Below are positions 1-64,000 of a DNA stretch of 64,000 nt, in pieces. The stretch is from positions 21,803 through 85,802 of the IMG/VR virus record IMGVR_UViG_3300020171_000018; one strand, given 5' to 3'. The notes beneath the pieces are model-generated. The model was not told the origin of the DNA, made no database searches, and saw only the letters and a program-made list of their open reading frames with translations. Positions within the stretch are counted from its first letter, which is position 1. Each line of letters opens with the position of its first letter. A program made the translations under genes and the position numbers. This stretch comes from a virus.

Positions 1-239
1 TCACACCAGTCCAGCCACTTCTTGTCTTCGTAGTAGGCGTGCTGGGCCTCGGGCTGGAACAGGAACTCGGGGGCGGTTAGCCGGCCCCCATCAGGGAGTT
101 CCTTGACCGCACTGAACACGTATCGGCCAGTGGATGTGTCGCAGAAGCAGTCAACCTCATGGCCTTTGCTGCGAAGGAGTTGAGCGAGGGCCAAGACGCG
201 GGACTCGTTCCTCCAACTGCTAGCGATGTAGAGTCTCAT
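1..239 (-). CDS. nucleoside 2-deoxyribosyltransferase-like protein, partial
   Basis: Only the first 79 residues are in the window; the rest lies beyond the left edge. Residues 4-11 read YIASSWRN and residues 26-30 GHEVD, the N-terminal strand-helix pattern of the nucleoside 2-deoxyribosyltransferase-like (RCL-type) family often found in phages. The last visible residues, WLDWC, sit where the family's next conserved strand begins. Relatives cleave or exchange the base of deoxynucleosides or their monophosphates, so a role in nucleotide supply is likely, but the catalytic residues are not visible. The ATG at 239 lies one base after the stop of the zinc-ribbon gene, so it is the last visible gene of a short leftward operon. 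Confidence 0.7.
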   Translation of the reverse strand, partial: MRLYIASSWRNESRVLALAQLLRSKGHEVDCFCDTSTGRYVFSAVKELPDGGRLTAPEFLFQPEAQHAYYEDKKWLDWC

Positions 240-240
240 G

Positions 241-393
241 CTACCCTCTGACCTGTTCTTGAGCCTTCTTGCCCCTCCAAGGGCACTTTCTACACGCCCA
301 ATCCTGCGTCCGCTGGCGCCACTCAACGAGGGCACCGCAGGCCGGGCACTTGGGCCTGCCTGGAACCTCTGAGGCAACTGTGGTCTTATTCAC
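241..393 (-). CDS. small zinc-ribbon protein
   Basis: A 50-residue reading frame begins at a GTG (393-391) preceded by AAGGGGAG and ends one base before the next start codon. Two knuckles, CPAC and CRKC, are 15 residues apart in a basic protein, which is the pattern of a small zinc ribbon that may bind nucleic acid. The exact job is unknown. Confidence 0.55.
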   Translation of the reverse strand: MNKTTVASEVPGRPKCPACGALVEWRQRTQDWACRKCPWRGKKAQEQVRG

Positions 394-471
394 GGGTCAA
401 CTCCCCTTCTTGAAAATGAGGTAGAAGCAGTGTTTCCTTCCTAGCCAACTTGTCTCGTCTAATGAGCGCCA

Positions 472-750
472 TTAGCTAGCTGCTGTTTCCAAGAGACTCC
501 ATATTGGGTTCTCCTTCAGTCCCATCCTACACCCATAGATTTTGCTGTGGTCGAAAGCCCCCTCCTTGAAAATGAGTCTGCCAATTTGGATACCATCGGG
601 ATTGGTCACAAATACACTCCCCCACATAGGCGTCCCGTAGTATGGTAGTCGTGAGCCGACTTTGCCAACGGTGAAGCGGTAACTTGGGAACTCTTGCCCC
701 AAAGATAGGGCCTTCGCCTGCATTGAGTCCTCGCACTTGTGCCAATCCAT
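472..750 (-). CDS. hypothetical protein, 92 aa
   Basis: The protein is 92 residues, with an ATG preceded by AAGGAGAT at a good distance. I recognise no family. The sequence looks globular, with beta-prone stretches (GSVFV, IGRLIF) and a KENP sequence near the C terminus that fits the NP motif seen in many proteins of this genome. The start overlaps the region of the upstream 28-residue frame, so the three genes from 1169 to 472 are probably translated as one operon. Confidence 0.6.
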   Translation of the reverse strand: MDWHKCEDSMQAKALSLGQEFPSYRFTVGKVGSRLPYYGTPMWGSVFVTNPDGIQIGRLIFKEGAFDHSKIYGCRMGLKENPIWSLLETAAS

Positions 751-751
751 A

Positions 752-838
752 TCATATCTCCTTACGGTACTTGTACTTCCTCTCAGTGGAATCCCACTCT
801 ATGTAACCCTTCGAGACCGCCCCGCTTGCCCTATCCAT
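752..838 (-). CDS. possible 28-aa protein between two operon genes
   Basis: A short frame starts at an ATG (838-836) that overlaps the stop of the upstream gene in an ATGGATAG arrangement, and ends in a TGA that touches the next start. The product is a charged 28-residue peptide ending KYKYRKEI. The perfect packing between two real genes suggests translation by coupling, but its 3' end also serves as the ribosome-binding site of the next gene, so it could be only spacer. Confidence 0.3.
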   Translation of the reverse strand: MDRASGAVSKGYIEWDSTERKYKYRKEI

Positions 839-1169
839 GAGCCGGATCTTCGGGCTTGACCGCTGCTCCGGGTATGGGGTTGCCACGAAACCTGTTTGCG
901 GCCAACTTGCTGGCGGGGCGGTAAGAGATGCTGTCTCCCCTTGCACCCTCTGGCAGGTCTGACGGCTTAGCAATCCTGACAAATGACTCGCTGGGCGCTT
1001 GGATAGGATAGCGGGTCAGCAGGTACTTCCCCGTTGCGGGCCCGGCTGTGACCTGGGCAAGGAGGCATAGCGTACCCTTGCTGCGCCAAGTCTTAACCAC
1101 CGCAGTGGAGGCGTAGTAGCCACTCGGAGCGAAGTCAGCCTTTTTTAGGTCTCGCAGTCGAATGGTCAT
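831..1169 (-). CDS. hypothetical protein with C-terminal NP motif, 112 aa
   Basis: First gene of the leftward operon. The ATG is preceded by the strong site AAGGAGG. The 112-residue product has an N-terminal acidic/basic stretch, a central strand-rich part with a threonine/proline-rich turn, and RGNPIPG near the C terminus, which matches the basic NP motif of the virion-block proteins. Function unknown. It is driven by the leftward promoter at 1231-1259. Confidence 0.65.
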   Translation of the reverse strand: MTIRLRDLKKADFAPSGYYASTAVVKTWRSKGTLCLLAQVTAGPATGKYLLTRYPIQAPSESFVRIAKPSDLPEGARGDSISYRPASKLAANRFRGNPIPGAAVKPEDPAHG

Positions 1170-1230
1170 GGAGCCTCCTTGTACCCGTAGTCAGGCATCT
1201 ATCTCTCCCACTCTCGCCAGCGTTTCCCCT

Positions 1231-1259
1231 AGCATATCACCAACTGAAAACCCTGTCAA
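1231..1259 (-). promoter_or_regulatory. sigma-70-type promoter for the leftward operon
   Basis: On the minus strand TTGACA (1259-1254) is followed after exactly 17 bp by TATGCT (1236-1231). It lies about 60 bases upstream of the gene starting at 1169. It is back to back with the rightward promoter at 1298-1326. Confidence 0.7.
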
Positions 1260-1297
1260 GGGGCCAAAACTCGTACAAAATTGGGGGGTAAAGGGTA

Positions 1298-1326
1298 TTG
1301 ACATTGTGTGAAAGGGGGTGTACTAT
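1298..1326 (+). promoter_or_regulatory. near-consensus sigma-70 promoter for the rightward early block
   Basis: TTGACA (1298-1303), a 17 bp spacer and TACTAT (1321-1326) make a near-consensus bacterial promoter about 40 bases before the first rightward gene. With the promoter at 1231-1259 it forms a compact divergent control region. Confidence 0.8.
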
Positions 1327-1366
1327 TTCAGTGTACAGCGAGAGAATAGAAGGAGGGGGAGCGGCA

Positions 1367-1576
1367 ATGAGGAAGACGATGCTGACAGTCCGGGAGCAAA
1401 GGTTCGTGAACAACTTTGTGGGGTCGGAAGCGGGCCCCTACTGGCGCGCCAACTTGGAGGCTGACCTCGCCAGCTACCGCTACCCCCACACAGCAGCGGT
1501 GAGGGCGACCGTTGCGCGGTTGCAGGAGCAATACAACGCCACGGGGGCTTTCACACCCCTGCCCGAAACAATCTAG
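1367..1576 (+). CDS. hypothetical early protein, 69 aa
   Basis: The frame is open from upstream, but the ATG at 1367 is chosen because GAAGGAGG lies just before it and because earlier in-frame codons fall inside the promoter. The product is a small, mostly helical soluble protein (LTVREQRFVNNFVGS at the N terminus). No family recognised. First gene after the promoter at 1298. Confidence 0.6.
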   Translation: MRKTMLTVREQRFVNNFVGSEAGPYWRANLEADLASYRYPHTAAVRATVARLQEQYNATGAFTPLPETI

Positions 1577-1651
1577 CAGAGCCACCCCTTGCCCAGCGCA
1601 AGGGGCTAATGCCCAGCCCGGTGGCAAGGCCGGGCAGAAAGAAGGAATGAC

Positions 1652-1909
1652 ATGGCGACAATGCAGGAGCGCATCAACAAGCAAGGGCAGGCGTACATAG
1701 CGGGACTGGCAGCCACAGCCAAGAGTCTGTGGGCACTGGCCTGCAATGAGGATGGCATCCCGGTGGACAGCAAGTTCGCGGTCTTCTCGGACGGCAACCG
1801 GGCAGCCAAGCTCCACGACAGGGCAATGCAGCAGTATTTCGAGGCTCGCCAACAGTACGCCGATGGGGGGTATGTCGGCCTGAGGATTGAGCAGGGCAGA
1901 GCAAAGTAG
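1652..1909 (+). CDS. hypothetical early protein, 85 aa
   Basis: The ATG follows GAAAGAAGGAA at proper spacing. The product is alanine- and glutamine-rich and predicted helical, with no recognised domain. The 75-base gap before it contains a short GC-rich hairpin (CCCGG/CCGGG near 1618-1637) directly upstream of the ribosome-binding site, an arrangement that recurs before other genes of this block. Confidence 0.6.
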   Translation: MATMQERINKQGQAYIAGLAATAKSLWALACNEDGIPVDSKFAVFSDGNRAAKLHDRAMQQYFEARQQYADGGYVGLRIEQGRAK

Positions 1910-1937
1910 GAACGCAGAAGAGGGAGGTAAGGCGATG
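1909..1937 (+). repeat. 29-bp translation-leader repeat, copy 1
   Basis: A 29-base sequence containing GAGGGAGGTAAGGCGATG (ribosome-binding site and start codon) precedes the gene at 1935. The same 29 bases precede the gene at 2146. Confidence 0.85.
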
Positions 1938-2117
1938 GGACACGGGCAACTCGGCTGCTACAGAGCAATCAAGGTGACGGCCCCTTGCGGTCATGTACTC
2001 CTAGTGAGCATCCCCCCAACGCGGAGTGGGCAGCCTGGGGCAGCAGGCCGCCGAAACATTGAGAGGGCCAAGAACCGCCCATGCTGGAATTGCAGACAGA
2101 TACACCCTGGTCTTTAA
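1935..2117 (+). CDS. small cysteine/histidine protein, 60 aa
   Basis: The ATG at 1935 follows GAGGGAGG. The 60-residue product has a CGH and a C-terminal CWNC with an arginine-rich stretch between, suggesting a small metal-binding, possibly nucleic-acid-binding protein. It shares its 29-base leader with the next gene, so the two were probably duplicated or assembled as cassettes. Confidence 0.55.
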   Translation: MGHGQLGCYRAIKVTAPCGHVLLVSIPPTRSGQPGAAGRRNIERAKNRPCWNCRQIHPGL

Positions 2118-2119
2118 GG

Positions 2120-2148
2120 GGAACGCAGAAGAGGGAGGTAAGGCGATG
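2120..2148 (+). repeat. 29-bp translation-leader repeat, copy 2
   Basis: Identical to 1909-1937. It carries the Shine-Dalgarno site and the ATG of the DUF3560 gene. Confidence 0.85.
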
Positions 2149-2910
2149 ACATACAGGGAGCGCAAAGAGGCCAAGGCTGAGCGCCTCCGCGAGTGGGCGG
2201 CCAAGCGCAACGAGAAGGCCATAGCCGCCAGCGACAAAATGCACGCTATTATGGACAACATCCCCCTGGGCCAGCCAATCCTGGTCGGCCACCACTCCGA
2301 GGCCCATGCCCGACGCGACCAGGCCCGCATCGAAAGCAGCATGTCTGCTGTAGTGGAGAACACCCGCACGGCAGAGGCATTCGAGAGCCGCGCTGACAAC
2401 ATCGAGAAGGCCCTGGACCGCTCCATCTACTCGGACGACGACAACGCCATCGCAGCTCTGGAGGCCCGCATAGCCCAGCATGAGCGGGAGCGCGACCACA
2501 TGAAGAACATCAACGGCCTTTTTCGCAAGGCTGACGTGGCAGGACTGGCCGCGCTGGGCCTGGACTATAGCACCCTCAAGGCCAAGGTGGACAAGGCGTA
2601 CTCTTGGGAGAAGTCGCCCTACCCTGGATGGGCGCTGACCAACCTGGGCGCCCGCATTCGCACGGACAAGGAGCGCATGGAGACCATCAAGGCGCAATCG
2701 GCCCGCCACGAGCAGGCAGAGGCCAGCGGGGGCGTCACGGTGGAGGGTGCCGAGTGGGTGCGTGTGACGTTCGCAGAAAAGCCAGAGCGCGAAATCCTGA
2801 CGGCTCTCCGAGCTGCCGGCTTTTACTGGGGAGGTGGTTCCTGGAACGGGCAGAGGGCCAAGATACCCACCTGTGTGCCCATAGCCCAAGAAGCCCAAAA
2901 GGAATCTTAG
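2146..2910 (+). CDS. DUF3560 family protein
   Basis: The 254-residue product starts at the ATG in the repeated leader. The N terminus (YRERKEAKAERLREWA, then IPLGQPILVGHHSE and HARRD) is the signature of DUF3560, a family common on bacterial plasmids and phages. The middle is a long charged helical region, probably coiled coil, and the C terminus ends in a small beta domain (FYWGGGSWNGQ). The molecular function of DUF3560 is unknown; its plasmid distribution suggests an early or host-takeover role. It is the largest gene of the rightward early block. Confidence 0.85.
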   Translation: MTYRERKEAKAERLREWAAKRNEKAIAASDKMHAIMDNIPLGQPILVGHHSEAHARRDQARIESSMSAVVENTRTAEAFESRADNIEKALDRSIYSDDDNAIAALEARIAQHERERDHMKNINGLFRKADVAGLAALGLDYSTLKAKVDKAYSWEKSPYPGWALTNLGARIRTDKERMETIKAQSARHEQAEASGGVTVEGAEWVRVTFAEKPEREILTALRAAGFYWGGGSWNGQRAKIPTCVPIAQEAQKES

Positions 2911-2925
2911 AAGGAGATTGACACA

Positions 2926-3129
2926 ATGAAGCGTGAGTACATCATCTACGACTCAAGGCCCGCGTACTGCTTCGGCGGAGGGCACAAGTTCAACGCATTC
3001 CCGACCCACAACCAGCCCTGGGAAGTCGTGAGGGAGTTCTTGCCGGCTGATGTGTGCAACTACGCTCGCACTATCGCAGAGAACAAGCCTGCGGCAGTCA
3101 AGGAGGCCAAGAGACGTTGGGCCAAGTAA
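2926..3129 (+). CDS. hypothetical early protein, 67 aa
   Basis: The ATG is preceded by AGAAGGAGATT, a strong site 15 bases after the DUF3560 stop. The product begins with strands (REYIIYDSRPAYCFGGG) and ends in a lysine/arginine-rich helix. No family recognised. Confidence 0.6.
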   Translation: MKREYIIYDSRPAYCFGGGHKFNAFPTHNQPWEVVREFLPADVCNYARTIAENKPAAVKEAKRRWAK

Positions 3130-3167
3130 CGCCCAGCCACGGCGAGACGTGGCGGAAAGAGGATAGC

Positions 3168-3353
3168 ATGATTGACGGAATGGCAGAAGCCAAAGCGCAC
3201 GAGAAGGCGCGAATCCACTCCAAGCACGGCCTAACGCGCTATGTGGTGTACGAGGGTGGCGAGTGGAGCACGGCAAGCGATTACGATATGGACACCTTCT
3301 ACGCTGGCAATCAGCCAGTCGCCTGCTACGTGGACGGGAAACGCGATAGCTAG
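3168..3353 (+). CDS. hypothetical early protein, 61 aa
   Basis: The frame is longer, but the ATG at 3168 follows GGAAAGAGGATAGC. A 5 bp hairpin with a six-base loop (CCACG/CGTGG) sits just before this ribosome-binding site, like the one before the next gene. The product is a small mixed alpha-beta protein of unknown function. Confidence 0.55.
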   Translation: MIDGMAEAKAHEKARIHSKHGLTRYVVYEGGEWSTASDYDMDTFYAGNQPVACYVDGKRDS

Positions 3354-3391
3354 CAGCCTGGTGGCAAGCCGAGGGGCGGAAAGAGGATACG

Positions 3392-3751
3392 ATGGCAACG
3401 ATGGCGGAACTGGTAGAGATATTCGGGGAGCCAATCTCCACCTACACCCGCGCCCAGGGCATCGAGGACGGCGTGTTGGTGGACGTGACCGAGTGGGCCA
3501 GCCCCCAACAGATGATGGGCGGATTCACGGTGCCCGTGGCAATGACGGCGGCTCTGTGGGCGAAGGTGGAGGCTCCCAAGGGCAGCCTACAGGACACACG
3601 GGGTCGCGCCCATGACGTGCTCTGGCTGGCGAGCTTGGCAGTGCGGCGCGGGCGGGAATATTACAAGGTCAAGCTCGGAAACCGCGCACCCGTGCTCCGC
3701 GTGGTGGTGGACGGCGACGGCGTAACCATCGGATACCCAGACGACTTCTAG
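3392..3751 (+). CDS. DUF6573 family protein
   Basis: The 119-residue product starts after GGCGGAAAGAGGATACG. The N terminus (GEPISTYTRAQGIEDGVLVDV) and the pattern VPVAMTAALWA followed by RAHDVLWLASLA match the DUF6573 family, found in actinobacterial phages, plasmids and conjugative elements. Function unknown. DUF6573 and DUF3560 near each other is a typical plasmid or phage accessory arrangement. Confidence 0.85.
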   Translation: MATMAELVEIFGEPISTYTRAQGIEDGVLVDVTEWASPQQMMGGFTVPVAMTAALWAKVEAPKGSLQDTRGRAHDVLWLASLAVRRGREYYKVKLGNRAPVLRVVVDGDGVTIGYPDDF

Positions 3752-3763
3752 GGGAGGTCTAAC

Positions 3764-4273
3764 ATGACCATCTATCGCACGAGAGGTCGCATTCGCCAGC
3801 GGGTTCGCACACTCGCCAAACTCGCAGGCATCGAGCCGCCCATCGTCGCCTTCTCACGAGCGGAGGTTCTGGCGCACCGCCCCGACATGGGAGACGCCCG
3901 GCGGTCAATGTTCACCAAACGCGACGACTGCTACGGACGGGCCTGTCACGCTATCCCCGCTATAGACAACTGCCCAACTCATCCAGCCTTGATATGGTTC
4001 TCTATGCCAGTTGCCGACAGCACGCTGGCGCACGAGGTCAATCATCTCAGGACGCGAACCAGCCACAACACCCAGACCTTTGACCGCCAAGTGGCCGCAA
4101 TGGTGCGCGGCAAGGCCCCCACAGTCAAGTGGCATGATTACATCGTCACGGTTACTGTCTCGACGCGATACAAGGTGAGCGCACCATCACCAGCCGTCGC
4201 CAAGCAATCCTATAGGCGCGGCGAGGTACTGGACACCAAGCAGGCGCTGACCGCACGAAAGGGGGCAAAGTGA
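3764..4273 (+). CDS. HExxH zincin-like protein
   Basis: A helix with HEVNH (residues 90-94) is followed by a histidine in TSHNTQTF about seven residues on, the layout of small SprT-like and related zinc metallopeptidases. The 169-residue protein has no signal peptide, so it would act inside the cell, perhaps on DNA-bound or host proteins. The third ligand is uncertain. ATG after GGGGAGGTCTAAC. It is 12 bases after the DUF6573 gene and two bases before a small membrane-like gene. Confidence 0.6.
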   Translation: MTIYRTRGRIRQRVRTLAKLAGIEPPIVAFSRAEVLAHRPDMGDARRSMFTKRDDCYGRACHAIPAIDNCPTHPALIWFSMPVADSTLAHEVNHLRTRTSHNTQTFDRQVAAMVRGKAPTVKWHDYIVTVTVSTRYKVSAPSPAVAKQSYRRGEVLDTKQALTARKGAK

Positions 4274-4274
4274 G

Positions 4275-4412
4275 ATGAACAGCATAAGATTCCGCTTCTG
4301 GGGCCTGCTGTTTAAGTTCTGGTATCGGCTGGGGGAGTACAGTGGCCGCCGCGCTCAGGGGTGCGTTGACAGGATGCCTTGGTCCAAGCCCAAGAAGGAG
4401 GCCCAGCCATGA
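4275..4412 (+). CDS. small aromatic/basic protein, 45 aa
   Basis: A 45-residue frame starts one base after the previous stop and its TGA overlaps the next ATG (ATGA). The N terminus is rich in Phe/Trp and arginine (RFRFWGLLFKFWYRLG), so it may be an amphipathic, membrane-associating peptide. Support comes from translational coupling on both sides. Confidence 0.5.
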   Translation: MNSIRFRFWGLLFKFWYRLGEYSGRRAQGCVDRMPWSKPKKEAQP

Positions 4413-4540
4413 GTTGCGTAGGACGCCTGATACTACGCCTCTGGACATTCGTCTACGGCCGTCCGGCCCACACTCCTGTTATCTGGGGCGGGAGGGTCAT
4501 AATCATTCCTAATGAGCAAGGGCGGCGAGGGCGGCGATGA
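4409..4540 (+). CDS. small basic protein, 43 aa
   Basis: The 43-residue frame overlaps its neighbours by ATGA at both ends, and a good site (AAGAAGGAGG) precedes its ATG. It resembles the preceding small protein in composition (RLILRLWTFVYGR) and ends in an arginine/glycine tail. Function unknown. Confidence 0.5.
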   Translation: MSCVGRLILRLWTFVYGRPAHTPVIWGGRVIIIPNEQGRRGRR

Positions 4541-5193
4541 GCCTAGAGACTACCCTTCCAGCCAAGGTGCAAATAGCCAACCTCTTTGCCAACTCAGGTC
4601 CCCAGGTCTCATCTTGGGCCAAGCTGGGGCGCCTAGTCAACCCTCCCATCTCCCGTGAGCGGGCCAGGGTGATAGGTCGCATCCTTGGCCTCTCCCTGCC
4701 CGAGAAGAATAGCTCGCACCTGTGCCAGTCCTGCGGCACAAAGGTACACCGGGCATCCAACATCTGCCGGGCCTGCAACAGTCAGAAGAGGTTCGCGGAC
4801 TCCTCGGTGGAGCTCACCTGCACTGGCTGCGGTGTCATCAAGCGGGTCCTGAAGTCCTACGCACGGGAGCTGGAACGGAGAGGCCACAAACGGTTCTACC
4901 ATGACCGGGCCTGCTTCTTGGCTCACGGCGGCAGGCCCCCTAGTGGATCCGTGGCGTCCATGCAGACCATCAAGCCCGGGGAGGCCAGGCGCATTGAGCA
5001 CCCAGATGTATCCTGCATATCCAGAAAGGCTCAGGGGCGGGGGTCTGGGTACATTTGCACTCTGGCCCATGCGTTCTATCGGACTGGGTGGAAAGGGGTG
5101 GTGTACCATGAGGGGGAGCATGTGGCGGTGGTAGTGAGGTTCCCAGAGTCAACCATTATCCCTTCATATGCCTATCTGGTTAACTCCCAATGA
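4537..5193 (+). CDS. DNA-binding-type protein with two zinc ribbons, 218 aa
   Basis: Residues about 10-50 (VQIANLFANSGPQVSSWAKL and following) look like a helix-turn-helix. They are followed by two cysteine clusters (CQSC...CRAC and CTGC...C) typical of zinc ribbons, and a C-terminal strand-rich domain. The overall design fits a regulator or a nucleic-acid-processing accessory protein. It is the third gene of an ATGA-coupled series. Its last codons lie inside a 25 bp inverted repeat shared with 5962-5986. Confidence 0.6.
   Translation: MSLETTLPAKVQIANLFANSGPQVSSWAKLGRLVNPPISRERARVIGRILGLSLPEKNSSHLCQSCGTKVHRASNICRACNSQKRFADSSVELTCTGCGVIKRVLKSYARELERRGHKRFYHDRACFLAHGGRPPSGSVASMQTIKPGEARRIEHPDVSCISRKAQGRGSGYICTLAHAFYRTGWKGVVYHEGEHVAVVVRFPESTIIPSYAYLVNSQ
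5166..5190 (+). repeat. 25-bp inverted repeat, copy A
   Basis: A 25-base sequence containing TGCCTATCTGGTTAACTCCC matches 5962-5986 perfectly in inverted orientation. It overlaps the 3' end of the zinc protein gene. A diverged pair occurs at 49886-49908 and 50492-50514. Confidence 0.85.
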
Positions 5194-5221
5194 TACTAGG
5201 GGTAGTAGGAGGATGTAAACG

Positions 5222-5926
5222 ATGAGAAACGATACGTCGAGTGCATCTCGGCATGGTAGAATCCTGGGTAACGGTATCCTGTTGTGGGGCGCAACCGTTA
5301 TGATGATGGGGACGTTCTCAGCAGTATTCGCCTCTTACGCAGCAGGGGATATTGGATTCGGGCCAGCTATTGCCGTGGGACTCATTGCTGCTACGTTCTC
5401 TGCCTTACTGGCACTCTTTGGGGTACTCGGCGTGTGGTTGTGGCACCATTGGTTGCAGCCCAACCTGACATATGAGGTGCTCTTTCATCCGCATGTTGCT
5501 GGTGGGTGTGAATGGCCTCCAACGTCAGACCACGACATTCAATGGCAACAAAAGATGACTCGTCCTATTCCCGGGCCTCCTGATGGTGCTTTCATCTATC
5601 TACGGCTTCGAGCAACAATGGGGGGCACCGTTCGGGATGTTCATGTGCAATTCGTCACGCGACATTGGAAGCTGCATCCATCCTTGTGGCAGTGGGATGC
5701 AGCTACTCCCATTGTTGAACAACTTGAGGACCCCGTTACGGAGGGCAACCAAAGGGGTGGTCAAACGCTCACCTATAGCAAGCCAAAGGAACTGTCCAAA
5801 GGGGACTGCTTGTACCTTCGTCTAGTCGTTGCTGCTAGGAATCAATGGTCGGGCCACTTGGAGGTGAGTACACAGGCGGCCTATGGACAAAAGGGGTTCA
5901 TACGGCGCTCCGTTACTTTGGTATAA
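5222..5926 (+). CDS. two-helix membrane protein, 234 aa
   Basis: Residues about 16-40 and 46-74 are strongly hydrophobic (GILLWGATVMMMGTFSAVFA and AIAVGLIAATFSALLALFGV), followed by a 160-residue beta-rich soluble domain, so this is an inner-membrane protein with one large domain. Start after GTAGGAGGATG. It lies alone between two perfect 25 bp inverted repeats, and its base composition looks less GC-rich than its neighbours, so it may have arrived as a separate cassette. Its role could be modifying the host surface or excluding other viruses, but nothing in the sequence proves this. Confidence 0.65.
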   Translation: MRNDTSSASRHGRILGNGILLWGATVMMMGTFSAVFASYAAGDIGFGPAIAVGLIAATFSALLALFGVLGVWLWHHWLQPNLTYEVLFHPHVAGGCEWPPTSDHDIQWQQKMTRPIPGPPDGAFIYLRLRATMGGTVRDVHVQFVTRHWKLHPSLWQWDAATPIVEQLEDPVTEGNQRGGQTLTYSKPKELSKGDCLYLRLVVAARNQWSGHLEVSTQAAYGQKGFIRRSVTLV

Positions 5927-5961
5927 GAAAAGGGTAACTGGCTCTACAAGGGGTGGTAGTC

Positions 5962-5986
5962 TTGGGAGTTAACCAGATAGGCATAT
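5962..5986 (-). repeat. 25-bp inverted repeat, copy B
   Basis: Perfect inverted copy of 5166-5190. The 196-base convergent gap 5927-6124 that holds it has no gene and no clear terminator; a short TCGCC/GGCGA hairpin near 6070-6090 lacks a T-run. Confidence 0.85.
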
Positions 5987-6124
5987 CCCTTCAAACCCCT
6001 TCTAACACCCCCTGAAAACCAGTACCGCCAATAGTGGCCCAGGCTATCAGCGGCACCGGAAGGAGGGTCGCCACGAAGCGGCGAGGATGAATGCTAAGTA
6101 GGCGCTACTGCCATTGGCTCCTTC

Positions 6125-6592
6125 TCATGCTATCCTCAGTGGAGTCAGCACCCTCGTCCTGATGGTAGTCACCTTGCTGCGCACGTCTTCAATTTCGGAT
6201 ATGACGGCAGAGACGGCGATGCTCAGGCTGTAGGTCACGTAGTCAGCAGGAGCCAGCGGGTCATGTGGGTCAGGTCCATTGGCTGCTGCGGTGATGAAGT
6301 TGCCCCCTGTGATGCTTACTCGCACAAAGGATGGCCCTCCTCTGTCCGCAGCCTTCAGTCGCCAGCCGTTCAGCAGCTCCACGGTCAACCCGGTCTTGAG
6401 GCCACCACCTAGGTCATTCTGCCCGGATGCCCTGGCGACAATCTTGCTGTCCATGTGGTTCAGGTTGGCCGAGGCATCATGGGCAGAGTCGTAGATTTCT
6501 TGGAGCGTGATGGTCACGTAGGCTATCTGCAACTCCATAATCTGCGTATCGAAGTTGAAGTCGAACTTCCCAAAGGTCTGAGTGTTAGCCAC
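6125..6592 (-). CDS. putative virion protein, beta-rich, 155 aa
   Basis: Last gene of the long leftward virion block. The 155-residue product starts with FDFNFDTQIMELQIAYVTIT and then alternates hydrophobic residues as in beta structures. The phrase LLNGWRLKAADRGGPSFVRV resembles the fibre-region protein encoded next but one (INGWFIDSDSLQYIK). It is probably a fibre- or vertex-associated protein. No enzymatic motif. Its start overlaps the next upstream gene by 8 bases. Confidence 0.5.
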   Translation of the reverse strand: MANTQTFGKFDFNFDTQIMELQIAYVTITLQEIYDSAHDASANLNHMDSKIVARASGQNDLGGGLKTGLTVELLNGWRLKAADRGGPSFVRVSITGGNFITAAANGPDPHDPLAPADYVTYSLSIAVSAVISEIEDVRSKVTTIRTRVLTPLRIA

Positions 6593-6875
6593 TAGTGGCT
6601 TCCTGCAACAGGTCTAGCAGTTCGACTTTATGGGCTTTCTCGTTCTTGATGCCCCCCTCAAACATCAGAACATTCGCGTCGCACTGGTCAATCGCTGCCC
6701 TCAATGCCTTCGGGTCATACCGAGTCTTGCGGGGGAGGGACATTTTGACGCTCAACTGGCCCGCCCTCGCAAGCTCCATTACATGGTTCCAGCACAGCGG
6801 GAGGTTGTCCTCCCGCCGTGTGACCACAGCATCCTCGTGACACCCGTTCTGTCCGCAAGCACCTAAGTTCTTCAT
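6585..6875 (-). CDS. small zinc-binding protein in the fibre operon, 96 aa
   Basis: The 96-residue product has an N-terminal CGQNGCHEDA and a later CWNH, a likely zinc site, followed by a charged helical tail. Position between two fibre-like genes, with 4- and 8-base overlaps, suggests a chaperone or assembly role, but that rests on context alone. Confidence 0.5.
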   Translation of the reverse strand: MKNLGACGQNGCHEDAVVTRREDNLPLCWNHVMELARAGQLSVKMSLPRKTRYDPKALRAAIDQCDANVLMFEGGIKNEKAHKVELLDLLQEATSG

Positions 6876-9364
6876 GTGGCGTTCGGGTCTGGGGTGCGGG
6901 TGGCCGTTGCCGACAGACCCGTTGTGCCTATGCTCCCTGTAGACTCGAACGGTACGATTGGCACGCCTGCTGATTCCCTCACCCGGATAATCACCGAGAT
7001 TGCAGTCGTCTGCACGATGTCGTTGGACTCGCTTGCAGCGTCCGCCACGCGGTCCAGGTAGGGCACATAGGCGTCGTCGTCTGTACCATATGCCCTGACC
7101 AGCCTGTTTATCTGGTAGGTGTCAGTCGACACCTGACCAGCGATGGGCGGGCTGATGGTAAGCTCCGTGGCAGTCACCGCCGTCACATAGCTGCTGAGTG
7201 CCCGGGTGACGTTGTACACGATGTCTCCCACCAGCACGGGCTCTGCACCCAGCCAGTTGGCACCCGAGTTCACCATGAGGGTGGTTGTAGTATTTGCTGT
7301 GAGCGTCCCTGCGGAGTTCGTCACCACCGTCAGCACGAATGTGACGCCGCTAAAGCTGGAGAACCGATACCTGTCCTCGATTGCCAGTACCGTGTCAATG
7401 ACGCGGATGGCCGCTCGGTTGATGTCTTTGCCGTCTGGCACATCCAACTGAATGGTTGCGTGTCCGTCCCCATCGTCAGTGATAACGATGTCCAGGTCAC
7501 TCAGGTTGTTGCCCGCCGCCAGGTTGAACGTAGCGTGCTTGTGCTCAGCACCTACTGGGGTCTGCGTGGGGAGCTTGAGGACTGCCCCGCTGGCGTCCAC
7601 CTGGAATACAGCTACGGAGTCTCCAGCCACCAGACCGCCTACCGTGACAGGCACTGTGTTCGGCGGAGCCTGCGTTGAGCCGTCGTCTCCAATCAGGGTG
7701 TAGTTCTGCTTGTCCGCCGTCGCCATAAGCTTGACGTAGACGCCCCTGGCTCCGAACAGCTTGCCTCCTGCAAATGTACCGAAAGCGGCAGCTTTGGGAC
7801 TTGAGATTGCCGTCACAACGGTACAGTTGGCCGCCGTCAACGTCGGGGTAGTAATCTGCTCCGAGGTCTGGAAGGTCCCATCGAGCCGTGTCACCATGAG
7901 GTATCCCGCCGCACCTGAAGCAGTGGCACTGGCCACGACACCCTTTGCACCTGAGGTTCCACCCGTCACGACCTCGCCCACCACAGCGTTGCCCGTCGCA
8001 CCGTTGTAGTCGAGCCGTACCTCGACGCCCTTGTAAAACTGCCCCTGTACTGCTAGGGCTGCACCGGAGTCAATATCCGCTGTGACCCCACGTCGCATCC
8101 TGTACTGGAGCACCTCATAGGTGTCCTTCATCAACTCGGCGCTGCAGTCAATCTCGACGGAGTAAAGGATTGGGCCATTACCGTTGAGCAGGTCACGGCT
8201 GATGCGTCCAAAGGTGATGGTCACATCGGACTGCGGCGCAACAGCAGCATTGATGTTGGTGATGGTGCCTACCGTGGCGACAGCACTGCTGGACTGGCCT
8301 TCGAGTACGTCACCCACAGCTATGTCAAGGTGGCCTAGCTGCATGATGTCCAGCGTGATGGTCGGGTTGCTGCCGGACTTCGCTCGTATGTAGCCAACGA
8401 AGCCCTTGTTGGAAGGCGTCGTTGGGACCTTGATAACCTCACCCACCGTGAACGTCCCACTGGATGAGGTGGTGGTCAACCGCCTCGTGCCATCCGTGTT
8501 GTTGATGTCTGTGGCGGTGGCGAAGGCGATAACGCTGTTACCACCAATCTTGCTGGCCTCAAAGTTGTCGTACACGGTGCCCTCCTTATGGGCAAAGAAC
8601 TGTACGCGGCCAGCGTTTATAGCCTTTCCCGCCTCCTGCGTCGCCACTAGGATGTCTATCTGCCCCAGTGAGCCGAGGGCCCCGTTGGTCTCTGTGGCTG
8701 ATGCATGTTCTGGAAGCACCCCGATAGGGATGCCTACTGCCGACCTGTCCTGTACGGCGTACAGTTTGGTATCGGGAGTTCCCGCTACCTGGGCGTGAAT
8801 CGTGCCCAGGGTGCTGAACTGTGACCAGAAGTTCTCGCCGGTGGCGGAGCCGCCAGTTTGGAATGTGGCGGTGAAGTTGCCCGCAGCTACGGAGTTGCTG
8901 ACCGTATATGCCTCGGTTGCGTTGTTGAAGGTGCCGGTAAGTACTCTGATATAGACGACACCTATCTCCGAGCCATACCGCTGGTCCCAGCCCAGAATCT
9001 TTCCAGTGGCGGTCGATGTAGTACCCGTGATGGTCTCACCACGGTCATCGGCCTCGAACATCACGCCCGCGCCAGAGGCGTTATAGGAGATTGCTCGAAT
9101 CACCCCGGTCGCCCATCCACTGGTCGTGAGAGAGCCTGTCTTGATGTACTGAAGCGAGTCCGAGTCTATAAACCAGCCATTTATCATGGTGAACTGAGTC
9201 GGTGTCTGTGCCGACATGGGTACCTGGTCATCCATCTGGTTCAGGGCATCGAACAGGTCCTGCAACTCTGAGTACATCGTCTGGGCACTGTAAATGTCCG
9301 TTCCAGTCAGGTGCCGTATGATTTTGTTGGCATAGTCAATGCTGAAGTCGCTTAGGAATGCCAT
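6872..9364 (-). CDS. large beta-repeat virion protein, fibre/adhesin-like, 830 aa
   Basis: The N-terminal 100 residues (FSIDYANKIIRH, then a region reading FDALNQMDDQVPMSAQTP) resemble the attachment domain of viral fibre proteins seen next to other virion genes. The rest is a series of beta modules rich in Gly/Thr/Val with repeated 'G(D/E)V(V/L)' turns, for example VGEVIKV, VGDVLEG and VGEVVTG, as in Ig-like or carbohydrate-binding repeats. This is typical of receptor-binding or surface decoration proteins. No signal peptide and no catalytic motif. ATG after GAGGAGGACGAC. It overlaps the downstream zinc gene by ATGA. Confidence 0.65.
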   Translation of the reverse strand: MAFLSDFSIDYANKIIRHLTGTDIYSAQTMYSELQDLFDALNQMDDQVPMSAQTPTQFTMINGWFIDSDSLQYIKTGSLTTSGWATGVIRAISYNASGAGVMFEADDRGETITGTTSTATGKILGWDQRYGSEIGVVYIRVLTGTFNNATEAYTVSNSVAAGNFTATFQTGGSATGENFWSQFSTLGTIHAQVAGTPDTKLYAVQDRSAVGIPIGVLPEHASATETNGALGSLGQIDILVATQEAGKAINAGRVQFFAHKEGTVYDNFEASKIGGNSVIAFATATDINNTDGTRRLTTTSSSGTFTVGEVIKVPTTPSNKGFVGYIRAKSGSNPTITLDIMQLGHLDIAVGDVLEGQSSSAVATVGTITNINAAVAPQSDVTITFGRISRDLLNGNGPILYSVEIDCSAELMKDTYEVLQYRMRRGVTADIDSGAALAVQGQFYKGVEVRLDYNGATGNAVVGEVVTGGTSGAKGVVASATASGAAGYLMVTRLDGTFQTSEQITTPTLTAANCTVVTAISSPKAAAFGTFAGGKLFGARGVYVKLMATADKQNYTLIGDDGSTQAPPNTVPVTVGGLVAGDSVAVFQVDASGAVLKLPTQTPVGAEHKHATFNLAAGNNLSDLDIVITDDGDGHATIQLDVPDGKDINRAAIRVIDTVLAIEDRYRFSSFSGVTFVLTVVTNSAGTLTANTTTTLMVNSGANWLGAEPVLVGDIVYNVTRALSSYVTAVTATELTISPPIAGQVSTDTYQINRLVRAYGTDDDAYVPYLDRVADAASESNDIVQTTAISVIIRVRESAGVPIVPFESTGSIGTTGLSATATRTPDPNAT

Positions 9365-9379
9365 GTCGTCCTCCTCATG

Positions 9380-11116
9380 CTACAGATTTGGGTCTACCGA
9401 TAATGCTATGGTTGAAACCAGTCCCGTTGCAGGAATCGTTGAAGGAGTCGAAATGGGAACGTATCGGGTGCTTCCTACGGATGTCTTGCGCACCCGTATT
9501 GTAACGGCCTTTGGGGTTGAGCCAGGATAGCTTCCAGAGGCTATCCCGTCTGGCGCCACACTCAGTGTATTCATGTACTCATCGTTGGTCGTTGCGTCGT
9601 AGACGCCTACCCGTGCGTCTATCACTGCCACTGCGCCTTGGTCAACGATGGTCAGGGTAATATCCACTGAAGAAGAGAAGGTCATTGTGCCCGCGCCAGC
9701 GTTCTCTGCGGTCAGCCCTGTTGTGCCCCCAACAATGGCAACAACAGTGTTGCTGGCCCCCTCATAGCGTACAGCCAGAGCGACCGTTCCAAACGTGAGG
9801 TTGGTGAACGTCAGGGTAGGCGAGGGGGTACTCTCCACCACGATGGAGTGAAAGGCAGGGTTCACAAACAGCGAACTCTGGCAGTTTGTGCTGTTGTCCC
9901 ACTTCACTGCGCCGTCCAATGTCCCAACAATCGAGTTCAGTATGTTGCAGTTGCGGACTTTGGCTGCCCCTAGGTAGACACGTCCACAGGCATCGAACGT
10001 GGTGCCGAATATCTCGTCGCTAACGTCGCAGTTAGTGAAGTCAATGGCGTTGGCTTCGTCCGCCCGCTCACAGTTCTTGAAGGTTGTAGCATAGAGGTCA
10101 AAGTCCTCCACCGCAGCGGTCCTGGTAAGACGCCACCCCTGCCGTGTAGACCCTGAGTTGATTTCGGGGTTCGCCGCCACGGAGAAACTCGGCCCGCTGC
10201 GTCCTCGGTCAGTACCCACAGCCACGCCAAACGTAACCACCGTATCACCCGATGGAGTCGTGGCATTGCCCACCACATCAAGTCCCCAGTAGCACAGCCC
10301 CGCTGCGTCCTCGTCGGGAACCGCCTTGACCCTGCTGGTGCCGTTGTAGTACATGGGAGTTTCCCAGACAAGGTTTTCTGCCTGACTGGAGAAGGTCAAG
10401 CCTGCAGCCGCAACGGCGTCGCCCAGCACAAACTTACACCTACAGAAGAAGGTGCCTGCCTTTTCAATAATCATGCCGTAGCGTCGGCTCTTGGTACCCC
10501 AGTCCCAGTCCGCTATCTCCTTGAAGCCCGCACCTGCAACCGCCACGGTGCCGGATACCCGTATCTCACCACGCCCATAGCATATCTGGTCTATGGCGAA
10601 GTTCTGACCTTTGGCGGTGCCAGTCGTTGTGATTGTCGCTCCAAAGTACTGAATGCTGGAAAGGGTCAGTCCAGCGCCACCGTAGGTGGAACGTGTCTGA
10701 CTTGGGTCAATCACGTACATCACCCAACCATCACTATCAGGAATACCATAGTCAGAGCCACCCACGTAATACTCGTTATAATCAGTGGTAGTAGTACCAA
10801 GGCGAATGGAGAGGCCACCAAGCGCAAGAGTTTGGATTAGCTTTGGCGTGTTGCAGCGCAGCCACATGAAGATGAGCATCTTGTAGGCTGCTCCACCTGA
10901 GGCGAAGTTGAGTCCCGACCCCCTGTTGTACCACGCCCCCTTTGTGACTGCACCCGATACCGCTTTTGAGATACAACCAGCACCAGACCCAGCCGTCCGC
11001 TGCACCCAAGTGTCAGTTTCATCCACTATTGAAGTAGTGCCAATTTGAATCCACACTGACCCACCGGCATCGGCATCGTTCAGCACCGTTAGGTCTGTGC
11101 TTATTGCGAGTGTCAT
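9380..11116 (-). CDS. beta-helix-like virion surface protein, 578 aa
   Basis: The protein starts MTLAISTDLTVLNDADAGG and has long runs of short strands and Asn/Asp-rich turns (CERADEANAIDFTNCDVS, CGRVYLGAAKVRNCNI), the look of a right-handed beta-helix or concanavalin-type fibre. The C terminus (TIRVRKTSVGSTRYVPIS) resembles the end of the upstream 830-residue protein. Both are probably exposed spike or fibre proteins. It overlaps the next upstream gene by 4 bases. Confidence 0.6.
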   Translation of the reverse strand: MTLAISTDLTVLNDADAGGSVWIQIGTTSIVDETDTWVQRTAGSGAGCISKAVSGAVTKGAWYNRGSGLNFASGGAAYKMLIFMWLRCNTPKLIQTLALGGLSIRLGTTTTDYNEYYVGGSDYGIPDSDGWVMYVIDPSQTRSTYGGAGLTLSSIQYFGATITTTGTAKGQNFAIDQICYGRGEIRVSGTVAVAGAGFKEIADWDWGTKSRRYGMIIEKAGTFFCRCKFVLGDAVAAAGLTFSSQAENLVWETPMYYNGTSRVKAVPDEDAAGLCYWGLDVVGNATTPSGDTVVTFGVAVGTDRGRSGPSFSVAANPEINSGSTRQGWRLTRTAAVEDFDLYATTFKNCERADEANAIDFTNCDVSDEIFGTTFDACGRVYLGAAKVRNCNILNSIVGTLDGAVKWDNSTNCQSSLFVNPAFHSIVVESTPSPTLTFTNLTFGTVALAVRYEGASNTVVAIVGGTTGLTAENAGAGTMTFSSSVDITLTIVDQGAVAVIDARVGVYDATTNDEYMNTLSVAPDGIASGSYPGSTPKAVTIRVRKTSVGSTRYVPISTPSTIPATGLVSTIALSVDPNL

Positions 11117-11319
11117 GGATAAGCCTCGTCAAGTGCGGCCTGTAGCTCTGCCTCAGTCAGTGTATCATCCCACGGACCATTGTTCTTGACACCTCTCTCA
11201 ATAACACAGTGCCCCTTCACGCACATGACACCAAAGCGGGCAATGTTCACCTTGAGCACCCACACTATCTCCTTGTCCAGTGAGCATCGTCCATAGACCG
11301 CGACATCGCTTACTAGCAT
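11113..11319 (-). CDS. small virion-operon protein, 68 aa
   Basis: The 68-residue product has a strand-rich N-terminal half with one MCVKGHCVIE segment and an acidic helical C terminus. It is coupled to the 578-residue surface protein by an ATGA overlap. Function unknown; by context an assembly partner. Confidence 0.5.
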   Translation of the reverse strand: MLVSDVAVYGRCSLDKEIVWVLKVNIARFGVMCVKGHCVIERGVKNNGPWDDTLTEAELQAALDEAYP

Positions 11320-11320
11320 A

Positions 11321-11833
11321 TTAAGCCACCCTCTTCCGCCAGAGCTGGTAGGTGTATGTCCTGTTCACACCTGCCATTTGCTGTAGCGTGAGCTTGAGGC
11401 CATACTTGGCAGGTTTGGTCGTAATGAATAGAACGAACAGGGTTTGAGCATCCAAGTAGGTCTCCTCCGCATACTTGAGATAGGTTGTAGGACCCGTCAC
11501 GAGGCTCATGTACTGGCGGATGATTAGCGTGTCGCCAGCCTGCATTGGACTCAGGCCAACATAGCCCTCTAAGTACCTGCTGGGGTTGCCTGCCGTCTCG
11601 TCTAGGATGATGTTCTGCTCAAGGCCGTCTGCGACGATGGTTCCCTCGATGGCGGCGTCGAAAGCTTCTATCCTATCTATGCGGGCCTTTCTGGCACCCG
11701 TACCAGCCTCGAAGGTCGCGTCCTCACCCAAGAGGTCCGTCCTGGGTTGACCGGTAAGAGCGGTCAGCGCCCTAGTCGCGTGTCCCCATATCTCACCTAC
11801 GCTTGCGCCTCCTCTAGCCGGAAAGTCAGGCAT
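11321..11833 (-). CDS. beta-sandwich virion protein, 170 aa
   Basis: The C-terminal 110 residues form a pattern of strands (EGTIVADGLEQNIILDE, then LEGYVGLSPMQAGDTLIIRQ, then PAKYGLKLTLQQ) that matches the downstream 118-residue protein position by position (SGYVDLSKLAPGGSVVVALY, then DTYGLKVTVRT), so the two are paralogues. The fold is probably a small jelly-roll or Ig-like sandwich. A helical N terminus of about 60 residues is specific to this copy. Likely a capsid or vertex component. Confidence 0.6.
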   Translation of the reverse strand: MPDFPARGGASVGEIWGHATRALTALTGQPRTDLLGEDATFEAGTGARKARIDRIEAFDAAIEGTIVADGLEQNIILDETAGNPSRYLEGYVGLSPMQAGDTLIIRQYMSLVTGPTTYLKYAEETYLDAQTLFVLFITTKPAKYGLKLTLQQMAGVNRTYTYQLWRKRVA

Positions 11834-11843
11834 GGCTTACCCC

Positions 11844-12200
11844 TCACATCTCGCTGAAGAACTCGTAATCTACATCAACATCCGGCCCTGCCACCGTCCG
11901 AACCGTGACCTTTAGCCCATAGGTATCCGGGCGCCCCTCGATAAAGACCACCGGGCTGGGCAGGGGTGCCGTATAGGTCTCCTGATGGTACTGTTGCCAA
12001 GCGCCCCCTGGCCTTACTTTCACGTAGAGCGCCACAACAACGGAGCCGCCCGGTGCCAACTTTGACAGGTCTACGTAGCCCGATAGTTTGTGGGGGACGC
12101 CCCCAGATGCCTCAACGAGTGGGGACTCTGCATTGCTGCACAGAACGCTCCCAGAGCCCAACTCGTAAAGTCCCCGCACCCTAACCGTAGTGATTCCCAT
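11844..12200 (-). CDS. beta-sandwich virion protein, paralogue, 118 aa
   Basis: The ATG at 12200 is chosen because GAAGGTAGAATC precedes it; the longer frame overlaps the neighbour without a ribosome-binding site. The product is a stand-alone version of the beta domain in the gene at 11321-11833. Ten bases separate the two genes. Function: probable minor capsid or decoration protein. Confidence 0.6.
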   Translation of the reverse strand: MGITTVRVRGLYELGSGSVLCSNAESPLVEASGGVPHKLSGYVDLSKLAPGGSVVVALYVKVRPGGAWQQYHQETYTAPLPSPVVFIEGRPDTYGLKVTVRTVAGPDVDVDYEFFSEM

Positions 12201-12204
12201 GATT

Positions 12205-12771
12205 CTACCTTCGCCATCCTTCTTGCCCGGGGATGGCCGTTGCGTCCCCCTGCTCGATGGGGGTCTTTCCTTCAATGACGCTCAATCGAATAGCCGCCGT
12301 AGCCCCAGCCACCGCCGTTTGGAAGAACAACCTGTAGATAATCGGGTAGCGAAGGTCCACTCCGTAGCTCTCAGTTGGCAGTACGAAGTGGGCGTACATC
12401 AGAGCGTCCTGATTATTTATAGCCACACCTACATTGTTGGGCCCGTCGTTTATCACATTGAATGAGATGCAGGGTCTGGGCAACTCGAACCGAGTCACGG
12501 CGAAGCCTATGGTGCGCGAGTACCCCTTACTCCCCGTTGGAATCTTGCTCTCTTCCAACCTACGCAATCGGGCAAGCTGAGCGGCAGAGGCGGCCTGCAC
12601 AAGAAACGACATCACATCAGGCCGCATCCGGGCCTCATCCCCACTCAGCACCTCTGACCCCTGCAACCCCTGAGGAGTGGCAAGCGCCGACTCCTTCAGC
12701 AAGCGGGCCAAGTCTGTTCTGTCTAGGTCTGTTCTGTCTTGGTTACTGGGGTTACTGGCGTTTTGCGTCAC
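12205..12771 (-). CDS. virion protein with helical N terminus and beta domain, 188 aa
   Basis: The first 85 residues are helical and charged, starting with MTQNASNPSNQ, which contains an N-terminal NP. The remainder (SFNVINDGPNNVGVAINNQ, then DLRYPIIYRLFFQT) reads as a beta sandwich. This two-part plan, a docking helix plus beta head, fits a vertex or spike base. It overlaps the membrane protein gene upstream by 20 bases. Confidence 0.55.
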   Translation of the reverse strand: MTQNASNPSNQDRTDLDRTDLARLLKESALATPQGLQGSEVLSGDEARMRPDVMSFLVQAASAAQLARLRRLEESKIPTGSKGYSRTIGFAVTRFELPRPCISFNVINDGPNNVGVAINNQDALMYAHFVLPTESYGVDLRYPIIYRLFFQTAVAGATAAIRLSVIEGKTPIEQGDATAIPGQEGWRR

Positions 12772-13036
12772 GGTGTATCTCCACCTCGGTTGGCAGCAGC
12801 GTCACGGGGTCCCACCGAATCTTCCAGACTTCCTTGTTGGTGTACGTGGCAGGGGCAGCAATAGGGGCAGCAACAGGAGCGCTAATGCTGTTGTTGGGGT
12901 TGCGAGAACGCAGCCATACCACTAACCCTATGGCAGCAACTAATCCCACGGCCAGCCACAGGCCAGTGTTGTCACGGTGCTCTTTACGGTTCTCTCCGCT
13001 CTCTCTGCGGGCCAGCCTTCTTGACTTAGTCGCCAC
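12752..13036 (-). CDS. single-span membrane protein with NP motif, 94 aa
   Basis: The GTG at 13036 is preferred over an upstream TTG because GGAGGGGG lies 7 bases before it. The product has a basic N terminus, one transmembrane helix (LWLAVGLVAAIGLVVWL), immediately RSRNPNN, then an Ala/Pro linker and a short strand pair (VWKIRWDPVTLLPTEVEIHR). The arrangement fits a virion membrane protein. The basic NP motif right after the helix recurs in two other membrane proteins here (22711-23421 and 56560-57066). Confidence 0.6.
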   Translation of the reverse strand: MATKSRRLARRESGENRKEHRDNTGLWLAVGLVAAIGLVVWLRSRNPNNSISAPVAAPIAAPATYTNKEVWKIRWDPVTLLPTEVEIHRDAKRQ

Positions 13037-13058
13037 GATTAGCCCCCTCCCACTCCTG

Positions 13059-13640
13059 TTACGGCCCCCCAATGGTAGCTAGGGGAGCAACCGTCTCAGG
13101 AGTCAACTTCCCGCCTGGTACGGTAGTCTCCATCCCATACACCCGCCCTTGAATCCAAGTCCTAGCCATAGCGTGATCCAACTCCCCGTCGTTGTCCAAG
13201 TCGTAGTAGGCTATGTCGGCGGGGAGACCCGCTTGACGGGCAAGACTGGCAGCCAGGATCGCCGTATCATCACAGTCTCTCCATTTTGGCACCTGTCCCT
13301 GGGCCAGCATAGAAGCGAACTCATCAGGACTCGTGATGCTCTCCATGCCAACTGGGTCATCAGTGTACCCCACCGTGTCCGATATGTAGGTCTGGATGGC
13401 CTGGGCCGCCTGAGGGGTGCCGGGGTTGGCGCCTGCTTGGGACAGCACCGAGCGGGCAAGGTGGCTCACGGACTCGCTCTGCTCCCCACGGTGCAGGAAC
13501 TCCTGAGAGGCTTGCATGACCTGATTGGCGGAGTCGGGGCTGATTGGGAACTGGACTACCTCGCCAATGCTGCTGCCGATACCTGGCCGCCCCTTGACCC
13601 CAGTAGACCCCAATCCTGACCCTTGGCTCAGTCTCAGCAC
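13059..13640 (-). CDS. transglutaminase-like cysteine peptidase
   Basis: The 193-residue product has WRDCDD (Cys123), a histidine in ELDHAMART (His156) and an acidic residue in GMETT (Glu171). This is the Cys-His-Asp/Glu order of the transglutaminase-like peptidase superfamily. It could process virion proteins, for example at the NP motifs of its neighbours, or help penetration; neither is shown. Start GTG after GGAGAGGGGG. It lies between the membrane protein and a small virion protein. Confidence 0.65.
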   Translation of the reverse strand: MLRLSQGSGLGSTGVKGRPGIGSSIGEVVQFPISPDSANQVMQASQEFLHRGEQSESVSHLARSVLSQAGANPGTPQAAQAIQTYISDTVGYTDDPVGMESITSPDEFASMLAQGQVPKWRDCDDTAILAASLARQAGLPADIAYYDLDNDGELDHAMARTWIQGRVYGMETTVPGGKLTPETVAPLATIGGP

Positions 13641-13662
13641 TGCTACCCCCTCTCCCCGTATC

Positions 13663-14004
13663 TCACCCGTATCTTAGCACCAACGGGGGTGAGAATCGGA
13701 GGTTGTTCTTACCCGCTTTGCCTCGCAACACCTCAATTGTACCACTGCCCTCTAGGAAAGCCTCTTGTAATACACGGCCATAGAGGTCATCACCGGGGAG
13801 CACCCGCAACTCTCCAACCGATTTCCCACCAAGCAGCTCATCCAGTGACCAGACCGCCACGGCTCCACTATTGGGGAACACCACGGCGAGTTTTCGGTCG
13901 TGGGGCATTCCTCTGGACTCGTCTACGAACTCCACCAGTTGAAACCCAGTACCCCCCACGCCGTTACCGTGGTAGGCCACCTCATGCACCTTGATGCGCC
14001 CCAC
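13663..14004 (-). CDS. hypothetical virion-block protein, 113 aa
   Basis: GTG start after GAAAGGGGGCGCA. The product alternates strands with charged turns (DRKLAVVFPNSGAVAVWSLD) and ends in a basic strand. No family recognised. Spacing of 13-22 bases to both neighbours places it in the same transcript. Confidence 0.5.
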   Translation of the reverse strand: MGRIKVHEVAYHGNGVGGTGFQLVEFVDESRGMPHDRKLAVVFPNSGAVAVWSLDELLGGKSVGELRVLPGDDLYGRVLQEAFLEGSGTIEVLRGKAGKNNLRFSPPLVLRYG

Positions 14005-14017
14005 TGCGCCCCCTTTC

Positions 14018-14308
14018 TCACTTCAATAGCCTGTTGACGACTTCCACTACCAAGCCGCCCAGGGCCACCGCTCCTGCCCAGGGGCTGAACTTGACTATGA
14101 TGTTGCGGGGCCTAGTCCTCTTCTGGTGGTTCTGCTCAAGGGTCTGCACCACCAAGTTGGGGATGGTCTGCTCCAAGCTTCTCACCATCCACCAGGCCGA
14201 GGAGAGTTGGATTGCAGTGGGAGTCGCGGACATGCCTCTCGCGGCCACCTCGTCCAGCCCTACCTCCACCAGCCTGTCCATCTGTGAGAGGTCCCTAGTT
14301 GGCGTCAT
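14018..14308 (-). CDS. small protein with C-terminal membrane helix, 96 aa
   Basis: The ATG at 14308 follows AGGAGACCGAT; an earlier in-frame start has no ribosome-binding site. An amphipathic middle (LEQTIPNLVVQTLEQNHQ) is followed by a basic patch and a hydrophobic end (WAGAVALGGLVVEVVNRLL), suggesting a tail-anchored virion membrane protein. The 128-base gap to 14436 holds nothing I recognise. Confidence 0.5.
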   Translation of the reverse strand: MTPTRDLSQMDRLVEVGLDEVAARGMSATPTAIQLSSAWWMVRSLEQTIPNLVVQTLEQNHQKRTRPRNIIVKFSPWAGAVALGGLVVEVVNRLLK

Positions 14309-14436
14309 ATCGGTCTCCTCTTGGTGAGAGTCCATTGTGCCCCACCTCTTTGCGCACAGAATACCCAATCGTATTCTCTCCGTACAGGGAGAGGTGGCGC
14401 ATCAGTACAAAAGAGCGGGTCACACAAGTACCTACT

Positions 14437-16989
14437 TTACGCCCTTGTGGTCTTGTGGTAACTTGCGTCTCCCTTGAACCCCGTAGTGCCCGTCTTTCGG
14501 TACTCCCCAGACTTCTCGTTGTACCGATACCAGTGGTACAAGCCGCTTTTACGCACGCCAATGAGGCCACTGGGGTCACTATACCACCCCTTCGCCTTAT
14601 CTAGTTCCTTGACGCCTGTGGCACCTGGGTTGCGGAAGATGATGCTCCCGTTGACGTTGTAGAGCTGCGGGGCGGTCTTGAGCTCACCCCTGTTGGCGGC
14701 GTCCAGCTCTTGGAACGGGATAGAGTCGGGGTTCTTCTTCCCGCCCACCCCCTTTGCCCCTTTCACCCCTCGCACCCCCCTAGCCCCCCTGATGTACTCA
14801 TGGAGCGCCCCAGGGTACGCCTCAGGAGCAGCCCTAGACTCAGTGGGCTTGGTCTCAACCGTCCCCTCGGTGTGGACAAGGCCCCCTGGGGTGGTTGTGG
14901 ACTCCAGCACGGACTCAGGAGCGGGGGCATCGGGGAAGTCGGTGATGGAGCTGGCGTCCATCTCCCCAAAAGTGGGGTTGCGCTTGCCCTTGTGGTAGTG
15001 CGGCCCAATGTACCGCTTGCTGCCCTTAGTAAGTTGGTGCCCAATTGTGGCTACGAGGCCCTCTCCTTTTGCATCGTGGTAGTGCCTAGGGCCATGATGG
15101 GTCACTTTCCCGCGCCGAGAAGCATGGGTGTGCCAGTAGCCCTCTGGGTTTTGGGGGTTCTGCAGGGGCGGCTCAATCACCCTCCCTTTATCCCCAAGAG
15201 CTGGCGTCACCAGCGTCGCCAGCTCCTTCTGAGAGGTGTACTCCTCAGGGCCGGGCTGGATTGACACCCCAGCCCCGCAGCCACTGCACCGCCCGACTCC
15301 TACTGACCCAGACTCGAATGGTTGACCACAGGACGGGCATTTTAGCTCTGAAACGATTGACATTGGATTCTCCTTCCTTCTACCATATGTTCCCCCAGAG
15401 TGCCCATACCCGCCACGCTGCTTGTGAGGGGATGGGGCATTGGGGGGTATAAACGAGATTATAGGGGACTCCAAGGCCATCTCAAGGTTCAGGTATGCCA
15501 CTGTGCTACTCCAGCCAGAGTGGGCCTTGGCGAACTCCTTGGCCGCCCAGACCATTCGAGCGTGCCTGCTATCATCTTTACCCGCAAGGGCAGCTCTGGC
15601 AAGGTGATAGAGGTTCACAAGCTCAGCCTGTTCCCTTTTGTTGGCATATCTACTGGGATTCTTGCTCATATCAGCCTTCTCTCTAACAGGGCCTAGCCAC
15701 TCCTGACCCTTGCCCTTCTTCAACCCCAACTCTTTCAGGTACGCAAGGTCTCCTGCTGTGATGCTACCTTTGCCCTTGAAAGTCAACACATACTGCACGG
15801 ACGCCACGGGGCTTGGCCCAAACCACCCCGTAGGCCCAATGACTAGCTGCCCCTGAGCGTCCCACCTATTCGCTCTGAGCGTCCACCCAGGGGACATACG
15901 AGACAGGTCTGGCATATTGGTGGGATTCATGGTGAACAGTGGCAGCATCGCACCCCTCCAGGCACTTGGAACCTTCGGCCTCTTCAGCTTCTCCCCGGTA
16001 TCGCTCTTATAGTAGTGCTCCGCCATCCTGTCGTAGTACGTTTCCAGCTTCTTCAGCTTCTTCCCGTACTTCCGGCGTAGCTCTTCCTGCTCTTTGTAGA
16101 CGGGGAACTGGGCATGACCCATCTCACTCCACTCCAACATGCGCTTCGTCTTGAGCTGGACCTCAACGGGCAGGCCGTTCGACTCAACAAGCAGGTGGTA
16201 GGAGCGGTACAGGCCCTTGGGCTGGGTTATGTAGTCCTCCTCTTCTATCACATTGAACTCGCCACGAATCTTTTTCAGTCCAGCGTACAGGGAGTCCAAG
16301 GTGGAGAATACGACGCGGACGCCCGCTATGTCGGTTAGTGAGGATAGCTCAGTACCCCGCCTAGTCAGCTTCTCCATGATGCTCTCCACGGTCTTTAGCC
16401 GGGATGAGACCTTGCCGGGGAACATGCGCTCCAACTCTGTAGAGACCTGAGATAGGGACTCCCGGTAGCGTGCCTGGTACGCCTCGATGCTTGTGTCACT
16501 GAGGCCATTGGATCCCTCTGGGTTCCCCTTGGGCATCGTCTCAGAGGTGGTCAGCCACATTTTGTGACCCAATCCCAGCTTCTTAATCTCCTTCTGGGCG
16601 TCCCTTAGGCTACCAGCGAACACTAGCTTGCCATCGGAGACTCTGAATATCTTGTAGCTGGTGCTCTTGGGTATGGGGTTCCCGCTTCCTTCCTTGGTCT
16701 TCTCCAACAGTCCCAGAAACGCCTCGACCACTTCAGCCTCTGCCGCCATCTTGGTAGTGGCCCTTCTCGACCCCAGTTTCCTAGAGCCATCCCAGATAGC
16801 CCACTCCCAATCGTTGTGACCGAGCCTCTTCACCGCCGCCGAGTATTCCTGGAGGCCAAGGTAGGTCTCCCTGTCAGGGTGCAGGGCCTCCCATTCGTCA
16901 TGCCCCACAGAGCGCCAGGCTACCTTGTCCCGCATCTCCTGGAGGGCGAGCCGGCGCCTCATCAGCTTGAACTGTGTAGTCAAGGGCAT
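14437..16989 (-). CDS. multidomain NP-motif protein with RelA/SpoT-type domain and zinc ribbon, 850 aa
   Basis: This reads like a string of small domains joined at NP motifs (ten Asn-Pro pairs, near residues 104, 156, 355, 444, 541, 611, 614, 671, 753 and 787). Residues about 170-335 are a RelA/SpoT-type synthetase fold: RLKTVESIMEKL, DIAGVRVVF (Asp220), DYITQPKGLYRSYH and LPVEVQLKT (Glu276), so the key acidic residues of (p)ppGpp synthetases are present. Residues about 541-580 hold a zinc ribbon (CPSC...CSGC) after KENP. Two histidine-rich strips and a short basic C-terminal domain follow. No signal peptide. In the middle of a virion block it is probably packaged. ATG after GGGGGTAGGT. The domain could make (p)ppGpp or modify tRNA as toxSAS enzymes do. 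Confidence 0.75.
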   Translation of the reverse strand: MPLTTQFKLMRRRLALQEMRDKVAWRSVGHDEWEALHPDRETYLGLQEYSAAVKRLGHNDWEWAIWDGSRKLGSRRATTKMAAEAEVVEAFLGLLEKTKEGSGNPIPKSTSYKIFRVSDGKLVFAGSLRDAQKEIKKLGLGHKMWLTTSETMPKGNPEGSNGLSDTSIEAYQARYRESLSQVSTELERMFPGKVSSRLKTVESIMEKLTRRGTELSSLTDIAGVRVVFSTLDSLYAGLKKIRGEFNVIEEEDYITQPKGLYRSYHLLVESNGLPVEVQLKTKRMLEWSEMGHAQFPVYKEQEELRRKYGKKLKKLETYYDRMAEHYYKSDTGEKLKRPKVPSAWRGAMLPLFTMNPTNMPDLSRMSPGWTLRANRWDAQGQLVIGPTGWFGPSPVASVQYVLTFKGKGSITAGDLAYLKELGLKKGKGQEWLGPVREKADMSKNPSRYANKREQAELVNLYHLARAALAGKDDSRHARMVWAAKEFAKAHSGWSSTVAYLNLEMALESPIISFIPPNAPSPHKQRGGYGHSGGTYGRRKENPMSIVSELKCPSCGQPFESGSVGVGRCSGCGAGVSIQPGPEEYTSQKELATLVTPALGDKGRVIEPPLQNPQNPEGYWHTHASRRGKVTHHGPRHYHDAKGEGLVATIGHQLTKGSKRYIGPHYHKGKRNPTFGEMDASSITDFPDAPAPESVLESTTTPGGLVHTEGTVETKPTESRAAPEAYPGALHEYIRGARGVRGVKGAKGVGGKKNPDSIPFQELDAANRGELKTAPQLYNVNGSIIFRNPGATGVKELDKAKGWYSDPSGLIGVRKSGLYHWYRYNEKSGEYRKTGTTGFKGDASYHKTTRA

Positions 16990-16991
16990 AC

Positions 16992-17402
16992 CTACCCCCC
17001 GCCCCCAAGAGTGCCCAGTAGTTCCATCACCTTTGCTCTCCCTCTCCCACCTTGATTCCTGTGCTCCCTCACAATCAACCAGTATAGCTGTCTCCCAAAC
17101 CTGTCCTTGGCTGGCCGGGAGTAGAACCCCTTGCTGGGTCTGTGCGGATACCCCAGACAGTGCGTTAACTCGTGAACCAGCCTCTTTCTGCGTTCATGCA
17201 CCCTTTGCTTGGCCCACTCAGGAGTCACCACAATCAGCTTCTTGGCCGGGACCGCCCAGATGTCTGGGTACTTCCCCCTGTACGTTGGCTCCTCTTGCAA
17301 ATACACCCGCTCCACCCCCATGATGGGGCACGCAACCTTCTCAAGCCAGTCCATGTCGGCCTGGTGAATCAGGACCGCTCCTCTGGCCAACTTGGCGGGC
17401 AT
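16992..17402 (-). CDS. metzincin-type zinc peptidase
   Basis: Residues 77-87 read HELTHCLGYPH, a full HExxHxxGxxH metzincin zinc site, in a 136-residue protein without a signal peptide. The size is small for a complete metzincin, so it is a minimal catalytic domain. It is next to the NP-motif proteins and may process them or degrade host envelope proteins on entry; both are inference. It overlaps nothing and is one base from the next gene. Confidence 0.65.
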   Translation of the reverse strand: MPAKLARGAVLIHQADMDWLEKVACPIMGVERVYLQEEPTYRGKYPDIWAVPAKKLIVVTPEWAKQRVHERRKRLVHELTHCLGYPHRPSKGFYSRPAKDRFGRQLYWLIVREHRNQGGRGRAKVMELLGTLGGGG

Positions 17403-17615
17403 CTACACTCTCGCCCTCTTAGCCCGCCGTGCCTCATTTATCAAGATAATCCAAGAGTCATTCGGGAGCAGGCCAGGCCCCTCAGCAATCATTAGCTCTC
17501 CCCTTGAGTTGAAATGCAACTTGACGGGCACGAGAGGCATCAGGGTGCCGTGCCGCTTCTCCAAGGCGCGGAGCTCCTGTTTCGAGAAGGAGACCATAAA
17601 CGAGGGGTTACGCAA
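17403..17615 (-). CDS. small protein with N-terminal NP motif, 70 aa
   Basis: The TTG at 17615 has a strong site, AGGAGG, seven bases upstream, so it is a real TTG start. The product begins MRNPSFMVSF, placing an NP motif at the very N terminus, and continues as a small mixed alpha-beta domain ending in a basic helix (NEARRAKRARV). Function unknown. Confidence 0.6.
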   Translation of the reverse strand: MRNPSFMVSFSKQELRALEKRHGTLMPLVPVKLHFNSRGELMIAEGPGLLPNDSWIILINEARRAKRARV

Positions 17616-17625
17616 GATGCACCTC

Positions 17626-19800
17626 CTAGCTCACCATCAGAGTGGCACCACAGTCACACTGGTACACCCCGGGGTCAGGGTTCCCGATTGACCCCTGGCA
17701 TGAGGGGCAGCTCAGAGATGGGTTCCTTCCGGGATTGCTCCTTCTGGGATTACCTGGGTTAGCCTCCACCGTCTTTGCCCCTGCTACCAGACTACTCACC
17801 ACCTCTTTACTCGGTGCCGCCACAAACAGCGGCATGATAACGATGTCCTGCATGACGCTCCCTGAGAACGTCCCGGGGCTGCTCTCGGTAGTCAGACCCA
17901 CTGATATGGTCTCGGTCTCCTTGAACGTCCTGACAACGGTGTCACTGAGGTAGCTTGCGTCAAAGGCTATGTACCGTCTCTTGTCTTGCCCCGTCCAATC
18001 TCCATTGAGAGACGCTGGCACCAGAGCGGCCTTGGGGTCAGAGTACGTGAATACCAGCAGCCTATCTCCGGCTATCCCCACTGTGCTCCAAGGCATGAAC
18101 CCCACCTGTTTGGACTCCTTGTACCTACCAGTAATCAGGCCCCCAGTTTCCGCAAGGGCCGCCACCAGTGCCCCAGCCCTCACATCGAAGCCCCACTCCT
18201 GCCCGGAAGGGATTAGTTGGGGGTAGTTGGGGAACTTGCCTAGTATCCCCTTGAACGATTGCTCCTTATCCCCAACGGCCACAACCAGACCGGGGACATC
18301 GCTGACCTCGGTGCTGATAATGCTGCCTGCCCTGTTCTTGTTCACAAAGGTCTCATAGCTGGATACTGGAACGAAGTCAATCAGGGCCTTGCCACCCTTG
18401 AGTGCCTTTGCAGGTATGCCAGACGCCCACTTTGCCAGCTCCTTAGCGGGGATGTTGGCCGTCCAATCACCCCTCCCCGCAGTCTCTAGGGTCAGTGATG
18501 CGTGGGCCAGCCGGAACCCGTCCGCCGCTGCCAGGTCTAGGAGCTCCCCCTGCTTCTGGATGTTGATGCAGGTAAGAGTGGGCCTTGCTCTGTCGGTAGC
18601 AGCGTACAGGGTTATGCGCTTGATTACGTCCACGAGCAGGTTGGCACTGATTGTTGAGGGGTCACCAGCGGGCTTGCCAATCCTAGACTTGGCTACCTCC
18701 TCAGCCTCCTGAGCAGCTTTGGCCTCAGCAGCCTCCTTCTGCTTCTTGCGCTCGGCGGCCTCCTTGACCTCTTGAATGGCCTGTTTCGCCAAGGGGTGGA
18801 GAGGCTTGACCTCATCCTCTGGGCCCCATCTACCGCCGCTGAACAGGTCGGAAGGCCCACCCAGCACGCCTACCGTGTCATCGCTTTGAGAGACGGGCCC
18901 TACCCCGACCTCCAGACTGTTTGCCTCCTCTAGGACCGGGCTGGGTGGGGGCAATTTTACCAGAACGAACTTCCCCTGCACATTTTGGAACTCCTCACCG
19001 CCTTGGGCCCCCGCAAACATAATGGGGAGAGAGTGCTTTGCTAGACTCTCTTCATGTTCCAGCCAGCTCCTCCAGTGCGGGTCAGCCTGCAACTCCTCCT
19101 TTGCTACAGCCCTAATGTAAGCTACATGGTGGGCTCCGTCAGCCCCCAACCAAGAGGCCATCTCATACCACTGGCCCAGTTTGAGCCCATATTTGTCGGC
19201 CTGCTTTTGGCGTTCCCCCTTGACCCTAGCTAGGGCCTGCCGTGATGCCCACTGGTAGCCGAATAAGGACCGATTGAACTTGCTTGTCTTGACCGCCTCA
19301 CCCAGCCCCACAATCCGGCTAATGGTCCGTCCCACCTTGTTGTTGCCTACAGGCTTGGGAGGGTGCATGGTGTCCATATTGGCCCACCGCACGGCCTCCC
19401 AAGCAGACGGCTCACTATGAACCCCTCGCTCTCTGGTAAGAATCTCTCGTAGCCTCTCGGTGCTAGGCTTGCCCCCGTACCTAGTGGACATTATCACGTA
19501 CCCCTCAGGGCCCTTCACTAGGTAGTAGTCCAGCCGTGGGTCCCCATAGCGCCCAGTAGTGCCGGGTTTGGAGGCGTATAGGACGGGCGTCTCGGTTATC
19601 AGCCCGTCCAAGGCAGCAATAGCCTGTTGCTGGGTGGCCTCAGCATCGGCAACAGCCTTGTCCAGCTTAGCAGCCTCACGGTCATACTCCCCTTGGTCTG
19701 GGGTAGAGGGGGGCATAGTGGTCTCCCCACGGTGGGAAGCCTCTACAGCCCAAGGTTCGCCAGCCTGTACATGCTCCTCAAAGGGCGGATTGCGGGACAT
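17626..19800 (-). CDS. NP-motif protein with embedded DnaN-type sliding clamp and zinc ribbon, 724 aa
   Basis: The ATG at 19800 follows AGGAGAGTGAGC and gives an N terminus MSRNPPFEE. About 330 residues of unknown alpha-beta sequence are followed by a long charged helix rich in Ala/Glu/Lys. The next 330 residues match the bacterial beta clamp (DGFRLAHASL, GKFPNYPQLIPSG, and VMQDIVIMPLFVA near the end, like the clamp's C-terminal 'MPMR' strand). The C terminus has four NP pairs within about 20 residues and a zinc ribbon (CPSC...CDCG) ending in VS. A clamp inside a virion-block protein is unusual. It could tether the family A polymerase encoded at 26401, or act as a decoy for the host clamp. 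Confidence 0.75.
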   Translation of the reverse strand: MSRNPPFEEHVQAGEPWAVEASHRGETTMPPSTPDQGEYDREAAKLDKAVADAEATQQQAIAALDGLITETPVLYASKPGTTGRYGDPRLDYYLVKGPEGYVIMSTRYGGKPSTERLREILTRERGVHSEPSAWEAVRWANMDTMHPPKPVGNNKVGRTISRIVGLGEAVKTSKFNRSLFGYQWASRQALARVKGERQKQADKYGLKLGQWYEMASWLGADGAHHVAYIRAVAKEELQADPHWRSWLEHEESLAKHSLPIMFAGAQGGEEFQNVQGKFVLVKLPPPSPVLEEANSLEVGVGPVSQSDDTVGVLGGPSDLFSGGRWGPEDEVKPLHPLAKQAIQEVKEAAERKKQKEAAEAKAAQEAEEVAKSRIGKPAGDPSTISANLLVDVIKRITLYAATDRARPTLTCINIQKQGELLDLAAADGFRLAHASLTLETAGRGDWTANIPAKELAKWASGIPAKALKGGKALIDFVPVSSYETFVNKNRAGSIISTEVSDVPGLVVAVGDKEQSFKGILGKFPNYPQLIPSGQEWGFDVRAGALVAALAETGGLITGRYKESKQVGFMPWSTVGIAGDRLLVFTYSDPKAALVPASLNGDWTGQDKRRYIAFDASYLSDTVVRTFKETETISVGLTTESSPGTFSGSVMQDIVIMPLFVAAPSKEVVSSLVAGAKTVEANPGNPRRSNPGRNPSLSCPSCQGSIGNPDPGVYQCDCGATLMVS

Positions 19801-19819
19801 GCTCACTCTCCTAGGCAGC

Positions 19820-21205
19820 CTAACTCACTTGGAACTCAGCGCCACACCCGTCGCACCGATACGTGCCAGCGCCCAGGCTGCCCACCCCCTGGTTGCAGCC
19901 TGGGCAGGAAAGGGAGTCTGGGTTCCCTCTTGGTGTCCCTTCGTACTCTCGTATCAATCTGTCCTGAGTAGCGTTGTCGTACCCATGCCACACACCGGCG
20001 GTCACCTGAGCAATCCGCCTCTTGCCGAACTTGGGATACTCAGCCTTGATTCTGGGCAGCATCATGGCCCACCACTTGGCGGGGGGTCTGGTGGACTTCC
20101 CAGGCGCTGAGCGGGGATTCAGGGAAGGGGCACTCCCGCCTTCCCCCTCAACATACCTTTGGGCTACCTTGCGCGGCAGCGTCTCACGCTCTATCTTGGG
20201 TAGGCGCTCACTTACTAGCCGTTGTAGCTCATCCCGACCCTTCTCATTGGTAGGTCTGCCTACCCACATCTGCTCGACGCTGCCCTTGAATGGTAGCTCT
20301 ATTTGGCGCACGTCTGTGAGCCCATATTGGTCTACGAGCCATTGGTCAGGCCCCTCTTTTGTACCAAGATAGCGCCAACCCCTAACCGCCAACTCGGCAA
20401 TTAGCACATGGCGCTCACGGCCAGACCCAAACATCCACAGATTGCCCTCCAGCTTCTTGGTAACTGAGGTAATGCCCCGAAGGGAAGACGGCAGCGGCTT
20501 TCCACGAGGGTTAGTATGGTCAAGGCCAACCTGTTCAGGTCTTAGCCCTGCCTTGGCATAGGCAAAGCATGTCTTGTGGTAGGTGTGCAGCTTCCCCACC
20601 TTCACACCTCCAGCATAGATGGGGCGCGTGCAGAAGAAGCAGGTAGCCTTGCCCCTCTCCTGCTTTCGGGAGCGCCAGGTCCGCTTGGAGACGGCTGAGC
20701 GTTCGGCGTGAGAGAGGGGGTTCATGCAGCACCCTGGGTTCTTTCCACCACAACACCCAGCCCTGACCCCTGGGTTAGCTACTGGTTGGTAGGCGTGCTG
20801 CTCCACCCACTCCATAGCCTTGGCTCTAGCCTTAAACCAGCGCACCTTTGCCTTGCTGGGGGCTATCCAAGCTTTCGCCCTCCACGGCTTACCCTCGTGA
20901 CCCTGGGGGGCATCGGGGAAATAGGCCACACTCCCGTATTCCAGACCGGAGAGGTCACCCCAGAACATGATGCCCTTCTCCTGTCCGGCCCATTGGAGCT
21001 TACTGGGGTTGGACACGGGTTGCGTTACATGCTGCACTACCCCATCCCCGTCCCGCACAATTACGGGCCTCTCCACGGGCCCCTCTCCAACTCCCCTGAC
21101 AACCCCCTTGGTAATGGACTGAGCGCCGGACTGGGTAGTCTCAGGCCCAGGGTGCTCTACCCTGACTGTGGCTGTTGTTTCATTCAGACTGTTCGGATTA
21201 GCCAT
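19820..21205 (-). CDS. NP-motif protein with C-terminal zinc ribbon, 461 aa
   Basis: Start ATG at 21205 (AAAGGAGC seven bases before) gives MANPNSLNE. NP pairs occur at the N terminus, after residue 60, around the cysteine cluster GCCGGKNPGCCMNP, and before the C-terminal zinc ribbon (RGNPDSLSCPGCNQGVG...CDGCGAEFQVS), which is closely similar to that of the clamp protein. In the middle a CFFC...H...C cluster looks like another zinc finger. No enzyme family recognised. It is probably a virion-associated protein of the same class as its two large neighbours. Confidence 0.65.
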   Translation of the reverse strand: MANPNSLNETTATVRVEHPGPETTQSGAQSITKGVVRGVGEGPVERPVIVRDGDGVVQHVTQPVSNPSKLQWAGQEKGIMFWGDLSGLEYGSVAYFPDAPQGHEGKPWRAKAWIAPSKAKVRWFKARAKAMEWVEQHAYQPVANPGVRAGCCGGKNPGCCMNPLSHAERSAVSKRTWRSRKQERGKATCFFCTRPIYAGGVKVGKLHTYHKTCFAYAKAGLRPEQVGLDHTNPRGKPLPSSLRGITSVTKKLEGNLWMFGSGRERHVLIAELAVRGWRYLGTKEGPDQWLVDQYGLTDVRQIELPFKGSVEQMWVGRPTNEKGRDELQRLVSERLPKIERETLPRKVAQRYVEGEGGSAPSLNPRSAPGKSTRPPAKWWAMMLPRIKAEYPKFGKRRIAQVTAGVWHGYDNATQDRLIREYEGTPRGNPDSLSCPGCNQGVGSLGAGTYRCDGCGAEFQVS

Positions 21206-21380
21206 GTCCACGCTCCTTTAGTCCAACTGTTCTAAACACAATCACTCGGTCACACCTCTCACAGTACCGTACCGACCCAAGGCACCTGGCCCACTTCTTA
21301 GCCCTCTCAGCCCCCTTCACTTGGTACACCACTATCTCTCCCCAACGATGATTGCAGGCTGGCCCAGACCCCCCCTTCAC
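21198..21380 (-). CDS. small cysteine-rich protein, 60 aa
   Basis: A GTG start overlaps the upstream stop (GTGA). The 60-residue basic product has C, H, C, CERC residues spaced as in a zinc ribbon (CNHRWGE...CLGSVRYCERCDR). It also overlaps the next gene by 8 bases. Function unknown. Confidence 0.5.
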   Translation of the reverse strand: MKGGSGPACNHRWGEIVVYQVKGAERAKKWARCLGSVRYCERCDRVIVFRTVGLKERGHG

Positions 21381-22042
21381 CCAACCACGCCCCTAGAAGT
21401 CAACTGAGGGTATCGGTCGCCCCCCTTCACCTTGGCTATGAACAGCCCCTTGCCGTGCTCGTCTGTGAATACCCAATACTCGGTGCCGACCTTCCCACTT
21501 CCCAAGTCGCCCACCTCATGCTCCCAAAGGCTGCCAGCCCGTTTGGAGGGCTTCCAAGATTCGTAAACAAAGGAGCGAAGCCTCCCAATTACGATGCCCC
21601 TCTTGGGGTAGTCCTCTATCTCCACCTCTACCAGCTCTTGGGGCTCGGTCTCGTGGAACTCCCGGTACTTCTTGACCAGCTCAGGGGGGAGATTGGATAC
21701 ATCCATTTGGGCCTGAGGGTTCTTCTGCACGTTGTCTCGTGGGTTCCCTTGTACCCCCCTTGGCAGTATCTCTAGCAGGTTGATTTCCGTTCGGTAGTAC
21801 CGTCTCTTGGGGGTTATGACCTCTACTTGACCCGTGAAGGGAATCCACACTCCCTCCCCAGTGCTAAGGCCATGCTCTCCCTTGTTGGTGACTGTGAATA
21901 TCCTCGATGGGGGCATAGTGACCACTGGGTACTGCCCCTCCAACAGGGCAAAGGAGACGTTCTTGACCCTATCCCCCACTCTGACTTTACTAGCTGGAAC
22001 CAACTTCCCACTCACTATGACACCCCTCAAAATACCAGCCAT
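21377..22042 (-). CDS. NP-motif protein, 221 aa
   Basis: Three parts: a strand-rich first half (GKLVPASKVRVGDRVKNVSF), a linker with two NP motifs (VQGNPRDNVQKNPQAQ), and a C-terminal domain beginning LPPELVKKYREFHE and continuing as mixed alpha-beta. The tail domain is of a type I associate with other viral NP-motif proteins. No catalytic residues recognised. It is in the middle of the NP cluster. Confidence 0.55.
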   Translation of the reverse strand: MAGILRGVIVSGKLVPASKVRVGDRVKNVSFALLEGQYPVVTMPPSRIFTVTNKGEHGLSTGEGVWIPFTGQVEVITPKRRYYRTEINLLEILPRGVQGNPRDNVQKNPQAQMDVSNLPPELVKKYREFHETEPQELVEVEIEDYPKRGIVIGRLRSFVYESWKPSKRAGSLWEHEVGDLGSGKVGTEYWVFTDEHGKGLFIAKVKGGDRYPQLTSRGVVG

Positions 22043-22121
22043 CTTCCCAGTGAAATGCCATCCAAACGCCTCCTCATTGGGTTATAGCCCCCTTCTGGCG
22101 CTCCTGACGCTCCCAAGCCCT

Positions 22122-22670
22122 TTACGCCCACTTGGCATCGAACCCGCTCAGAGCCGCCCCTGACACCACTCTCAGCACTCCCACATCAGTGTCAATCAGC
22201 GTGAACCCTGAGTCATCCAAGAACGCCGCCGCGCCGTAGAGGGTTGTCAACGCACTATCCACCACCCAGATGTAGGCGTCGAAGGTGCGCCCGGCCCAGG
22301 CCGACTCTATGAGCAGCGCCACCGGGGTAGAGAGGGTCTGCTGCACTACGCCGACCGTACCCCTGCTTGGCGTGGTGAATGCGGACACGGTGTACTTCCC
22401 GTCGGCCAGGTTGGCGCCGTCGTTGAAGTCACCTGAGCCCTTCTTCAGCCCGATGAGCACCCAGAACAAGGTGGCCGGGCCCACCCAGTTGTACTGCACG
22501 TCCGTGACTCTCAGGTACTCACCCGGATTCTTGTTCAACGGCAGGGAGCCGGGATTGAGCGCCCCGAGGCCCCGCCCGACCATCCCCACTCGAAACCCGC
22601 TCATCCTGCTCACGTGGTTGCTCATCCGGTGCTTGCTCACTGTTCCCTCGTTGCTCATCCTGATGGCCAT
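22122..22670 (-). CDS. beta-rich virion protein with NP motifs, 182 aa
   Basis: ATG after GGAGGCTGAC. A basic, glycine-rich N terminus (FRVGMVGRGLGALNPG, LNKNPGEY) leads to a beta sandwich with alternating hydrophobics (YTVSAFTTPSRGTVGVVQ). The layout, basic arm plus beta domain, suits a capsid-lining or vertex protein. The 79-base gap before the next downstream gene holds nothing I recognise. Confidence 0.5.
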   Translation of the reverse strand: MAIRMSNEGTVSKHRMSNHVSRMSGFRVGMVGRGLGALNPGSLPLNKNPGEYLRVTDVQYNWVGPATLFWVLIGLKKGSGDFNDGANLADGKYTVSAFTTPSRGTVGVVQQTLSTPVALLIESAWAGRTFDAYIWVVDSALTTLYGAAAFLDDSGFTLIDTDVGVLRVVSGAALSGFDAKWA

Positions 22671-22710
22671 GTCAGCCTCCTGCCAGCTCTGTTAGCTCCA
22701 CCCGACTTTG

Positions 22711-23421
22711 TTAGCTCCACTTCACTGCGATGTTTGATAGGACCCCTTCTGGTGGCGGCGGTGGCGGCGGGGGAGGAGGAGGGGTAGTGCCCTTGCCCCC
22801 CAGCATCAACAGCGCACCAACCCCTACTGCCGCTATACCCAACATCCCGCCCCCGCCCCCCTTTTCTGGGTTGCGTGGGTTGCGTGGGTTGCGCCGTACA
22901 CGGGGAACCACACCCTTCTTCGCCAGGGCCTGGTATGCGATGAACAGCCCCCCACCAATGAGAAGGAGCGGCCCCAGACCAGCGGCTATTCCTCCCCCGA
23001 TGTCTTTCCATGAAGAGCGCGCCAGCTTGAACGTCAACGCCCCAAACAGGGCTAGTATTCCGATGGCAATAGCGATTACAATGATGGCTGGCCAGGCCCC
23101 TATGCCCCCGCTTCTGGACCCCACTCCGTTCTCCGTCACAACCCCGTTCCGGACCGTGCCGCTGGACTCCCTCTCAGGCGCCCCCTCCATGTCCACCGTC
23201 ACCCGATACCCGTCGAATATCGGGGCCGTGTCCTGCTCAATGACGTAGTGGAGGAGCTTCCCCCGGAGTCCCGGAGTCCACCCGGTTCCGGCGTTTATAG
23301 CGGCTGCAATGGTGCCAGAGAGCCCCGGAGTCCCAGAGAACGCCATCACCAACTGACTGGAGGGGCCGTGGTAGCTGTCACCCCGGGGCGTAGTCACCTC
23401 TCTTGATATAGCGTAGGCCAT
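22711..23421 (-). CDS. three-helix membrane protein with NP repeat and polyproline tail, 236 aa
   Basis: Three hydrophobic segments are clear: WPAIIVIAIAIGILALFGAL, a second GLGPLLLIGGGLFIAYQAL, and MLGIAAVGVGALLML. Between the last two lies a basic triple NP repeat (VRRNPRNPRNPEKGG). An eleven-proline run and a short strand end the protein. The N-terminal 100 residues are soluble. This is a strong candidate for a protein of a virion membrane, or a pore for genome release. The basic NP stretch probably faces the DNA side. Confidence 0.6.
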   Translation of the reverse strand: MAYAISREVTTPRGDSYHGPSSQLVMAFSGTPGLSGTIAAAINAGTGWTPGLRGKLLHYVIEQDTAPIFDGYRVTVDMEGAPERESSGTVRNGVVTENGVGSRSGGIGAWPAIIVIAIAIGILALFGALTFKLARSSWKDIGGGIAAGLGPLLLIGGGLFIAYQALAKKGVVPRVRRNPRNPRNPEKGGGGGMLGIAAVGVGALLMLGGKGTTPPPPPPPPPPPEGVLSNIAVKWS

Positions 23422-23423
23422 GA

Positions 23424-23654
23424 TTACCTCCCTTGACCCGGTTGACCGCGCCTTGGTTGACCGCGCCCCCGGGTGTCATATGGGGCGTTTATGTATCGCT
23501 CGACCTCCACGGCGTCAACATACAGGATTCCCCGTACCTTGACCCCGTGGAGGTCGTTGGCCTTTATCATGCGATAGATGGTGATGAGGGGCTTTCCAAG
23601 CTCCTGAGATACCCTTTTGACCGTCAAGAGAACTAGGGAGCCGTCATCCGCCAC
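23424..23654 (-). CDS. MerR/excisionase-type helix-turn-helix protein
   Basis: The 76-residue product reads LTVKRVSQELGKPLITIYRM then GVKVRGILYVDAVEVERYI, the winged helix-turn-helix of excisionase/DNA-binding domain (helix_turn_helix, MerR-like) proteins, followed by a basic tail. GTG start with a weak site. It is the first gene after the promoter at 23702-23731, so it may regulate the whole virion transcript. Confidence 0.7.
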   Translation of the reverse strand: MADDGSLVLLTVKRVSQELGKPLITIYRMIKANDLHGVKVRGILYVDAVEVERYINAPYDTRGRGQPRRGQPGQGR

Positions 23655-23701
23655 GTCAACACCACCAATTTCTACAAGTTTTTCAGCTTTTGATACCTAG
23701 A

Positions 23702-23731
23702 ATACTACCCCCTTTATCACGTTGTTGTCAA
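23702..23731 (-). promoter_or_regulatory. sigma-70-type promoter at the head of the virion block
   Basis: Minus strand TTGACA (23731-23726), an 18 bp spacer, TAGTAT (23707-23702). It overlaps the 3' end of the preceding gene and is the only clear promoter for the 17 kb leftward block. The -35 box is preceded by CCAC, as at three other promoters or promoter-like sites here. Confidence 0.65.
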
Positions 23732-24030
23732 GTGGCCCTCTTAGATGAAGCCAACAGCTCCTTGTTGGTCGGCCCCATACCATCCCCGGTTCGCCGAAGT
23801 GCGTCAAACAACGTTTCAAGCTCGTCCCTGCATCTGGTACACAAGTTGAAGCCTGTACGTGGAGGCTCCGTGCCGGGAGGGTTTGCGCAATGATGCTGGA
23901 ACCTCGTATCTACCCAGGCGCGGTGCCTATCGCAGGTATCCTTCTTGCACATCGCACAGGCGGTACTGGCCTCGTCTGGGAGAGTTGGTTCACACAGGTC
24001 ACAGATATAGATTACCTTGGTTGTCTTCAT
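23728..24030 (-). CDS. zinc-finger protein, 100 aa
   Basis: The ATG at 24030 follows GAAGGAGGTTTCTCC. Cysteine and histidine pairs (CDLCE, CAMCKKDTCDRH, HHC, CTRC) form at least two zinc sites in a compact layout like B-box or FYVE-type fingers. The gene at 37753-38046 has a similar CIICGADLCDTH motif, so they may be paralogues. Function unknown; possibly interaction with host factors. Confidence 0.55.
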   Translation of the reverse strand: MKTTKVIYICDLCEPTLPDEASTACAMCKKDTCDRHRAWVDTRFQHHCANPPGTEPPRTGFNLCTRCRDELETLFDALRRTGDGMGPTNKELLASSKRAT

Positions 24031-24127
24031 CAGGAGAAACCTCCTTCGTTGCTCAATGATTCGCATACAGCAACCCCTCCTTACCACACTGCGCCATAAA
24101 GCCCCCGGATTTACCCGTGGGGAGTAG

Positions 24128-24694
24128 TCACCAAGCCCCAGGCAGCTTCCTAAAGGCATTCAACGCCCTGATTCGCATGTTGGGGCCATTGGTCACTGCT
24201 ACTACAGCCACCCTCTCCATTTCTGGGGGCGTGATAAGCACCAACCAGTGGAGCACTATCAGCAACCCCTCAGGCCGAGTGACTCTAGCGGCCTCTCTTG
24301 CCATGATATTGGGTCTGGGGTACGGATACCCCCAGTAGGCGGCCCGACTCTCGTCATATGGCGGGTCGCATATCACTATTCCAAAGAGGCTGTCAGCAAA
24401 GGGCAGGTGGCAGGCATCCGCTAGAACAGTAGGTCTAACAGCCGGGTTCATGTCCACTGACATCCCCTCTTTGACTAGCCCAGAGCAGACGAACAGGACA
24501 GGCTCCTCCCAGCCTATGCGCTCTTTGATGCGCTCAAGAAGCAGGCCAGGAAAGCGTTGGGCATACTTGCCCGTGGCCCTGGGGAGCGCCCACACCTCAG
24601 TCTTACCTATCTGGTGGTACTGTCCAGAGCCCCCAGCCCAGCGATTAGGAGTAGGAGTGGGTTGAGTCACAGCGACGGAAGGCCGCTCACTCAC
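24128..24694 (-). CDS. DNA adenine/cytosine methyltransferase-like protein
   Basis: GTG at 24694 overlaps the upstream stop and gives 188 residues. LADACHLPFADSLFGIVICDPPYDE contains the DPPY active-site motif of N6-adenine/N4-cytosine methyltransferases, followed by EAARVTRPEGLLIVLHW, the usual strand after the catalytic site. The N-terminal AdoMet loop is only partly recognisable. It probably protects or marks viral DNA. It forms a coupled pair with the gene at 24687. Confidence 0.6.
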   Translation of the reverse strand: MSERPSVAVTQPTPTPNRWAGGSGQYHQIGKTEVWALPRATGKYAQRFPGLLLERIKERIGWEEPVLFVCSGLVKEGMSVDMNPAVRPTVLADACHLPFADSLFGIVICDPPYDESRAAYWGYPYPRPNIMAREAARVTRPEGLLIVLHWLVLITPPEMERVAVVAVTNGPNMRIRALNAFRKLPGAW

Positions 24695-24980
24695 GTCGTA
24701 CCAACTTCCATCTTGGGAACCACCCCTGACTTCGCATCTTGGCCAGGGCAAACACCAGCATGTTTATGGCATCCAAGGCATCATCCTTTGCCTTGTAGGG
24801 GGGAGTCTCTACCAGTAGATGGGACTTTGGCACCTCTACCAAGCTCCCCCTCTTGGCCTTGTACGCAGCCTGCCCCATTAGCTCCTCCACCGAAAAGTGT
24901 TTCCACAGGTCTGCATAGGGGGAGTCCTTGTGGATCTGGAAGGCCACAGAGATTATGGAGTCGTACTCGTCTCTGGTCAT
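24687..24980 (-). CDS. hypothetical protein, 97 aa
   Basis: ATG at 24980 after GAGAGGGCAGGCC. A helical protein starting TRDEYDSIISVAFQIHKDS and ending with KDDALDAINMLVFALAKMR, a pattern weakly like small nucleotide-modification-associated helical domains. I cannot assign it. It overlaps its neighbours on both sides by 4-8 bases. Confidence 0.5.
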   Translation of the reverse strand: MTRDEYDSIISVAFQIHKDSPYADLWKHFSVEELMGQAAYKAKRGSLVEVPKSHLLVETPPYKAKDDALDAINMLVFALAKMRSQGWFPRWKLVRRE

Positions 24981-25450
24981 GGCCTGCCCTCTCGCGGAGA
25001 CACAAGGGCCTTGGGGAGCTGCAACCCAACCTGCCCCTGATACCGTCCCCGGTACAGCGGCTCGTCCACTGCCAGCTTCAGGTAGGAGATGGACCACACC
25101 TTCATGCACGGCTCTATCCTGATGCCGTAGCAGGAGCCGTTGAATACCTCCATCGTGAGGGTGCCCTTGAACCCAGGGTCCGCCACTGTTGGAGGGGCCA
25201 TCAACCCCAGCCTTGCCCAGGTGGAGCGGAGGCAGATAAGGCCAATGACTCCCGCAGGCACCTCAACAGTCTCTATAGTGGAGGCAAGAATCCGTCTCAT
25301 GGGTGGGATGACCATAGGCAGGGCGATGGGCTCCCAGAACATCCTATCTATGGACTCTTGATTGGTAGCATCTATGAACAGGGCTGGCAAGATTCGATTA
25401 TCCTGGGGGTGCCTCTCGAACACTACCCTGTCAGCAATTGTCAGATCCAT
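24977..25450 (-). CDS. dCTP deaminase / dUTPase-like protein
   Basis: RSTWARLGLM (residues 75-84), VADPGFKGTLTMEVFN (89-104, with Glu101 at the position of the catalytic glutamate of dCTP deaminases) and a C-terminal YRGRYQGQVG tail identify the dCTP deaminase/dUTPase trimer family. Such enzymes supply dUMP for dTTP and remove dUTP, which fits the UDG domain on the viral polymerase. Length (157 aa) is somewhat short for Dcd. ATG start; it overlaps the next gene by 4 bases. Confidence 0.8.
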   Translation of the reverse strand: MDLTIADRVVFERHPQDNRILPALFIDATNQESIDRMFWEPIALPMVIPPMRRILASTIETVEVPAGVIGLICLRSTWARLGLMAPPTVADPGFKGTLTMEVFNGSCYGIRIEPCMKVWSISYLKLAVDEPLYRGRYQGQVGLQLPKALVSPREGRP

Positions 25451-25454
25451 GTTT

Positions 25455-25802
25455 CTACCCCCCTTTCCGTTCGACTATCAACCGAGTCCCAGGCACTCCA
25501 ACCTTTGTGGCCTGCTCGATGATCCTCGGACTCACCCCGAGGGTCAGGAGTGCCTGCTTATCCAAGGTTGCCCGGCCCTGAGTCGGTGCCAGAGATACCT
25601 CGTATCCACCGGCGTACCAGGCCCTGGGCAGCTCCAACTCAACTGCGGCATCCAGTAGGGCCTGCTTGAGCCTGTCCTCCTCTTCTTTCAGGGCCGCAAG
25701 AGCCTCATGGGTGTTGAAGTAGTCTTGGGCCAGAACGGACATTCTCTGGGCGTCTGAACCAGCGAGAACTAGTGGCTCTACCTTAGTCTCCGCCACTGAC
25801 AC
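25455..25802 (-). CDS. hypothetical helical/beta protein, 115 aa
   Basis: A coiled-coil-like N-terminal part (FNTHEALAALKEEEDRLK) is followed by a beta hairpin (GGYEVSLAPTQGRATLDKQ) and a short C-terminal domain. The plan resembles small phage recombination-region proteins of the Gp157 sort, but I cannot confirm it. ATG after AGGAGGTGTGTC. Confidence 0.5.
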   Translation of the reverse strand: MSVAETKVEPLVLAGSDAQRMSVLAQDYFNTHEALAALKEEEDRLKQALLDAAVELELPRAWYAGGYEVSLAPTQGRATLDKQALLTLGVSPRIIEQATKVGVPGTRLIVERKGG

Positions 25803-25811
25803 ACCTCCTAC

Positions 25812-25952
25812 TCACTTGCCAAGAATCCGGGCCCGGGCATCCCTGAACTGCTTCCATATCCCCTCTCTGGCCTCCTTCCATGTCTTCTCTATCGCCCTCA
25901 GCGCCTCATCCCGCTCCCGCCGCGCTCTCTGTAGCTCACTCTTGATGCTCAT
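25812..25952 (-). CDS. short charged helical protein, 46 aa
   Basis: ATG at 25952 follows AAAGGAGGGTAGCC, a very good site. The 46 residues are a single charged amphipathic helix (ELQRARRERDEALRAIEK...). It fills the gap between two genes exactly. Possibly a coiled-coil adaptor. Confidence 0.6.
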   Translation of the reverse strand: MSIKSELQRARRERDEALRAIEKTWKEAREGIWKQFRDARARILGK

Positions 25953-25954
25953 GG

Positions 25955-26386
25955 CTACCCTCCTTTCGTTTCCTGCTTTGATCTGGTTCTACGGGGCCTT
26001 CTTGTCACCGTGGTCCTCTCCGTGACGTTCTCAGCCATGTAGTGTGCGGGGCAATCGTGCCCAAACAGCCCACACGACCTGTTCGTTTGCTGATGTACTG
26101 ACCCACCAGGCATCTTCATGCCAGGCAGGGGATAGACTTCCACAAGCCCCCCGTATGGGCAGAATCCCGCCTTGAGGCAGGGGTGCTCAACGTCCTGGGA
26201 GACTACCCTCTCACAGTTGACCCAGAGACCCTTGTGGAAGTCCCAGAGGGCACGCTTCTGTGTTTCGGGGTCTGGAATACCCACCCTGAGTGCGTTAGAC
26301 ACGGCCTCATCGTAGGCTGCGTAGGCTCTGTAAACATCGTCGCTTTCGCCCTCGGGGTTCTTGGAACCTTTGCTGTTGCTACTCAT
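25955..26386 (-). CDS. hypothetical protein with N-terminal NP motif and Cys/His clusters, 143 aa
   Basis: ATG at 26386 after GAGGAGTAGAGGC. N terminus MSSNSKGSKNPEGES carries an NP motif. A helical stretch is followed by CERVVSQDVEHPCLKAGFCP and CGLFGHDCPAHY, likely metal-binding, and a very basic C terminus (RRPRRTRSKQETKGG). By its NP motif it may belong to the same packaged class as the virion-block proteins, though it sits next to the polymerase. Confidence 0.5.
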   Translation of the reverse strand: MSSNSKGSKNPEGESDDVYRAYAAYDEAVSNALRVGIPDPETQKRALWDFHKGLWVNCERVVSQDVEHPCLKAGFCPYGGLVEVYPLPGMKMPGGSVHQQTNRSCGLFGHDCPAHYMAENVTERTTVTRRPRRTRSKQETKGG

Positions 26387-26400
26387 GCCTCTACTCCTCT

Positions 26401-29037
26401 TTATCTCCAATCTAGCTTCTCCATTTCGCCCCACCTGTACCCCACCTTGGCATCGCACGGCGTCGGCACGTCCAACTTCACCGCCGACTCCATGATTGGC
26501 ACAACCAGTCCCGCCAGCTCCTCCACCTCCCAGGCCGGGCACTCAAACACCAACTCGTCATGCACCTGTAGAATCATCCTGCCCTGCAACCTAGCCTTTT
26601 GGAGTGCCCAGTCAATCCGTATCATGGCTATCTTGAGGATGTCTGCGGCTGTCCCTTGGACCGGCATGTTGACGGCCATCCTGATGCCCTCAGCCCGCTC
26701 CTTCCTGATTGGCGAGTAGGCCTCAGGCACCCACCTCACCCGATTGAACATATCTTTGACCCACCCCCTCTCTAGTATCTCAGCCTCTTTGGTCTTCATG
26801 TAGGCCCTGACACCTTGATACGTCTCAAACCAGGTGTTCAGGTGCCCCTGCCAGTCCTCCACGCCGATGTTCCTGTCCTGCTTGTAAAGGCCCATCGCCG
26901 AGATGCCATAAATGACGCCGAAGTTGACCCTCTTGGCGGCCTTCCTCTCATCGGGGGTTATCTGCTGGGCCAACTTCTCGTACATATAGGTTGCGGTCTC
27001 GGCGTGAAGGTCCCGCCCCTCCCTGAACGCACGCAGCATTACAGGGTCTTGGCTGAGATGGGCCATGCAGCGCATCTCTATCTGTGAGGCGTCCACCGAT
27101 AGCAGCACCCAGTCCCAGGATGGGGCCGTAAACACCCTACGCACCACCAACCCGTACCCCTCTACAGGTACATTCTGTACATTTGGAGCCTCGGATGAGA
27201 GGCGCCCAGTCGCCGTCCGGGTCTGCTTGTAGGTGGTTCGTATTCTGCCATCTGGATGCACAATCCTGGGGTACACGTCTATGTACGTCCCCTTGAGCTT
27301 CTCTATCTCCCTGTGCTCCATGATGGCATCCACAACCGGGTGCCGGCCCTTCAGCTCCTCCAGCACATCATCGTCCGTGGAGATGCCACCAGTCGGGGTT
27401 CGCTTGGTGGGCTTCAACCCTAATCTGTCGAACAGGAGCCACGCCACCTGCTGGGGAGAAGATACGTTGAAGGGTGTCCCTGCCTCCCACCACACCTGGC
27501 CCAGGGCGTCCTCCAACTTCTCAGCCATCTCCTTGGCTATCCGCTCGTTCTCAACCCTGTCCCAATACAACCCCTGAGCTGTCATGCGGTTCAGTATGGG
27601 CACTAGGGGCAACTCTATATCCCACAGCAGTGACCCCATATCCCAATGCTTGATTTGGCGTTCGAGCACCGGCCTGAGCTGGTGAGTTGCGATTGCGTCC
27701 ATCGCTGAGTAGCGAACCCACTTGGCCTCAGTGGGCACATCAGCGATGGTCGGGTGAGGCACCGTTAGCCCCGTGGCCCGCTCTATGGCCTCCCTCTCCA
27801 CCGCCTCAAGGTTCCCTACCAGTTTGAATCCGTCCGCCCCCTGCCCCACCTTCTTGGCCATAGATCCCAGCTTCCTCTCTAGGGGCTGGTGCTTGTGCGT
27901 CTTTAGCAGGATGTCGGTCTTGCCTTTGTTCCACTCCCACCTGTCCTCTGGGGGCATGGGGCCGTACTTGTGCTTGGCGGCCTCCAAGAGGTAGCGTTTG
28001 ACCTTCTCGGCCCCATACTGGCCCACTAGGTCATCGTAGCGGGCCATCTTCAAGCCAAGGTCACGGTAGGCCAACTCTTTCAGGGCCTGACTCTCCTTCC
28101 CCAAAAGGTAGGCCGCAATCATGGAGTCAAACACGGTCTTGTCAACCTTGATACTGACCGACTCAAGGACTCTTACATCGTAAAGTGCGTTGTGCATCAC
28201 CACCACCAGCCCGGGCCTGTTCAGGGCCTCAGTTAGCCTCTTGGCCCCGTCTGCCCCCAGGTCATCCCGATGCACCACGTACCCAGTCCGACCATCCGTG
28301 CTAAATGACATGCAGAACAGGCCCCGCTCGTCTGATTCTGTGTCCACCGCCACACTAGGGGACTGGCTGATGGCCTCCACCACTGTGTCCACACTTACTC
28401 TGATGGTCACGAGGTCTGGTCTGGAGTTGTCCCTGCTGAACCTCAGGCCATCCGCCAGAAACGCCCCTAGTGCCTTGAAGTCATCCATCACCAGCTTCCT
28501 GAACCGGGCCTGCCTGAGTCCCGCCGCCGGGTGATAGCATGGGAACACGACCGTCCTATGCCCCGCCACCATGACCTCCTTGGGCAGTCCATGAGTCTGG
28601 CTGACTGTGAGAGTGGGATCATTTAGCACCCAGCGAATCGCAGCGGCACCTACGGGGATGATGAGCTTGGGGCGCATGGCGCGAATCTCATCAACTAGCC
28701 AAAGAGTGGTGCAGATGGAGACCGCTTCTTCTGGGGGGGTGCCACTCCCCGTGGCGCTTGACAGGCAATTTATAGTATTAGTGAGCAGCACCCCTGTTCT
28801 GCCCAGCCCCGCTATCTCCAACAACTCATTCAGGTATCTCCCGGCGTTTCCAATGAATGGTATGCCCCCCGATTCAGGGTCCGCCTCTTCCTTGCCGGGC
28901 TGCTCCCCAATCAGCATGACCTCTAGCTCATCGTCGGCCCACCAAGGGGGAACAGGGATACCGTGCTTGCCAGCCAGGGAGCAGGAGGCGCAGGAGCGCA
29001 CGCCGTCAGCTATCTGGGAGAGTTGGGTGGAGTTCAC
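26401..29037 (-). CDS. polA: uracil-DNA glycosylase / family A DNA polymerase fusion, 878 aa
   Basis: Residues 1-200 are a family-4-type uracil-DNA glycosylase: cysteines 16, 19, 91 and 109 in the spacing of its 4Fe-4S cluster, GEQPGKEEA (44-52) and YHPAAGLR. Next comes a DEDD proofreading exonuclease (VAVDTESDE, NALYDVRVL, YSAMDAIATH). The C-terminal half is a family A polymerase: motif A DASQIEMR, motif B KRVNFGVIYG, motif C QVHDELVFE. It is the viral replicative polymerase. A UDG-like N-terminal domain is also known on the phage SPO1 polymerase. It overlaps the next gene by ATGA. The glycosylase domain may check template uracil or only hold DNA. Confidence 0.92.
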   Translation of the reverse strand: MNSTQLSQIADGVRSCASCSLAGKHGIPVPPWWADDELEVMLIGEQPGKEEADPESGGIPFIGNAGRYLNELLEIAGLGRTGVLLTNTINCLSSATGSGTPPEEAVSICTTLWLVDEIRAMRPKLIIPVGAAAIRWVLNDPTLTVSQTHGLPKEVMVAGHRTVVFPCYHPAAGLRQARFRKLVMDDFKALGAFLADGLRFSRDNSRPDLVTIRVSVDTVVEAISQSPSVAVDTESDERGLFCMSFSTDGRTGYVVHRDDLGADGAKRLTEALNRPGLVVVMHNALYDVRVLESVSIKVDKTVFDSMIAAYLLGKESQALKELAYRDLGLKMARYDDLVGQYGAEKVKRYLLEAAKHKYGPMPPEDRWEWNKGKTDILLKTHKHQPLERKLGSMAKKVGQGADGFKLVGNLEAVEREAIERATGLTVPHPTIADVPTEAKWVRYSAMDAIATHQLRPVLERQIKHWDMGSLLWDIELPLVPILNRMTAQGLYWDRVENERIAKEMAEKLEDALGQVWWEAGTPFNVSSPQQVAWLLFDRLGLKPTKRTPTGGISTDDDVLEELKGRHPVVDAIMEHREIEKLKGTYIDVYPRIVHPDGRIRTTYKQTRTATGRLSSEAPNVQNVPVEGYGLVVRRVFTAPSWDWVLLSVDASQIEMRCMAHLSQDPVMLRAFREGRDLHAETATYMYEKLAQQITPDERKAAKRVNFGVIYGISAMGLYKQDRNIGVEDWQGHLNTWFETYQGVRAYMKTKEAEILERGWVKDMFNRVRWVPEAYSPIRKERAEGIRMAVNMPVQGTAADILKIAMIRIDWALQKARLQGRMILQVHDELVFECPAWEVEELAGLVVPIMESAVKLDVPTPCDAKVGYRWGEMEKLDWR

Positions 29038-30767
29038 TGGGCGTTCTTCTGGGCGTCCCTTGGGTCAACCATTCTGTTCGCCGCAATGTCCAGATAGTGC
29101 TGGTCTTGGTCTATCCCGATGCACTCGAACCCCTCCAAGATACAGGCGAGGCGAGTCGTACCTGAGCCTATGAAGGGGTCAAGGACTACGCCATTGGGGG
29201 GAGTGATAAGCCTGCACAGCCACCGCATCAAGTCAAGGGGTTTACAGGTGGGGTGATCCGCCTTGATGCCTGTCCCCCCTAGCCCGTATTCCCGTTCAGA
29301 GCGCGAAGCCTTAGAGGTATAGAAGAACCTGCTAACAGGCCCGCTATCCCCGTAGTTGCGAATCAGCTCGCGCCTACTGCCATCTGGATGATCTGTGCGC
29401 CCCTCCATACGCCGCCAAGCATTTAGAGTACCTGAACCGTCTGTGATGCGGAATGAGCCGCCTTTGCGCTCCCCTGCTTGCTCGTCCAGTAATTGGGCAG
29501 CCCCTTCATCTAGCAGCAGGTTGGCGGGCCAGCGGCCCTCTGTACTCAACTCACCACTGCTAGTGCGGGACTTGGTGTGCAGAATCGGGTTCGCCCGCCT
29601 ATCCGACTCTATCGGATGGAGAAGAGGTTTTGACCCAGGGATGCGACATGCCCCAATGTTCAACCCGCCCACACTCCATCGAAGGACGTTCTGGGCCACT
29701 GTTGGCTCCGACAGGGGCTTGCGAACTAGGATAATTGGCTCATAGCTGGGTTTAAGAGCGACGTTCCATCCACGCCAGACGGACAATGTTCCCAATCCCG
29801 GCCCGGAAGCAAGCACGGGAACAAAAGCACCTGGGATGGTGCTCAAACTCAAGCTTCCTACGCTCAAACCGTTTACCGCAAGACAAGCAGAATACCATGA
29901 CCCATTTACTTGGATGCCTGATTGGGGGGTGAAAGTCTCTTGTGTGAGCAGCCCAATCAAGCAGGATAAGGTTTTCAGGTCGGTTGTCATCTCGTTGGTG
30001 ATTCCCATGATGGACGTGCTCGTTCGGCTGCAATCGCCGTTGGATGATGCCTTCCATGATGACATCGTGTTCAAGGCGATAGTCACCATTGGGGCATCTG
30101 ACCGCGATATAGCCATCACTACGCTTGAACCGTCCGCCCTTCCAATTTCCATTAGCAACGCCTCGGCGTCCCCTGGCCGGATTAGAGCAAGGGCGGCTGC
30201 AATAGGTTCCTTCACCTCTTCGGATTTGAGACAAAAAAACTCGGAACGTTGTACCACATGCGGGACATTGGCGCTCAACAGACATTTTTCTACCTCCTCT
30301 CGGAGATAGTTTACCACATTCAGACCTTTCGGGAACCCAGTTCCGAAAAGATACATAAGACAGTCCCTCACCTCAAACCCAGCGTCCTCAAGAGCGCACA
30401 TGAGCCTGTGATGGGTTCGAGTCCCTCCGAACACCAAGGCATGACCCCCGGGCTTGAGGACTCGCAGGGCTTCAACGGCCCAGGTCTTGTGCCACTCTTG
30501 GGCAGACAAGCCAGCATGATAGCGCGGCTTTGCACCACCAGCACCGAACCAGGTCTTCCCACTAATCCCTGGTATGCCCTCCTTACCATCTTTAGGCAAA
30601 CGCCAATCGCCCGCTAGTTTGTCCCACTCTTTGCCCATGAACTCCAATCCATACGGGGGATCAGTCACGATTGCATCCACCGAGCTCTCTGCCATCTCAG
30701 CCATGACAACCCTACAGTCCCCCAGATACAGGGTGGTTGTCAAGTCCTCGTAGTACGGTGCTCTCAT
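29034..30767 (-). CDS. DNA methyltransferase interrupted by a nested HNH gene
   Basis: The N terminus has VDAIVTDPPYGLEF (DPPY at 36-39) and the C terminus VLDPFIGSGTTRLA, so this is a beta-class N6-adenine or N4-cytosine methyltransferase. Normal family sequence runs to FGTGFPKGLNV and resumes at GWNVALKPSYEPIIL. About 500 bases between them encode an HNH endonuclease in another frame, while the methyltransferase frame stays open through the insert. As written the protein would carry about 170 extra residues. Activity is uncertain unless the insert is removed or tolerated. Confidence 0.75.
   Translation of the reverse strand: MRAPYYEDLTTTLYLGDCRVVMAEMAESSVDAIVTDPPYGLEFMGKEWDKLAGDWRLPKDGKEGIPGISGKTWFGAGGAKPRYHAGLSAQEWHKTWAVEALRVLKPGGHALVFGGTRTHHRLMCALEDAGFEVRDCLMYLFGTGFPKGLNVVNYLREEVEKCLLSANVPHVVQRSEFFCLKSEEVKEPIAAALALIRPGDAEALLMEIGRADGSSVVMAISRSDAPMVTIALNTMSSWKASSNGDCSRTSTSIMGITNEMTTDLKTLSCLIGLLTQETFTPQSGIQVNGSWYSACLAVNGLSVGSLSLSTIPGAFVPVLASGPGLGTLSVWRGWNVALKPSYEPIILVRKPLSEPTVAQNVLRWSVGGLNIGACRIPGSKPLLHPIESDRRANPILHTKSRTSSGELSTEGRWPANLLLDEGAAQLLDEQAGERKGGSFRITDGSGTLNAWRRMEGRTDHPDGSRRELIRNYGDSGPVSRFFYTSKASRSEREYGLGGTGIKADHPTCKPLDLMRWLCRLITPPNGVVLDPFIGSGTTRLACILEGFECIGIDQDQHYLDIAANRMVDPRDAQKNAQ
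29752..30285 (-). CDS. HNH homing endonuclease nested in the methyltransferase gene
   Basis: Its own strong site GAGGAGGTAGAAAA precedes the ATG. The 177-residue protein has an N-terminal zinc knuckle (CPACGTTF...YCSRPC), then NGNWKGGR, EHDVIMEG and VHHGNHQRDDNRPENLILL, the HNH nuclease core, and a second zinc knuckle (CLSCGKRF...CFCSRACF). It is a mobile endonuclease of the type that invades phage genes. Its stop lies 30 bases inside the resumed methyltransferase sequence. Confidence 0.85.
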   Translation of the reverse strand: MSVERQCPACGTTFRVFLSQIRRGEGTYCSRPCSNPARGRRGVANGNWKGGRFKRSDGYIAVRCPNGDYRLEHDVIMEGIIQRRLQPNEHVHHGNHQRDDNRPENLILLDWAAHTRDFHPPIRHPSKWVMVFCLSCGKRFERRKLEFEHHPRCFCSRACFRAGIGNIVRLAWMERRS

Positions 30768-31025
30768 TTAGTAGCCGCTGCCCGTTGTGAGCACATAGGT
30801 AAAGAAAGCGCTGCCCATTCCCCGACGCAACCTTGCCCGGATTCTGTTGTAGCCCGCCCCCATGTCCACCTGCAACTGCGGAACAGTGGTCGCCCCGCAC
30901 TTATCACAGGTCAGGGTCTTGGGGAACCCCCTTACCCTTTGACTCAGCGCATCGGTGCCGCAGTACCAGCACATTGGACTGACTCTATGGGTAGTCGGTG
31001 TCCATCGGACGTTTATCATACCCAT
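30768..31025 (-). CDS. zinc-ribbon protein, 85 aa
   Basis: ATG after AGGAGGAGGGTTCA. CWYCGTDALS and CDKCGATT form a zinc ribbon; a basic C-terminal half (YNRIRARLRRGMG) may contact nucleic acid. Its TAA abuts the methyltransferase ATG, so the two are coupled. Confidence 0.55.
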   Translation of the reverse strand: MGMINVRWTPTTHRVSPMCWYCGTDALSQRVRGFPKTLTCDKCGATTVPQLQVDMGAGYNRIRARLRRGMGSAFFTYVLTTGSGY

Positions 31026-31073
31026 TGAACCCTCCTCCTACGATGCTCTATAGCGCTTTCTTGTCCGTAATCT

Positions 31074-31709
31074 CTACTGTCCTATCACCAAGAGAGCAGG
31101 ATCAAGCACGGCCCCCTGCTCCTTATTGGCCTTTTCGCCCTCATTGCCAATCTGCGTCTTCAGGTTGTGCCAAATACGGAGTTCCTCGCCATGTACCCAG
31201 CACGTAGCCAACATGCTGACAGCAGCGCCGTACATGAATCCAGTAATGCCCTCAAGGTCGGCTTCGTGAGACACCTCTTTAGCAATATCCACCAACTTGG
31301 TGCCTGTGGCCATGCGGGCTTCCATAAGGTTGGCCCAGCGTGCTGCATACCTCACACAAGCAGCACCATATGGATCCTTGTTGAACTTAACCCAGGTATT
31401 CCACTTGGTAACGTTGGTGACAGTGAACGGCTTGATGCCCTCAGCGGCGGCAGCTTCGGCACGGCGTTGCGCTTCTGCGCGCTCGGCAAGCACTCGCTGG
31501 CCCTCAGGTGAGGCTTCCCACCTCTGATGGCGGCGGTTCACCTCCGCGAAGTATTCGTTGACCATGAGCAGGGGGTCACTATCGGGGTTGGCTGTAATCG
31601 ACACGTCGTTGAATGTGGTCGTTACTACCCTGCGGCTCTCAGATGCCCGCTTTGCCATGCGCCGTGTGACCTGTTCTATGGTTTCACCAACCATCGGCTC
31701 GTCCTTCAT
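31074..31709 (-). CDS. hypothetical protein, 211 aa
   Basis: A strand-rich N terminus (VVTTTFNDVSITANPDSDPL) is followed by long helices. Phages of actinobacteria carry similar 'FNDV-like' proteins of unknown function, a resemblance I note from memory only. One NP pair is present but without flanking basic residues. ATG after GAAGGAGAAGTAA. Confidence 0.5.
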   Translation of the reverse strand: MKDEPMVGETIEQVTRRMAKRASESRRVVTTTFNDVSITANPDSDPLLMVNEYFAEVNRRHQRWEASPEGQRVLAERAEAQRRAEAAAAEGIKPFTVTNVTKWNTWVKFNKDPYGAACVRYAARWANLMEARMATGTKLVDIAKEVSHEADLEGITGFMYGAAVSMLATCWVHGEELRIWHNLKTQIGNEGEKANKEQGAVLDPALLVIGQ

Positions 31710-31770
31710 TTACTTCTCCTTCCTTAGTCATTGTCGCTCTCCTACCTGTGATTCCCTTTTAGCTGACTCT

Positions 31771-31953
31771 CTAGAAGAACAGCCACAAACCGCTAACGTC
31801 CTTGAAGCCGAGAGCGGGAAGGTATCCAGCCAATGGGGTATGAGGTAGGATAGCTCCCCAACTTATCATCACTATCCACATACAAAACATGTAGGCAGGT
31901 ACGAAAAGCACCGCAAGCCCTATGTAGTAGAAGGGATCCGAGTTGTCTTCCAT
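31771..31953 (-). CDS. small membrane protein, 60 aa
   Basis: ATG at 31953 follows TATAGGAGGAATAGT. The residues YYIGLAVLFVPAYMFCMWIV form one long or two short membrane helices, and the C terminus is also hydrophobic. Possible roles include lysis or membrane remodelling, but no family is recognised. Confidence 0.55.
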   Translation of the reverse strand: MEDNSDPFYYIGLAVLFVPAYMFCMWIVMISWGAILPHTPLAGYLPALGFKDVSGLWLFF

Positions 31954-31963
31954 ACTATTCCTC

Positions 31964-32734
31964 CTATAACGCTCTCTTGTCCCACCGCTTGTGTATCTCA
32001 GCCACAACCCCCTTGCTGACCACTGACCCGAATCCCTCTATCCCCCGCCACTCAGACACAGAGGCATTCACCATCTCCGCAATACTCCCAAAGTGCTTGG
32101 CCGCCGCAATCGCCCTCTTCGGCCCCAATAGCGGGTGCTCTCTGGTCCCACTGAGGGCCAGCGCCACCCTCTCCAGCATCGTGGCCTCCCCGAACATGAA
32201 CGGGTCCGGAGGCTTGACCAAGGGCGCAGGCATGGGCGTCTGGTAGGAATCGTACAGGCTAAGAATAGTCCGCGCCACCTCTCTGTCGCTCTCTACCCAC
32301 TTTACCAGCACCCCCATCTCCTGCCGGGCGGTATCCCAGGCACAAAGGCTATGGTACATGAACCCGGATGACTTCCAGACCACTTTCCCATCCCTGCTCC
32401 TTCCTGCCATGTACTCCAGCAGGCCCTCAGTACCCACCCTAACCCCCTGACGATTGATTATCACCCAAGACCTATCATAGGCGTGCAGCATCCCCGCAAG
32501 TTGCCAGTTAGCCCTCCCCGATTCTATGTCCCCCGTGAGGGACCTGACCTTCTTGTACTCAATCCCAATCTGGATCGGTTTGGAGTGGTGGTCCACCCCG
32601 AAGAAGGCGTAGTCTCCAAACTCCAACTCCGTTATCTCTACGGCCCTACCCAGTATAGATAGGATGGCAGGAGAGGATGCCTGCTCCCGGCGGTCTGCGA
32701 GGATGACTGGGGGGGCCTCTTCGCCACTCGACAT
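31964..32734 (-). CDS. ERCC4/XPF-type nuclease with helix-hairpin-helix
   Basis: Residues about 10-70 show the nuclease core (VILADRREQ, FGDYAF, GIEYKKVRSLTGDI, an EYK version of the usual ERK). The last 70 residues hold two helix-hairpin-helix motifs (GPKRAIAAAKHFGSIAEMV and WRGIEGFGSVVSKGV). Such nucleases cut branched DNA, so a role in recombination-dependent replication or repair is likely. 256 residues, typical for the single-chain phage form. Confidence 0.8.
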   Translation of the reverse strand: MSSGEEAPPVILADRREQASSPAILSILGRAVEITELEFGDYAFFGVDHHSKPIQIGIEYKKVRSLTGDIESGRANWQLAGMLHAYDRSWVIINRQGVRVGTEGLLEYMAGRSRDGKVVWKSSGFMYHSLCAWDTARQEMGVLVKWVESDREVARTILSLYDSYQTPMPAPLVKPPDPFMFGEATMLERVALALSGTREHPLLGPKRAIAAAKHFGSIAEMVNASVSEWRGIEGFGSVVSKGVVAEIHKRWDKRAL

Positions 32735-32740
32735 ACTCCC

Positions 32741-33028
32741 CTACCAGACTGCGATGAACCAGTAGTTCGACTTGTTGACCACGCATAGCCTCTCCTCAAC
32801 AGGCCCCTTGATTAAGTAGTTGCCATTTGGCGCTATCTTCTCGGTGGCAGCCAAGGTGAACGTGTACCTCTCTACGGACTCAATGGTTCCCTTGAGGGCC
32901 ACCTGAGCTGAGAACCAGACCGTGACCAACTTCCCCATTAGGCCCTTGAGCTGGTCTATGTCGTAGGGTGAAAGAGGTTTGCTCTCCTTGCCTTGGGAGC
33001 CTTGGGGGCCTTGTGGATGTTCAGGCAT
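32741..33028 (-). CDS. possible Sm/Hfq-like small protein, 95 aa
   Basis: Residues 28-95 read LKGLMGKLVTVWFSAQVAL, KGTIESVERYTFTLA and CVVNKSNYWFIAV, the strand order and spacing of an LSm/Hfq barrel (Sm1 and Sm2). Identity is too low to be sure without structure prediction. If right, it would bind RNA. It lies between the nuclease and the Sak4-like ATPase. Confidence 0.4.
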   Translation of the reverse strand: MPEHPQGPQGSQGKESKPLSPYDIDQLKGLMGKLVTVWFSAQVALKGTIESVERYTFTLAATEKIAPNGNYLIKGPVEERLCVVNKSNYWFIAVW

Positions 33029-33079
33029 TATTGTCTCCCTGTTGTTTGTCCAGTTCCCCGCTCAGTGTCTTGGCCCGAC

Positions 33080-33862
33080 TCAGGGGTATATCAGGTCCAA
33101 AACCCTCGGTATGGTCAACCCCTGCTCAACCGTGGTGTCATACGGGGGCTCCGCATCCACTGCGAACTCCGCCCCGTACAGCCACGCAGCCAACCTGCAG
33201 TCAACCACATTCGCTACAAACCCACGCCTAGAATGATGCTCCGTTCGCACATTCATCTGCACCAGATATGGACTCTGGTTGAACCCCCGCCTCACCTGCT
33301 TGCCGGTCGCCTTGTCGTTCACATACTCCCCATGGAGCTGGAATGTGACCAGCAGGTTCACATCGGTCTCGTAGGCGTCCTTGTATATCTGCGACTGCTC
33401 GGCGTTGACTGGCCCATAGTCCCTGGGGAGCACCTGGGTGAGCTTACCAAACCGGGCCAGCCTGTGCAGCTCCCACATCTCCGACCCTGAGTCAATAGCA
33501 ATAGAGGCTGCGTTCTTCAGGGCATACTTGTAGTCGCCCACGAACTGCTCCCAGGTCTCCAGGTACTTGTCCTTGTCGGCCTGTATCGGCACCTCCGGCA
33601 CATCGTAGTGGGCCACGTAGATGTCCCCTGGGCCGAACTCTGTCAGCCCCAAGAACTTGTCCACCACCCCTTCTAGGCCCTTGTCAAAGTTCATCACGTA
33701 GAGGGGCTGAGGGGCGGTCAGTGCCAAGGTGCTCTTGCCGGACTTCTCACCCCCCTCTACGGCGGCGATTATGCGCCTCTTGGTGGAGACTGTGGCTGGC
33801 TTGAATCGAGTGGTGCGGTCTGTGGTGGGTTGTATTTTGTCAACGGCCTTAGGTACGGGCAT
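33080..33862 (-). CDS. Sak4-like RecA-fold ATPase
   Basis: Walker A GGEKSGKST (37-45) and Walker B IAIDSGSE (121-128) in a 260-residue protein with the length and order of phage Sak4/AAA_24 single-strand annealing ATPases. It would act in viral recombination with the SSB-like protein and nucleases encoded just upstream. It overlaps the next gene by 14 bases. Confidence 0.8.
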   Translation of the reverse strand: MPVPKAVDKIQPTTDRTTRFKPATVSTKRRIIAAVEGGEKSGKSTLALTAPQPLYVMNFDKGLEGVVDKFLGLTEFGPGDIYVAHYDVPEVPIQADKDKYLETWEQFVGDYKYALKNAASIAIDSGSEMWELHRLARFGKLTQVLPRDYGPVNAEQSQIYKDAYETDVNLLVTFQLHGEYVNDKATGKQVRRGFNQSPYLVQMNVRTEHHSRRGFVANVVDCRLAAWLYGAEFAVDAEPPYDTTVEQGLTIPRVLDLIYP

Positions 33863-34271
33863 CGCTCTGGGCCTCCTGCATGGGAATCAGGAGTATGAGC
33901 AAGTCATAGGCGCGTTTGGCCTCTCGGTCAAAGCGGAAATCTGGACTACGCACGTTCCTGTCCAACTCGTGCAAAACGCCCAACAGGGTAGAGGCTGCTT
34001 GGTACGAGGGCATCTGCTCCTTGGTCAACCTGTGTGCCCACACAATTCCCCCAGCCAGCATGATGTCCGCCGCACTCGAAATCGAGAACCCTTGGAGAAC
34101 CCGGGACGCCTCTTCCCAAGACTTCACCAAGAGTTCCAGCTTGCCCAGGGCCTCGTTCACGGTTGAGTCTGCCTGACTCACCGTGCTGGCCCTGAGGGTG
34201 TTCAGGGATTCCTGGGCCTCCTTGACCACTTGCTTCTTGTAGGACTCTAAGGCTTGCGAAATGCTAGACAT
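33849..34271 (-). CDS. hypothetical helical protein, 140 aa
   Basis: All-helical protein with a coiled-coil-like N terminus (YKKQVVKEAQESLNTLRAS) and a C-terminal helical domain. Overlaps the ATPase gene, so probably a partner or regulator in recombination. No family recognised. Confidence 0.5.
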   Translation of the reverse strand: MSSISQALESYKKQVVKEAQESLNTLRASTVSQADSTVNEALGKLELLVKSWEEASRVLQGFSISSAADIMLAGGIVWAHRLTKEQMPSYQAASTLLGVLHELDRNVRSPDFRFDREAKRAYDLLILLIPMQEAQSDART

Positions 34272-34289
34272 GACTAACCTCCTTGGTCT

Positions 34290-35036
34290 TTACTCTCCTG
34301 TCAGTATCTTGTCAGATTCCTCCACCAGTACCGCCCACCCCTCCTCCACACTCAGCCCCACCCCTAGCCTATCGCACACCCCCTTCACCGGGCACCTCGG
34401 ACAGAACCTCGTTTTATCCACTGTCTGTGGCGGAATCGGCCCCTCAGCCGCCATCGCCCTCTCCACCACATCCCTGCCCGACACAATGGTCCGCCAATGC
34501 TCCTCCAACTCCCTAGGGGTAAAACTCACCCTGTACCTGTCTGGCCCCCTTGGAGCTGGCGGCGCATAGTTGCCGTTGACCCAGAGCACCGCTAGCCCCG
34601 CCTCTCCTTGAATGTACTCAGGCCTCAGCCTCACCATGTAGAGGTAGGCTCCAATTTGCACGAACCACTCCCAATGGGCTTCTGGGCCTTTGTTGCTCGA
34701 TGTCCAGGTTGCCTTGGCCTCCCAGATTCTCCCACCCTCCACCCAGTCGGGAGTGCCCAGAATGCCGTCCAACACGAGCCCTGGGTGCCTTGTAGTCCCC
34801 TCTGGGGCAGTGGGGGCCAGCAGGTTCTCCCAAGCCTCTCCCACACCGAACAGGGTCAGGGTCTCTCGGGAGATGTTGTACTGACCCATGACTCGGATTA
34901 TGAATGTGCGCCTGAGACACACAATAAAATCCGAAATGTGCGGGTCTGGCCTGGGGTTAGCTATGATTCCCCCAGTCTGCCCAGGTTGCCCCTGTTCCCC
35001 TGCTGTTCCTACTGCCCCAAAGGGTTCTATCTTCAC
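34290..35036 (-). CDS. PD-(D/E)XK nuclease, RecB/Cas4-like
   Basis: LDGILGTPDWVEGGRIWEAKA carries the PD-(D/E)XK active site (Asp and Glu-x-Lys), and FCPRCPVKGVCDRLG near the C terminus is the cysteine cluster seen in Cas4/RecB-like nucleases that hold an iron-sulphur cluster. Likely an exonuclease preparing single-stranded ends for the annealing proteins. GTG start, after AAAGGCTTGAT. Confidence 0.75.
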   Translation of the reverse strand: MKIEPFGAVGTAGEQGQPGQTGGIIANPRPDPHISDFIVCLRRTFIIRVMGQYNISRETLTLFGVGEAWENLLAPTAPEGTTRHPGLVLDGILGTPDWVEGGRIWEAKATWTSSNKGPEAHWEWFVQIGAYLYMVRLRPEYIQGEAGLAVLWVNGNYAPPAPRGPDRYRVSFTPRELEEHWRTIVSGRDVVERAMAAEGPIPPQTVDKTRFCPRCPVKGVCDRLGVGLSVEEGWAVLVEESDKILTGE

Positions 35037-35066
35037 ATCAAGCCTTTCACCGAACTGGAGCTGGGT

Positions 35067-35864
35067 TTATGGTGTGCTCAGATTCCCCTCAGTCTCCACC
35101 AGCAGCCCGGCCTCCACCATCGCCCTGAGGCTTCTCATGGCCGTTTGCTTGGTGGCGTTGTCGGCCACCTTGACCTCCGGGTTCGCCTTCTGCAACTCCT
35201 CCAGCTTCCTGCCCATTATCTGGCCGGGCAGCTTGGTTCGGGCGATGGTGCCGCCGTTGATCTTGATGACGGCGTACACCAAGTTGGTGATGTCCTCACT
35301 GATGGCCTGAGGCTCAGCGACCCCCTCAGCAGCCTCTGTACCCGTCGCTGGGGCCGTCGCGGGCTTCCCGCCCTTCTTGTACGCCTGTCCGGGCTTTCCC
35401 ACGAGCCTGGTTGGGAGCAGTATGGTCGGCTGCCGAACAGTCGCCCCATCTTCAGACGCAGACCTGAACCCGGTGGTGGTGGGCTTGCGCTCCACGTAGA
35501 GCTTGTACCCTACCAGCCACTTGAGGTCTGGGGCGTCGGTCTCCTTCTTGGGAATGCCGCAGTTCACGCACTCCCGCAGGAACTGGGCCAGGTTGCTCGT
35601 CTTGACCAGACCATCCCTCGGGGCGTCCTCCACGGTCTGTCTGTCCTCGCTCACCACCCACTCGTCGGGGGCACCGCTGAGCGGGTATATCTGTTCGGCC
35701 TCCTCCGCTGGGGGATCCAAGGGCTTCATTTTGAGGTGGGCCGCCATGACCGTCACTCCCCTGCCAGGGTAAGTGAACGGCTCAAAGCTGTAGCCCGTTA
35801 TCTCGACTACGGACTTGTCCAGTAGCCCTTCTTCTTGCTTTTCTACCGAGAATGTAAAGGCCAT
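35067..35864 (-). CDS. probable ssDNA-binding / recombination accessory protein
   Basis: The first 150 residues are a beta barrel-like domain (SVVEITGYSFEPFTYPG, VMAAHLKMKPL, KWLVGYKLYVERK), an Ala/Pro/Gly linker follows, and the C-terminal 75 residues look like a winged helix (TNLVYAVIKINGGTIARTKL). Position between helicase and nucleases matches single-stranded DNA-binding proteins of large phages. No proven signature. Confidence 0.5.
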   Translation of the reverse strand: MAFTFSVEKQEEGLLDKSVVEITGYSFEPFTYPGRGVTVMAAHLKMKPLDPPAEEAEQIYPLSGAPDEWVVSEDRQTVEDAPRDGLVKTSNLAQFLRECVNCGIPKKETDAPDLKWLVGYKLYVERKPTTTGFRSASEDGATVRQPTILLPTRLVGKPGQAYKKGGKPATAPATGTEAAEGVAEPQAISEDITNLVYAVIKINGGTIARTKLPGQIMGRKLEELQKANPEVKVADNATKQTAMRSLRAMVEAGLLVETEGNLSTP

Positions 35865-35921
35865 GTTGGGCTGTTCTCCTTTCGTGACCCGTTTCGACTT
35901 CTACTTTAGCTACCATGTTAG

Positions 35922-37595
35922 CTACCGTGGTTCCAATGGATCCGGTAGGGTTGCATACTCCCTCCATGCTTGCTGGAACCACCAAGGAAAGAACCTATTG
36001 TATTGTCGTCTAAACCACCTCCATGTATCATCCAAGACAATCGTTTCACTCCAATCCGTCTCTGACCTGATTGCTCGGAAGCTCTGTTGAATTAGCGTAG
36101 TGGCAGCCACATACGCGGCGTAATCTGGGTCTTGGGCCTCTCTGGCCTTGAGCTGATTGGTCTGTGTGGTCGGGAACGGCACCTTGGGGAGAATCTGATA
36201 CCTGGCCAGATTTCCCATCAAATCAAGCCCAATTCCCGCCCTTGGGGATATTAGGACCGCCGGAGGGTCAGCCGCCTTGAACTCCTCCAGCGGCCCATCC
36301 CCATTCCCCCGCTCATGGACGTAGAACAGCGACCTGTGCTGCGTCCGGGCCAGAATCGCCTCTTGGAGCCAATATGAAACAGAGTGCACCACCCCCTTTC
36401 TATCGAGCCTTCGTCCTATCACCTGGTCAATCCTGGCCGCCAGAGTATCCAGCTCCTCTGACGTGACCTGATAGCGCATCTTGGCCGTTGGCACGTATAT
36501 CACTGGCCTATTCTCCACTGGCCAGCGACAGGGGTATGAGGCATAGTCCCACTGCCCATCTGGAACCCCCAGCAGGTGGGCGTACATCTTCCCATCGGGC
36601 ATGGTGCCACTCATAAACACAACTTTGCTCTCCGCCAATGTGTAGATGTCTTGGGCAAACTCTCCCACCCAGATTGGCTTGAGGTCAGCACCCACTAGGG
36701 AGCCCGGGGAAATCTCCGCCCCGTGTCTCCTGCGGTGCCGAGCATCCGCGGCAATGATGGGCTCCACCACCCAGCTCTCGGGCTTCATAACGGAGATTCG
36801 CAGCAGGGCATCCACCAGGGTTTCGGCCTTCTTGAGACCCTTGGCCGTCTCCCTTGGTATGTCGTCGTTGGTGCCCCCCTGCGTGGCCTCCTTGACCCGT
36901 CCGGCCCATCCTGCCAACTCCTGTCGGGCCAACTTGAGGGTCTCCTTGGCCCAGGCTGCCCAGTCCTCTACCTTCTCGCTGGCTGGTAGCCCAATATCCG
37001 CATCCAATCCCAACACCTGTTCTAGTTGTGGGAGCGTGACTCTGACGGATACTAATTGCATTAGCCAGCCCTCAAGCAAATGGGCCTCATCCACAATGAT
37101 GGTGTGCCATTTACCCAGGCCGCCCCCAAACTTGTTGGCGTACCAGAAGTAGGCGACGTTGGTAATGAGGATTCTGGTGGTCTGGGCTTCCCTCTTGGCG
37201 TCGTAGTAGGAACAGCCCCCGTCTCTTAGCTCACACTTGAACCCGAGATGGCAGGGACCCTCTTCTACGGTTAGGAATGGTTTGAGGGCGCAACTATGTT
37301 CGCTCATTCCTTTCATCACGAACGCCTGCCCCTCGAACTCTTGTGCGTATTGATCTTGGAGACTTTTGAGGGGCACAAGGATAGCCACTCGTTGGTCATC
37401 CATGAGAAGTTGAGCAATGGACATGGCGACAACCGACTTGCCGGAGCCAGGAGGTGCCTCACGAATGGTGTATCTCTTGGGGGAGGAAAGAATAGAAGAA
37501 GTCATGCGCCACTGGTCCCGACGCCAGCTAGGGTGCTTGAACCCCAAATCCGTTGGGGGGAAAGGCGCATCGTCTACAGGTGGCCGTCTGGTCAC
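35922..37595 (-). CDS. XPD/DinG-like superfamily 2 helicase
   Basis: Walker A APPGSGKSVV, DEAH box IIVDEAHLLEG, and four cysteines between (HSCALKPF, CHLGFKC, CSYYD) in the position of the iron-sulphur cluster of XPD/DinG helicases. Motif VI region VLISPRAGIGLDL and QSFRAIRSETD. It unwinds DNA 5' to 3' in relatives, so it is the likely replication or repair helicase. GTG start after AAGGGGCCACC. Confidence 0.85.
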   Translation of the reverse strand: MTRRPPVDDAPFPPTDLGFKHPSWRRDQWRMTSSILSSPKRYTIREAPPGSGKSVVAMSIAQLLMDDQRVAILVPLKSLQDQYAQEFEGQAFVMKGMSEHSCALKPFLTVEEGPCHLGFKCELRDGGCSYYDAKREAQTTRILITNVAYFWYANKFGGGLGKWHTIIVDEAHLLEGWLMQLVSVRVTLPQLEQVLGLDADIGLPASEKVEDWAAWAKETLKLARQELAGWAGRVKEATQGGTNDDIPRETAKGLKKAETLVDALLRISVMKPESWVVEPIIAADARHRRRHGAEISPGSLVGADLKPIWVGEFAQDIYTLAESKVVFMSGTMPDGKMYAHLLGVPDGQWDYASYPCRWPVENRPVIYVPTAKMRYQVTSEELDTLAARIDQVIGRRLDRKGVVHSVSYWLQEAILARTQHRSLFYVHERGNGDGPLEEFKAADPPAVLISPRAGIGLDLMGNLARYQILPKVPFPTTQTNQLKAREAQDPDYAAYVAATTLIQQSFRAIRSETDWSETIVLDDTWRWFRRQYNRFFPWWFQQAWREYATLPDPLEPR

Positions 37596-37752
37596 GGTGG
37601 CCCCTTTTCTATGTTCCTGACAGGCTAGGTTCCAGTTTTGGGGCCCCAGCAGTCTCTTGTCGAAACGGGCCCCAATCCTATCCCAGTGTTAGCTCACAGA
37701 CTCGGCAAAAGCTATTGCCGTGCGCTTCGCATCACCTTCCCGGCTGCGTCTG

Positions 37753-38046
37753 TCAGACCTGCATAGGCCCCCGGTCAGACAATGCTCTCTTGGTATAGAA
37801 AGAGTCCCAGATAAACTTATGCCTTTCGGCGGTCAAATAGGAGCGTATGCTGCCGAGATGTTCTGCATTATGATTACAGCAAACGAGGAAACGCAAACTT
37901 CCAAGGCTTGACCCCGGTAGTCGCATCTCTACCGAGTGTGTATCACACAAGTCGGCACCGCAGATGATGCAGGGGCTAATAGCTACATTGTCGCACTTCG
38001 GCATGTCACAGAGTAGGAACATCTTGGTTATCTCACGAATACTCAT
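37753..38046 (-). CDS. zinc-finger protein, 97 aa
   Basis: ATG after AGAGGAGGTAGC. Contains CDMPKCDN, CIICGADLCDTH and CCNH, a cross-brace type zinc site like the protein at 23728-24030. C-terminal helix is charged. The 157 bases downstream (37596-37752) hold no convincing gene. Confidence 0.55.
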   Translation of the reverse strand: MSIREITKMFLLCDMPKCDNVAISPCIICGADLCDTHSVEMRLPGSSLGSLRFLVCCNHNAEHLGSIRSYLTAERHKFIWDSFYTKRALSDRGPMQV

Positions 38047-38084
38047 GCTACCTCCTCTTTATCCCGCTTACCTTGAGGTACTTC

Positions 38085-38097
38085 GGGGGGGGGGGGG
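38085..38097. repeat. homopolymer of 13 G (C on the coding strand)
   Basis: A run of 13 identical bases lies between the stop of the gene at 38101 and the start region of the next leftward gene. It may vary in length, by replication slippage or by sequencing error. Confidence 0.9.
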
Positions 38098-38100
38098 CAT

Positions 38101-38982
38101 CTACGGGTAGAAAGACCCCTTACTCTCACTCCCGCCCCCGTTCACTTCTACCGCCTGCAACTCCTCGCGCCTCTCCACGGTCGGGTGCTCTCTCCAGCTC
38201 ATCAACTGCCCCATCCCCTCCCCGTTATCCTCCACCAAGAGTGTCAGGTTCCAACCCCTAGAGGCCAGACCATGCAAGGCCGAGCCGTACATGGGAGTAT
38301 TCTCCACCTGCGCCCAAAAGAACCTGCGCCATTCTAGGCTCCCAATCCCGTCCAAAACCGCCTTGAGTTGGGTGAGTTGCTCATATATCCCCGACCAATC
38401 CCCGACCTTCATGCTCATATCCAGGGTATGGGCGTACCCCACTATGGCGCTGGCTGCCTTGCCCTTGAGCCGCGTTCTCTCGCCAAACTCGAAAAAAATA
38501 TCACTTGCTGCTATTGCCGAGTTGTCTACATCCAGCACATCCATGCTCATGCCCTGCACCACGTAGGCGACACAAGTACGCACAAAATCAGAGGGGGTCT
38601 TGAAATGCGCCCGATAGGTCTCGCATATCTGGTGGACGTAATGGGCCATCTCCGGTGGCACCACCACGTCAAACCTCTCCTTGTGGCCCTTCTCGTCGGT
38701 TGAGCGGACATGCGGCGAGAGGGAGTCAGAGTCCAAGGTCTTAGTGACACCGGCGAGGTCCGCTAGGGAGATGCGAGAGCCGTGAGCCGTTCGTGGGAGG
38801 TCGGAGAAGGGGGTCTGTTGGTCAAAGGTCCGCTGGTCAAACCCGGGGTCAATAGAGGAGGCTGGGGGGGCCGAGAGGGTCAGGGGAGATGAGGGGGCCG
38901 CAGCAGTAGAAGTAGGGGTAGGAAGTGCGATGGAGCCGTGGCCGTCGTGGGCGTTCTCTCGCCCAGCACTATTTCGTCTCAT
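38101..38982 (-). CDS. hypothetical protein with possible ribbon-helix-helix, 293 aa
   Basis: ATG at 38982 after GGAGGATCTTG. A low-complexity Ser/Pro/Ala N terminus of about 75 residues leads to a domain starting ERFDVVVPPEMAHYVHQI and TPSDFVRTCVAYVVQ, which fits a ribbon-helix-helix fold, then a helical and strand region. Function unknown; DNA binding is possible. Confidence 0.5.
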   Translation of the reverse strand: MRRNSAGRENAHDGHGSIALPTPTSTAAAPSSPLTLSAPPASSIDPGFDQRTFDQQTPFSDLPRTAHGSRISLADLAGVTKTLDSDSLSPHVRSTDEKGHKERFDVVVPPEMAHYVHQICETYRAHFKTPSDFVRTCVAYVVQGMSMDVLDVDNSAIAASDIFFEFGERTRLKGKAASAIVGYAHTLDMSMKVGDWSGIYEQLTQLKAVLDGIGSLEWRRFFWAQVENTPMYGSALHGLASRGWNLTLLVEDNGEGMGQLMSWREHPTVERREELQAVEVNGGGSESKGSFYP

Positions 38983-39099
38983 CAAGATCCTCCGAGGCGG
39001 CTCGTAGGTTTTAGGCCGGGTCTCAAACAGGCATTGTAGAGCATACACTAGGGGTCAAGGGCTCCGCAATAGAACGGAAGTACAGGTGCAGCGGCGTGG

Positions 39100-39159
39100 T
39101 CACTTCGGCTCCACCACAGTAGCAGGCATAAGGGAGACGACGCCCCGCTTGACCATCAT
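39100..39159 (-). other. possible 19-aa peptide in the gap 38983-39263
   Basis: GAGAGGTACTAC precedes an ATGATG; the peptide MMVKRGVVSLMPATVVEPK is followed by TGA and CCACGCCG, exactly as at the stop of the next upstream gene. The rest of this 280-base gap holds the 28 bp inverted repeat and nothing else recognisable. Confidence 0.25.
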
Positions 39160-39205
39160 GTAGTACCTCTCAGCGCTCTAGGCTGGAGGTATCCTACACG
39201 ACTTC

Positions 39206-39233
39206 GGGGTACTAGTCCATAGTTACGCAACGG
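39206..39233 (-). repeat. 28-bp long-range inverted repeat, left copy
   Basis: Minus strand reads CCGTTGCGTAACTATGGACT and onward for 28 bases; a perfect inverted copy lies 15 kb away at 54115-54142. In both places it follows a gene in the direction of transcription. Confidence 0.85.
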
Positions 39234-39263
39234 AGCCCTTGGTTCCTAACGCTAACGGCGTGG

Positions 39264-39542
39264 TCACGATGGCTCCTCCTGCGCCTTGTGCCACGCCATA
39301 TGTTCTCGCCAAGCGCGTAGAGACCGCCCACCGTCTATCTCCTCCCTGACAAGGGCCGCCTGAACACCGCAGTAGCGGCAGCGTCCACAATCGCAAGAAG
39401 GACAAACATCGGTGCCGCCCATCGAGGCTTCAAGAACACGTTCACCACAGACACGGCAGGGGGCGTTCTCGTCATACTCCACGACGACACACCCACCACC
39501 AATTAGGGGATACCGTGTTAGGGGATACCGTGCTGTTTTCAT
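39264..39542 (-). CDS. zinc-ribbon protein, 92 aa
   Basis: ATG at 39542 after AGAAGGAGCAAGC, overlapping the upstream stop by 4 bases. CRVCGERV, CPSCDCGRCRYCG form a dense cysteine cluster for two zinc ions. A C-terminal acidic helix follows. The N terminus repeats RYPLTRYPL. Function unknown. Confidence 0.55.
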   Translation of the reverse strand: MKTARYPLTRYPLIGGGCVVVEYDENAPCRVCGERVLEASMGGTDVCPSCDCGRCRYCGVQAALVREEIDGGRSLRAWREHMAWHKAQEEPS

Positions 39543-39985
39543 GCTTGCTCCTTCTGCGCCAGCGCCGTTAGCAGACACTCACCATCCTTGAAGGTCGTCC
39601 CTCTGTTCTCCTCCCAGCTCGTGACGTGAATCGTTGGCATCTTCGATGCTGGATGCCAAATGACATGGACTACATAACCCGCGTTGGCAAGTGCAGGCTC
39701 CCACACCCGCCTGTCCAGCGAGGCCATCCAGCCACGGCCACCACAAGGCTGACACACATCTAGTTCCTCACCACCATGTTTCAAGCTCTTTCGCCACGCT
39801 CTACGTGTGCCTCCGCAGTTTTTGCACAGCACCCGCACGGAGTCGTCGAAGACAAACACCTTGCCCGTACCGTGGCAATCAGGGCACTCTTGAAGGTTGT
39901 GGAATCCTAGACCATGACAACCTAGGCACAGCCGATGCATCCCCGCCAACTGCGTGGCGAGGGCATCACGCCCATTTGTAGTCAT
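39539..39985 (-). CDS. DnaJ-type CxxCxGxG zinc protein, 148 aa
   Basis: CLGCHGLGF, CPDCHGTGK, CKNCGGTRR and CQPCGGRGW are four CxxCxGxG-type repeats, the zinc domain of DnaJ-like chaperones, without a J domain. The C-terminal 60 residues form a small alpha-beta domain. Stand-alone copies of this zinc module occur in phages, where the role is unknown. Confidence 0.65.
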   Translation of the reverse strand: MTTNGRDALATQLAGMHRLCLGCHGLGFHNLQECPDCHGTGKVFVFDDSVRVLCKNCGGTRRAWRKSLKHGGEELDVCQPCGGRGWMASLDRRVWEPALANAGYVVHVIWHPASKMPTIHVTSWEENRGTTFKDGECLLTALAQKEQA

Positions 39986-40169
39986 GTCTCAGTTCTCCTT
40001 CGTCATCAAGTACTCCCCTTGTTTTCGCCTCGCTCTGGCACAAGCAGGGGCCGTTGTGCCGACTAGGGAGTGCGCACTCACGCCAACGAGTACAACGGGC
40101 AGTACGATTTGGCTTTCGGGGGATTCCCGCCAGCATCCGCACGAGGGCAAGAGTCTCCTCTTGGTTCAC
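39966..40169 (-). CDS. small Cys-containing protein, 67 aa
   Basis: GTG at 40169 after AAAGGAGATAC; it overlaps both neighbours. CTRWRECALPSRHNGPCLC suggests one zinc site. The N-terminal part is helical. Confidence 0.5.
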   Translation of the reverse strand: MNQEETLALVRMLAGIPRKPNRTARCTRWRECALPSRHNGPCLCQSEAKTRGVLDDEGELRHDYKWA

Positions 40170-40414
40170 GTATCTCCTTTGCCCCCCAGTTGGGCAACTA
40201 GCGCCCATATCTGCTCTCGCTCCTCTTGGCTGGTGTATGCAGACTCACTGCCCCAATAGCTTTCTGTGACCGTAAGCACATATTTCAGCGCCGCCGCTAG
40301 CGCCTCCACCGTGCGGCAGAGGTCAAGGGTGCTATCTAGCGCAACTTCTTGCCAAGGTCCCTCCAACTTTCTTTGTTTGGCTTCGCGCACCTGCTCCAGC
40401 GACATGATGGTCAT
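40166..40414 (-). CDS. hypothetical helical protein, 82 aa
   Basis: ATG after GGAGGTGAAGC. Predominantly helical (SLEQVREAKQRKLEG, LCRTVEALAAALKYVLTV). It overlaps the next gene by 4 bases. Unknown function. Confidence 0.5.
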   Translation of the reverse strand: MTIMSLEQVREAKQRKLEGPWQEVALDSTLDLCRTVEALAAALKYVLTVTESYWGSESAYTSQEEREQIWALVAQLGGKGDT

Positions 40415-40417
40415 GCT

Positions 40418-40531
40418 TCACCTCCAACCTTCAAGCAAGGCATCTAACTCGAACATCTCCCAATCCTCGCCGTCCATGTAGGTCTCCTGGTAGTAGCACT
40501 TGAATAACTCTACAATCTCTTCGGCTATCAT
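40418..40531 (-). CDS. very small acidic protein, 37 aa
   Basis: ATG at 40531 after GAGAGGTGAAGC, the same leader type as its neighbours. The 37 residues are acidic and helical (EEIVEL...MDGEDWEMFELD). Three bases separate its stop from the next ATG. Confidence 0.45.
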   Translation of the reverse strand: MIAEEIVELFKCYYQETYMDGEDWEMFELDALLEGWR

Positions 40532-40566
40532 GCTTCACCTCTCACTATTGCTGGCCCGCCGCCTGG

Positions 40567-40785
40567 CTACTGCCCCGACCTCAAGGTAGTCAGGACATCG
40601 TTGTGCCCCAACCCGTACTGGTCTATTACCGCCAAGAATGCAGCCTCTGGATACGCCTGTGATTCTCCGCGCCGCTCCCTGTAGGCATTTAGTGCCTTCA
40701 TGCCCTCAATAGTTGCCAGAGCCGCCACGCACTGGCTGAAGACGAAGGCTACTTGTCGCATGGTAAGGACATCGTAACTATTCAT
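40567..40785 (-). CDS. hypothetical helical protein, 72 aa
   Basis: ATG at 40785 follows GAGAGGAGAAGAGAGCC. Helical, with LTMRQVAFVFSQCVAALATIE near the start. The leader (CTACTATTGCTG-CCCGCCGC on the plus strand) is nearly repeated before the gene at 40418, another sign of shuffled cassettes. Confidence 0.5.
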   Translation of the reverse strand: MNSYDVLTMRQVAFVFSQCVAALATIEGMKALNAYRERRGESQAYPEAAFLAVIDQYGLGHNDVLTTLRSGQ

Positions 40786-40904
40786 GGCTCTCTTCTCCTC
40801 TCTACTATTGCTGCCCGCCGCTCGGCGTGTGTACGCTACCCTCTGCCCCGTCGGGCAAAGTCGCCGATACCTGACAGTAGACACGGCGGGCTTGCTGGCG
40901 CTGT

Positions 40905-41300
40905 CTACTTTGGCATCTCAACGTCAATATCAGGTATGATAACGGATGGCCTGAATATCACCCTGTAGCGGTAGGCGTCCGCGCGTACAGGTTCCAGTTG
41001 CTCCACGAAGTAGCTGACGTTGTCTGATAGGCCCAGGAAGTGCTTCTTGTAGGTGCTAGGCCCTACCTTGCAAGTCACAGAGAGTTCACTTGACGGGTCA
41101 TAGTTGCCTAGTGAACACAGTCCTTCGATAGTTAGCAGGTATGTGTCCGTGATGCCGTTGAAGAACACAATCCTACGTGTAACCTCGAATTGGTCTGCCG
41201 CCTTTGATACGTTCTTTGAAGCTACGTCCGCTTCTGAAGAACAGGCTACCAGGGCCAGGACGCCGGCAACGAGGACGAGTAGGCACAGTAGCTTCTTCAT
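40905..41300 (-). CDS. beta-sandwich lipoprotein, possible superinfection exclusion
   Basis: MKKLLCLLVLVAGVLALVAC then SS is a lipoprotein signal with the lipid-modified cysteine at position 20. The mature part (ADQFEVTRRIVFFNGITDTY, LSVTCKVGPSTYKKHFLGLS) matches the beta-sandwich lipoprotein family common in actinobacterial siphophages. It would be exported and anchored in the host membrane during infection, where such proteins can block entry of other phages. ATG after GAAGGAGGAGAC. It is flanked by near-identical 16 bp direct repeats (CAGCGCCAGCAAGCCC) at about 40889 and 41318. Confidence 0.75.
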   Translation of the reverse strand: MKKLLCLLVLVAGVLALVACSSEADVASKNVSKAADQFEVTRRIVFFNGITDTYLLTIEGLCSLGNYDPSSELSVTCKVGPSTYKKHFLGLSDNVSYFVEQLEPVRADAYRYRVIFRPSVIIPDIDVEMPK

Positions 41301-41894
41301 GTCTCCTCCTTCAATTAGTGGGCTTGCTGGCGCTGGCCCAGCTTGCGCACTGCTTTCGGGTGGTCTCCACCACCAGCGCCAGCCTTGGCAGCCTTGCCGC
41401 AGGAGAACTTGCCCTTTCGGGTAGCTGTCGTCCCACGACTGCCCTATCCTTCCCCGCCGACTGCCACGGGAAGGCCCTTGCCCTCCCTGACGGAGCGGGC
41501 CCCTCAAACTGGCGGTTGCGCTTTTGTCTGTGGCCCTCTGCCACCACGTCCACGCCAGTTATTAGGCATTGTAGCGTGCTGGCACCCCTCGTCTATTAAG
41601 GCATCTCCTGATACGTCCACAAGAGTCTGGCAACTCACCAGTCCGAGCCTGTGGACTGCTCTTGTGCTGGACTCCTAGTTGTCCGCACATGCCACCAGCA
41701 CGCTACGACTCAGAGCCTACATTAGTCTCCATCGCCGACCGGACACTTCCACCAGGCCACTGCCATCCTTTGGCGACTCCGGCAGCACCTACACCGTTCT
41801 GGTTTCGCGGTGTCCACGATACATCGTCTCGTGAACTCGCCCTCGGCTCTGAGTAGTCGCCTAAGTCGTTAAAACCCTTCTACGGGCTACCCAC
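41301..41894. other. 594-base stretch without a convincing gene
   Basis: Frames here lack ribosome-binding sites and recognisable products. The stretch is rich in long inverted repeats, including an 11-base pair of arms near 41328 and 41372 (GCTGGCGCTGG/CCAGCGCCAGC) and the nested stems listed separately. It is inside the leftward transcript that begins at the promoter 42075-42103. Confidence 0.6.
41571..41854 (-). ncRNA. candidate structured RNA with nested stems
   Basis: Stem P1 is 12 bp (41571-41582 with 41695-41706, GTAGCGTGCTGG). Inside it, P2 pairs GTCCACAAGAG (41615-41625) with 41659-41672 with one three-base bulge, and P3 is a 6 bp hairpin CAGTCC/GGACTG (41639-41644, 41653-41658). 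One base outside P1 begins P4, ACTCAGAGCC (41708-41717) with its complement near 41844-41854, which encloses further short stems (GGACAC/GTGTCC, CTGCC/GGCAG). The minus strand is chosen because the promoter and flanking genes point that way. No known RNA class is recognised. Confidence 0.55.
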
Positions 41895-42050
41895 CTACGT
41901 TGACTTTGGAATCCCTATAGGCTCCACAGGCTCCACAGGCTCCACAGGCTTCTGGCAACGAGGGCATCGGCGCACCTCTACCTTCCGTGGAGCCCAACTG
42001 TGCCCGCAGAAGGCGCAGGTGACCATAGTTACTGGGACGTTGACCGGCAT
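41895..42050 (-). CDS. small zinc-ribbon protein with VEP repeats, 51 aa
   Basis: ATG at 42050 follows CGGAGGTTTGCA. CAFCGH and CPRC make a zinc ribbon; the C terminus carries three tandem Val-Glu-Pro units coded by a 9-base repeat. It is the first gene after the promoter at 42075-42103. Confidence 0.6.
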   Translation of the reverse strand: MPVNVPVTMVTCAFCGHSWAPRKVEVRRCPRCQKPVEPVEPVEPIGIPKST

Positions 42051-42074
42051 TGCAAACCTCCGACGTTATGATAT

Positions 42075-42103
42075 ATGATATACTCTAATAATTCCACCGT
42101 CAA
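42075..42103 (-). promoter_or_regulatory. sigma-70-type leftward promoter
   Basis: Minus strand TTGACG (42103-42098), 17 bp, TATCAT (42080-42075), 25 bases before the small zinc gene. The -35 box follows CCCCC. It should drive the zinc gene, the structured region and the lipoprotein. Confidence 0.75.
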
Positions 42104-42115
42104 GGGGGGTGTTTG

Positions 42116-42265
42116 GTGACAGCCATAGGCAAGCCCCGCCGAACCATAATCGTCACTCCGGCCAGATCCCCTATTCCACCCAGACCTGATCCCAGCCCCA
42201 TGCCGACAAGGGAACCTACGGTGGAGCCCCAAGTGGAGCCTCAGAGGGTTGGAGGGAGTCAGTAA
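42116..42265 (+). CDS. small proline-rich protein, 49 aa
   Basis: GTG after AAGGGGGGTGTTTG. The start IGKPRRTIIV followed by a Pro/Glu/Arg tail (SPIPPRPDPSPMPTREP, VEPQVEPQ) is of a type I recall from other phage genomes, function unknown. It overlaps no gene; the next start is one base after its stop. The tail resembles the VEP repeat of the divergent gene. Confidence 0.55.
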   Translation: MTAIGKPRRTIIVTPARSPIPPRPDPSPMPTREPTVEPQVEPQRVGGSQ

Positions 42266-42266
42266 C

Positions 42267-42953
42267 TTGGGTAAACAGAAAAGGCCCAGACCAATCCTGC
42301 CCATAGGTCACCGCCGAGAGCCGATTGTCGCCTATCGTAGCTGGAATGTGCTGGCGGATTCCGGGGGTTGGCGTCTAGCAAGTAATAGAAGCAGCGGGAG
42401 TAACAGCCCCGCTATTTGGCCCCCCTTTGAGCCCACAGTAGCGTCTTGCCTTCACCCGCACCTTCGCCAACCAAAGGGGCACGGTCTGGCCCCCGCTGAG
42501 GGGTGCTCCTGCGGCATTTATGGCCGCAGAGCCTGTTCTATGACTGGGTTGCGCTGGGGGCATATTGTTGGGGCAGTTTCGCTGTGGGGTAAGGTGATAG
42601 GACACCAGAGCGGGTACAGGGCCGAGTATGCCTATCCACATACCCTGTTAGCAGCTAGTTGCTGCCTGTGTGGGAAACTACGCCCATTTGGCCGGATGCA
42701 GTTCTTTGCAATCCCAGACTTATTTGGGGCTGTGGGGGGCCGGGGGCGCGTTGCATCAGTCTCATTTCTATGCCTGGGGTGCTCTTTGGGCTCCACAGTT
42801 GCGGACCAACTATTTCTACGCCCGGTATCCCTACTGCTGGATGCCCTACAGACCTGTTATGGAGTAGAGGTCATAGACAACTTTGAGCAGCCACGAAGGA
42901 GGCCAAAGAAGGCCAGAGGCGATCAACAGCCTCTATGTAACGAGACACGATAG
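42267..42953 (+). CDS. conserved phage-type protein of unknown function, 228 aa
   Basis: TTG at 42267, with GGAGGGAGT upstream, is the likely start. Residues like SWNVLADSGGWRL, EGCSCGIYG, GAVSLWGKVIGHQSGYRAEY and LLAASCCLCGKL match a recurring domain in actinobacterial proteins and phages (pattern 'CxCGIYA...G.VxLWGxVxxHxxGYRAEYAYP'). Two CxxC pairs may bind zinc. It is directly upstream of, and one base from, the helicase gene. Confidence 0.6.
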   Translation: MGKQKRPRPILPIGHRREPIVAYRSWNVLADSGGWRLASNRSSGSNSPAIWPPFEPTVASCLHPHLRQPKGHGLAPAEGCSCGIYGRRACSMTGLRWGHIVGAVSLWGKVIGHQSGYRAEYAYPHTLLAASCCLCGKLRPFGRMQFFAIPDLFGAVGGRGRVASVSFLCLGCSLGSTVADQLFLRPVSLLLDALQTCYGVEVIDNFEQPRRRPKKARGDQQPLCNETR

Positions 42954-42954
42954 A

Positions 42955-45081
42955 ATGCCCCTAACCGCGCTCGACGGGATTCTAGGCGACCTTAATGAAT
43001 CTCAACTCCAGGCCGTGGTCGCGGATACAGACCACCCCATACTCGTACTTGCGGGCCCGGGTGCCGGAAAAACTAGAACACTTGTTCACAGAATAGCTTA
43101 CATCATAGACTACCTCGGCTTCCCCGCTGACTCCATCCTCGCCGTGACCTTCAGTCGGGCCGCCGCTGCCGAGATGCGTCGGCGCTTGCACTTACTGCTT
43201 GGCCCCAGAGCCCGAGACCTCCGCGCCTCCACAATCCACTCCTACTGCTACGACTTGATGCACCGTAGAGGGGTTGACTCCAAGCCCATTGAGTACGACG
43301 CCCAAAAGCGGTTTGTCACGGACTACATCAAGACTGCCCTGATAGCCCAACCCAAGCTCAGGGATGTCCTCAACCCCACTCAATGGCGCTGGGCGCTGAG
43401 CTGGATAGATGCAGCCAAGGACGAGCTTATTCCCCCTGCCCACTCCCTGAAATGGTTTGCAGACCATATCCAGACCAACCTCCGCTCTGTTCCAGAGATG
43501 GCTCGGGGCGTGGCAGCAGTTGAGGCCCCTCTGCTGACTGACCTCTACACCAAATACCAAACACACATGCACGCAGAGGGCCTAGTGGACTTTAGCGACA
43601 TGCTCGTATACGCCCTAGGCACGTTTAGGACAGAGCCAGCGGTTTTGGCCCAAGAACAGGAATGGTACAGGTATGTCTGTGTTGACGAGTTACAGGACAC
43701 TTCGGCCATCCAGTATCAAATACTCTCCCTCGTTGCCAAGCACACTCACCTCTTTGTGGTAGCTGACGAAATGCAGGCGGTCTATGCGTTCAGAAACGCT
43801 GACCCTAACCATAATGTCCTTGCCTTCTTAAAAAGGCATCCACAGGGGGAAATCATCAAACTTGAGTGCAACTATCGCTCCACCCGAACCATAGTCAATG
43901 TGGCTAACAGGCTCTTGGCAGCAGCCCCCTATGAAGACGACAGGTACAGAAAGGTGCTCCAACCTCGGCCAGACGCTCAAGAGGGCCTACAAGTAGAGGT
44001 GAGCTACCACCGTGATGACCAAGAAGAGGCAGACTCGGTTGCAGACAAGATAGAGGCTCTAATCGGCGCCACGGGCTACCTGCCCCAAGACATCTTCGTG
44101 CTCTATCGCACCAACGCCCAGTCCGCCCCGATCGAGCGTGCCCTGTCAGCCCGGGACATCCCCCATGTGCTCATGGCTGGCCTGGGCTTCTGGGAGCGGT
44201 CCGCCACGAAGGACATGATGGCGTATCTGCGCCTCTACAACAAACGGTTCGACAACTCAGCCTTTGAGCGGGTCTGCAACTACGCTTCAATCCACATGTC
44301 CACCAGCGGCACCAGGTATCTTGGCCGGAAGTTTGTGGAAGCCTGCAAACAGCTCAACCCCGACTCCTATTGGGACGCGACGGTGAGCATGGCCCAGAAC
44401 CCACCTGAGAAGAGCTGGCGCCCAGGCATCCACGACTTCATTCGCATGATGGCAGGGGCCCCCAAGTCAGACTCCTTGGGCTGGTCTCTGCCGGAACTCG
44501 TGCTCTACTTCACCAAGCAGTATGACCATCACAGACAGATGGAGGACACCACGGACTCAACCGGGTGGCTCACGGGGAGCGCTATTGCTAGTCTGTCCCG
44601 GAGGTTCCCCAGCCTGCCCAGACTGATTGCCTACTCAGTCAAGGAGAGCAAAAAAACCAAGAGCGAGGCTGAGTCGTACAAGTCGGTGGTCTTAGGGACA
44701 ATCCATTCAGCCAAGGGCCTTGAACGAAAGGTGGTATTTGGCATTGGTATCACGGACTCCCTCCTGCCACACTATCTGAGTAGGAACCTGTATAGCCCCT
44801 GGTTGCCGCCGCCCGTGCTTCTCTCAATTTCGGATGAAAGACGGGTATGCTTTGTGTTAATAAGTCGCGCTGCCGAACGGTTGTACCTCTCTTGCCCAAT
44901 GAGCAACGGGTGGAAGCCCAACATGCGCCCCAGCAGGTTCCTTGAGGAGATGGGGCTGCTGGACATAGCTCAGGTGCCAGAGGCATACAGGGGGGCCGTG
45001 GAGAGGGCGAGGAGTGAGAAGTGGGCAGACGAGCCCCCTGATAAGGCTGGACATAGAACACTGAGCGAGGGCAGCCAGTGA
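42955..45081 (+). CDS. UvrD/PcrA-like superfamily 1 helicase, 708 aa
   Basis: ATG at 42955, directly after the previous stop. Motif I LVLAGPGAGKTRTL, motif II CVDELQDTSAIQ, motif III VVADEMQAVYAFR, motif IV ECNYRSTRTI, and the later motifs GTIHSAKGLERK and ISRAAERLYLSCP are all present, so the ATPase is intact. The 2B region is shorter than in PcrA. It should unwind 3' to 5' in replication or repair, separate from the DinG-like helicase on the other arm. It overlaps the next gene by GTGA. Confidence 0.9.
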   Translation: MPLTALDGILGDLNESQLQAVVADTDHPILVLAGPGAGKTRTLVHRIAYIIDYLGFPADSILAVTFSRAAAAEMRRRLHLLLGPRARDLRASTIHSYCYDLMHRRGVDSKPIEYDAQKRFVTDYIKTALIAQPKLRDVLNPTQWRWALSWIDAAKDELIPPAHSLKWFADHIQTNLRSVPEMARGVAAVEAPLLTDLYTKYQTHMHAEGLVDFSDMLVYALGTFRTEPAVLAQEQEWYRYVCVDELQDTSAIQYQILSLVAKHTHLFVVADEMQAVYAFRNADPNHNVLAFLKRHPQGEIIKLECNYRSTRTIVNVANRLLAAAPYEDDRYRKVLQPRPDAQEGLQVEVSYHRDDQEEADSVADKIEALIGATGYLPQDIFVLYRTNAQSAPIERALSARDIPHVLMAGLGFWERSATKDMMAYLRLYNKRFDNSAFERVCNYASIHMSTSGTRYLGRKFVEACKQLNPDSYWDATVSMAQNPPEKSWRPGIHDFIRMMAGAPKSDSLGWSLPELVLYFTKQYDHHRQMEDTTDSTGWLTGSAIASLSRRFPSLPRLIAYSVKESKKTKSEAESYKSVVLGTIHSAKGLERKVVFGIGITDSLLPHYLSRNLYSPWLPPPVLLSISDERRVCFVLISRAAERLYLSCPMSNGWKPNMRPSRFLEEMGLLDIAQVPEAYRGAVERARSEKWADEPPDKAGHRTLSEGSQ

Positions 45082-45335
45082 CCATTGGGATAGACCTTGA
45101 CCACACCAACCCCGGTGCCCACTGCTCCTACCGAGACGCCCTGAGAGCCATGACCAAGTTGGGCATCACCCTGGAACGCACCAGCCCTACCCTGCTGGCT
45201 ATTCGGTGCGCTACTGAGCCTGAGCCCCAAGTCTTGGACATCCTCAAGGCGTACAGGCAGGAGCTGCTGGACCTGGCAGGGTTGGACTGGTGGACTGGGG
45301 ATATTGTCGTGCTGGGGCCGGGGGATGCCCAGTAA
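45078..45335 (+). CDS. small helicase-linked protein, 85 aa
   Basis: GTG start overlaps the helicase stop (GTGA). The first residues (IGIDLDHTNPG) are strand-like; the C-terminal 60 residues (RAMTKLGITLERTSPTLLAI, VLDILKAYRQELLDLAG) resemble a TubC-type docking domain. Function unknown. Confidence 0.5.
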   Translation: MTIGIDLDHTNPGAHCSYRDALRAMTKLGITLERTSPTLLAIRCATEPEPQVLDILKAYRQELLDLAGLDWWTGDIVVLGPGDAQ

Positions 45336-45440
45336 CTCCCACAGCCCAGTCCCCCTGTACCCCCTGAGGTCAACCCTGAGGTCAACCCTGAGGCCACCCT
45401 GCCCCCTGCATCCCCAATACCCCCTAAGACCCCCTCTTAG

Positions 45441-45466
45441 TCTTAGTATATAGGCGTTTTGAAAAA
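45441..45466 (+). repeat. 26-bp inverted repeat, left arm
   Basis: Contains TCTTAGTATATAGGCGTTTT and matches 45849-45874 perfectly in inverted orientation; similarity continues with one gap to a CCCCC flank on both sides. Confidence 0.9.
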
Positions 45467-45841
45467 AATCTAGGTGGAAATTTGGCAGTAGCCGATTCCT
45501 GTCATATTAGCTACTATCATGGCCTAGTTGTATAGCTATTACCACTAACATTACCCAACCACTGTCACCATCTAGGTTATGGGGTTCGAGGGTATTACTA
45601 TCATTTTCGACGCCCCAGAAAAAAGGCGGTTTTCTGGCATTGAGTCGGTGCGTATCAAGGTTCATGCGTCGGCTACTCCCGTTCTGTAAAACGGCCTCCT
45701 GTTTTTCAGAGATGATAGTAAAATCCCCCACCGAACAGTTTTTGTATGTGTATGAACGGCAAGAATGTTAGTGACTAGATATGGGAATCCTCTGCAGGCA
45801 GTAGGTGTGGATGACATTCTCGTATCTGTTCATTAAACTAC

Positions 45842-45870
45842 TTGAAAATTTTTCAAAACGCCTATATACT
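45842..45870 (+). promoter_or_regulatory. promoter within the right inverted-repeat arm
   Basis: TTGAAA (45842-45847), 17 bp, TATACT (45865-45870), about 58 bases before the helix-turn-helix gene at 45928. The -10 box is part of the inverted repeat, so a protein bound to the repeat would control this promoter. Confidence 0.6.
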
Positions 45871-45874
45871 AAGA
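45849..45874 (-). repeat. 26-bp inverted repeat, right arm
   Basis: Perfect inverted copy of 45441-45466; overlaps the -10 box of the promoter at 45842-45870. Confidence 0.9.
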
Positions 45875-45927
45875 GTACTAAGGGGGTGTGGGGGGTTTTG
45901 AGGGAAGTTCTGTGGAGGAGGTGTTTG

Positions 45928-46233
45928 ATGACCGTGCTTCAAGCAGTGGGCTCTAATAACTCTGTGGACTCCGCCAGCGTGCCTGAGCTCTTGGAGGCGC
46001 TAGCAAAACAGTGGAGAACATCTCCCTACGCCGTTTACCGTTGGTATAGGCGGGGGACGGCTGTCTCTGAGACGGTCCCAATGGGCTCGGACCATCTCAG
46101 CACCAACCAACTCGTGGCGGCCCTCGCGGAGCGTTGGGATGTGTCCCCCGGCAGTCTTTATCGATACCTGGTTGCTGAGGAGGAACGCCGTTCCAATCCC
46201 AAGTCGGCAGTTCGGAGGGTTCGACATGCCTAG
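45928..46233 (+). CDS. double helix-turn-helix regulator, 101 aa
   Basis: ATG after GGAGGAGGTGTTTG. Two tandem helix-turn-helix units are visible: LLEALAKQWRTSPYAVYRWY and LVAALAERWDVSPGSLYRYL. The first is preceded by NNSVDSASV, repeated in the next protein. It is the natural candidate to bind the 26 bp inverted repeat upstream. It ends in a basic stretch with SNPKS. Confidence 0.65.
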   Translation: MTVLQAVGSNNSVDSASVPELLEALAKQWRTSPYAVYRWYRRGTAVSETVPMGSDHLSTNQLVAALAERWDVSPGSLYRYLVAEEERRSNPKSAVRRVRHA

Positions 46234-47182
46234 GAGAAACGGTTCTGTTGCGGTAGAGGATATGCCGCTACTCCGAGCCAAGAACTCTGTTGACTCTGCC
46301 AGCGTGAATCAGGCTGTGGGGCGCATTGCCCAACTGCGCGGGGTCTCGGCCAACACAGTGTATCGGTGGTTACGGCGTGGGGAGCAACGCCACTCGGCTA
46401 TCGGTCGCATTCCCCAAGAGACCACTGAGTCCTATTGGGATGCCATTACTAGTCAAGCCCAAGCTATTGTGCTTGGCATAGGGGTGGCAAAGGGTCGGGA
46501 CAAGAAACAGGTGGTCTCACTGTACCTCTCTGCCCGGATCTTGGAGAACTTAGACAGAATCTCCGTGGCCCTGACCCCGCTACTTAGGGTGAAGCTCAAG
46601 CGCCCAGATGTAATTAGCGTCCTTGCAGCCGCCACGATGGGCGCCAAGGCCGTCTCAGACGCCATAGTAGAAGACCCCTCAGTGTGGCAGGGCCGCCTTC
46701 TCAAGCAGCTCCGTAAATGGAGCCACGACACAGAAGAAGAGTTCGACAAACACTACTGGATTTGGAAGCAGGAGGAGCTGGAGTGGAGGGCTAGCCACCA
46801 GAAGGAAGTCTGGGCTATTGAGTCCCCCCCGGGCCCGTTTGACCCCGCTAACATTAGGTGGGCTGTAGGGGCGGGCACCAAGCACATGCAAGAGGCGTGC
46901 TACCGGGTGCTGGATTACGCCAAGGCCATGAAGGAAGCCATCCCACCTGAGCAGTGGGAGTGGTACGCTGCACACTTGATTGAGTCCTGGGGGTGGAAGG
47001 CGGCCTTTGCGACGGTTGAGGAAGAGGGGGGCCTGATTACGGGAGCGGAAGGGTGGGAGCGGGCCAAGGAGTTCTATGACTATGGGTGGATTCTGACCAC
47101 CAGATGGGCAACGCCTCAGTGGGAGTACGGGCCGGATGTAGCGCACAGACTGGTCAACAGAAGGATCAGGAACAAGAACTAG
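46226..47182 (+). CDS. helix-turn-helix protein with large C-terminal domain, 318 aa
   Basis: ATG after GGAGGGTTCGAC, overlapping the previous gene by 8 bases. Residues about 20-60 (KNSVDSASVNQAVGRIAQLR, VSANTVYRWLRRG) repeat the helix-turn-helix of the upstream protein. The following 250 residues are helical with many tryptophans and include a possible second DNA-binding part. It could be a replication initiator or regulator acting on the adjacent repeat region; this is inferred from position. The 201 bases after it hold no convincing gene. Confidence 0.55.
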   Translation: MPRRNGSVAVEDMPLLRAKNSVDSASVNQAVGRIAQLRGVSANTVYRWLRRGEQRHSAIGRIPQETTESYWDAITSQAQAIVLGIGVAKGRDKKQVVSLYLSARILENLDRISVALTPLLRVKLKRPDVISVLAAATMGAKAVSDAIVEDPSVWQGRLLKQLRKWSHDTEEEFDKHYWIWKQEELEWRASHQKEVWAIESPPGPFDPANIRWAVGAGTKHMQEACYRVLDYAKAMKEAIPPEQWEWYAAHLIESWGWKAAFATVEEEGGLITGAEGWERAKEFYDYGWILTTRWATPQWEYGPDVAHRLVNRRIRNKN

Positions 47183-47383
47183 TCAAAACAAATGTGGCCC
47201 CAGGAGTCGTCATCCCAGGGCCACCAGCCTGTCAGGGACCGCCACCGTTCGGAGGTCGTAGGGTGAGACAAGCCCTACTGACCTACTGGATAGAGATTAG
47301 CACAGGGATTCTATTGTTGTCAAGTGGGGGCGGTTCTGGTCTACGAACGGTGCTGGTCTGGAAGTAGTAGGATAGGAATAACC

Positions 47384-47590
47384 ATGCATACTGACTGGGG
47401 CTTGGATGAGGAACCCGTAGAGAGCAGTACCGTATGGGTCATCTGTGCTAAATGTGGCGGAGCGCGCCATCTGGTCTTTGGTCGCCCAGAGGCCACACCA
47501 CACTGGTTTTGTCAGGATGTAGTGGTTTGGATACAGCCAGGACAGCATGTCGAGGTAGCATACTTGGATAAGGGTAATGGCGCTACTTGA
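47384..47590 (+). CDS. small Cys/His protein, 68 aa
   Basis: ATG at 47384 after AGGAATAACC. CAKCGGARHLVFGRPEATPHWFC looks like a single zinc site; the C terminus is a strand pair. Function unknown. A sequence like the other promoters (TTGACA on the minus strand near 47317) lies upstream on the opposite strand. Confidence 0.5.
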   Translation: MHTDWGLDEEPVESSTVWVICAKCGGARHLVFGRPEATPHWFCQDVVVWIQPGQHVEVAYLDKGNGAT

Positions 47591-47670
47591 GGCGCATCCA
47601 GCGGCACCGCATATCCTCACGGTTTAAGCGCTGGCCCGGTTCTGTTCCTCAAAACTCGTGCTCAAACCCC

Positions 47671-47699
47671 TTGACAGGCATGTTACAACATGATAACAT
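47671..47699 (+). promoter_or_regulatory. promoter with palindromic operator in its spacer
   Basis: TTGACA (47671-47676), 17 bp, TAACAT (47694-47699). The spacer contains CATGTTACAACATG (47679-47692), a palindrome with six-base arms, placed to be bound by a dimeric repressor. It precedes the ribbon-helix-helix gene at 47790, which may regulate itself. Confidence 0.65.
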
Positions 47700-47789
47700 T
47701 CCCAGCGTCGGTAGTGAGGTTGGGGTTACTTCATACTAGAAATACACCCTAGCCGTTCCTCTCCGACAGCAGGACTCTCCTTGCCCGAG

Positions 47790-47951
47790 ATGACGCGCAC
47801 ACCCCCAGTTGACCTAGAGGCCGCCAAGTGGCGGGGGTTCAGGAAGCGGCTGATAGACCAGAAGAGGTCCTTTGCCAGTTGGCTCCGCGAGAAGATAGAC
47901 CAGGCCCTCTCGGAGCCAACTGACAATCAGGATAGTGGCAGGGGTGGCTAG
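47790..47951 (+). CDS. ribbon-helix-helix-type small protein, 53 aa
   Basis: The core KWRGFRKRLIDQKRSFASWL followed by REKIDQALSE fits the strand-helix-helix of small plasmid/phage repressors. An in-frame TTG at 47781 with AGGA six bases upstream may be the true start, adding three residues. The middle of the gene contains an inverted repeat (CAGTTGGCTCC and its complement). It lies downstream of a promoter with a palindromic spacer. Confidence 0.55.
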   Translation: MTRTPPVDLEAAKWRGFRKRLIDQKRSFASWLREKIDQALSEPTDNQDSGRGG

Positions 47952-48301
47952 TTCCAGCCCGCCCCTGAGCTGCCCGTGCTCCTCCCACTGAAGTCCACCA
48001 ACTCCTCGCCTGAGAACGTCGCCCACATAAATCCTCCTCCTAAAGAGGGGGCTACCAGTAGCACATGACCCCTAGGGAGCCTCCTGCCCGCCAGAACAGT
48101 ATCCCTGTTGCTGTAGATGCCCGTGAGAGTTTTGAATCTCCATCGAGGTGCCCGCTCCCCCATCCACCCATTCACACTCACCACGGAGCCAATGGGCACT
48201 CGTCTGAGGGGAATCTTGCCCACACCTCTAGCGATTGTCTTGCAGGCGCGCATACGGGCCTCCCTAGCCTCCAAAGGATAAAGGCAGGTCACCGGGGCCA
48301 T
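47948..48301 (-). CDS. hypothetical basic protein, 117 aa
   Basis: ATG at 48301 lies inside the 3' end of the ATPase gene. The product has a basic helical start and a strand-rich part (PIGSVVSVNGWMGERAPRWRF, LVAPSLGGGFMWATFSG). No family recognised. It ends 4 bases inside the convergent ribbon-helix-helix gene. Coupling to the ATPase suggests a packaging or virion role. Confidence 0.5.
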   Translation of the reverse strand: MAPVTCLYPLEAREARMRACKTIARGVGKIPLRRVPIGSVVSVNGWMGERAPRWRFKTLTGIYSNRDTVLAGRRLPRGHVLLVAPSLGGGFMWATFSGEELVDFSGRSTGSSGAGWN

Positions 48302-49874
48302 CTGACTGAGCTCTATGCCTGGGAGCCTGTAGTCCGGGGATGTTTGGCACCACGACAGACTGGGCCTCTGCTTGAGCGGGTTGCTCACCGCCAAACTGCG
48401 AGCCCGACATGACCGCCTCTTCCTCGGCTCTGACGGATGCATAAGCCCTGTTCAAGTCATTCGACAGCGCCCCAAGGGTGCCGCCTCTGGGGATGTACCT
48501 GCTCATGTCTCGATGCCCGCGAGCTGGCCTTTGGGTCTCTGCTTGCCTAGAGGTCATTGGCCCAATAGTCCCAAGGGTGGGTACGGGGCTGGGCAGGGCG
48601 GGCTGGTTGGCCCCCATACCCGGGAGCACATACGCTCCCTGAGCTCCTTGGCCCCTGTAAGCGCCTCCAATACGCCTGTACTTTGCTATCTCGTGGGTCA
48701 TCCAAGCGGGCCTCTCGTACTTAATCATCCCCTGATGCTCGGAGTCCATGAAGCCGTAGATGTACTTGACTCGCTCCTCCCTAGGAATGGCGTCGAAGGC
48801 GGCCTTGGCCTGGCGCAGAGTATAGAGCATCTTCCTGCGCTCAGTGACCTCGAACATTGGGTCGGGGGGTTTGAGGAAGATGATGTCGGACCTGATGCCG
48901 GCTTTGTTGATATCTGAGCTGTCCTGCACTGTGCAGACCAATAGGATGCCACGGTGGGCCACGGTGTTTTGTAGCTCCTCAAAGGTCAGGCCAAGTTGGG
49001 ACATTGAGCGTTTGGAGTTGATGTAGAGTGAGGCGTCGTCCAGAATCACGGCGCACCCAGCGGGAACCTGCTGCATGAGAGGCCCCAAGAGGTGGTGCGG
49101 GACGGCAATCATGTTAGGCGGGAGAGGAATGTTGGCACTGGGGCCTACCCAGAATATCGGGTAGCCACCGTGCTTTTGCTGCCACTTAGCGGCCAAGGGT
49201 CCCGCAGCGAAGGTTGTCTTCCCGGAGTTTCTTCTGCCCACGACGAACACGGAGAGGTACTCACTATTCAGGGCCTCCTCCAACCAGGCTGGCCACTGTT
49301 CCCCAACCGAGCCTATACCGCTTAGCCCCCCCATCGGGTTGACACCCCCAGCTATCCCAGCAATGGACGCCACAATCTTGCTCTGAATAGCCGTGGCTAT
49401 CTGGGTGATGCTGGACTGGAACCCCTGCCTGAGCCCCCGACCTACGGCGTCCCCGAGGAACTTGCCCAAATCCAGGCCGGAGAACGGGCTGGTCTCCTCA
49501 TGGGTCCCTTCATGGATGGGTTGGGCTGGGGCTGGGAATTGGCTGGGCGTCTGGGGTCCCACCTGAGGGCCAGAGGGCATCATGGACTGGCCCCCGGGCA
49601 TCATCGTCTGAGGCATGGTCTGGTAGGGCTGCTGGTAGGGCTGTAGCGCGTTCTGCTGGTAGGGTTGCATGGCGTTCTGCGGGGCGTTCTGACCCACGCC
49701 GCGACGCTTGCGCCCACGGACTGGCCCGGGGGCCTGCATGAAGGGCTGCTGGGGGCCTTGGGACTGACCCTGGGGCTGAGCTGGCATCATAGGGGTTGGG
49801 ACTGGGATGTAGATGATGTCGGGAGTCAGAACCTTTCTTCGAGTGGTTGCCCTTGTTGTCTTTCTCCTTGGCAT
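48264..49874 (-). CDS. FtsK/HerA/A32-type P-loop ATPase, putative genome-packaging motor, 536 aa
   Basis: ATG after AAGGAGAACCACA. The first 120 residues are basic then Gln/Pro/Met-rich; a helical part follows. The ATPase core has Walker A GRRNSGKT (213-220), Walker B AVILDD (275-280) and CTVQDSS (314-320) after the second strand, the order of the A32/FtsK-HerA packaging ATPases of tailless viruses and not of terminases. The C-terminal 130 residues are low-complexity. With no terminase in the window this is the best packaging candidate. It is flanked by the 560-residue partner gene. Confidence 0.7.
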   Translation of the reverse strand: MPRRKTTRATTRRKVLTPDIIYIPVPTPMMPAQPQGQSQGPQQPFMQAPGPVRGRKRRGVGQNAPQNAMQPYQQNALQPYQQPYQTMPQTMMPGGQSMMPSGPQVGPQTPSQFPAPAQPIHEGTHEETSPFSGLDLGKFLGDAVGRGLRQGFQSSITQIATAIQSKIVASIAGIAGGVNPMGGLSGIGSVGEQWPAWLEEALNSEYLSVFVVGRRNSGKTTFAAGPLAAKWQQKHGGYPIFWVGPSANIPLPPNMIAVPHHLLGPLMQQVPAGCAVILDDASLYINSKRSMSQLGLTFEELQNTVAHRGILLVCTVQDSSDINKAGIRSDIIFLKPPDPMFEVTERRKMLYTLRQAKAAFDAIPREERVKYIYGFMDSEHQGMIKYERPAWMTHEIAKYRRIGGAYRGQGAQGAYVLPGMGANQPALPSPVPTLGTIGPMTSRQAETQRPARGHRDMSRYIPRGGTLGALSNDLNRAYASVRAEEEAVMSGSQFGGEQPAQAEAQSVVVPNIPGLQAPRHRAQSDGPGDLPLSFGG

Positions 49875-49885
49875 TGTGGTTCTCC

Positions 49886-49908
49886 TTGCCTATCGGGTTG
49901 ACTCCTAA
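49886..49908 (+). repeat. diverged 23-bp repeat, copy C
   Basis: TTGCCTATCGGGTTGACTCC and three more bases match copies A/B at 5166/5962 and, in inverted orientation, copy D at 50492. The TTGACT inside it may act as a -35 box for the gene at 49965 (TACCAT 19 bp on). Confidence 0.75.
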
Positions 49909-49964
49909 TGATGCTAAATTGATACCATAGGTTGGGGCTATGCATTCAAGGAGGCGCCACTTTT

Positions 49965-50186
49965 ATGAACAAGTCTGCCCTGCGTGAAACCATCAGGAAA
50001 TCCATTGCCTACCAGTTCAACACAACCTCTGGGCACGGTCTTAGCTCGGCTCAAGTTGCAACCCTTTCTACCTACATCGCTGCTGGTATTGCTGATGCCC
50101 TTGCCGATCAGTTGGACGCTGAAATTACTCAGGCTTTTGAGCATCACCTAGCTGCTTATGCACATACTCGGCTCCAAGTCCGGTAG
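49965..50186 (+). CDS. hypothetical helical protein, 73 aa
   Basis: ATG after AAGGAGGCGCCACTTTT. A helical protein (SALRETIRKSIAYQFNTTSG, TYIAAGIADALADQLD) of unknown function, the only rightward gene between 47951 and 52270. It lies between repeat copies C and D and overlaps the 3' end of the convergent gene by 62 bases. Confidence 0.5.
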   Translation: MNKSALRETIRKSIAYQFNTTSGHGLSSAQVATLSTYIAAGIADALADQLDAEITQAFEHHLAAYAHTRLQVR

Positions 50187-50568
50187 CGTTGAGTTGTAGA
50201 TAGGACGCAACGGCAGTTCGGTCAATCAACACAACCGCTTGCTCGGTTGTGAGTCCACAGGCATCTTTCAGAAACTTGAAATCAGCGGCCATCTGATAGG
50301 CTGCCAACGAGGGTGCTACCCCCTTGTCTGCTAGACTCATTACTCGAAGCCGCCCAAGTGCCAATGGTGCCGTTGGAGGATAGATTCCAGGGGGGACACG
50401 GAGTTCCCCTCCGTGAGTCACCATTGCATCCACCAATTGGTGCAGTGGACTAGCGCAGTAGTCGCGGGTACCACTACCACCCTTTGTATCTTTGGGAGTC
50501 AACCAGATAGGCAAAGGGTTCTGGTCCCCACCACTTACTGCTTCTCCTTGGGGTTCGGATGCGTCCAT
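50125..50568 (-). CDS. hypothetical protein, 147 aa
   Basis: ATG at 50568 after AAGGAGGGTTAGC. N-terminal 40 residues are low-complexity and contain the coding version of repeat D (NPLPIWLTPKD). The rest is helical (LVDAMVTHGGELRVPPG, LKDACGLTTEQAVVLIDRTA). Same operon as the packaging genes. Function unknown. Confidence 0.55.
   Translation of the reverse strand: MDASEPQGEAVSGGDQNPLPIWLTPKDTKGGSGTRDYCASPLHQLVDAMVTHGGELRVPPGIYPPTAPLALGRLRVMSLADKGVAPSLAAYQMAADFKFLKDACGLTTEQAVVLIDRTAVASYLQLNATGLGAEYVHKQLGDAQKPE
50492..50514 (-). repeat. diverged 23-bp repeat, copy D
   Basis: Minus strand TTGCCTATCTGGTTGACTCC plus three bases; 21 of 23 match copy C at 49886. Unlike copies A and C, it lies within a coding region. 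Confidence 0.75.
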
Positions 50569-50569
50569 G

Positions 50570-52252
50570 CTAACCCTCCTTGTTGCTATCATCGTTGCTA
50601 TCATCATCCACCAGAGTAGGCACGATGTCAACCACGGCTGCTACGGGAGCGGGACTCTTGGGCTTGTCTGGGGGCCGCACTACTACCGCAACCCCGCTGC
50701 CCCCGCTGCCCCCATCATCGGGCCCATTCTCTCCGACCCCGCTGATGTCGTCACCCCCACTATCACCCTGAGCCTCCCCAGCCCCCTCTACCCCCGCTCG
50801 ATTCATGCTGTTTTCAACCGCCTTGTAGGTGAGGTCAATCCCCTGTTTGACCGAGGTGAGCCAAGTGGTGCCAGCGGGGGTTATGAGCACGGCAGCAACC
50901 GCAGATACAGTGTCAAGGGCTTTCGCATCCATTGTCGCAGAGGCCAGCACCCTGATAAACGGGTTGTCCAAGAGCTTCTTGACCTCGGACAGCAGCACTC
51001 GGACCTCATCCACGGTGAACTCGTGCAGGATGACCTCGAGCTCACTGAGGCCGGGCTTCTGCGCCTGGAGGTCAGCATAGAGTTTCTGTACAAACTCGGT
51101 GGGCCTGAGAGAGAGGGCGTTCTTGAGCCAGTCCCAGTCGGCGGCCTTGAGCAGCCCCATGAGGTCAGTGCCCTTGAGGCGGGTCTTGAGCTTGTTGAGG
51201 AGTTGAGCCGTGTCCACTGGGGCCTCCTGGGTTGTAGGCTGCATTGTAGGTTGCACGGGTTGGGGTGCCCGTGGTTGGGGCCCTGACTGTGGGGCACCAG
51301 CGCGTTGTGGCTGCCCAGGGCCAAGGGCGGGCTGCTGAGGCGCCCCACCAACTTGGGGCTGGGTCGGAGCGGGCGGCTGCTGGGGTATCAGGGCTGTAAG
51401 CCTGGCAACTAGTGGCTCTAGTTGCTGTGTACGTGCTAACTCCATTACGAGGTCTATCAGGCTAGTCTTGTGCGTGTCCTCCGAATCGCCCGTACCCGTT
51501 CGCCGCACAAAGCCATACTTTTCAGCCCGCGCTATAGCCTTGTCCAACTTGTCCAGTGGGTCTTCATCCTCCTCGTCACCTTCCTCCTTGGGGGGTTTTA
51601 TGTTAAACGCCTTGTAGAGTCTGGCCGTGGCTACCTTGTCCCGTATAGCAGGGTTGCTGTCCAACATGGCAAGGGCGTCGTCAGTGGCACGCTCATCCAG
51701 ACGTTCTTGAAAGGTCTTGGGCTTCTCGGCCTCCTTTTTTCGGGCCTCTCGGATAGCCTCATCCGGGGTCTGCCACTTGGGGGCGCCGGGAAACTTGTAC
51801 CCAATCACAGGCCCGGTGTAGGCGGCGCTCTTGGCATAGATTACATACTCGCCCCCGCCGAACTGCGGGACCCAGTGCTGCTCGATGTCCTCCCGGCTGG
51901 GCATGTCGGAGACGTACTCCCCAATTGTGACCAAGGAGACGCTGCCAAGTCGAACAGGTTTTCTAACCTCGAACTTGGGCACGGGGAAGGCTTCACTGCG
52001 GGAGCGGCGAATGCGCTCTATTAGGCGAATGTTGTTGAGAACCTTGCGGTTCAGCTCCCAGTTGAAGTCGTCACCACTATTGACTACATACGGGAGGGAG
52101 CGGTAGGGGGCGAAGCGATCCCCCGAACCCTCCGGGGCGGCACCATCTTCGGATTCGTCCAGTTCGTCGGGGTAGAAATCGTCGCCGGGCTTGATGAGAC
52201 GGACGTGTTTGCCACGGGAGAAGAGTTTTAGAGGGTTGAGTGAGATACCCAT
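50570..52252 (-). CDS. large virion-associated protein next to the packaging ATPase, 560 aa
   Basis: ATG after AGGAGGTCACTACTCTC. An acidic N-terminal region, a domain with GGEYVIYAKSAAYTGPVIGY, a charged helical part, a long Pro/Gln linker and a helical C-terminal domain with hydrophobic stretch AVAAVLITPAGTTWL, ending in an acidic low-complexity tail. No enzyme motif. Position next to the A32-like ATPase suggests a portal-vertex or scaffold partner in packaging. Confidence 0.5.
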   Translation of the reverse strand: MGISLNPLKLFSRGKHVRLIKPGDDFYPDELDESEDGAAPEGSGDRFAPYRSLPYVVNSGDDFNWELNRKVLNNIRLIERIRRSRSEAFPVPKFEVRKPVRLGSVSLVTIGEYVSDMPSREDIEQHWVPQFGGGEYVIYAKSAAYTGPVIGYKFPGAPKWQTPDEAIREARKKEAEKPKTFQERLDERATDDALAMLDSNPAIRDKVATARLYKAFNIKPPKEEGDEEDEDPLDKLDKAIARAEKYGFVRRTGTGDSEDTHKTSLIDLVMELARTQQLEPLVARLTALIPQQPPAPTQPQVGGAPQQPALGPGQPQRAGAPQSGPQPRAPQPVQPTMQPTTQEAPVDTAQLLNKLKTRLKGTDLMGLLKAADWDWLKNALSLRPTEFVQKLYADLQAQKPGLSELEVILHEFTVDEVRVLLSEVKKLLDNPFIRVLASATMDAKALDTVSAVAAVLITPAGTTWLTSVKQGIDLTYKAVENSMNRAGVEGAGEAQGDSGGDDISGVGENGPDDGGSGGSGVAVVVRPPDKPKSPAPVAAVVDIVPTLVDDDSNDDSNKEG

Positions 52253-52269
52253 GAGAGTAGTGACCTCCT

Positions 52270-52503
52270 ATGCGGGCATTTGGGCCAGTTGGCGGGCGGA
52301 CTGGGGTTACTGTACATAGACACCCTCTATTGTGGTTCTGCTCTGCGGATGCACTACCAAACGCTCGGGAGCACTACCAGTCTGCCGACCACGGCCTACA
52401 GAAGGCCCGGACAGACGCAGCAGATGCGCTCAGGGCGTGGGAGGACGCTAAGGCAGAGTTTGCCTTATACGAGGCCTTTTGCAAAACGCCTAAGAAACCC
52501 TAA
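52270..52503 (+). CDS. hypothetical small protein, 77 aa
   Basis: The C-terminal half (REHYQSADHGLQKARTDAAD, LRAWEDAKAEFALYEAF) is a clear amphipathic helix pair. The start is uncertain because no ribosome-binding site precedes the ATG at 52270. It converges with the gene at 52490. Confidence 0.4.
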   Translation: MRAFGPVGGRTGVTVHRHPLLWFCSADALPNAREHYQSADHGLQKARTDAADALRAWEDAKAEFALYEAFCKTPKKP

Positions 52504-52690
52504 CCTCTTTTGCGGCTTCGTACCTTCTCGCCAAGGCCCACAACCATCTGCTTGGGTCCTGCACGTCGTCAGTGTGGTAGTGCAGGTGAATCTGGTCTCC
52601 GAATACCTCCCTGAGTTTCTCGAATAGCAGGGACTCCTCTAACGGAAGTAACGCCTCTTTGTTACTGTTGAAGTGGAAATGTACATCCAT
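52490..52690 (-). CDS. hypothetical protein, 66 aa
   Basis: ATG after GAAAGGAGTAGCCA. A histidine-rich N-terminal strand (MDVHFHFNSN) and IHLHYHTDD could hold a metal; the C-terminal helix is charged. Unknown function. Confidence 0.55.
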   Translation of the reverse strand: MDVHFHFNSNKEALLPLEESLLFEKLREVFGDQIHLHYHTDDVQDPSRWLWALARRYEAAKEVRVS

Positions 52691-52814
52691 TGGCTACTCC
52701 TTTCCTTTCACTACTTCTGCCCAGCAGTACCTCTATTGTACCCCACTTGACAAACGGTTTTCTAGAGGGGCGCATCAAGGTAATGTACAATAATTGACTT
52801 CCCTTATAACTGAA

Positions 52815-52844
52815 TTGACCCGTACCCTATGGCTAGTATATCAT
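52815..52844 (+). promoter_or_regulatory. promoter for a leaderless gene
   Basis: TTGACC (52815-52820), 18 bp, TATCAT (52839-52844). The ATG at 52851 is six bases after the -10 box, just where transcription should begin, and no ribosome-binding site is present, so the message is probably leaderless. Confidence 0.6.
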
Positions 52845-52850
52845 GGTTGC

Positions 52851-53351
52851 ATGAATGAAAAAAGACGTGGCCGCCCACCACGTCAAACAAAACTGGGGGA
52901 ACCGCCTCCTGAGTCCGCCTACGGAGTGGCTCTGAACTACGGCCTGCTGGAACGGATCACAAAGCATTCCCAATCCAGCAGACCCAGTGAGCAACCTCGC
53001 AACACCCCCTTGGGGCGCCATACGGTGTTACAGATACTTTGGGCACTCATGCAGGGCGCTAGGGGCTACGAGATACGACATAGCCTCGGTCTGACCAGTA
53101 GATTCTCCATAATCAATGCTAAGGTTTGGTATTACAACCACCCAGAGAAGATTAGAGAGATGCAGCCCTACTGGGAGATGCGAGACCCAGATACTCACAA
53201 GGTGGCATATCGGTGTATGGTATGTGGCTCCATCAAGGCCACTAAGCTGGAGGTGGAGGCGCACTGCGTCAGAGAGGTTATTCCAGAGGCGTACCTGACG
53301 CTCCACTGGCCGTTCACGCCTGAGGAGACTGAGATTTTAGGAGGGATGTAG
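52851..53351 (+). CDS. DNA-binding-type protein with AT-hook-like N terminus, 166 aa
   Basis: MNEKRRGRPPRQTKL resembles an AT-hook (RGRP core), followed by helices (YGLLERITKHSQSSR, HTVLQILWALMQGAR) that may form a helix-turn-helix, and a zinc-finger-like CMVCGSIKATKLEVEAHC. Probably a regulator. It seems to be translated from a leaderless message. Confidence 0.6.
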   Translation: MNEKRRGRPPRQTKLGEPPPESAYGVALNYGLLERITKHSQSSRPSEQPRNTPLGRHTVLQILWALMQGARGYEIRHSLGLTSRFSIINAKVWYYNHPEKIREMQPYWEMRDPDTHKVAYRCMVCGSIKATKLEVEAHCVREVIPEAYLTLHWPFTPEETEILGGM

Positions 53352-53353
53352 CT

Positions 53354-53500
53354 ATGTGGAATGTAGCTATGTGGTGGGCTATCAGAGTCGGTGCTGTCCT
53401 TGGCATATTCATTCTTGCTACCCTGCTTTCAGTTGTATTGAGGGTTCTGGGGCAGGCTGCTAGCTATCACATTACCCATCGGAAGCACATTCTACGCTAA
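53354..53500 (+). CDS. small membrane protein, 48 aa
   Basis: ATG at 53354 after GGAGGGATGTAGCT, two bases after the upstream stop. One transmembrane helix (VGAVLGIFILATLLSVVLRV) and a basic C terminus. Function unknown; small size is compatible with a holin- or pinholin-like role, which I cannot show. Confidence 0.55.
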   Translation: MWNVAMWWAIRVGAVLGIFILATLLSVVLRVLGQAASYHITHRKHILR

Positions 53501-53518
53501 CGCATAGGAGGCCCAGAA

Positions 53519-53869
53519 ATGACCACTCAGCCGCAACCCCCAGCACCCCAGCTCAAGCCTGAGATCATCCCGGCGGTCACGGGTGATGTCAGGGTGCCCC
53601 TCTACGCCACGGGAGCGGGCGGGGAGTTTCTGTCTCTCTATATTATTGCCTACAGGAACCCGGAGACCGGTGAGCTGGGGCCACACCCACAGACCGGCCA
53701 GTACCCGATGGTGTGTCCTGACTGTAAACGGGGGGAGCTGAAAGGCGGGGAAATCTATGGCCCCAACAACCTACGAAGGTGGGTGTGTGGTTGGTGTGGG
53801 ATAGCATGGCAGACTCGGAACGGGATGTACAAGGGCCCAAGGTATGCAGTCGGGCTTGAGAGTTGCTAG
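53519..53869 (+). CDS. zinc-ribbon protein, 116 aa
   Basis: ATG after ATAGGAGGCCCAGAA. CPDCKRGELK and CGWCGIAW form a zinc ribbon in the C-terminal half; the N-terminal half is strand-rich. Function unknown. Confidence 0.55.
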   Translation: MTTQPQPPAPQLKPEIIPAVTGDVRVPLYATGAGGEFLSLYIIAYRNPETGELGPHPQTGQYPMVCPDCKRGELKGGEIYGPNNLRRWVCGWCGIAWQTRNGMYKGPRYAVGLESC

Positions 53870-53887
53870 AGAAGGAGAGGGGAAACG

Positions 53888-54097
53888 ATGCCTACGCTAG
53901 GTGAGCAAAGGGTGAGGTTGGACTTCAACCCGTCCGAGGATACGCGAGTTGATGTGTTCAAGCAGCTCACCGCCCAACTAATTGACCATTGTGAGTTGAT
54001 GAAGAGCCAAGGGAGGGACGCACGGCTTTGCGCCCTGGCACAAACGGCCTACGAGGAAGCCGCCATGTGGGCCGTAAAAGCTGCTACTTCGCCATAG
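53888..54097 (+). CDS. Acb2/Tad1-like anti-defence protein, 69 aa
   Basis: The product has GEQRVRLDFNPSEDTRVDVF at the start, then a helical hairpin ending RLCALAQTAYEEAAMWAVKA. This matches small phage proteins annotated as Acb2/Tad1 hairpin-domain proteins (DUF7681), which bind cyclic nucleotide or cyclic ADP-ribose signals and so block CBASS or Thoeris immunity. ATG after GAAGGAGAGGGGAAACG. Family recognition is good; whether it binds a signal is inference. Confidence 0.75.
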   Translation: MPTLGEQRVRLDFNPSEDTRVDVFKQLTAQLIDHCELMKSQGRDARLCALAQTAYEEAAMWAVKAATSP

Positions 54098-54114
54098 ATC
54101 GCAGGGGATGGGCA

Positions 54115-54142
54115 CCGTTGCGTAACTATGGACTAGTACCCC
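54115..54142 (+). repeat. 28-bp long-range inverted repeat, right copy
   Basis: Perfect inverted match of 39206-39233. It lies just after the Acb2-like gene and about 40 bases before the next start. Confidence 0.85.
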
Positions 54143-54183
54143 AAAGCTTGCTAGGGTCAAACTAACACATGGAGGAGGGTAAG

Positions 54184-54366
54184 ATGGCATCAGGCAAGAA
54201 TCAGGCCAAAGAACAGACAGAGGCGACACCCAGCAGGGCAGCCAAACAACTAGTGGCTGACTACCGCTACCTTTTGTCAACTCCAGCTATTGGAACCGAT
54301 GCCTTGGAGCTGCTCAAGTTGCTTGTGGAAGACGCAAAGACGGACCGTGCCTCTAGGCTTTGGTAG
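54184..54366 (+). CDS. hypothetical helical protein, 60 aa
   Basis: ATG at 54184 after GGAGGGTAAG. A Lys/Gln/Ala-rich N terminus and helices (RAAKQLVADYRYLLST, ALELLKLLVEDAKTD). The stop is in a TAGAGGG/CCCTCTA hairpin (54364-54381), which lacks a T-run. Function unknown. Confidence 0.5.
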   Translation: MASGKNQAKEQTEATPSRAAKQLVADYRYLLSTPAIGTDALELLKLLVEDAKTDRASRLW

Positions 54367-54502
54367 AGGGCGCTCCCTCTATAGCTGCGGCAACCTCTTT
54401 GTACACGGCTCCGAATTGGCGAAGAAGGGCTCCAGTCGGACTTGGTTGACATGACTTTGGGTCATAGCTACCCTCTAGGCGGAATACGTCTAGGGGGTTC
54501 CG

Positions 54503-55456
54503 ATGGGAAAGTGGAAGCCAACCCGAATACCACGTCCAAAAGGCGGTTTCTGGGTAGAGTTGGTGGAGGCATGGCAAGTGGAACGAGCTAACATGGCCTA
54601 TTGGCAGGTGACATGCAAGTTCTGTGGGGGGACCCGCGTGGTCAAGTACGGCACCTATCACGGCGTACAGCGGTTCCTATGCCGGAGCTGTAACCGAAAG
54701 TTTGCCGACAACAACGCCCCTCCGCACATGCAATTCCCTACTGCTGCCATAGCCTCAGCCCTGAACCAGTTCTATCAGACTACCTCGCTGGATAAGATTC
54801 GTACCCAGCTAGACCTAGACCAGCACCCCTACCCAGGCCACGCGACGGTGTACGAATGGGTAGTAAAGTACACCAAGAAGGCAGTTGAGGCTCTTAGCGG
54901 AGTAACGGTTAACACTGGCAAAATCTGGGTGGCCGACGAAACGATGCTGCTGGTGGCAGGCAGCAAGACCAAAGAGGGGTCAGAGAACACAGCTTGGTTC
55001 TGGGATGTCTTGGATGAGGACTCTAGGTTTCTTCTTGCCTCACACTTGTCTCAGACTCGGACCACCCGCGACGCCGAAACTCTTTTTCAGCGGGCCGCAG
55101 AGGTAGCTACTAGGCCGCCTAGATTCATAGTCACTGATAAGCTGTCAGCCTATTTGGATGGGATTGAACGGGTATTCGGAGGTGACACCATTCATATCCA
55201 ATCTCATGGGATGCGCTCTAGTACCAATATCAACTTGGTGGAGAGGTTTCATGGCACGATTAAGGACAGAACCAACCTGATGCGGGGGCTTCACTCGCTT
55301 GTGACGGCTAGGTTCGTAATGAGTGGATGGGCGATTCACTACAACTACATGAGGAAGCACCAAGCGCTAGGGGGCAAGACACCCGCTGAGGTGGCGGGTG
55401 TGGAGGCACCGTTTAAGAGCTGGCTAGAAGTAATACAGCTAGAAGGGAGAGTCTAA
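54503..55456 (+). CDS. IS6-family-like DDE transposase with zinc finger
   Basis: ATG preceded by GGGGGTTCCG inside the left end of the element. An N-terminal zinc finger CKFCGGTRVV...CRSCNRKF is followed by a helix-turn-helix (SLDKIRTQLD) and the DDE core: VADETMLLV, IVTDKLSAY and NLVERFHGTIKDRTNLMRG. The K/R-x-R-x(n)-MRG tail after the Glu is typical of IS6/IS240-type enzymes. All three acidic residues are present, so it may be active. Confidence 0.85.
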   Translation: MGKWKPTRIPRPKGGFWVELVEAWQVERANMAYWQVTCKFCGGTRVVKYGTYHGVQRFLCRSCNRKFADNNAPPHMQFPTAAIASALNQFYQTTSLDKIRTQLDLDQHPYPGHATVYEWVVKYTKKAVEALSGVTVNTGKIWVADETMLLVAGSKTKEGSENTAWFWDVLDEDSRFLLASHLSQTRTTRDAETLFQRAAEVATRPPRFIVTDKLSAYLDGIERVFGGDTIHIQSHGMRSSTNINLVERFHGTIKDRTNLMRGLHSLVTARFVMSGWAIHYNYMRKHQALGGKTPAEVAGVEAPFKSWLEVIQLEGRV

Positions 55457-55833
55457 TGGCGTTAGCTGACAAAGATGTTCTTCGTAGAATGCGGAGGCCC
55501 CAAACGGTACGAGACTATGGGGAGCTGGCGGAAGTTCGCACCAGAAGGATAGAAAAGCACTTAGGGCTTGCTGTAGTCCTACCCGACGAGGAGTTGCTTG
55601 AGATATACAGAGACTTGGAGCGCGAAGCCCAGGCCAATAAGTGTGAAGCCTGCAACAAAGAATCTGGTGCCGCATCGAAGGAACCCGCCCAGTGGTCGGT
55701 TGGGAGTAGGTTCATCAGGAAGACCACTAAAGTGCTCAACGTGAAGGCCACCGCGCTCAATTTCCTCAGCCTCTTTCTCAGGCACGGCAATGGCAAAGGC
55801 AAGGATACAAGCTCCAATAAAGTTAAACACTAG
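55456..55833 (+). CDS. transposon passenger protein, 125 aa
   Basis: Its ATG is the last base region of the transposase gene, with AAGGGAGAGTCTA upstream. The first 75 residues look like a real charged helical protein (ADKDVLRRMRRPQTVRDYGE, EELLEIYRDLEREAQ). The last 50 residues are antisense to a hydrophobic frame on the other strand and look random, so the gene may be fused or extended by rearrangement. Confidence 0.45.
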   Translation: MALADKDVLRRMRRPQTVRDYGELAEVRTRRIEKHLGLAVVLPDEELLEIYRDLEREAQANKCEACNKESGAASKEPAQWSVGSRFIRKTTKVLNVKATALNFLSLFLRHGNGKGKDTSSNKVKH

Positions 55834-55884
55834 CCCAACAAAGGTGAACCAAGAGGCTGAGTCTAGGTGGTGCAGGTGAATCAC
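55579..55884 (-). CDS. two-helix membrane protein on the opposite strand, 101 aa
   Basis: WFTFVGLVFNFIGACILAFA and FFVAGFTLIGLGFALQVSVY are convincing membrane helices separated by a charged loop with LPDEPTPNRPLGG. It overlaps the passenger gene on the other strand by 255 bases. No ribosome-binding site before the GTG. Probably real as protein sequence, but the start is not secure. Confidence 0.5.
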   Translation of the reverse strand: MIHLHHLDSASWFTFVGLVFNFIGACILAFAIAVPEKEAEEIERGGLHVEHFSGLPDEPTPNRPLGGFLRCGTRFFVAGFTLIGLGFALQVSVYLKQLLVG

Positions 55885-55945
55885 AAGCGCATTCTAGGGC
55901 AGCTAGGGAGAGGGGAATAGCTAATGTCCGCCATTACTGATGTTA

Positions 55946-56257
55946 TTATCGAGATGGCTCGTGACCTTCGTCGTCGGGAAGTAGGGCAAGAAGAATGCGT
56001 TGATTGTTCTCCACAATCAGGTCTACCAAGGACTCCACGAACGCAACCTGAATACCCACCTTATTGGCGGGTGGGGCTTCGAGGAGGGCGGCTATCGCTT
56101 CAAGTGCTTTTGGGGTGCCGCTCTCGCCGTGTGTGGCCGCTTCACCCTGGGAGACTGTCTGTCCGAATCGAGCTCTCGTCAGTTCAGCGAGGCGTTCACT
56201 CAAGGCATCTCTGTTTAGTAGAAGCCGTATCAAGGCTTCCTTTTCTTCGGGTGTCAT
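55946..56257 (-). CDS. hypothetical transposon passenger protein, leaderless, 103 aa
   Basis: A helical acidic protein (TPEEKEALIRLLLNRDALSE, ALEAIAALLEAPPANK). The ATG is six bases after the -10 box TACAAT (56269-56264) of the inward promoter formed by the terminal repeat, and there is no ribosome-binding site, so it is probably read from a leaderless message. Function unknown. Confidence 0.55.
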   Translation of the reverse strand: MTPEEKEALIRLLLNRDALSERLAELTRARFGQTVSQGEAATHGESGTPKALEAIAALLEAPPANKVGIQVAFVESLVDLIVENNQRILLALLPDDEGHEPSR

Positions 56258-56263
56258 GGCTGC

Positions 56264-56292
56264 ATTGTAAAGGGCACCACGCTAGGTGTCAA
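56264..56292 (-). promoter_or_regulatory. inward promoter in the right transposon end
   Basis: Minus strand TTGACA (56292-56287), 17 bp, TACAAT (56269-56264). The -35 box is the inner end of the terminal inverted repeat. Confidence 0.75.
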
Positions 56293-56325
56293 CCAAGTCC
56301 GACTGGAACCCTGTAAGACCCCCAC

Positions 56326-56355
56326 TTGACAATTGACCGATAAACCCCTTACCAT
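56326..56355 (+). promoter_or_regulatory. promoter of the rightward structural block
   Basis: TTGACA (56326-56331), 18 bp, TACCAT (56350-56355). It lies 14 bases outside the transposon and precedes the structured leader. The context CCCCCACTTGACA matches the promoter at 23702 and promoter-like sites near 47317 and 52746. Confidence 0.65.
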
Positions 56356-56360
56356 AGGGT

Positions 56361-56497
56361 TGTCGTTTGGCCCGCACTGGGGCCACAAAGGGACCGAGCA
56401 CCAGCGAGAAGGTGTTGTCGGTCCCTTTTCGTTTGTGCTCGAAAGTATCGGACCCAAGACTCAGGACTCAGGGCAGTAGAGCCAAAGCGAAACGACA
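56361..56497 (+). ncRNA. structured mRNA leader or small RNA
   Basis: Starts at the expected transcription start. TGTCGTTT (56361-56368) pairs with AAACGACA (56490-56497) and encloses a TGGCCC/GGGCCA hairpin (56368-56385) and an 11 bp stem AAAGGGACCGA/TCGGTCCCTTT (56387-56397 with 56418-56428) followed by TTCGTTT, which looks like an intrinsic terminator. The region could be an attenuator controlling the structural genes or the source of a separate small RNA. Confidence 0.5.
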
Positions 56498-56559
56498 GAT
56501 AAGCCAGACGCTCGTAAGGCTGCCCCAGTAGAACCATAATCTACTTGGGAGGTGTACGA

Positions 56560-57066
56560 GTGCCTACGGTTACACTTATCAAGGGAAACCCCGCGAACCC
56601 CAGACGCCACAGGCGCCACTACCGCAGGAACCCCGGAGCCCTCGCGGCCGCAACCAGATCCCTACCCGAATTGGGCGATGCCGTTGCGGGCGTGCTGGGC
56701 GCAGGCGTGGTCCTGACCGTCCCCGCGATGGTGATGAAGACCAGCACGGGCTGGACAAGAGTGCTGGTTGGCGGTCTCATTGGCTTGGGCGGTGCCTGGG
56801 CGACACGCCAGTTCGTCAACCCCAAGGCTGGCAATGCATTTGGGCTGGGCGCTGCTGTCATAGTGCTGGGCCAGGCAGTGGGCGTCGCCACCCAGGGCAA
56901 GTGGGGCATCCCGCTCACCCTGACCGTCGTGCCGCCAATGGAAGGCCGACTCTCCGCCCCCACTCCTCAGCCGACACTGATGAGTGGCATGGACAGGAGC
57001 GTGGGTGCCTTCGTGGATACCACATACGGGGGCGAGAACAGCGCCCTGAACCCACCGTTGGTCTAG
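56560..57066 (+). CDS. membrane protein with N-terminal NP repeats, 168 aa
   Basis: GTG at 56560 after TGGGAGGTGTACGA. The N terminus TLIKGNPANPRRHRRHYRRN is a basic NP-repeat arm, followed by helices AVAGVLGAGVVLTVPAMV, VLVGGLIGLGGAWATRQFV and AFGLGAAVIVLGQAVGVAT, then a short strand-rich end. Viral membrane proteins with this design (basic NP arm plus glycine-rich helices) are known to me from other uncultured viruses. It is likely an abundant virion membrane protein, with the arm binding DNA. Confidence 0.65.
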   Translation: MPTVTLIKGNPANPRRHRRHYRRNPGALAAATRSLPELGDAVAGVLGAGVVLTVPAMVMKTSTGWTRVLVGGLIGLGGAWATRQFVNPKAGNAFGLGAAVIVLGQAVGVATQGKWGIPLTLTVVPPMEGRLSAPTPQPTLMSGMDRSVGAFVDTTYGGENSALNPPLV

Positions 57067-57176
57067 GGGTATCGGTCTAAGGGCCGGTCTAACCTGAACG
57101 TGGAATACCCTGAACATGGAACACCCTGAACAGGCCCGGCTAGGAATAGTCGGGAAGTAGCAGGAAGGAGAAACCG

Positions 57177-57713
57177 ATGTCGTGCATAGTACCAGTCTCG
57201 GAACTCAGCATTGATGCCATACGGAACATGAAACTCAAGGCTCGCCGGATGCTCACGGAGCTGATGGTGCGGGCTGGCAAGGTGCAGGCCCCCAATCAGG
57301 TAGCCGTGCGGGACATTCGCGCCAACGATGACCTCACTATCGCCAACGGCGCAGATACCAACGAGTTCATCACGCCGGCTCTGGTAGCAGCCACCAACCT
57401 CACCTACGTCAACGCGCTGCTGGCTGCCAACAGGTATCTGGCCATTTACGCCGTGGCGATTGACTCCACGCTCCCCGCCCCCATCACCATGCTGTTCCAG
57501 GTCGGCCCCGGTGGAACCACCACTAGGGCTTACGTGGACCTCCAGAAGCTCTACGTGCATGATGAGTTCGTGGGCTACCTGGATGACCCGGTGGTGTACC
57601 AGCCCTCCGACCAGATGTTCATTGCGATGGAAATAGGTCGCACTGACGCAGCCGGCCAGAGGGTGGTCTTGATCGGGTACGTGGCTGAGCCTATGGGCCA
57701 GAGCATCAGCTAG
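57177..57713 (+). CDS. candidate major capsid protein 1, 178 aa
   Basis: ATG after AAGGAGAAACCG, behind a 110-base leader containing a repeated CCTGAACATGGAACA element. A helical start (AIRNMKLKARRMLTELM) precedes a run of strands (NEFITPALVAATNLTYVNAL, YLAIYAVAIDSTLPAPITML, QRVVLIGYVAEP) compatible with a single jelly roll. The gene stands apart from neighbours and is followed by a strong hairpin, as expected for a highly expressed capsid gene. No homologue recalled; the capsid assignment is inference. Confidence 0.45.
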   Translation: MSCIVPVSELSIDAIRNMKLKARRMLTELMVRAGKVQAPNQVAVRDIRANDDLTIANGADTNEFITPALVAATNLTYVNALLAANRYLAIYAVAIDSTLPAPITMLFQVGPGGTTTRAYVDLQKLYVHDEFVGYLDDPVVYQPSDQMFIAMEIGRTDAAGQRVVLIGYVAEPMGQSIS

Positions 57714-57775
57714 ACCCAAAACCTAGAACCAAGGTCTGTCGGCTTTGTCTCCGGGCCGCGGTGTCCATACGGCTC

Positions 57776-57805
57776 CTAGGGGGTGACACGGGGAACACCC
57801 CCTAG
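57776..57805 (+). terminator. strong hairpin after capsid candidate 1
   Basis: CTAGGGGGTG (57776-57785) pairs perfectly with CACCCCCTAG (57796-57805) across a 10-base loop. No T-run follows, so it may be an mRNA stabilising or processing hairpin instead of a true terminator. Confidence 0.5.
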
Positions 57806-57901
57806 AACCCCCAAAAGAAAAGACGGGGGGAATCCCCTGGGAGCCTTGACGGGGAGCAGTACCAGAATCTAGGAGCAGACAAGCAGACAAGGAGCAAGAA
57901 C

Positions 57902-58354
57902 ATGCCACAGTCGCAAAGAGTGAACAGAGTACTCAACATCCTGATGGGATTCAGGCTCTCATACCGTTTGATACCCGCCGTAGCAGCCGGTGCGGCAACT
58001 CCGGGTGTACCAGTCACTTCTGGCGCTCCCGGCGTCGGCGCAGACGTGAACCTCGTGGCAGCCAAGGGCATCGTAGTTGACTTCTGGGCGTGCCAGTTCA
58101 ACTTGGACACCCAGGGCGGTGCCATCCAGATAATGGAACTTCATGTGTGGCAGGGAGCGGCGGTCTGGGCCATAGGAACCCAGATTTCATCGTTCCGCTA
58201 CCACCCGTCACTGGTCACTCCCAACATCGGGGCCATCCCGGTTGGGCCGTACCCGGTACGGCTCTTGGCCAACGCCCAAGTGCAGATGGCCGCAGCTGGC
58301 GCGGCGGCCAGGGTGCTGGGTGTGTCCCTCCTGTATGGGGTGAACTTCATCTAA
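57902..58354 (+). CDS. candidate major capsid protein 2, 150 aa
   Basis: ATG after GACAAGGAGCAAGAAC. A short basic N terminus is followed by strands (FRLSYRLIPAVAAGAATPGV, GIVVDFWACQFNLD, VWAIGTQISSFRYHPS, ARVLGVSLLYGVNFI) in a small jelly-roll-like pattern. Like its neighbour it is flanked by long non-coding spacers (188 and 93 bases) in a genome where genes normally overlap, and it is followed by an 11 bp hairpin. A pair of adjacent small capsid genes is characteristic of single-jelly-roll viruses. Confidence 0.45.
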   Translation: MPQSQRVNRVLNILMGFRLSYRLIPAVAAGAATPGVPVTSGAPGVGADVNLVAAKGIVVDFWACQFNLDTQGGAIQIMELHVWQGAAVWAIGTQISSFRYHPSLVTPNIGAIPVGPYPVRLLANAQVQMAAAGAAARVLGVSLLYGVNFI

Positions 58355-58368
58355 CCCAAGGCATGTGG

Positions 58369-58406
58369 GGCTGGATGAGGGCTCGAACTGGGGCTCTCAT
58401 CCAGCC
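58369..58406 (+). terminator. strong hairpin after capsid candidate 2
   Basis: GGCTGGATGAG (58369-58379) pairs with CTCATCCAGCC (58396-58406). As with the hairpin at 57776 there is no T-run, so partial termination or processing is more likely than full termination. Confidence 0.5.
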
Positions 58407-58447
58407 AAGGTGTGTTACTCCAAAGAGTAAATAAGGAGAGAACACAA

Positions 58448-58849
58448 GTGACAAGAGTGACAAGCAGGAACATTGCAGGACTGGGGCTCTGGTGTAGGGT
58501 CAGGTCTCTCTTTGACAAGCCCTTCTTTGACAAGCCCTCGCTCAAGACTAACGACTTGGAACAGAAATGGGTGTGCGTGGTCCCCATTGCGGCTCTGGGT
58601 GGCGGACTGGGGGCCGTTTGGCTTCCTCTTCGGGACATGCGACGGGAGCAACTGCCGGACAACAGGCCCTCACGATGCGCCAAGTATGCATGGAGAGCGA
58701 CAACGGAGCACGAGGGTGTCTGCTATAAGGTGTGTTGCTTCTCAGATGAGCCCGCTCTTCTCCAACCCGCAGACTATGTTTGGGTGATTGAGAGGCCCCC
58801 AGTACCTGTCGCGGATGCCTCTTTGGCGGCAGTAGGGGCTGGCATATGA
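58448..58849 (+). CDS. hypothetical protein, 133 aa
   Basis: GTG at 58448 after TAAGGAGAGAACACAA. Residues include a tandem FFDKP/LFDKP unit coded by a 16-base direct repeat, and a hydrophobic glycine-rich stretch (VVPIAALGGGLGAVWL). Two cysteines near the C terminus (YKVCCFSD). Function unknown. Its 3' end overlaps the next ATG by 4 bases. Confidence 0.5.
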   Translation: MTRVTSRNIAGLGLWCRVRSLFDKPFFDKPSLKTNDLEQKWVCVVPIAALGGGLGAVWLPLRDMRREQLPDNRPSRCAKYAWRATTEHEGVCYKVCCFSDEPALLQPADYVWVIERPPVPVADASLAAVGAGI

Positions 58850-59754
58850 GCAAGGGCAACAGGATGATTGACTACACCGACAAATCCACGGCGGCCAAAA
58901 TCCCAGCAACCTTTGATAGGCACAACAGACTGCTGGAGAGCTTCACCAAGTTGCAAGAGGTGCAGGAATACTACAAATTGGGGCAGCAAGCATTGGAGCA
59001 GGGTCTTGGGGTGTCAATTTGCCACCTAGGGTGTGGGATTTGCTGCCGGGTTAATGTGCCTATCGCAATGGGCGTGGAGGCTCGGAACATCATCTCTTGG
59101 GCGCTTGGTAGAGGCCCGCTGTTCCTTGAGGGGCTTTTGGACAGATGCGAGAACTGGCTCATTAGCGCAGACGGCCCAACTCATGCTAGGGAAGGGATAA
59201 TCGTAGGTATCATTCCTCGAAAGATACTTGGGGAGTTCCAGACTCTACAAGGGTCACAGTGTCCGTTCCTCAACCCCGACACCACTTGTGTGATCCACGG
59301 AGCACGCCCTATTGTCTGTCAAGCCTTTGGTGTGACCCGTGACCCAGCCCCTATTTGCCCAAGGCCACTTGGGTCGGGGGAGCGTCGAGACCTCATGGCC
59401 ATCATTTCAGGCCCGTCCGTGGATGCTCTGAGGCGCAAAGTCCAACTGATGCGACAGGCGGCCAGTGAAGGGAATCCAGCCTGGGGTGCCAGCGGGCTCC
59501 TGCCGACAATGCTCTTGGCCGCTGGTAGACCAGAGAGGCTAAAGGCACTCATAGCCGAAAACCGCATACCCTCTGCCAAGCTCCTGATGGTAGCTGGGGA
59601 GTATCACGGGCTACTTTGGCAGGACCAGTTGGACGGGGCCAGACAGGGGGTGCCCGGGGAGCTACTCATTGAGCACGACAAGGGCCTTGAAACAGACGGC
59701 ATAGACAGGCGGGACCTGGAGAGGGCCAAGCAGGAGTTCAGGCAACTTGTGTAA
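58846..59754 (+). CDS. YkgJ-type cysteine-cluster protein, 302 aa
   Basis: CHLGCGICC (Cys59, 63, 66 and 67) and the later CPFLNPDTTCVIHGARPIVC match the YkgJ/UPF0153 family, which binds zinc or iron-sulphur through eight cysteines. Bacterial members are of unclear function. The C-terminal 130 residues are helical and not part of the family core. Its presence in a structural operon is unusual. It may be a chaperone or redox factor for assembly. Confidence 0.75.
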   Translation: MSKGNRMIDYTDKSTAAKIPATFDRHNRLLESFTKLQEVQEYYKLGQQALEQGLGVSICHLGCGICCRVNVPIAMGVEARNIISWALGRGPLFLEGLLDRCENWLISADGPTHAREGIIVGIIPRKILGEFQTLQGSQCPFLNPDTTCVIHGARPIVCQAFGVTRDPAPICPRPLGSGERRDLMAIISGPSVDALRRKVQLMRQAASEGNPAWGASGLLPTMLLAAGRPERLKALIAENRIPSAKLLMVAGEYHGLLWQDQLDGARQGVPGELLIEHDKGLETDGIDRRDLERAKQEFRQLV

Positions 59755-59763
59755 CAGGAGAGA

Positions 59764-60066
59764 ATGATGACCACCAGAAGCAAGAAACCTAAGCCCACTG
59801 GGGCTGCTCCGGCTGCTCCGGTTGCTCCGATTCCAGCTCCTACCCCAATCGTGGCTGCGGTGCCCGCGCCAAGGGTGCTAGAGACGCCAAAGGCAGAAGT
59901 GGAGGTTGGGAGCCTCGCCCCCGGTGACTCCTTCCAGCTCGATGGGAGGAGCTGTCGGCGTGAAGGGGGCGTGGGGGATGAGGTGGTGGTCTTGCAGATA
60001 GGGGCGGAAGGGGGTCACGGCGCCAGGTATTTCATGCAGGCGGATACCAAGGTCGTAAAGACATAG
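59764..60066 (+). CDS. small beta protein with Ala/Pro linker, 100 aa
   Basis: ATG after CAGGAGAGA. A basic start, an Ala/Pro linker (residues 12-38) and a C-terminal beta domain (GSLAPGDSFQLDGRSCRREG, ARYFMQADTKVVKT). The linker plus small domain design suits a capsid decoration or tether protein. Confidence 0.5.
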   Translation: MMTTRSKKPKPTGAAPAAPVAPIPAPTPIVAAVPAPRVLETPKAEVEVGSLAPGDSFQLDGRSCRREGGVGDEVVVLQIGAEGGHGARYFMQADTKVVKT

Positions 60067-60096
60067 AAAATACGAAATCAGTCACGGAGGTGTGAA

Positions 60097-60747
60097 ATCG
60101 CTACGCTTACGTTCGCAAGATGGTTCGAACCTGCTCCCGTCCAAGCGGTAGTGCTCCCCGGAGAGAACATTGGAATCTACGTCTCCGGGCAGTACCAGTT
60201 CTACCGGGTGCCCTTTGTGGAGGCAATCCCGTCATCCCGGCAGATGACGCAGAACCTGGGCGTAGTGGGTGCAAACGCCTCCAGCGGCGGCGGCACCCCG
60301 ACGCAGATAACGGTGACGGACGTGCCCGATGGCTATTTTGGGCACTTCCGCTGGATGCCCATTGATGACGCCGAGATAGAGCTGTTCGAGAGCCTGAGCG
60401 TCGGACGGTACGCGACTCTTGGCACTAGGGGTCGGGTGAATGTGCAAACAGGGCTAGTGGACCCGACCTGGGCCTCCACCACCATTGGCGTGTTCGGCGC
60501 TCAGCGGTCTGCATTCATGCTGGCGTGGAACATTGCGGCCATTGGCCTGACCCAGAGCAGGATCAAGTTCTGGGGGTACAAGTATACCTTGGTGCCCTTC
60601 GCCCCGAGCTGGAATATCATCCTGCACAGGATTGCGTTCGCTCAGCCGACGGGTGACCTGACGGCGAGCATGACCCCGGAGCAGAAGAAGCAACTCGCTG
60701 ACTTCAGGGCGACGCTCGTTCCCGCTGAGGGCTTCACGGCGGCTTAG
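60097..60747 (+). CDS. virion protein, beta-rich, possible ATC start, 216 aa
   Basis: Coding sequence is convincing from TLTFARWFEPAPVQAVVLPG onward, but the first ATG/GTG/TTG in frame is a GTG at 60151 that lacks a ribosome-binding site. A strong GGAGG lies 6-7 bases before an ATC at 60097, so either a rare ATC start or the GTG is used. The protein has two beta domains (NIGIYVSGQYQFYRVPFVEA, GYFGHFRWMPIDDAEIELFE) and a basic-free C-terminal helix. Probably a minor capsid or vertex protein. Confidence 0.55.
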   Translation: MATLTFARWFEPAPVQAVVLPGENIGIYVSGQYQFYRVPFVEAIPSSRQMTQNLGVVGANASSGGGTPTQITVTDVPDGYFGHFRWMPIDDAEIELFESLSVGRYATLGTRGRVNVQTGLVDPTWASTTIGVFGAQRSAFMLAWNIAAIGLTQSRIKFWGYKYTLVPFAPSWNIILHRIAFAQPTGDLTASMTPEQKKQLADFRATLVPAEGFTAA

Positions 60748-60817
60748 ACCTAACCCTGATGACCCTGAGGAGAGCCATAAGCCCAGAAACCCGGTAAAAG
60801 AACATGGAGGCGCTACG

Positions 60818-61198
60818 ATGACCATGCTAGTAACAGTGCCATCTAGGGACATAGTTGAGGCGCAGGCAGGCTCCAAGCTCAAGAATGGTGGCCTCATCTC
60901 ACTGATTGCAAACGCTACACCCCTGACGGTCTACACCATGCCGACGGGGCTGACGGCCAGGCTATGGGCGCTCGAGGTGTTCAACGGGAACGCCGCTGAC
61001 ACCATTGTCTCCATAGGCACGGGGTTGGCCCCGCTGGTGCTCGCCATCCCTAGGCTGTTTGTAGGCGCGGGCCTTCACGACATAATTCCGCTGCCCCCGT
61101 TCGAGTTCTCGGCCAACATTACGGCGGAGGCGTCGGTGGCAGGGGCCGCTCCCGCCAACGTGGCCGTGATTCTCTACGTCGTTAGCATCGGCGGGTAG
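60818..61198 (+). CDS. small beta-sandwich virion protein, 126 aa
   Basis: ATG after TGGAGGCGCTACG. Strands such as LISLIANATPLTVYTMPTG, LWALEVFNGNAADTIVSIG and NVAVILYVVSIGG form a compact barrel, like other small virion beta proteins here. No catalytic motif. Confidence 0.5.
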   Translation: MTMLVTVPSRDIVEAQAGSKLKNGGLISLIANATPLTVYTMPTGLTARLWALEVFNGNAADTIVSIGTGLAPLVLAIPRLFVGAGLHDIIPLPPFEFSANITAEASVAGAAPANVAVILYVVSIGG

Positions 61199-61254
61199 AG
61201 GGGAGCATTAGCCTCTCTACATTGAGGTGGTAGGTTGAGGCGGCAGGAGGAGCT

Positions 61255-61611
61255 ATGGGTCAGATAGAGATTGCCTCTTTTACGCTAACGGTTGCTGCGT
61301 CAACAGAGGCTACCGCGCGACAGAACGCCCAAGTTGCTGGCCGCATATTTGAGGTCGGAATCCATTGGCCGGGCGGGTGCAACGGGTTGGTGCGCGTGAG
61401 GGTCTCTCACGGCGCTGTACAAATCGTGCCACGAGACGGGGGGCTGGCGATGGATAATGTGCTGGCTCCCTACCAGGTGGATGAACCAATAGCCAGGGGG
61501 GAACCCCTAGAGGTGGTTGTCCAGAACACAGACGGGGCCTGGCCGCACACAATCACCGTTACTGCCTCCATTAGAAAGGCGGCCAGTAGCGCCGGTGGGG
61601 GCGGAAAGTGA
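61255..61611 (+). CDS. small beta-sandwich virion protein, 118 aa
   Basis: ATG after GGCAGGAGGAGCT. Strands EIASFTLTVAASTEATARQN, GLVRVRVSHGAVQIVPRDG and HTITVTASIRKAASS. Coupled to the next gene by a GTGA overlap. Likely part of the same capsid assembly. Confidence 0.5.
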   Translation: MGQIEIASFTLTVAASTEATARQNAQVAGRIFEVGIHWPGGCNGLVRVRVSHGAVQIVPRDGGLAMDNVLAPYQVDEPIARGEPLEVVVQNTDGAWPHTITVTASIRKAASSAGGGGK

Positions 61612-62096
61612 CGACTCAGACCACTCGACTCATTCCCGCTGTAGGAATAGGCTTCCCCGACTACAGCCGTGGCATCTCCACACAGACTGTGCCCCTGATT
61701 CGCAGCGCAGATGATCAGTACGCCTTTTCGGCCTGGGACTCGGTACTGATAGCCGATGGAGCAAGCACGATAATTGACATTCCAGCCACCCCCCTCATCA
61801 GTGGGGTTCCGACCGTCGTGATATGCTACGACTTCTACTCCTCTATGGACGCAGATGGGTTGTGTATGATGGTGGTGCAATCTGTCTCGGCGGCCCCGGT
61901 GGTGGTGTCACAGGTGGTACGCAAGTTGGGCTATGGGCTAGTGGAAGAGCACTTGGCTGTTGGGTATCCGTTCCAAAACATCATACGCCTCACGCTCCAG
62001 AACCGGACGGGTCAGGCGAGGACTTTCACTTACGGCGTCCTCGGCGTGTGGACGAGTAAGCAGACATTCAACCTAACGAGCACACCTGTACCATGA
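61608..62096 (+). CDS. virion protein, IPAVG family copy 1, 162 aa
   Basis: GTG start overlapping the upstream stop. N terminus TRLIPAVGIGFPDYSRGI matches the next protein's TPIPAVGVGRPDYTQNI, so the two are paralogues. The rest is strand-rich (VPTVVICYDFYSSMDADG, RLTLQNRTGQARTFTYGVLG). Probably capsid or vertex proteins of a hetero-oligomer. Confidence 0.55.
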   Translation: MTTQTTRLIPAVGIGFPDYSRGISTQTVPLIRSADDQYAFSAWDSVLIADGASTIIDIPATPLISGVPTVVICYDFYSSMDADGLCMMVVQSVSAAPVVVSQVVRKLGYGLVEEHLAVGYPFQNIIRLTLQNRTGQARTFTYGVLGVWTSKQTFNLTSTPVP

Positions 62097-62602
62097 TAAC
62101 TACTACAACACCCATCCCCGCTGTAGGAGTAGGCAGGCCGGATTACACGCAGAACATTGCGTGGGCGGCGGTGTCAACCCAGCGTGGGGTGCAGATACGG
62201 CAAACCTTTCATGCCTATGGCACCAATGTGGATACCTTGCCCTACCCTAACGCTTATGGAATGGTCGTGCCTTGGTACAACCACAGCAGCGCTGTGGTGT
62301 ATGTGGTGCCAGATGACCTTCCGGCACACATGCAGAGCCTCCACCTGACTACTCCGCGAGACGTGCTGAAAACCATCCAGCTTTTCCGTTTCGCTTCCTG
62401 GGCTGACTATCTCCTCTGGAATGTGGAGAAGCTGGAGGGTGAGCTCTGGGGGTATGGCGCGCTGACGCTGCGCTGGTCCAAGGGTATGCCAGCGGTGACG
62501 GGGAGGGTCTACGTGATAGGCTTTGGCGAGTTCTCCAACGAGGTGCACTTCGACGTGAGCATCCAGTTGCACAACATCCTGGAAGAGGTAGTGTATGGCT
62601 AA
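62093..62602 (+). CDS. virion protein, IPAVG family copy 2, 169 aa
   Basis: ATGA overlap with the previous gene. Shares the IPAVG-x-G-x-PDY start with copy 1. Strands RQTFHAYGTNVDTLPYPNA and ALTLRWSKGMPAVTGRVYVI follow. Part of the rightward structural operon. Confidence 0.55.
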   Translation: MITTTTPIPAVGVGRPDYTQNIAWAAVSTQRGVQIRQTFHAYGTNVDTLPYPNAYGMVVPWYNHSSAVVYVVPDDLPAHMQSLHLTTPRDVLKTIQLFRFASWADYLLWNVEKLEGELWGYGALTLRWSKGMPAVTGRVYVIGFGEFSNEVHFDVSIQLHNILEEVVYG

Positions 62603-62969
62603 GCCGGACGACCTCAACAAGCCGGGGCCTCCACTCAAGCCGGAGCCGGAGCCGGAGCCCAAGCCGAAGCCGGAGCCGGACAAGCCCTCGGAGCCAACGG
62701 GGGACGTGACATCTGTGGTGCCCACTGAGCGGATTTGGTACGAGGTGGGGAAGCCTGAGAAGCATGAGGTGGTGCATTTCCCCTCTGCCCCAATCGGCCC
62801 AGGTCTGAAGTTCTACCATGCCACGGGTGTCACGCAACTCCTTCTCCGTGAGGGACACAGCAAAGAGGCTACAGGTGCCTTTCTCATAGTCGTGAATCCG
62901 CGGGAGAGGGCACAGGAGAAGAAGGAGAAGCGGGAGAGGGAGAAGAGGGAGAAGGAGACGAAGACATGA
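62595..62969 (+). CDS. virion protein with Pro-Glu-Lys linker, 124 aa
   Basis: An N-terminal linker of about 40 residues (PEPEPEPKPKPEPDKPSEP) is followed by a beta domain (IWYEVGKPEKHEVVHFP, KFYHATGVTQLLL) and a very charged C-terminal helix of Glu/Lys/Arg. A rigid tether between two virion layers is a possible role. Overlaps both neighbours. Confidence 0.5.
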   Translation: MAKPDDLNKPGPPLKPEPEPEPKPKPEPDKPSEPTGDVTSVVPTERIWYEVGKPEKHEVVHFPSAPIGPGLKFYHATGVTQLLLREGHSKEATGAFLIVVNPRERAQEKKEKREREKREKETKT

Positions 62970-63307
62970 CAGAGCAGCGAAGGGTAGTGGAGATAAACCC
63001 CCTAGCTCCTGTGAGCATTACGTCTCTGCCACTGATCACTAGCGCCATCAGCACGGTGGCGGTGGCTATCGTGACCACCGTGGTCCTGGTGGCAACGGCG
63101 GCTAGACGCTACGCCTGCATAGTCAACACGGGGCCGACGTGGGTGTACCTGGCCTTCGCCGAGCCGGCAGTAGTGGGGCGAGGTATCCCCCTGGCCCCCA
63201 ATGGGCTGGGCAGCTACGAGATAACGCTGCTGAACCCGTTTGTTGGCGCTGTCAACGCTATAGCTAATGGTGCGGCCAGCAGCGTGGCTGTAGAGGAGGC
63301 TACGTGA
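62966..63307 (+). CDS. beta-rich virion protein, 113 aa
   Basis: ATGA overlap. A Val/Ile-rich segment (VAVAIVTTVVLVATAA) and a C-terminal domain (ACIVNTGPTWVYLAFAEPAV, GSYEITLLNPFVGAVNAI) of the kind found in phage surface proteins, where a small barrel presents loops. Its stop shares a base with the next ATG. Confidence 0.5.
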   Translation: MTEQRRVVEINPLAPVSITSLPLITSAISTVAVAIVTTVVLVATAARRYACIVNTGPTWVYLAFAEPAVVGRGIPLAPNGLGSYEITLLNPFVGAVNAIANGAASSVAVEEAT

Positions 63308-64000
63308 TGCTGCGAAACTCCGAAAAGAGCTTCACCGAGCGGCTATCCTTTTTGGGGACCGTCTCGGGAATCGTGGGTGCGCCGAACTTCCAGTGCGCCA
63401 ACCTGATAGGCCATGACCCCGACTTTTTTGAAGGCTACTGGGTCTATGTTATCTGGGACGCGGGTGGTCTTGGCGGCGCTCCCCAGAGGCAGCAGCTAGT
63501 CTGCACCGGGTATGTCAGCGCCACCGGAGACCTCGCGGTAGGTGCCTTTGCGCCTGCTATTGCCATAGGGGATAAAGTCCTTCTAATCCATCCGTCACTA
63601 GCAGCATCCATTACATCGGGTGTGGACATTAGCACCATACTCGCGCTCGTGAGCGCTGAGCTGACACTGGACGAGGACAATGGTGTGGTCACTGCCACTG
63701 GCTTGGGCACCGAGGACAACGTGTACATCAATGCGGGCCCTGCGGGGGAGTTCGAGCCCCGCGTGGTGAAGATAGACCTGGACCTCATGGTGGGTGGCGA
63801 TACCACGGTTATCAGATACTACGAGCGCCTGACGCCAGGCGTTGGATGGTGGCTCATGGATTATGAAGCTTACAGCGGAATAGACGGCGGCCTGCTGGAT
63901 GGCGTCAAGGCCATCTGCGTCGAGATGCAGCCCAATAGGTTTGGGGTGCGCGTCACGCTTGAGCAAACAGCGGGTGCCGTTAAGAACTACCAGTGGCAGA
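63307..64000 (+). CDS. large virion surface protein, partial
   Basis: Begins at the ATG at 63307 (overlapping the upstream stop) and stays open to the end of the window, giving 231 residues so far. Strand-rich sequence (YWVYVIWDAGGLGG, VVKIDLDLMVGGDTTVIRYY) with a jelly-roll or Ig-like look. It is probably a spike, fibre or vertex protein. No signature is visible in the part present. Confidence 0.6.
   Translation, partial: MLRNSEKSFTERLSFLGTVSGIVGAPNFQCANLIGHDPDFFEGYWVYVIWDAGGLGGAPQRQQLVCTGYVSATGDLAVGAFAPAIAIGDKVLLIHPSLAASITSGVDISTILALVSAELTLDEDNGVVTATGLGTEDNVYINAGPAGEFEPRVVKIDLDLMVGGDTTVIRYYERLTPGVGWWLMDYEAYSGIDGGLLDGVKAICVEMQPNRFGVRVTLEQTAGAVKNYQWQ

What the first reader, a model, noticed from the sequence alone, without database searches (positions are those of the whole stretch)
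48264..49874. A32-type packaging ATPase with no terminase or tail genes: possible tailless virus with a large genome
Within 64 kb I find an A32/FtsK-HerA-like ATPase, several one- to three-helix membrane proteins and many small beta-sandwich proteins, but no large terminase, portal, HK97 capsid, tail tube or tape-measure gene. This combination points to a membrane-containing, jelly-roll capsid virus. Described bacterial members (for example the P23-77 group) have much smaller genomes, so a member above 64 kb would be new.
Basis: inference. Interest (0 to 1): 0.75.

Follow-up and report, generated by a model that had tools for sequence, protein, structure and literature searches.

The report
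Complete 86-kb virus lacking terminase
This looks like the complete 86,000-base circular genome of a virus of bacteria that has none of the usual tailed-phage packaging, head or tail genes and probably pumps its DNA into a tailless shell with a motor of the kind used by much smaller membrane-containing viruses; the shell protein itself has not been identified.

Summary
The observation largely holds and is stronger than stated. The window is part of an 85,802-base IMG/VR record. Its ends carry an exact 109-bp direct repeat, and the reading frame across the join gives an intact protein with two paralogues in the genome. The record is therefore very probably a complete circular genome of about 85.7 kb. 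PHROGs and Pfam scans of the whole record, plus six-frame searches for terminase and HK97 capsid, find none. The same searches find terminases in two tailed viruses that share a fibre module with it. The window has only four P-loop proteins: a Sak4-like protein, two helicases and the ATPase at 48264-49874. That ATPase has the FtsK-HerA/P9-type layout and is the one plausible packaging motor. It resembles packaging ATPases of tailless viruses (PRD1, PM2, P23-77, SH1, STIV) over Walker A, Walker B and sensor Gln; similarity to terminase is confined to the P-loop. The jelly-roll capsid and the membrane are not shown: no capsid protein is identifiable by sequence, and single-sequence structure models failed (mean pLDDT 39). 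No relative of the ATPase or of the capsid candidates tested was found. Likeliest: a temperate tailless virus about twice the size of SSIP-1 (43.8 kb). Main rival: a tailed phage with unrecognisable genes.

The parts
48264..49874 (-). FtsK-HerA/A32 (P9-like) ATPase, 536 aa: Pro/Gln-rich N-terminal region (about 1-195), ATPase domain (about 196-400), disordered-looking C-terminal region
49215..49238 (-). Walker A GRRNSGKT, residues 213-220
49035..49049 (-). Walker B VILDD, residues 276-280 (second acid is D; E in the five reference ATPases)
48924..48926 (-). Gln 317, sensor glutamine at the end of the GILLVCTVQ strand
50570..52252 (-). 560-aa protein upstream of the ATPase on the same strand, also with a Pro/Gln-rich linker; candidate partner, no relatives found
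63892..64000 (.). Right copy of the exact 109-bp direct terminal repeat (the left copy is bases 1-109 of the record, outside the window)
63304..64000 (+). ORF that continues across the join to a stop (237 aa in all); paralogue of the proteins at 11321 and 11844
56560..57066 (+). Two-helix membrane protein with R/K-rich NP motifs, near the start of the late block
57177..57713 (+). 178-aa capsid candidate (highest coding score in the block); fold not determined
57902..58354 (+). 150-aa protein rich in beta-favouring residues, no family
60151..60747 (+). 198-aa protein, capsid candidate, no family and no relatives
60818..61198 (+). 126-aa hydrophobic protein rich in beta-favouring residues
61255..61611 (+). 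118-aa small protein of the late block
61608..62096 (+). 162-aa protein, paralogue of the next one
   Evidence: E 2e-5
62093..62602 (+). 169-aa protein, paralogue of the previous one
62966..63307 (+). 113-aa protein with one hydrophobic stretch
6125..11116 (-). Four-gene fibre/adhesin-like module (155, 80, 830 and 578 aa), shared in order with a tailed-phage record
11321..12200 (-). Two paralogues (170 and 118 aa) of the protein that spans the join
13059..13640 (-). Transglutaminase-like protein, weakly similar to SSIP-1 structural protein gp34
   Evidence: Pfam hit attributed to this protein by inference
22711..23421 (-). Three-helix membrane protein with RNPRNPRNP
26401..29037 (-). Uracil-DNA-glycosylase / 3'-5' exonuclease / family A DNA polymerase fusion
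17626..19800 (-). 724-aa protein with DNA polymerase III beta-clamp domain
33080..33862 (-). Sak4-like P-loop protein (recombination), not a terminase
35922..37595 (-). DEAD/Helicase_C_2 helicase
42955..45081 (+). UvrD-type helicase

Best explanation
The record is the complete, circular (or circularly assembled) genome of about 85.7 kb of a temperate double-stranded DNA virus of a prokaryote, probably a bacterium. It does not use a terminase. The ATPase at 48264-49874, an FtsK-HerA/P9-type motor with long Pro/Gln-rich extensions, pumps the genome into a preformed tailless capsid, perhaps with the co-oriented 560-aa protein as a partner. The late block on the + strand (about 53-64 kb, wrapping through the join to about 9.7 kb of the record) makes the shell from small proteins, then spikes or fibres (LamG, beta-helix and dockerin proteins, and the 6-11 kb module), then lysis functions. 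Shown: closure, absence of recognisable terminase, portal, HK97 and tail genes, and the class of the ATPase. Inferred: that the ATPase packages, that the virion is tailless, and that the capsid is jelly-roll and membrane-lined.
For: Exact 109-bp end repeat and an intact ORF across the join whose paralogues end at the same place. No head, tail or terminase family in the listed results of the whole-record scans beyond a LamG domain and a low-complexity hit. Six-frame terminase and HK97 searches are negative here; terminase is found in both tailed relatives of the fibre module and HK97 in one. Only four credible P-loop proteins, three of them recombination or helicase proteins. ATPase: hhalign to the alignment of five tailless-virus packaging ATPases gives E 4.5e-5 over Walker B to sensor Gln; terminase gives 0.15 over the P-loop only; Sak4 control 0.0047 over the P-loop only. 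Against 1,119 non-member proteins it ranks 4th by score, and of the top four it is the only one aligned from Walker A to the sensor region. Integrase and a recombination directionality factor. Structural proteins have no match in 50,697 phage records.
Against: No capsid protein is identified; both structure models are unusable. The ATPase comparison rests on one sequence at 15-18% identity, and its Walker B ends in DD where the references have DE or EE. The fibre module at 6-11 kb is otherwise seen next to terminase and portal genes in a tailed phage and in another tailed virus. Single-family searches miss terminases: phrog_2 found one in only 16 of 26 large, partly fragmentary virus records. 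The 109-bp repeat could in principle be a repeat of a larger replicon.
Confidence: 0.52

Rival explanations
1. A tailed phage (Caudoviricetes) of a far-diverged lineage whose terminase, portal, capsid and tail genes are too divergent to recognise; the ATPase does something else, such as genome segregation.
For: The 6-11 kb module is shared in order with a record that has terminase and portal and partly with a tailed virus that has HK97 capsid and terminase. Replication genes (PolA, Sak4, helicases) are of types common in tailed phages. phrog_2 misses 10 of 26 large virus records.
Against: Whole PHROGs and Pfam scans are negative; all other P-loop proteins are accounted for, so there is no free motor for a terminase; no tape-measure-like long helical protein was noticed. 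The shared module also occurs in Patescibacteria chromosomes in a locus without obvious phage genes, so it does not mark a tail.
Confidence: 0.22
2. A virus of another non-tailed architecture (filamentous, spindle-shaped or pleomorphic) in which an FtsK-HerA ATPase serves assembly or extrusion, without a jelly-roll capsid.
For: FtsK-HerA ATPases also serve filamentous phages (general knowledge; the P23-77 ATPase itself matches the Pfam Zot model). No jelly-roll protein could be shown here.
Against: Genome size, the large set of small beta-rich late proteins, and absence of the short hydrophobic coat genes expected of those viruses (inspection, not a formal test).
Confidence: 0.1
3. A phage-plasmid or satellite that makes no virion of its own, with the ATPase as a partition or transfer translocase.
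For: Integrase and no identifiable capsid; circular.
Against: Late block with LamG, beta-helix and fibre proteins; no match of the ATPase in 72,556 plasmids; no relaxase or conjugation family in the listed scan results.
Confidence: 0.1
4. Closure is false: the contig is part of a larger tailed-phage genome and the 109-bp repeat is an internal duplication.
For: A short end repeat can arise at repeat boundaries; the terminase could then lie in the missing part.
Against: The protein read across the join is intact and ends where its paralogues g019 and g020 end; the 109 bases occur once in the 64-kb window.
Confidence: 0.06

Closest known systems
[quoted passage not shown]
   Same: Circular dsDNA, integrase, membrane-containing phage whose genome hardly matches others (PMC6356626); its structural protein gp34 shares a transglutaminase-like domain with our protein at 13059-13640 (E 4e-6 to 7e-5).
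   Different: 43.8 kb; its annotated ATPase gp40 aligns with the P9-type profile over the P-loop only; no other convincing shared protein.
Helvetiavirae: P23-77, SH1 and relatives
   Same: FtsK-HerA-type packaging ATPase in place of terminase.
   Different: 17-31 kb; two single jelly-roll capsid proteins near the ATPase; no VP16/VP17-like match here.
Bamfordvirae of prokaryotes: PRD1, PM2, STIV
   Same: P9-type ATPase with the same motif order.
   Different: 10-18 kb genomes (PMC5894146 gives about 7-18 kb for prokaryotic double-jelly-roll viruses); no beta-rich protein of double-jelly-roll size was noticed in the 56-64 kb block here.
Tailed virus records that carry the g014-g017 module (IMGVR_UViG_3300002460_000209, IMGVR_UViG_3300042731_003254)
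   Same: Homologous fibre-like proteins (83% and 53% identity over the N-terminus of the 830-aa protein).
   Different: They have terminase and portal, one of them an HK97 capsid; the ATPase was not found in them.

Membership tests
FtsK-HerA superfamily, P9/A32-type packaging ATPases | Walker A and Walker B with an acidic pair after a hydrophobic strand | tested here: met
   GRRNSGKT and VILDD; second acid is D instead of E
FtsK-HerA superfamily, P9/A32-type packaging ATPases | Conserved Gln at the end of the strand after Walker B | tested here: met
   Gln 317, aligned with the TQ of the reference profile (the automatic alignment misplaces this part)
FtsK-HerA superfamily, P9/A32-type packaging ATPases | Groups with packaging ATPases in a phylogeny | not testable with these tools
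   15-18% identity and no relatives found
Helvetiavirae (P23-77 group) | Two single jelly-roll major capsid proteins | tested here: inconclusive
   No sequence match to P23-77/SH1 proteins or VP16/VP17 models; fold prediction failed
Helvetiavirae (P23-77 group) | Packaging ATPase instead of terminase | tested here: met
   (class of ATPase and absence of terminase; the packaging role is inferred)
Helvetiavirae (P23-77 group) | Internal lipid membrane | not testable with these tools
   Only small membrane proteins seen
Caudoviricetes | Large terminase subunit | tested here: not met
Caudoviricetes | HK97-fold capsid and portal | tested here: not met
   (sequence profiles only)
Caudoviricetes | Tail tube and tape measure | tested here: not met
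   No tail family among the listed PHROGs matches apart from a low-complexity hit (E 0.011) of the ATPase's N-terminal region

The most novel reading that the evidence does not exclude
A first medium-sized (86 kb) tailless dsDNA virus of bacteria with a P9/A32-type motor, its own replication set (PolA, beta clamp, Sak4) and a late block unrelated to any virus in the phage records searched. It would represent a new high-rank lineage that fills the size gap between prokaryotic varidnaviruses (about 7-44 kb) and the large eukaryotic ones.
Probability: 0.4. Interest if true: 0.85.

Novelty: new variant of a known kind. Interest (0 to 1): 0.62.

Why it matters
If right, tailless viruses with terminase-unrelated motors are not limited to small genomes in prokaryotes, and large ones have been overlooked because their capsids are unrecognisable by sequence. 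The complete genome narrows the search for the capsid to about ten small late genes, so the claim can be tested directly. It also bears on how varidnaviruses grew from about 10-40 kb to the sizes seen in eukaryotes.

Tried and rejected
Structure prediction of the 57177 protein and of the ATPase domain, each from one sequence: mean pLDDT 39 for both; not used, and no fold search run, because a low-confidence model gives meaningless matches. Searches for relatives with the ATPase, the 57177 and 60151 proteins, the concatenated late proteins and the 560-aa partner found nothing. I considered whether the module shared with tailed phages makes this a tailed phage; it also occurs in Patescibacteria chromosomes, so it is not a tail marker.

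Full report
Source and completeness. The window is bases 21,803-85,802 of an 85,802-base virus record. I fetched the missing left part. The last 109 bases of the window are identical to the first 109 bases of the record (length checked). These 109 bases occur once in the window. The ORF that starts at 63304 runs off the right end, and the left end continues it for a few codons to a stop (...NYQWQRLAEE*). The protein read across the join is a paralogue of two window proteins, g019 (E 1.5e-7) and g020 (E 2e-5), and ends at the same point of the family. An accidental repeat would not be expected to give that. I conclude that the record closes on itself: a complete circular map of 85,693 bp, or a genome with a short terminal repeat. 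The tool's listing does not state an end class for this record, so this closure is my own result and not IMG/VR's.

Gene content. A codon-usage gene caller gave 95 genes covering 86% of the window. Pfam and PHROGs scans cover nearly all genes of the window (a few very short ones were left out) and the main ORFs of the left part. Recognised are a UDG-exonuclease-PolA fusion, a beta-clamp domain, Sak4, helicases, an N4/N6 methyltransferase and a Dcm methyltransferase, dCTP deaminase, an integrase with a recombination directionality factor, sigma-70 region 4, transposases, dockerins, LamG proteins and two anti-defence-like proteins. No terminase, portal, HK97 capsid or tail family is in the listed matches, apart from a LamG domain that matches the end of a virion structural protein family and a low-complexity hit at E 0.011. 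The combined scan lists 25 of 36 PHROGs families and 25 of 28 Pfam families; the unlisted ones appear, from the order of the list, to have E-values above 2.4e-6 and 2.9e-5.

How far the absence can be trusted. Six-frame searches with phrog_2 and PF03237 find terminases in both tailed-virus records used as positive controls and none in this record; PF05065 finds a capsid in one control and none here. Single models are not sensitive enough on their own: phrog_2 found a terminase in 16 of 26 large virus records and PF03237 in 7 (many of these records are fragments). The stronger argument does not depend on profiles. A terminase needs a P-loop. The window has four P-loops: Sak4, a DEAD/Helicase_C_2 helicase, a UvrD helicase and the ATPase in question; the left part has none that is credible.

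The ATPase. The domain reads FVVGRRNSGKTTFA ... CAVILDDASLYI ... AHRGILLVCTVQDSSDINKAGIRSDIIFLK. In PM2 P9 the last part reads RKYGVQLYVATQSPQEIDKTIVRQCNFKF and in STIV RHAGIGLILSTQRVYDLMPIVYKQADLIIMF (sequences; the automatic alignment there misplaces our Walker B, and hhalign places it correctly). hhalign against the alignment of P23-77, SH1, PM2, STIV and PRD1 ATPases gives E 4.5e-5 over Walker B to the sensor glutamine. Against terminases it is 0.15 over eight P-loop columns. Sak4 from the same genome matches the ATPase alignment only at the P-loop, E 0.0047. To calibrate, the same alignment was run against 1,124 proteins including its five members. The full-length ATPase came fourth among the non-members, behind three that align over 18-28 P-loop columns, and its own match runs from Walker A to the sensor region. 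So the class is well supported, but the exact place within it is not: identity is 15-18%, no relative was found, and a tree would mean little. Pfam silence is no argument, since PRD1 P9 itself matches no Pfam model.

Capsid. The + strand block 56560-63307 holds small proteins, almost all without any family match, and none matches a phage record (the 58864 protein has a borderline zinc-cluster match). Two of them, 61608 and 62093, are paralogues. The 57177 protein has the strongest coding score of the block and an N-terminal helix followed by strands in a model that is not reliable (mean pLDDT 39). I therefore do not claim a jelly roll. No protein matches P23-77, SH1, PRD1, PM2, FLiP or STIV convincingly; one transglutaminase-like protein matches SSIP-1 structural protein gp34 weakly.

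The shared fibre module. Four genes at 6125-11116 have same-order homologues in a record that also carries terminase and portal, and two or more of them in a second tailed virus with HK97 capsid. Homologues lie in chromosome contigs of two Patescibacteria, in one case beside glycosyltransferase- and secretion-like genes and with no phage genes noticed. The module is therefore an exchanged surface-fibre set and does not decide between tailed and tailless.

How it probably works. Late genes build a tailless shell; the ATPase sits at one vertex and pumps DNA in, as PRD1 P9 and its relatives do (established knowledge for PRD1). The genome is temperate through the integrase and directionality factor. 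Steps shown: completeness, absence of recognisable tailed-phage genes, motor class. Steps inferred: packaging role, tailless virion, jelly roll, membrane, bacterial host.

Comparison with what is known. Prokaryotic double-jelly-roll viruses have genomes of about 7-18 kb (PMC5894146); P23-77 is 17 kb and SH1 31 kb; [quoted passage not shown] An 85.7-kb member would be about twice the largest that I could find in the papers and records searched. Membership of Helvetiavirae or of any named family is not claimed, because the capsid test is inconclusive.

Verdict.

Noticed in passing
window 14437-16989, 17626-19800, 19820-21211, 22711-23421, 56560-57066: Repeated xNP motifs, often with basic neighbours, cluster in these proteins (69 NP in the window proteome against 32 expected from composition and 28 PN; 10 in the RelA/SpoT-domain protein). 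They tend to lie between or beside domains and could be cleavage or virion-targeting sites.
   Followed up: partly
L002 10176-11303 and 10184-11305 (- strand, left part of the record): Two almost fully overlapping genes on one strand in different frames: a Dcm methyltransferase (phrog_363, E 1.8e-55) and a 373-aa protein with its own homologues (phrog_1008, E 9.8e-30; 32 phage records by tblastn).
   Followed up: partly
L011 60-2276 and 560-1291: In the tailed relative of the fibre module, the terminase frame carries an intein-like insert whose DNA also encodes, in another frame, a 243-aa HNH endonuclease (phrog_15471, E 3e-27).
   Followed up: partly
window 6125-11116; L101 6448-16156; L102: The fibre module occurs in tailed viruses and in Patescibacteria chromosomes.
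   Followed up: partly
window 31074-31709: Protein with a Tad4 (Thoeris inhibitor) domain, E 9.6e-32; another protein of the record matches the Acb2/Tad1 hairpin, E 2.3e-10.
   Followed up: no
L002 17231-17971 (- strand): 246-aa protein with a glycine-rich GGGRGRGMGRY segment that looks like a CRISPR RAMP protein by eye; no Pfam or PHROGs match.
   Followed up: no
L002 4675-5001 and 8256-9179: Two dockerin-domain proteins in a viral late block (the second attributed by eye).
   Followed up: no
window 14437-16989: RelA/SpoT nucleotidyltransferase domain (E 1.4e-22) inside an 850-aa multi-domain protein.
   Followed up: no
window 26401-29037: Uracil-DNA glycosylase fused to a family A DNA polymerase.
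   Followed up: no
L004 24775-25737 (SSIP-1 gp40): The annotated SSIP-1 ATPase matches the P9-type profile only at the P-loop and looks RecA/RadA-like by eye; the packaging motor of SSIP-1 may need re-examination.
   Followed up: no
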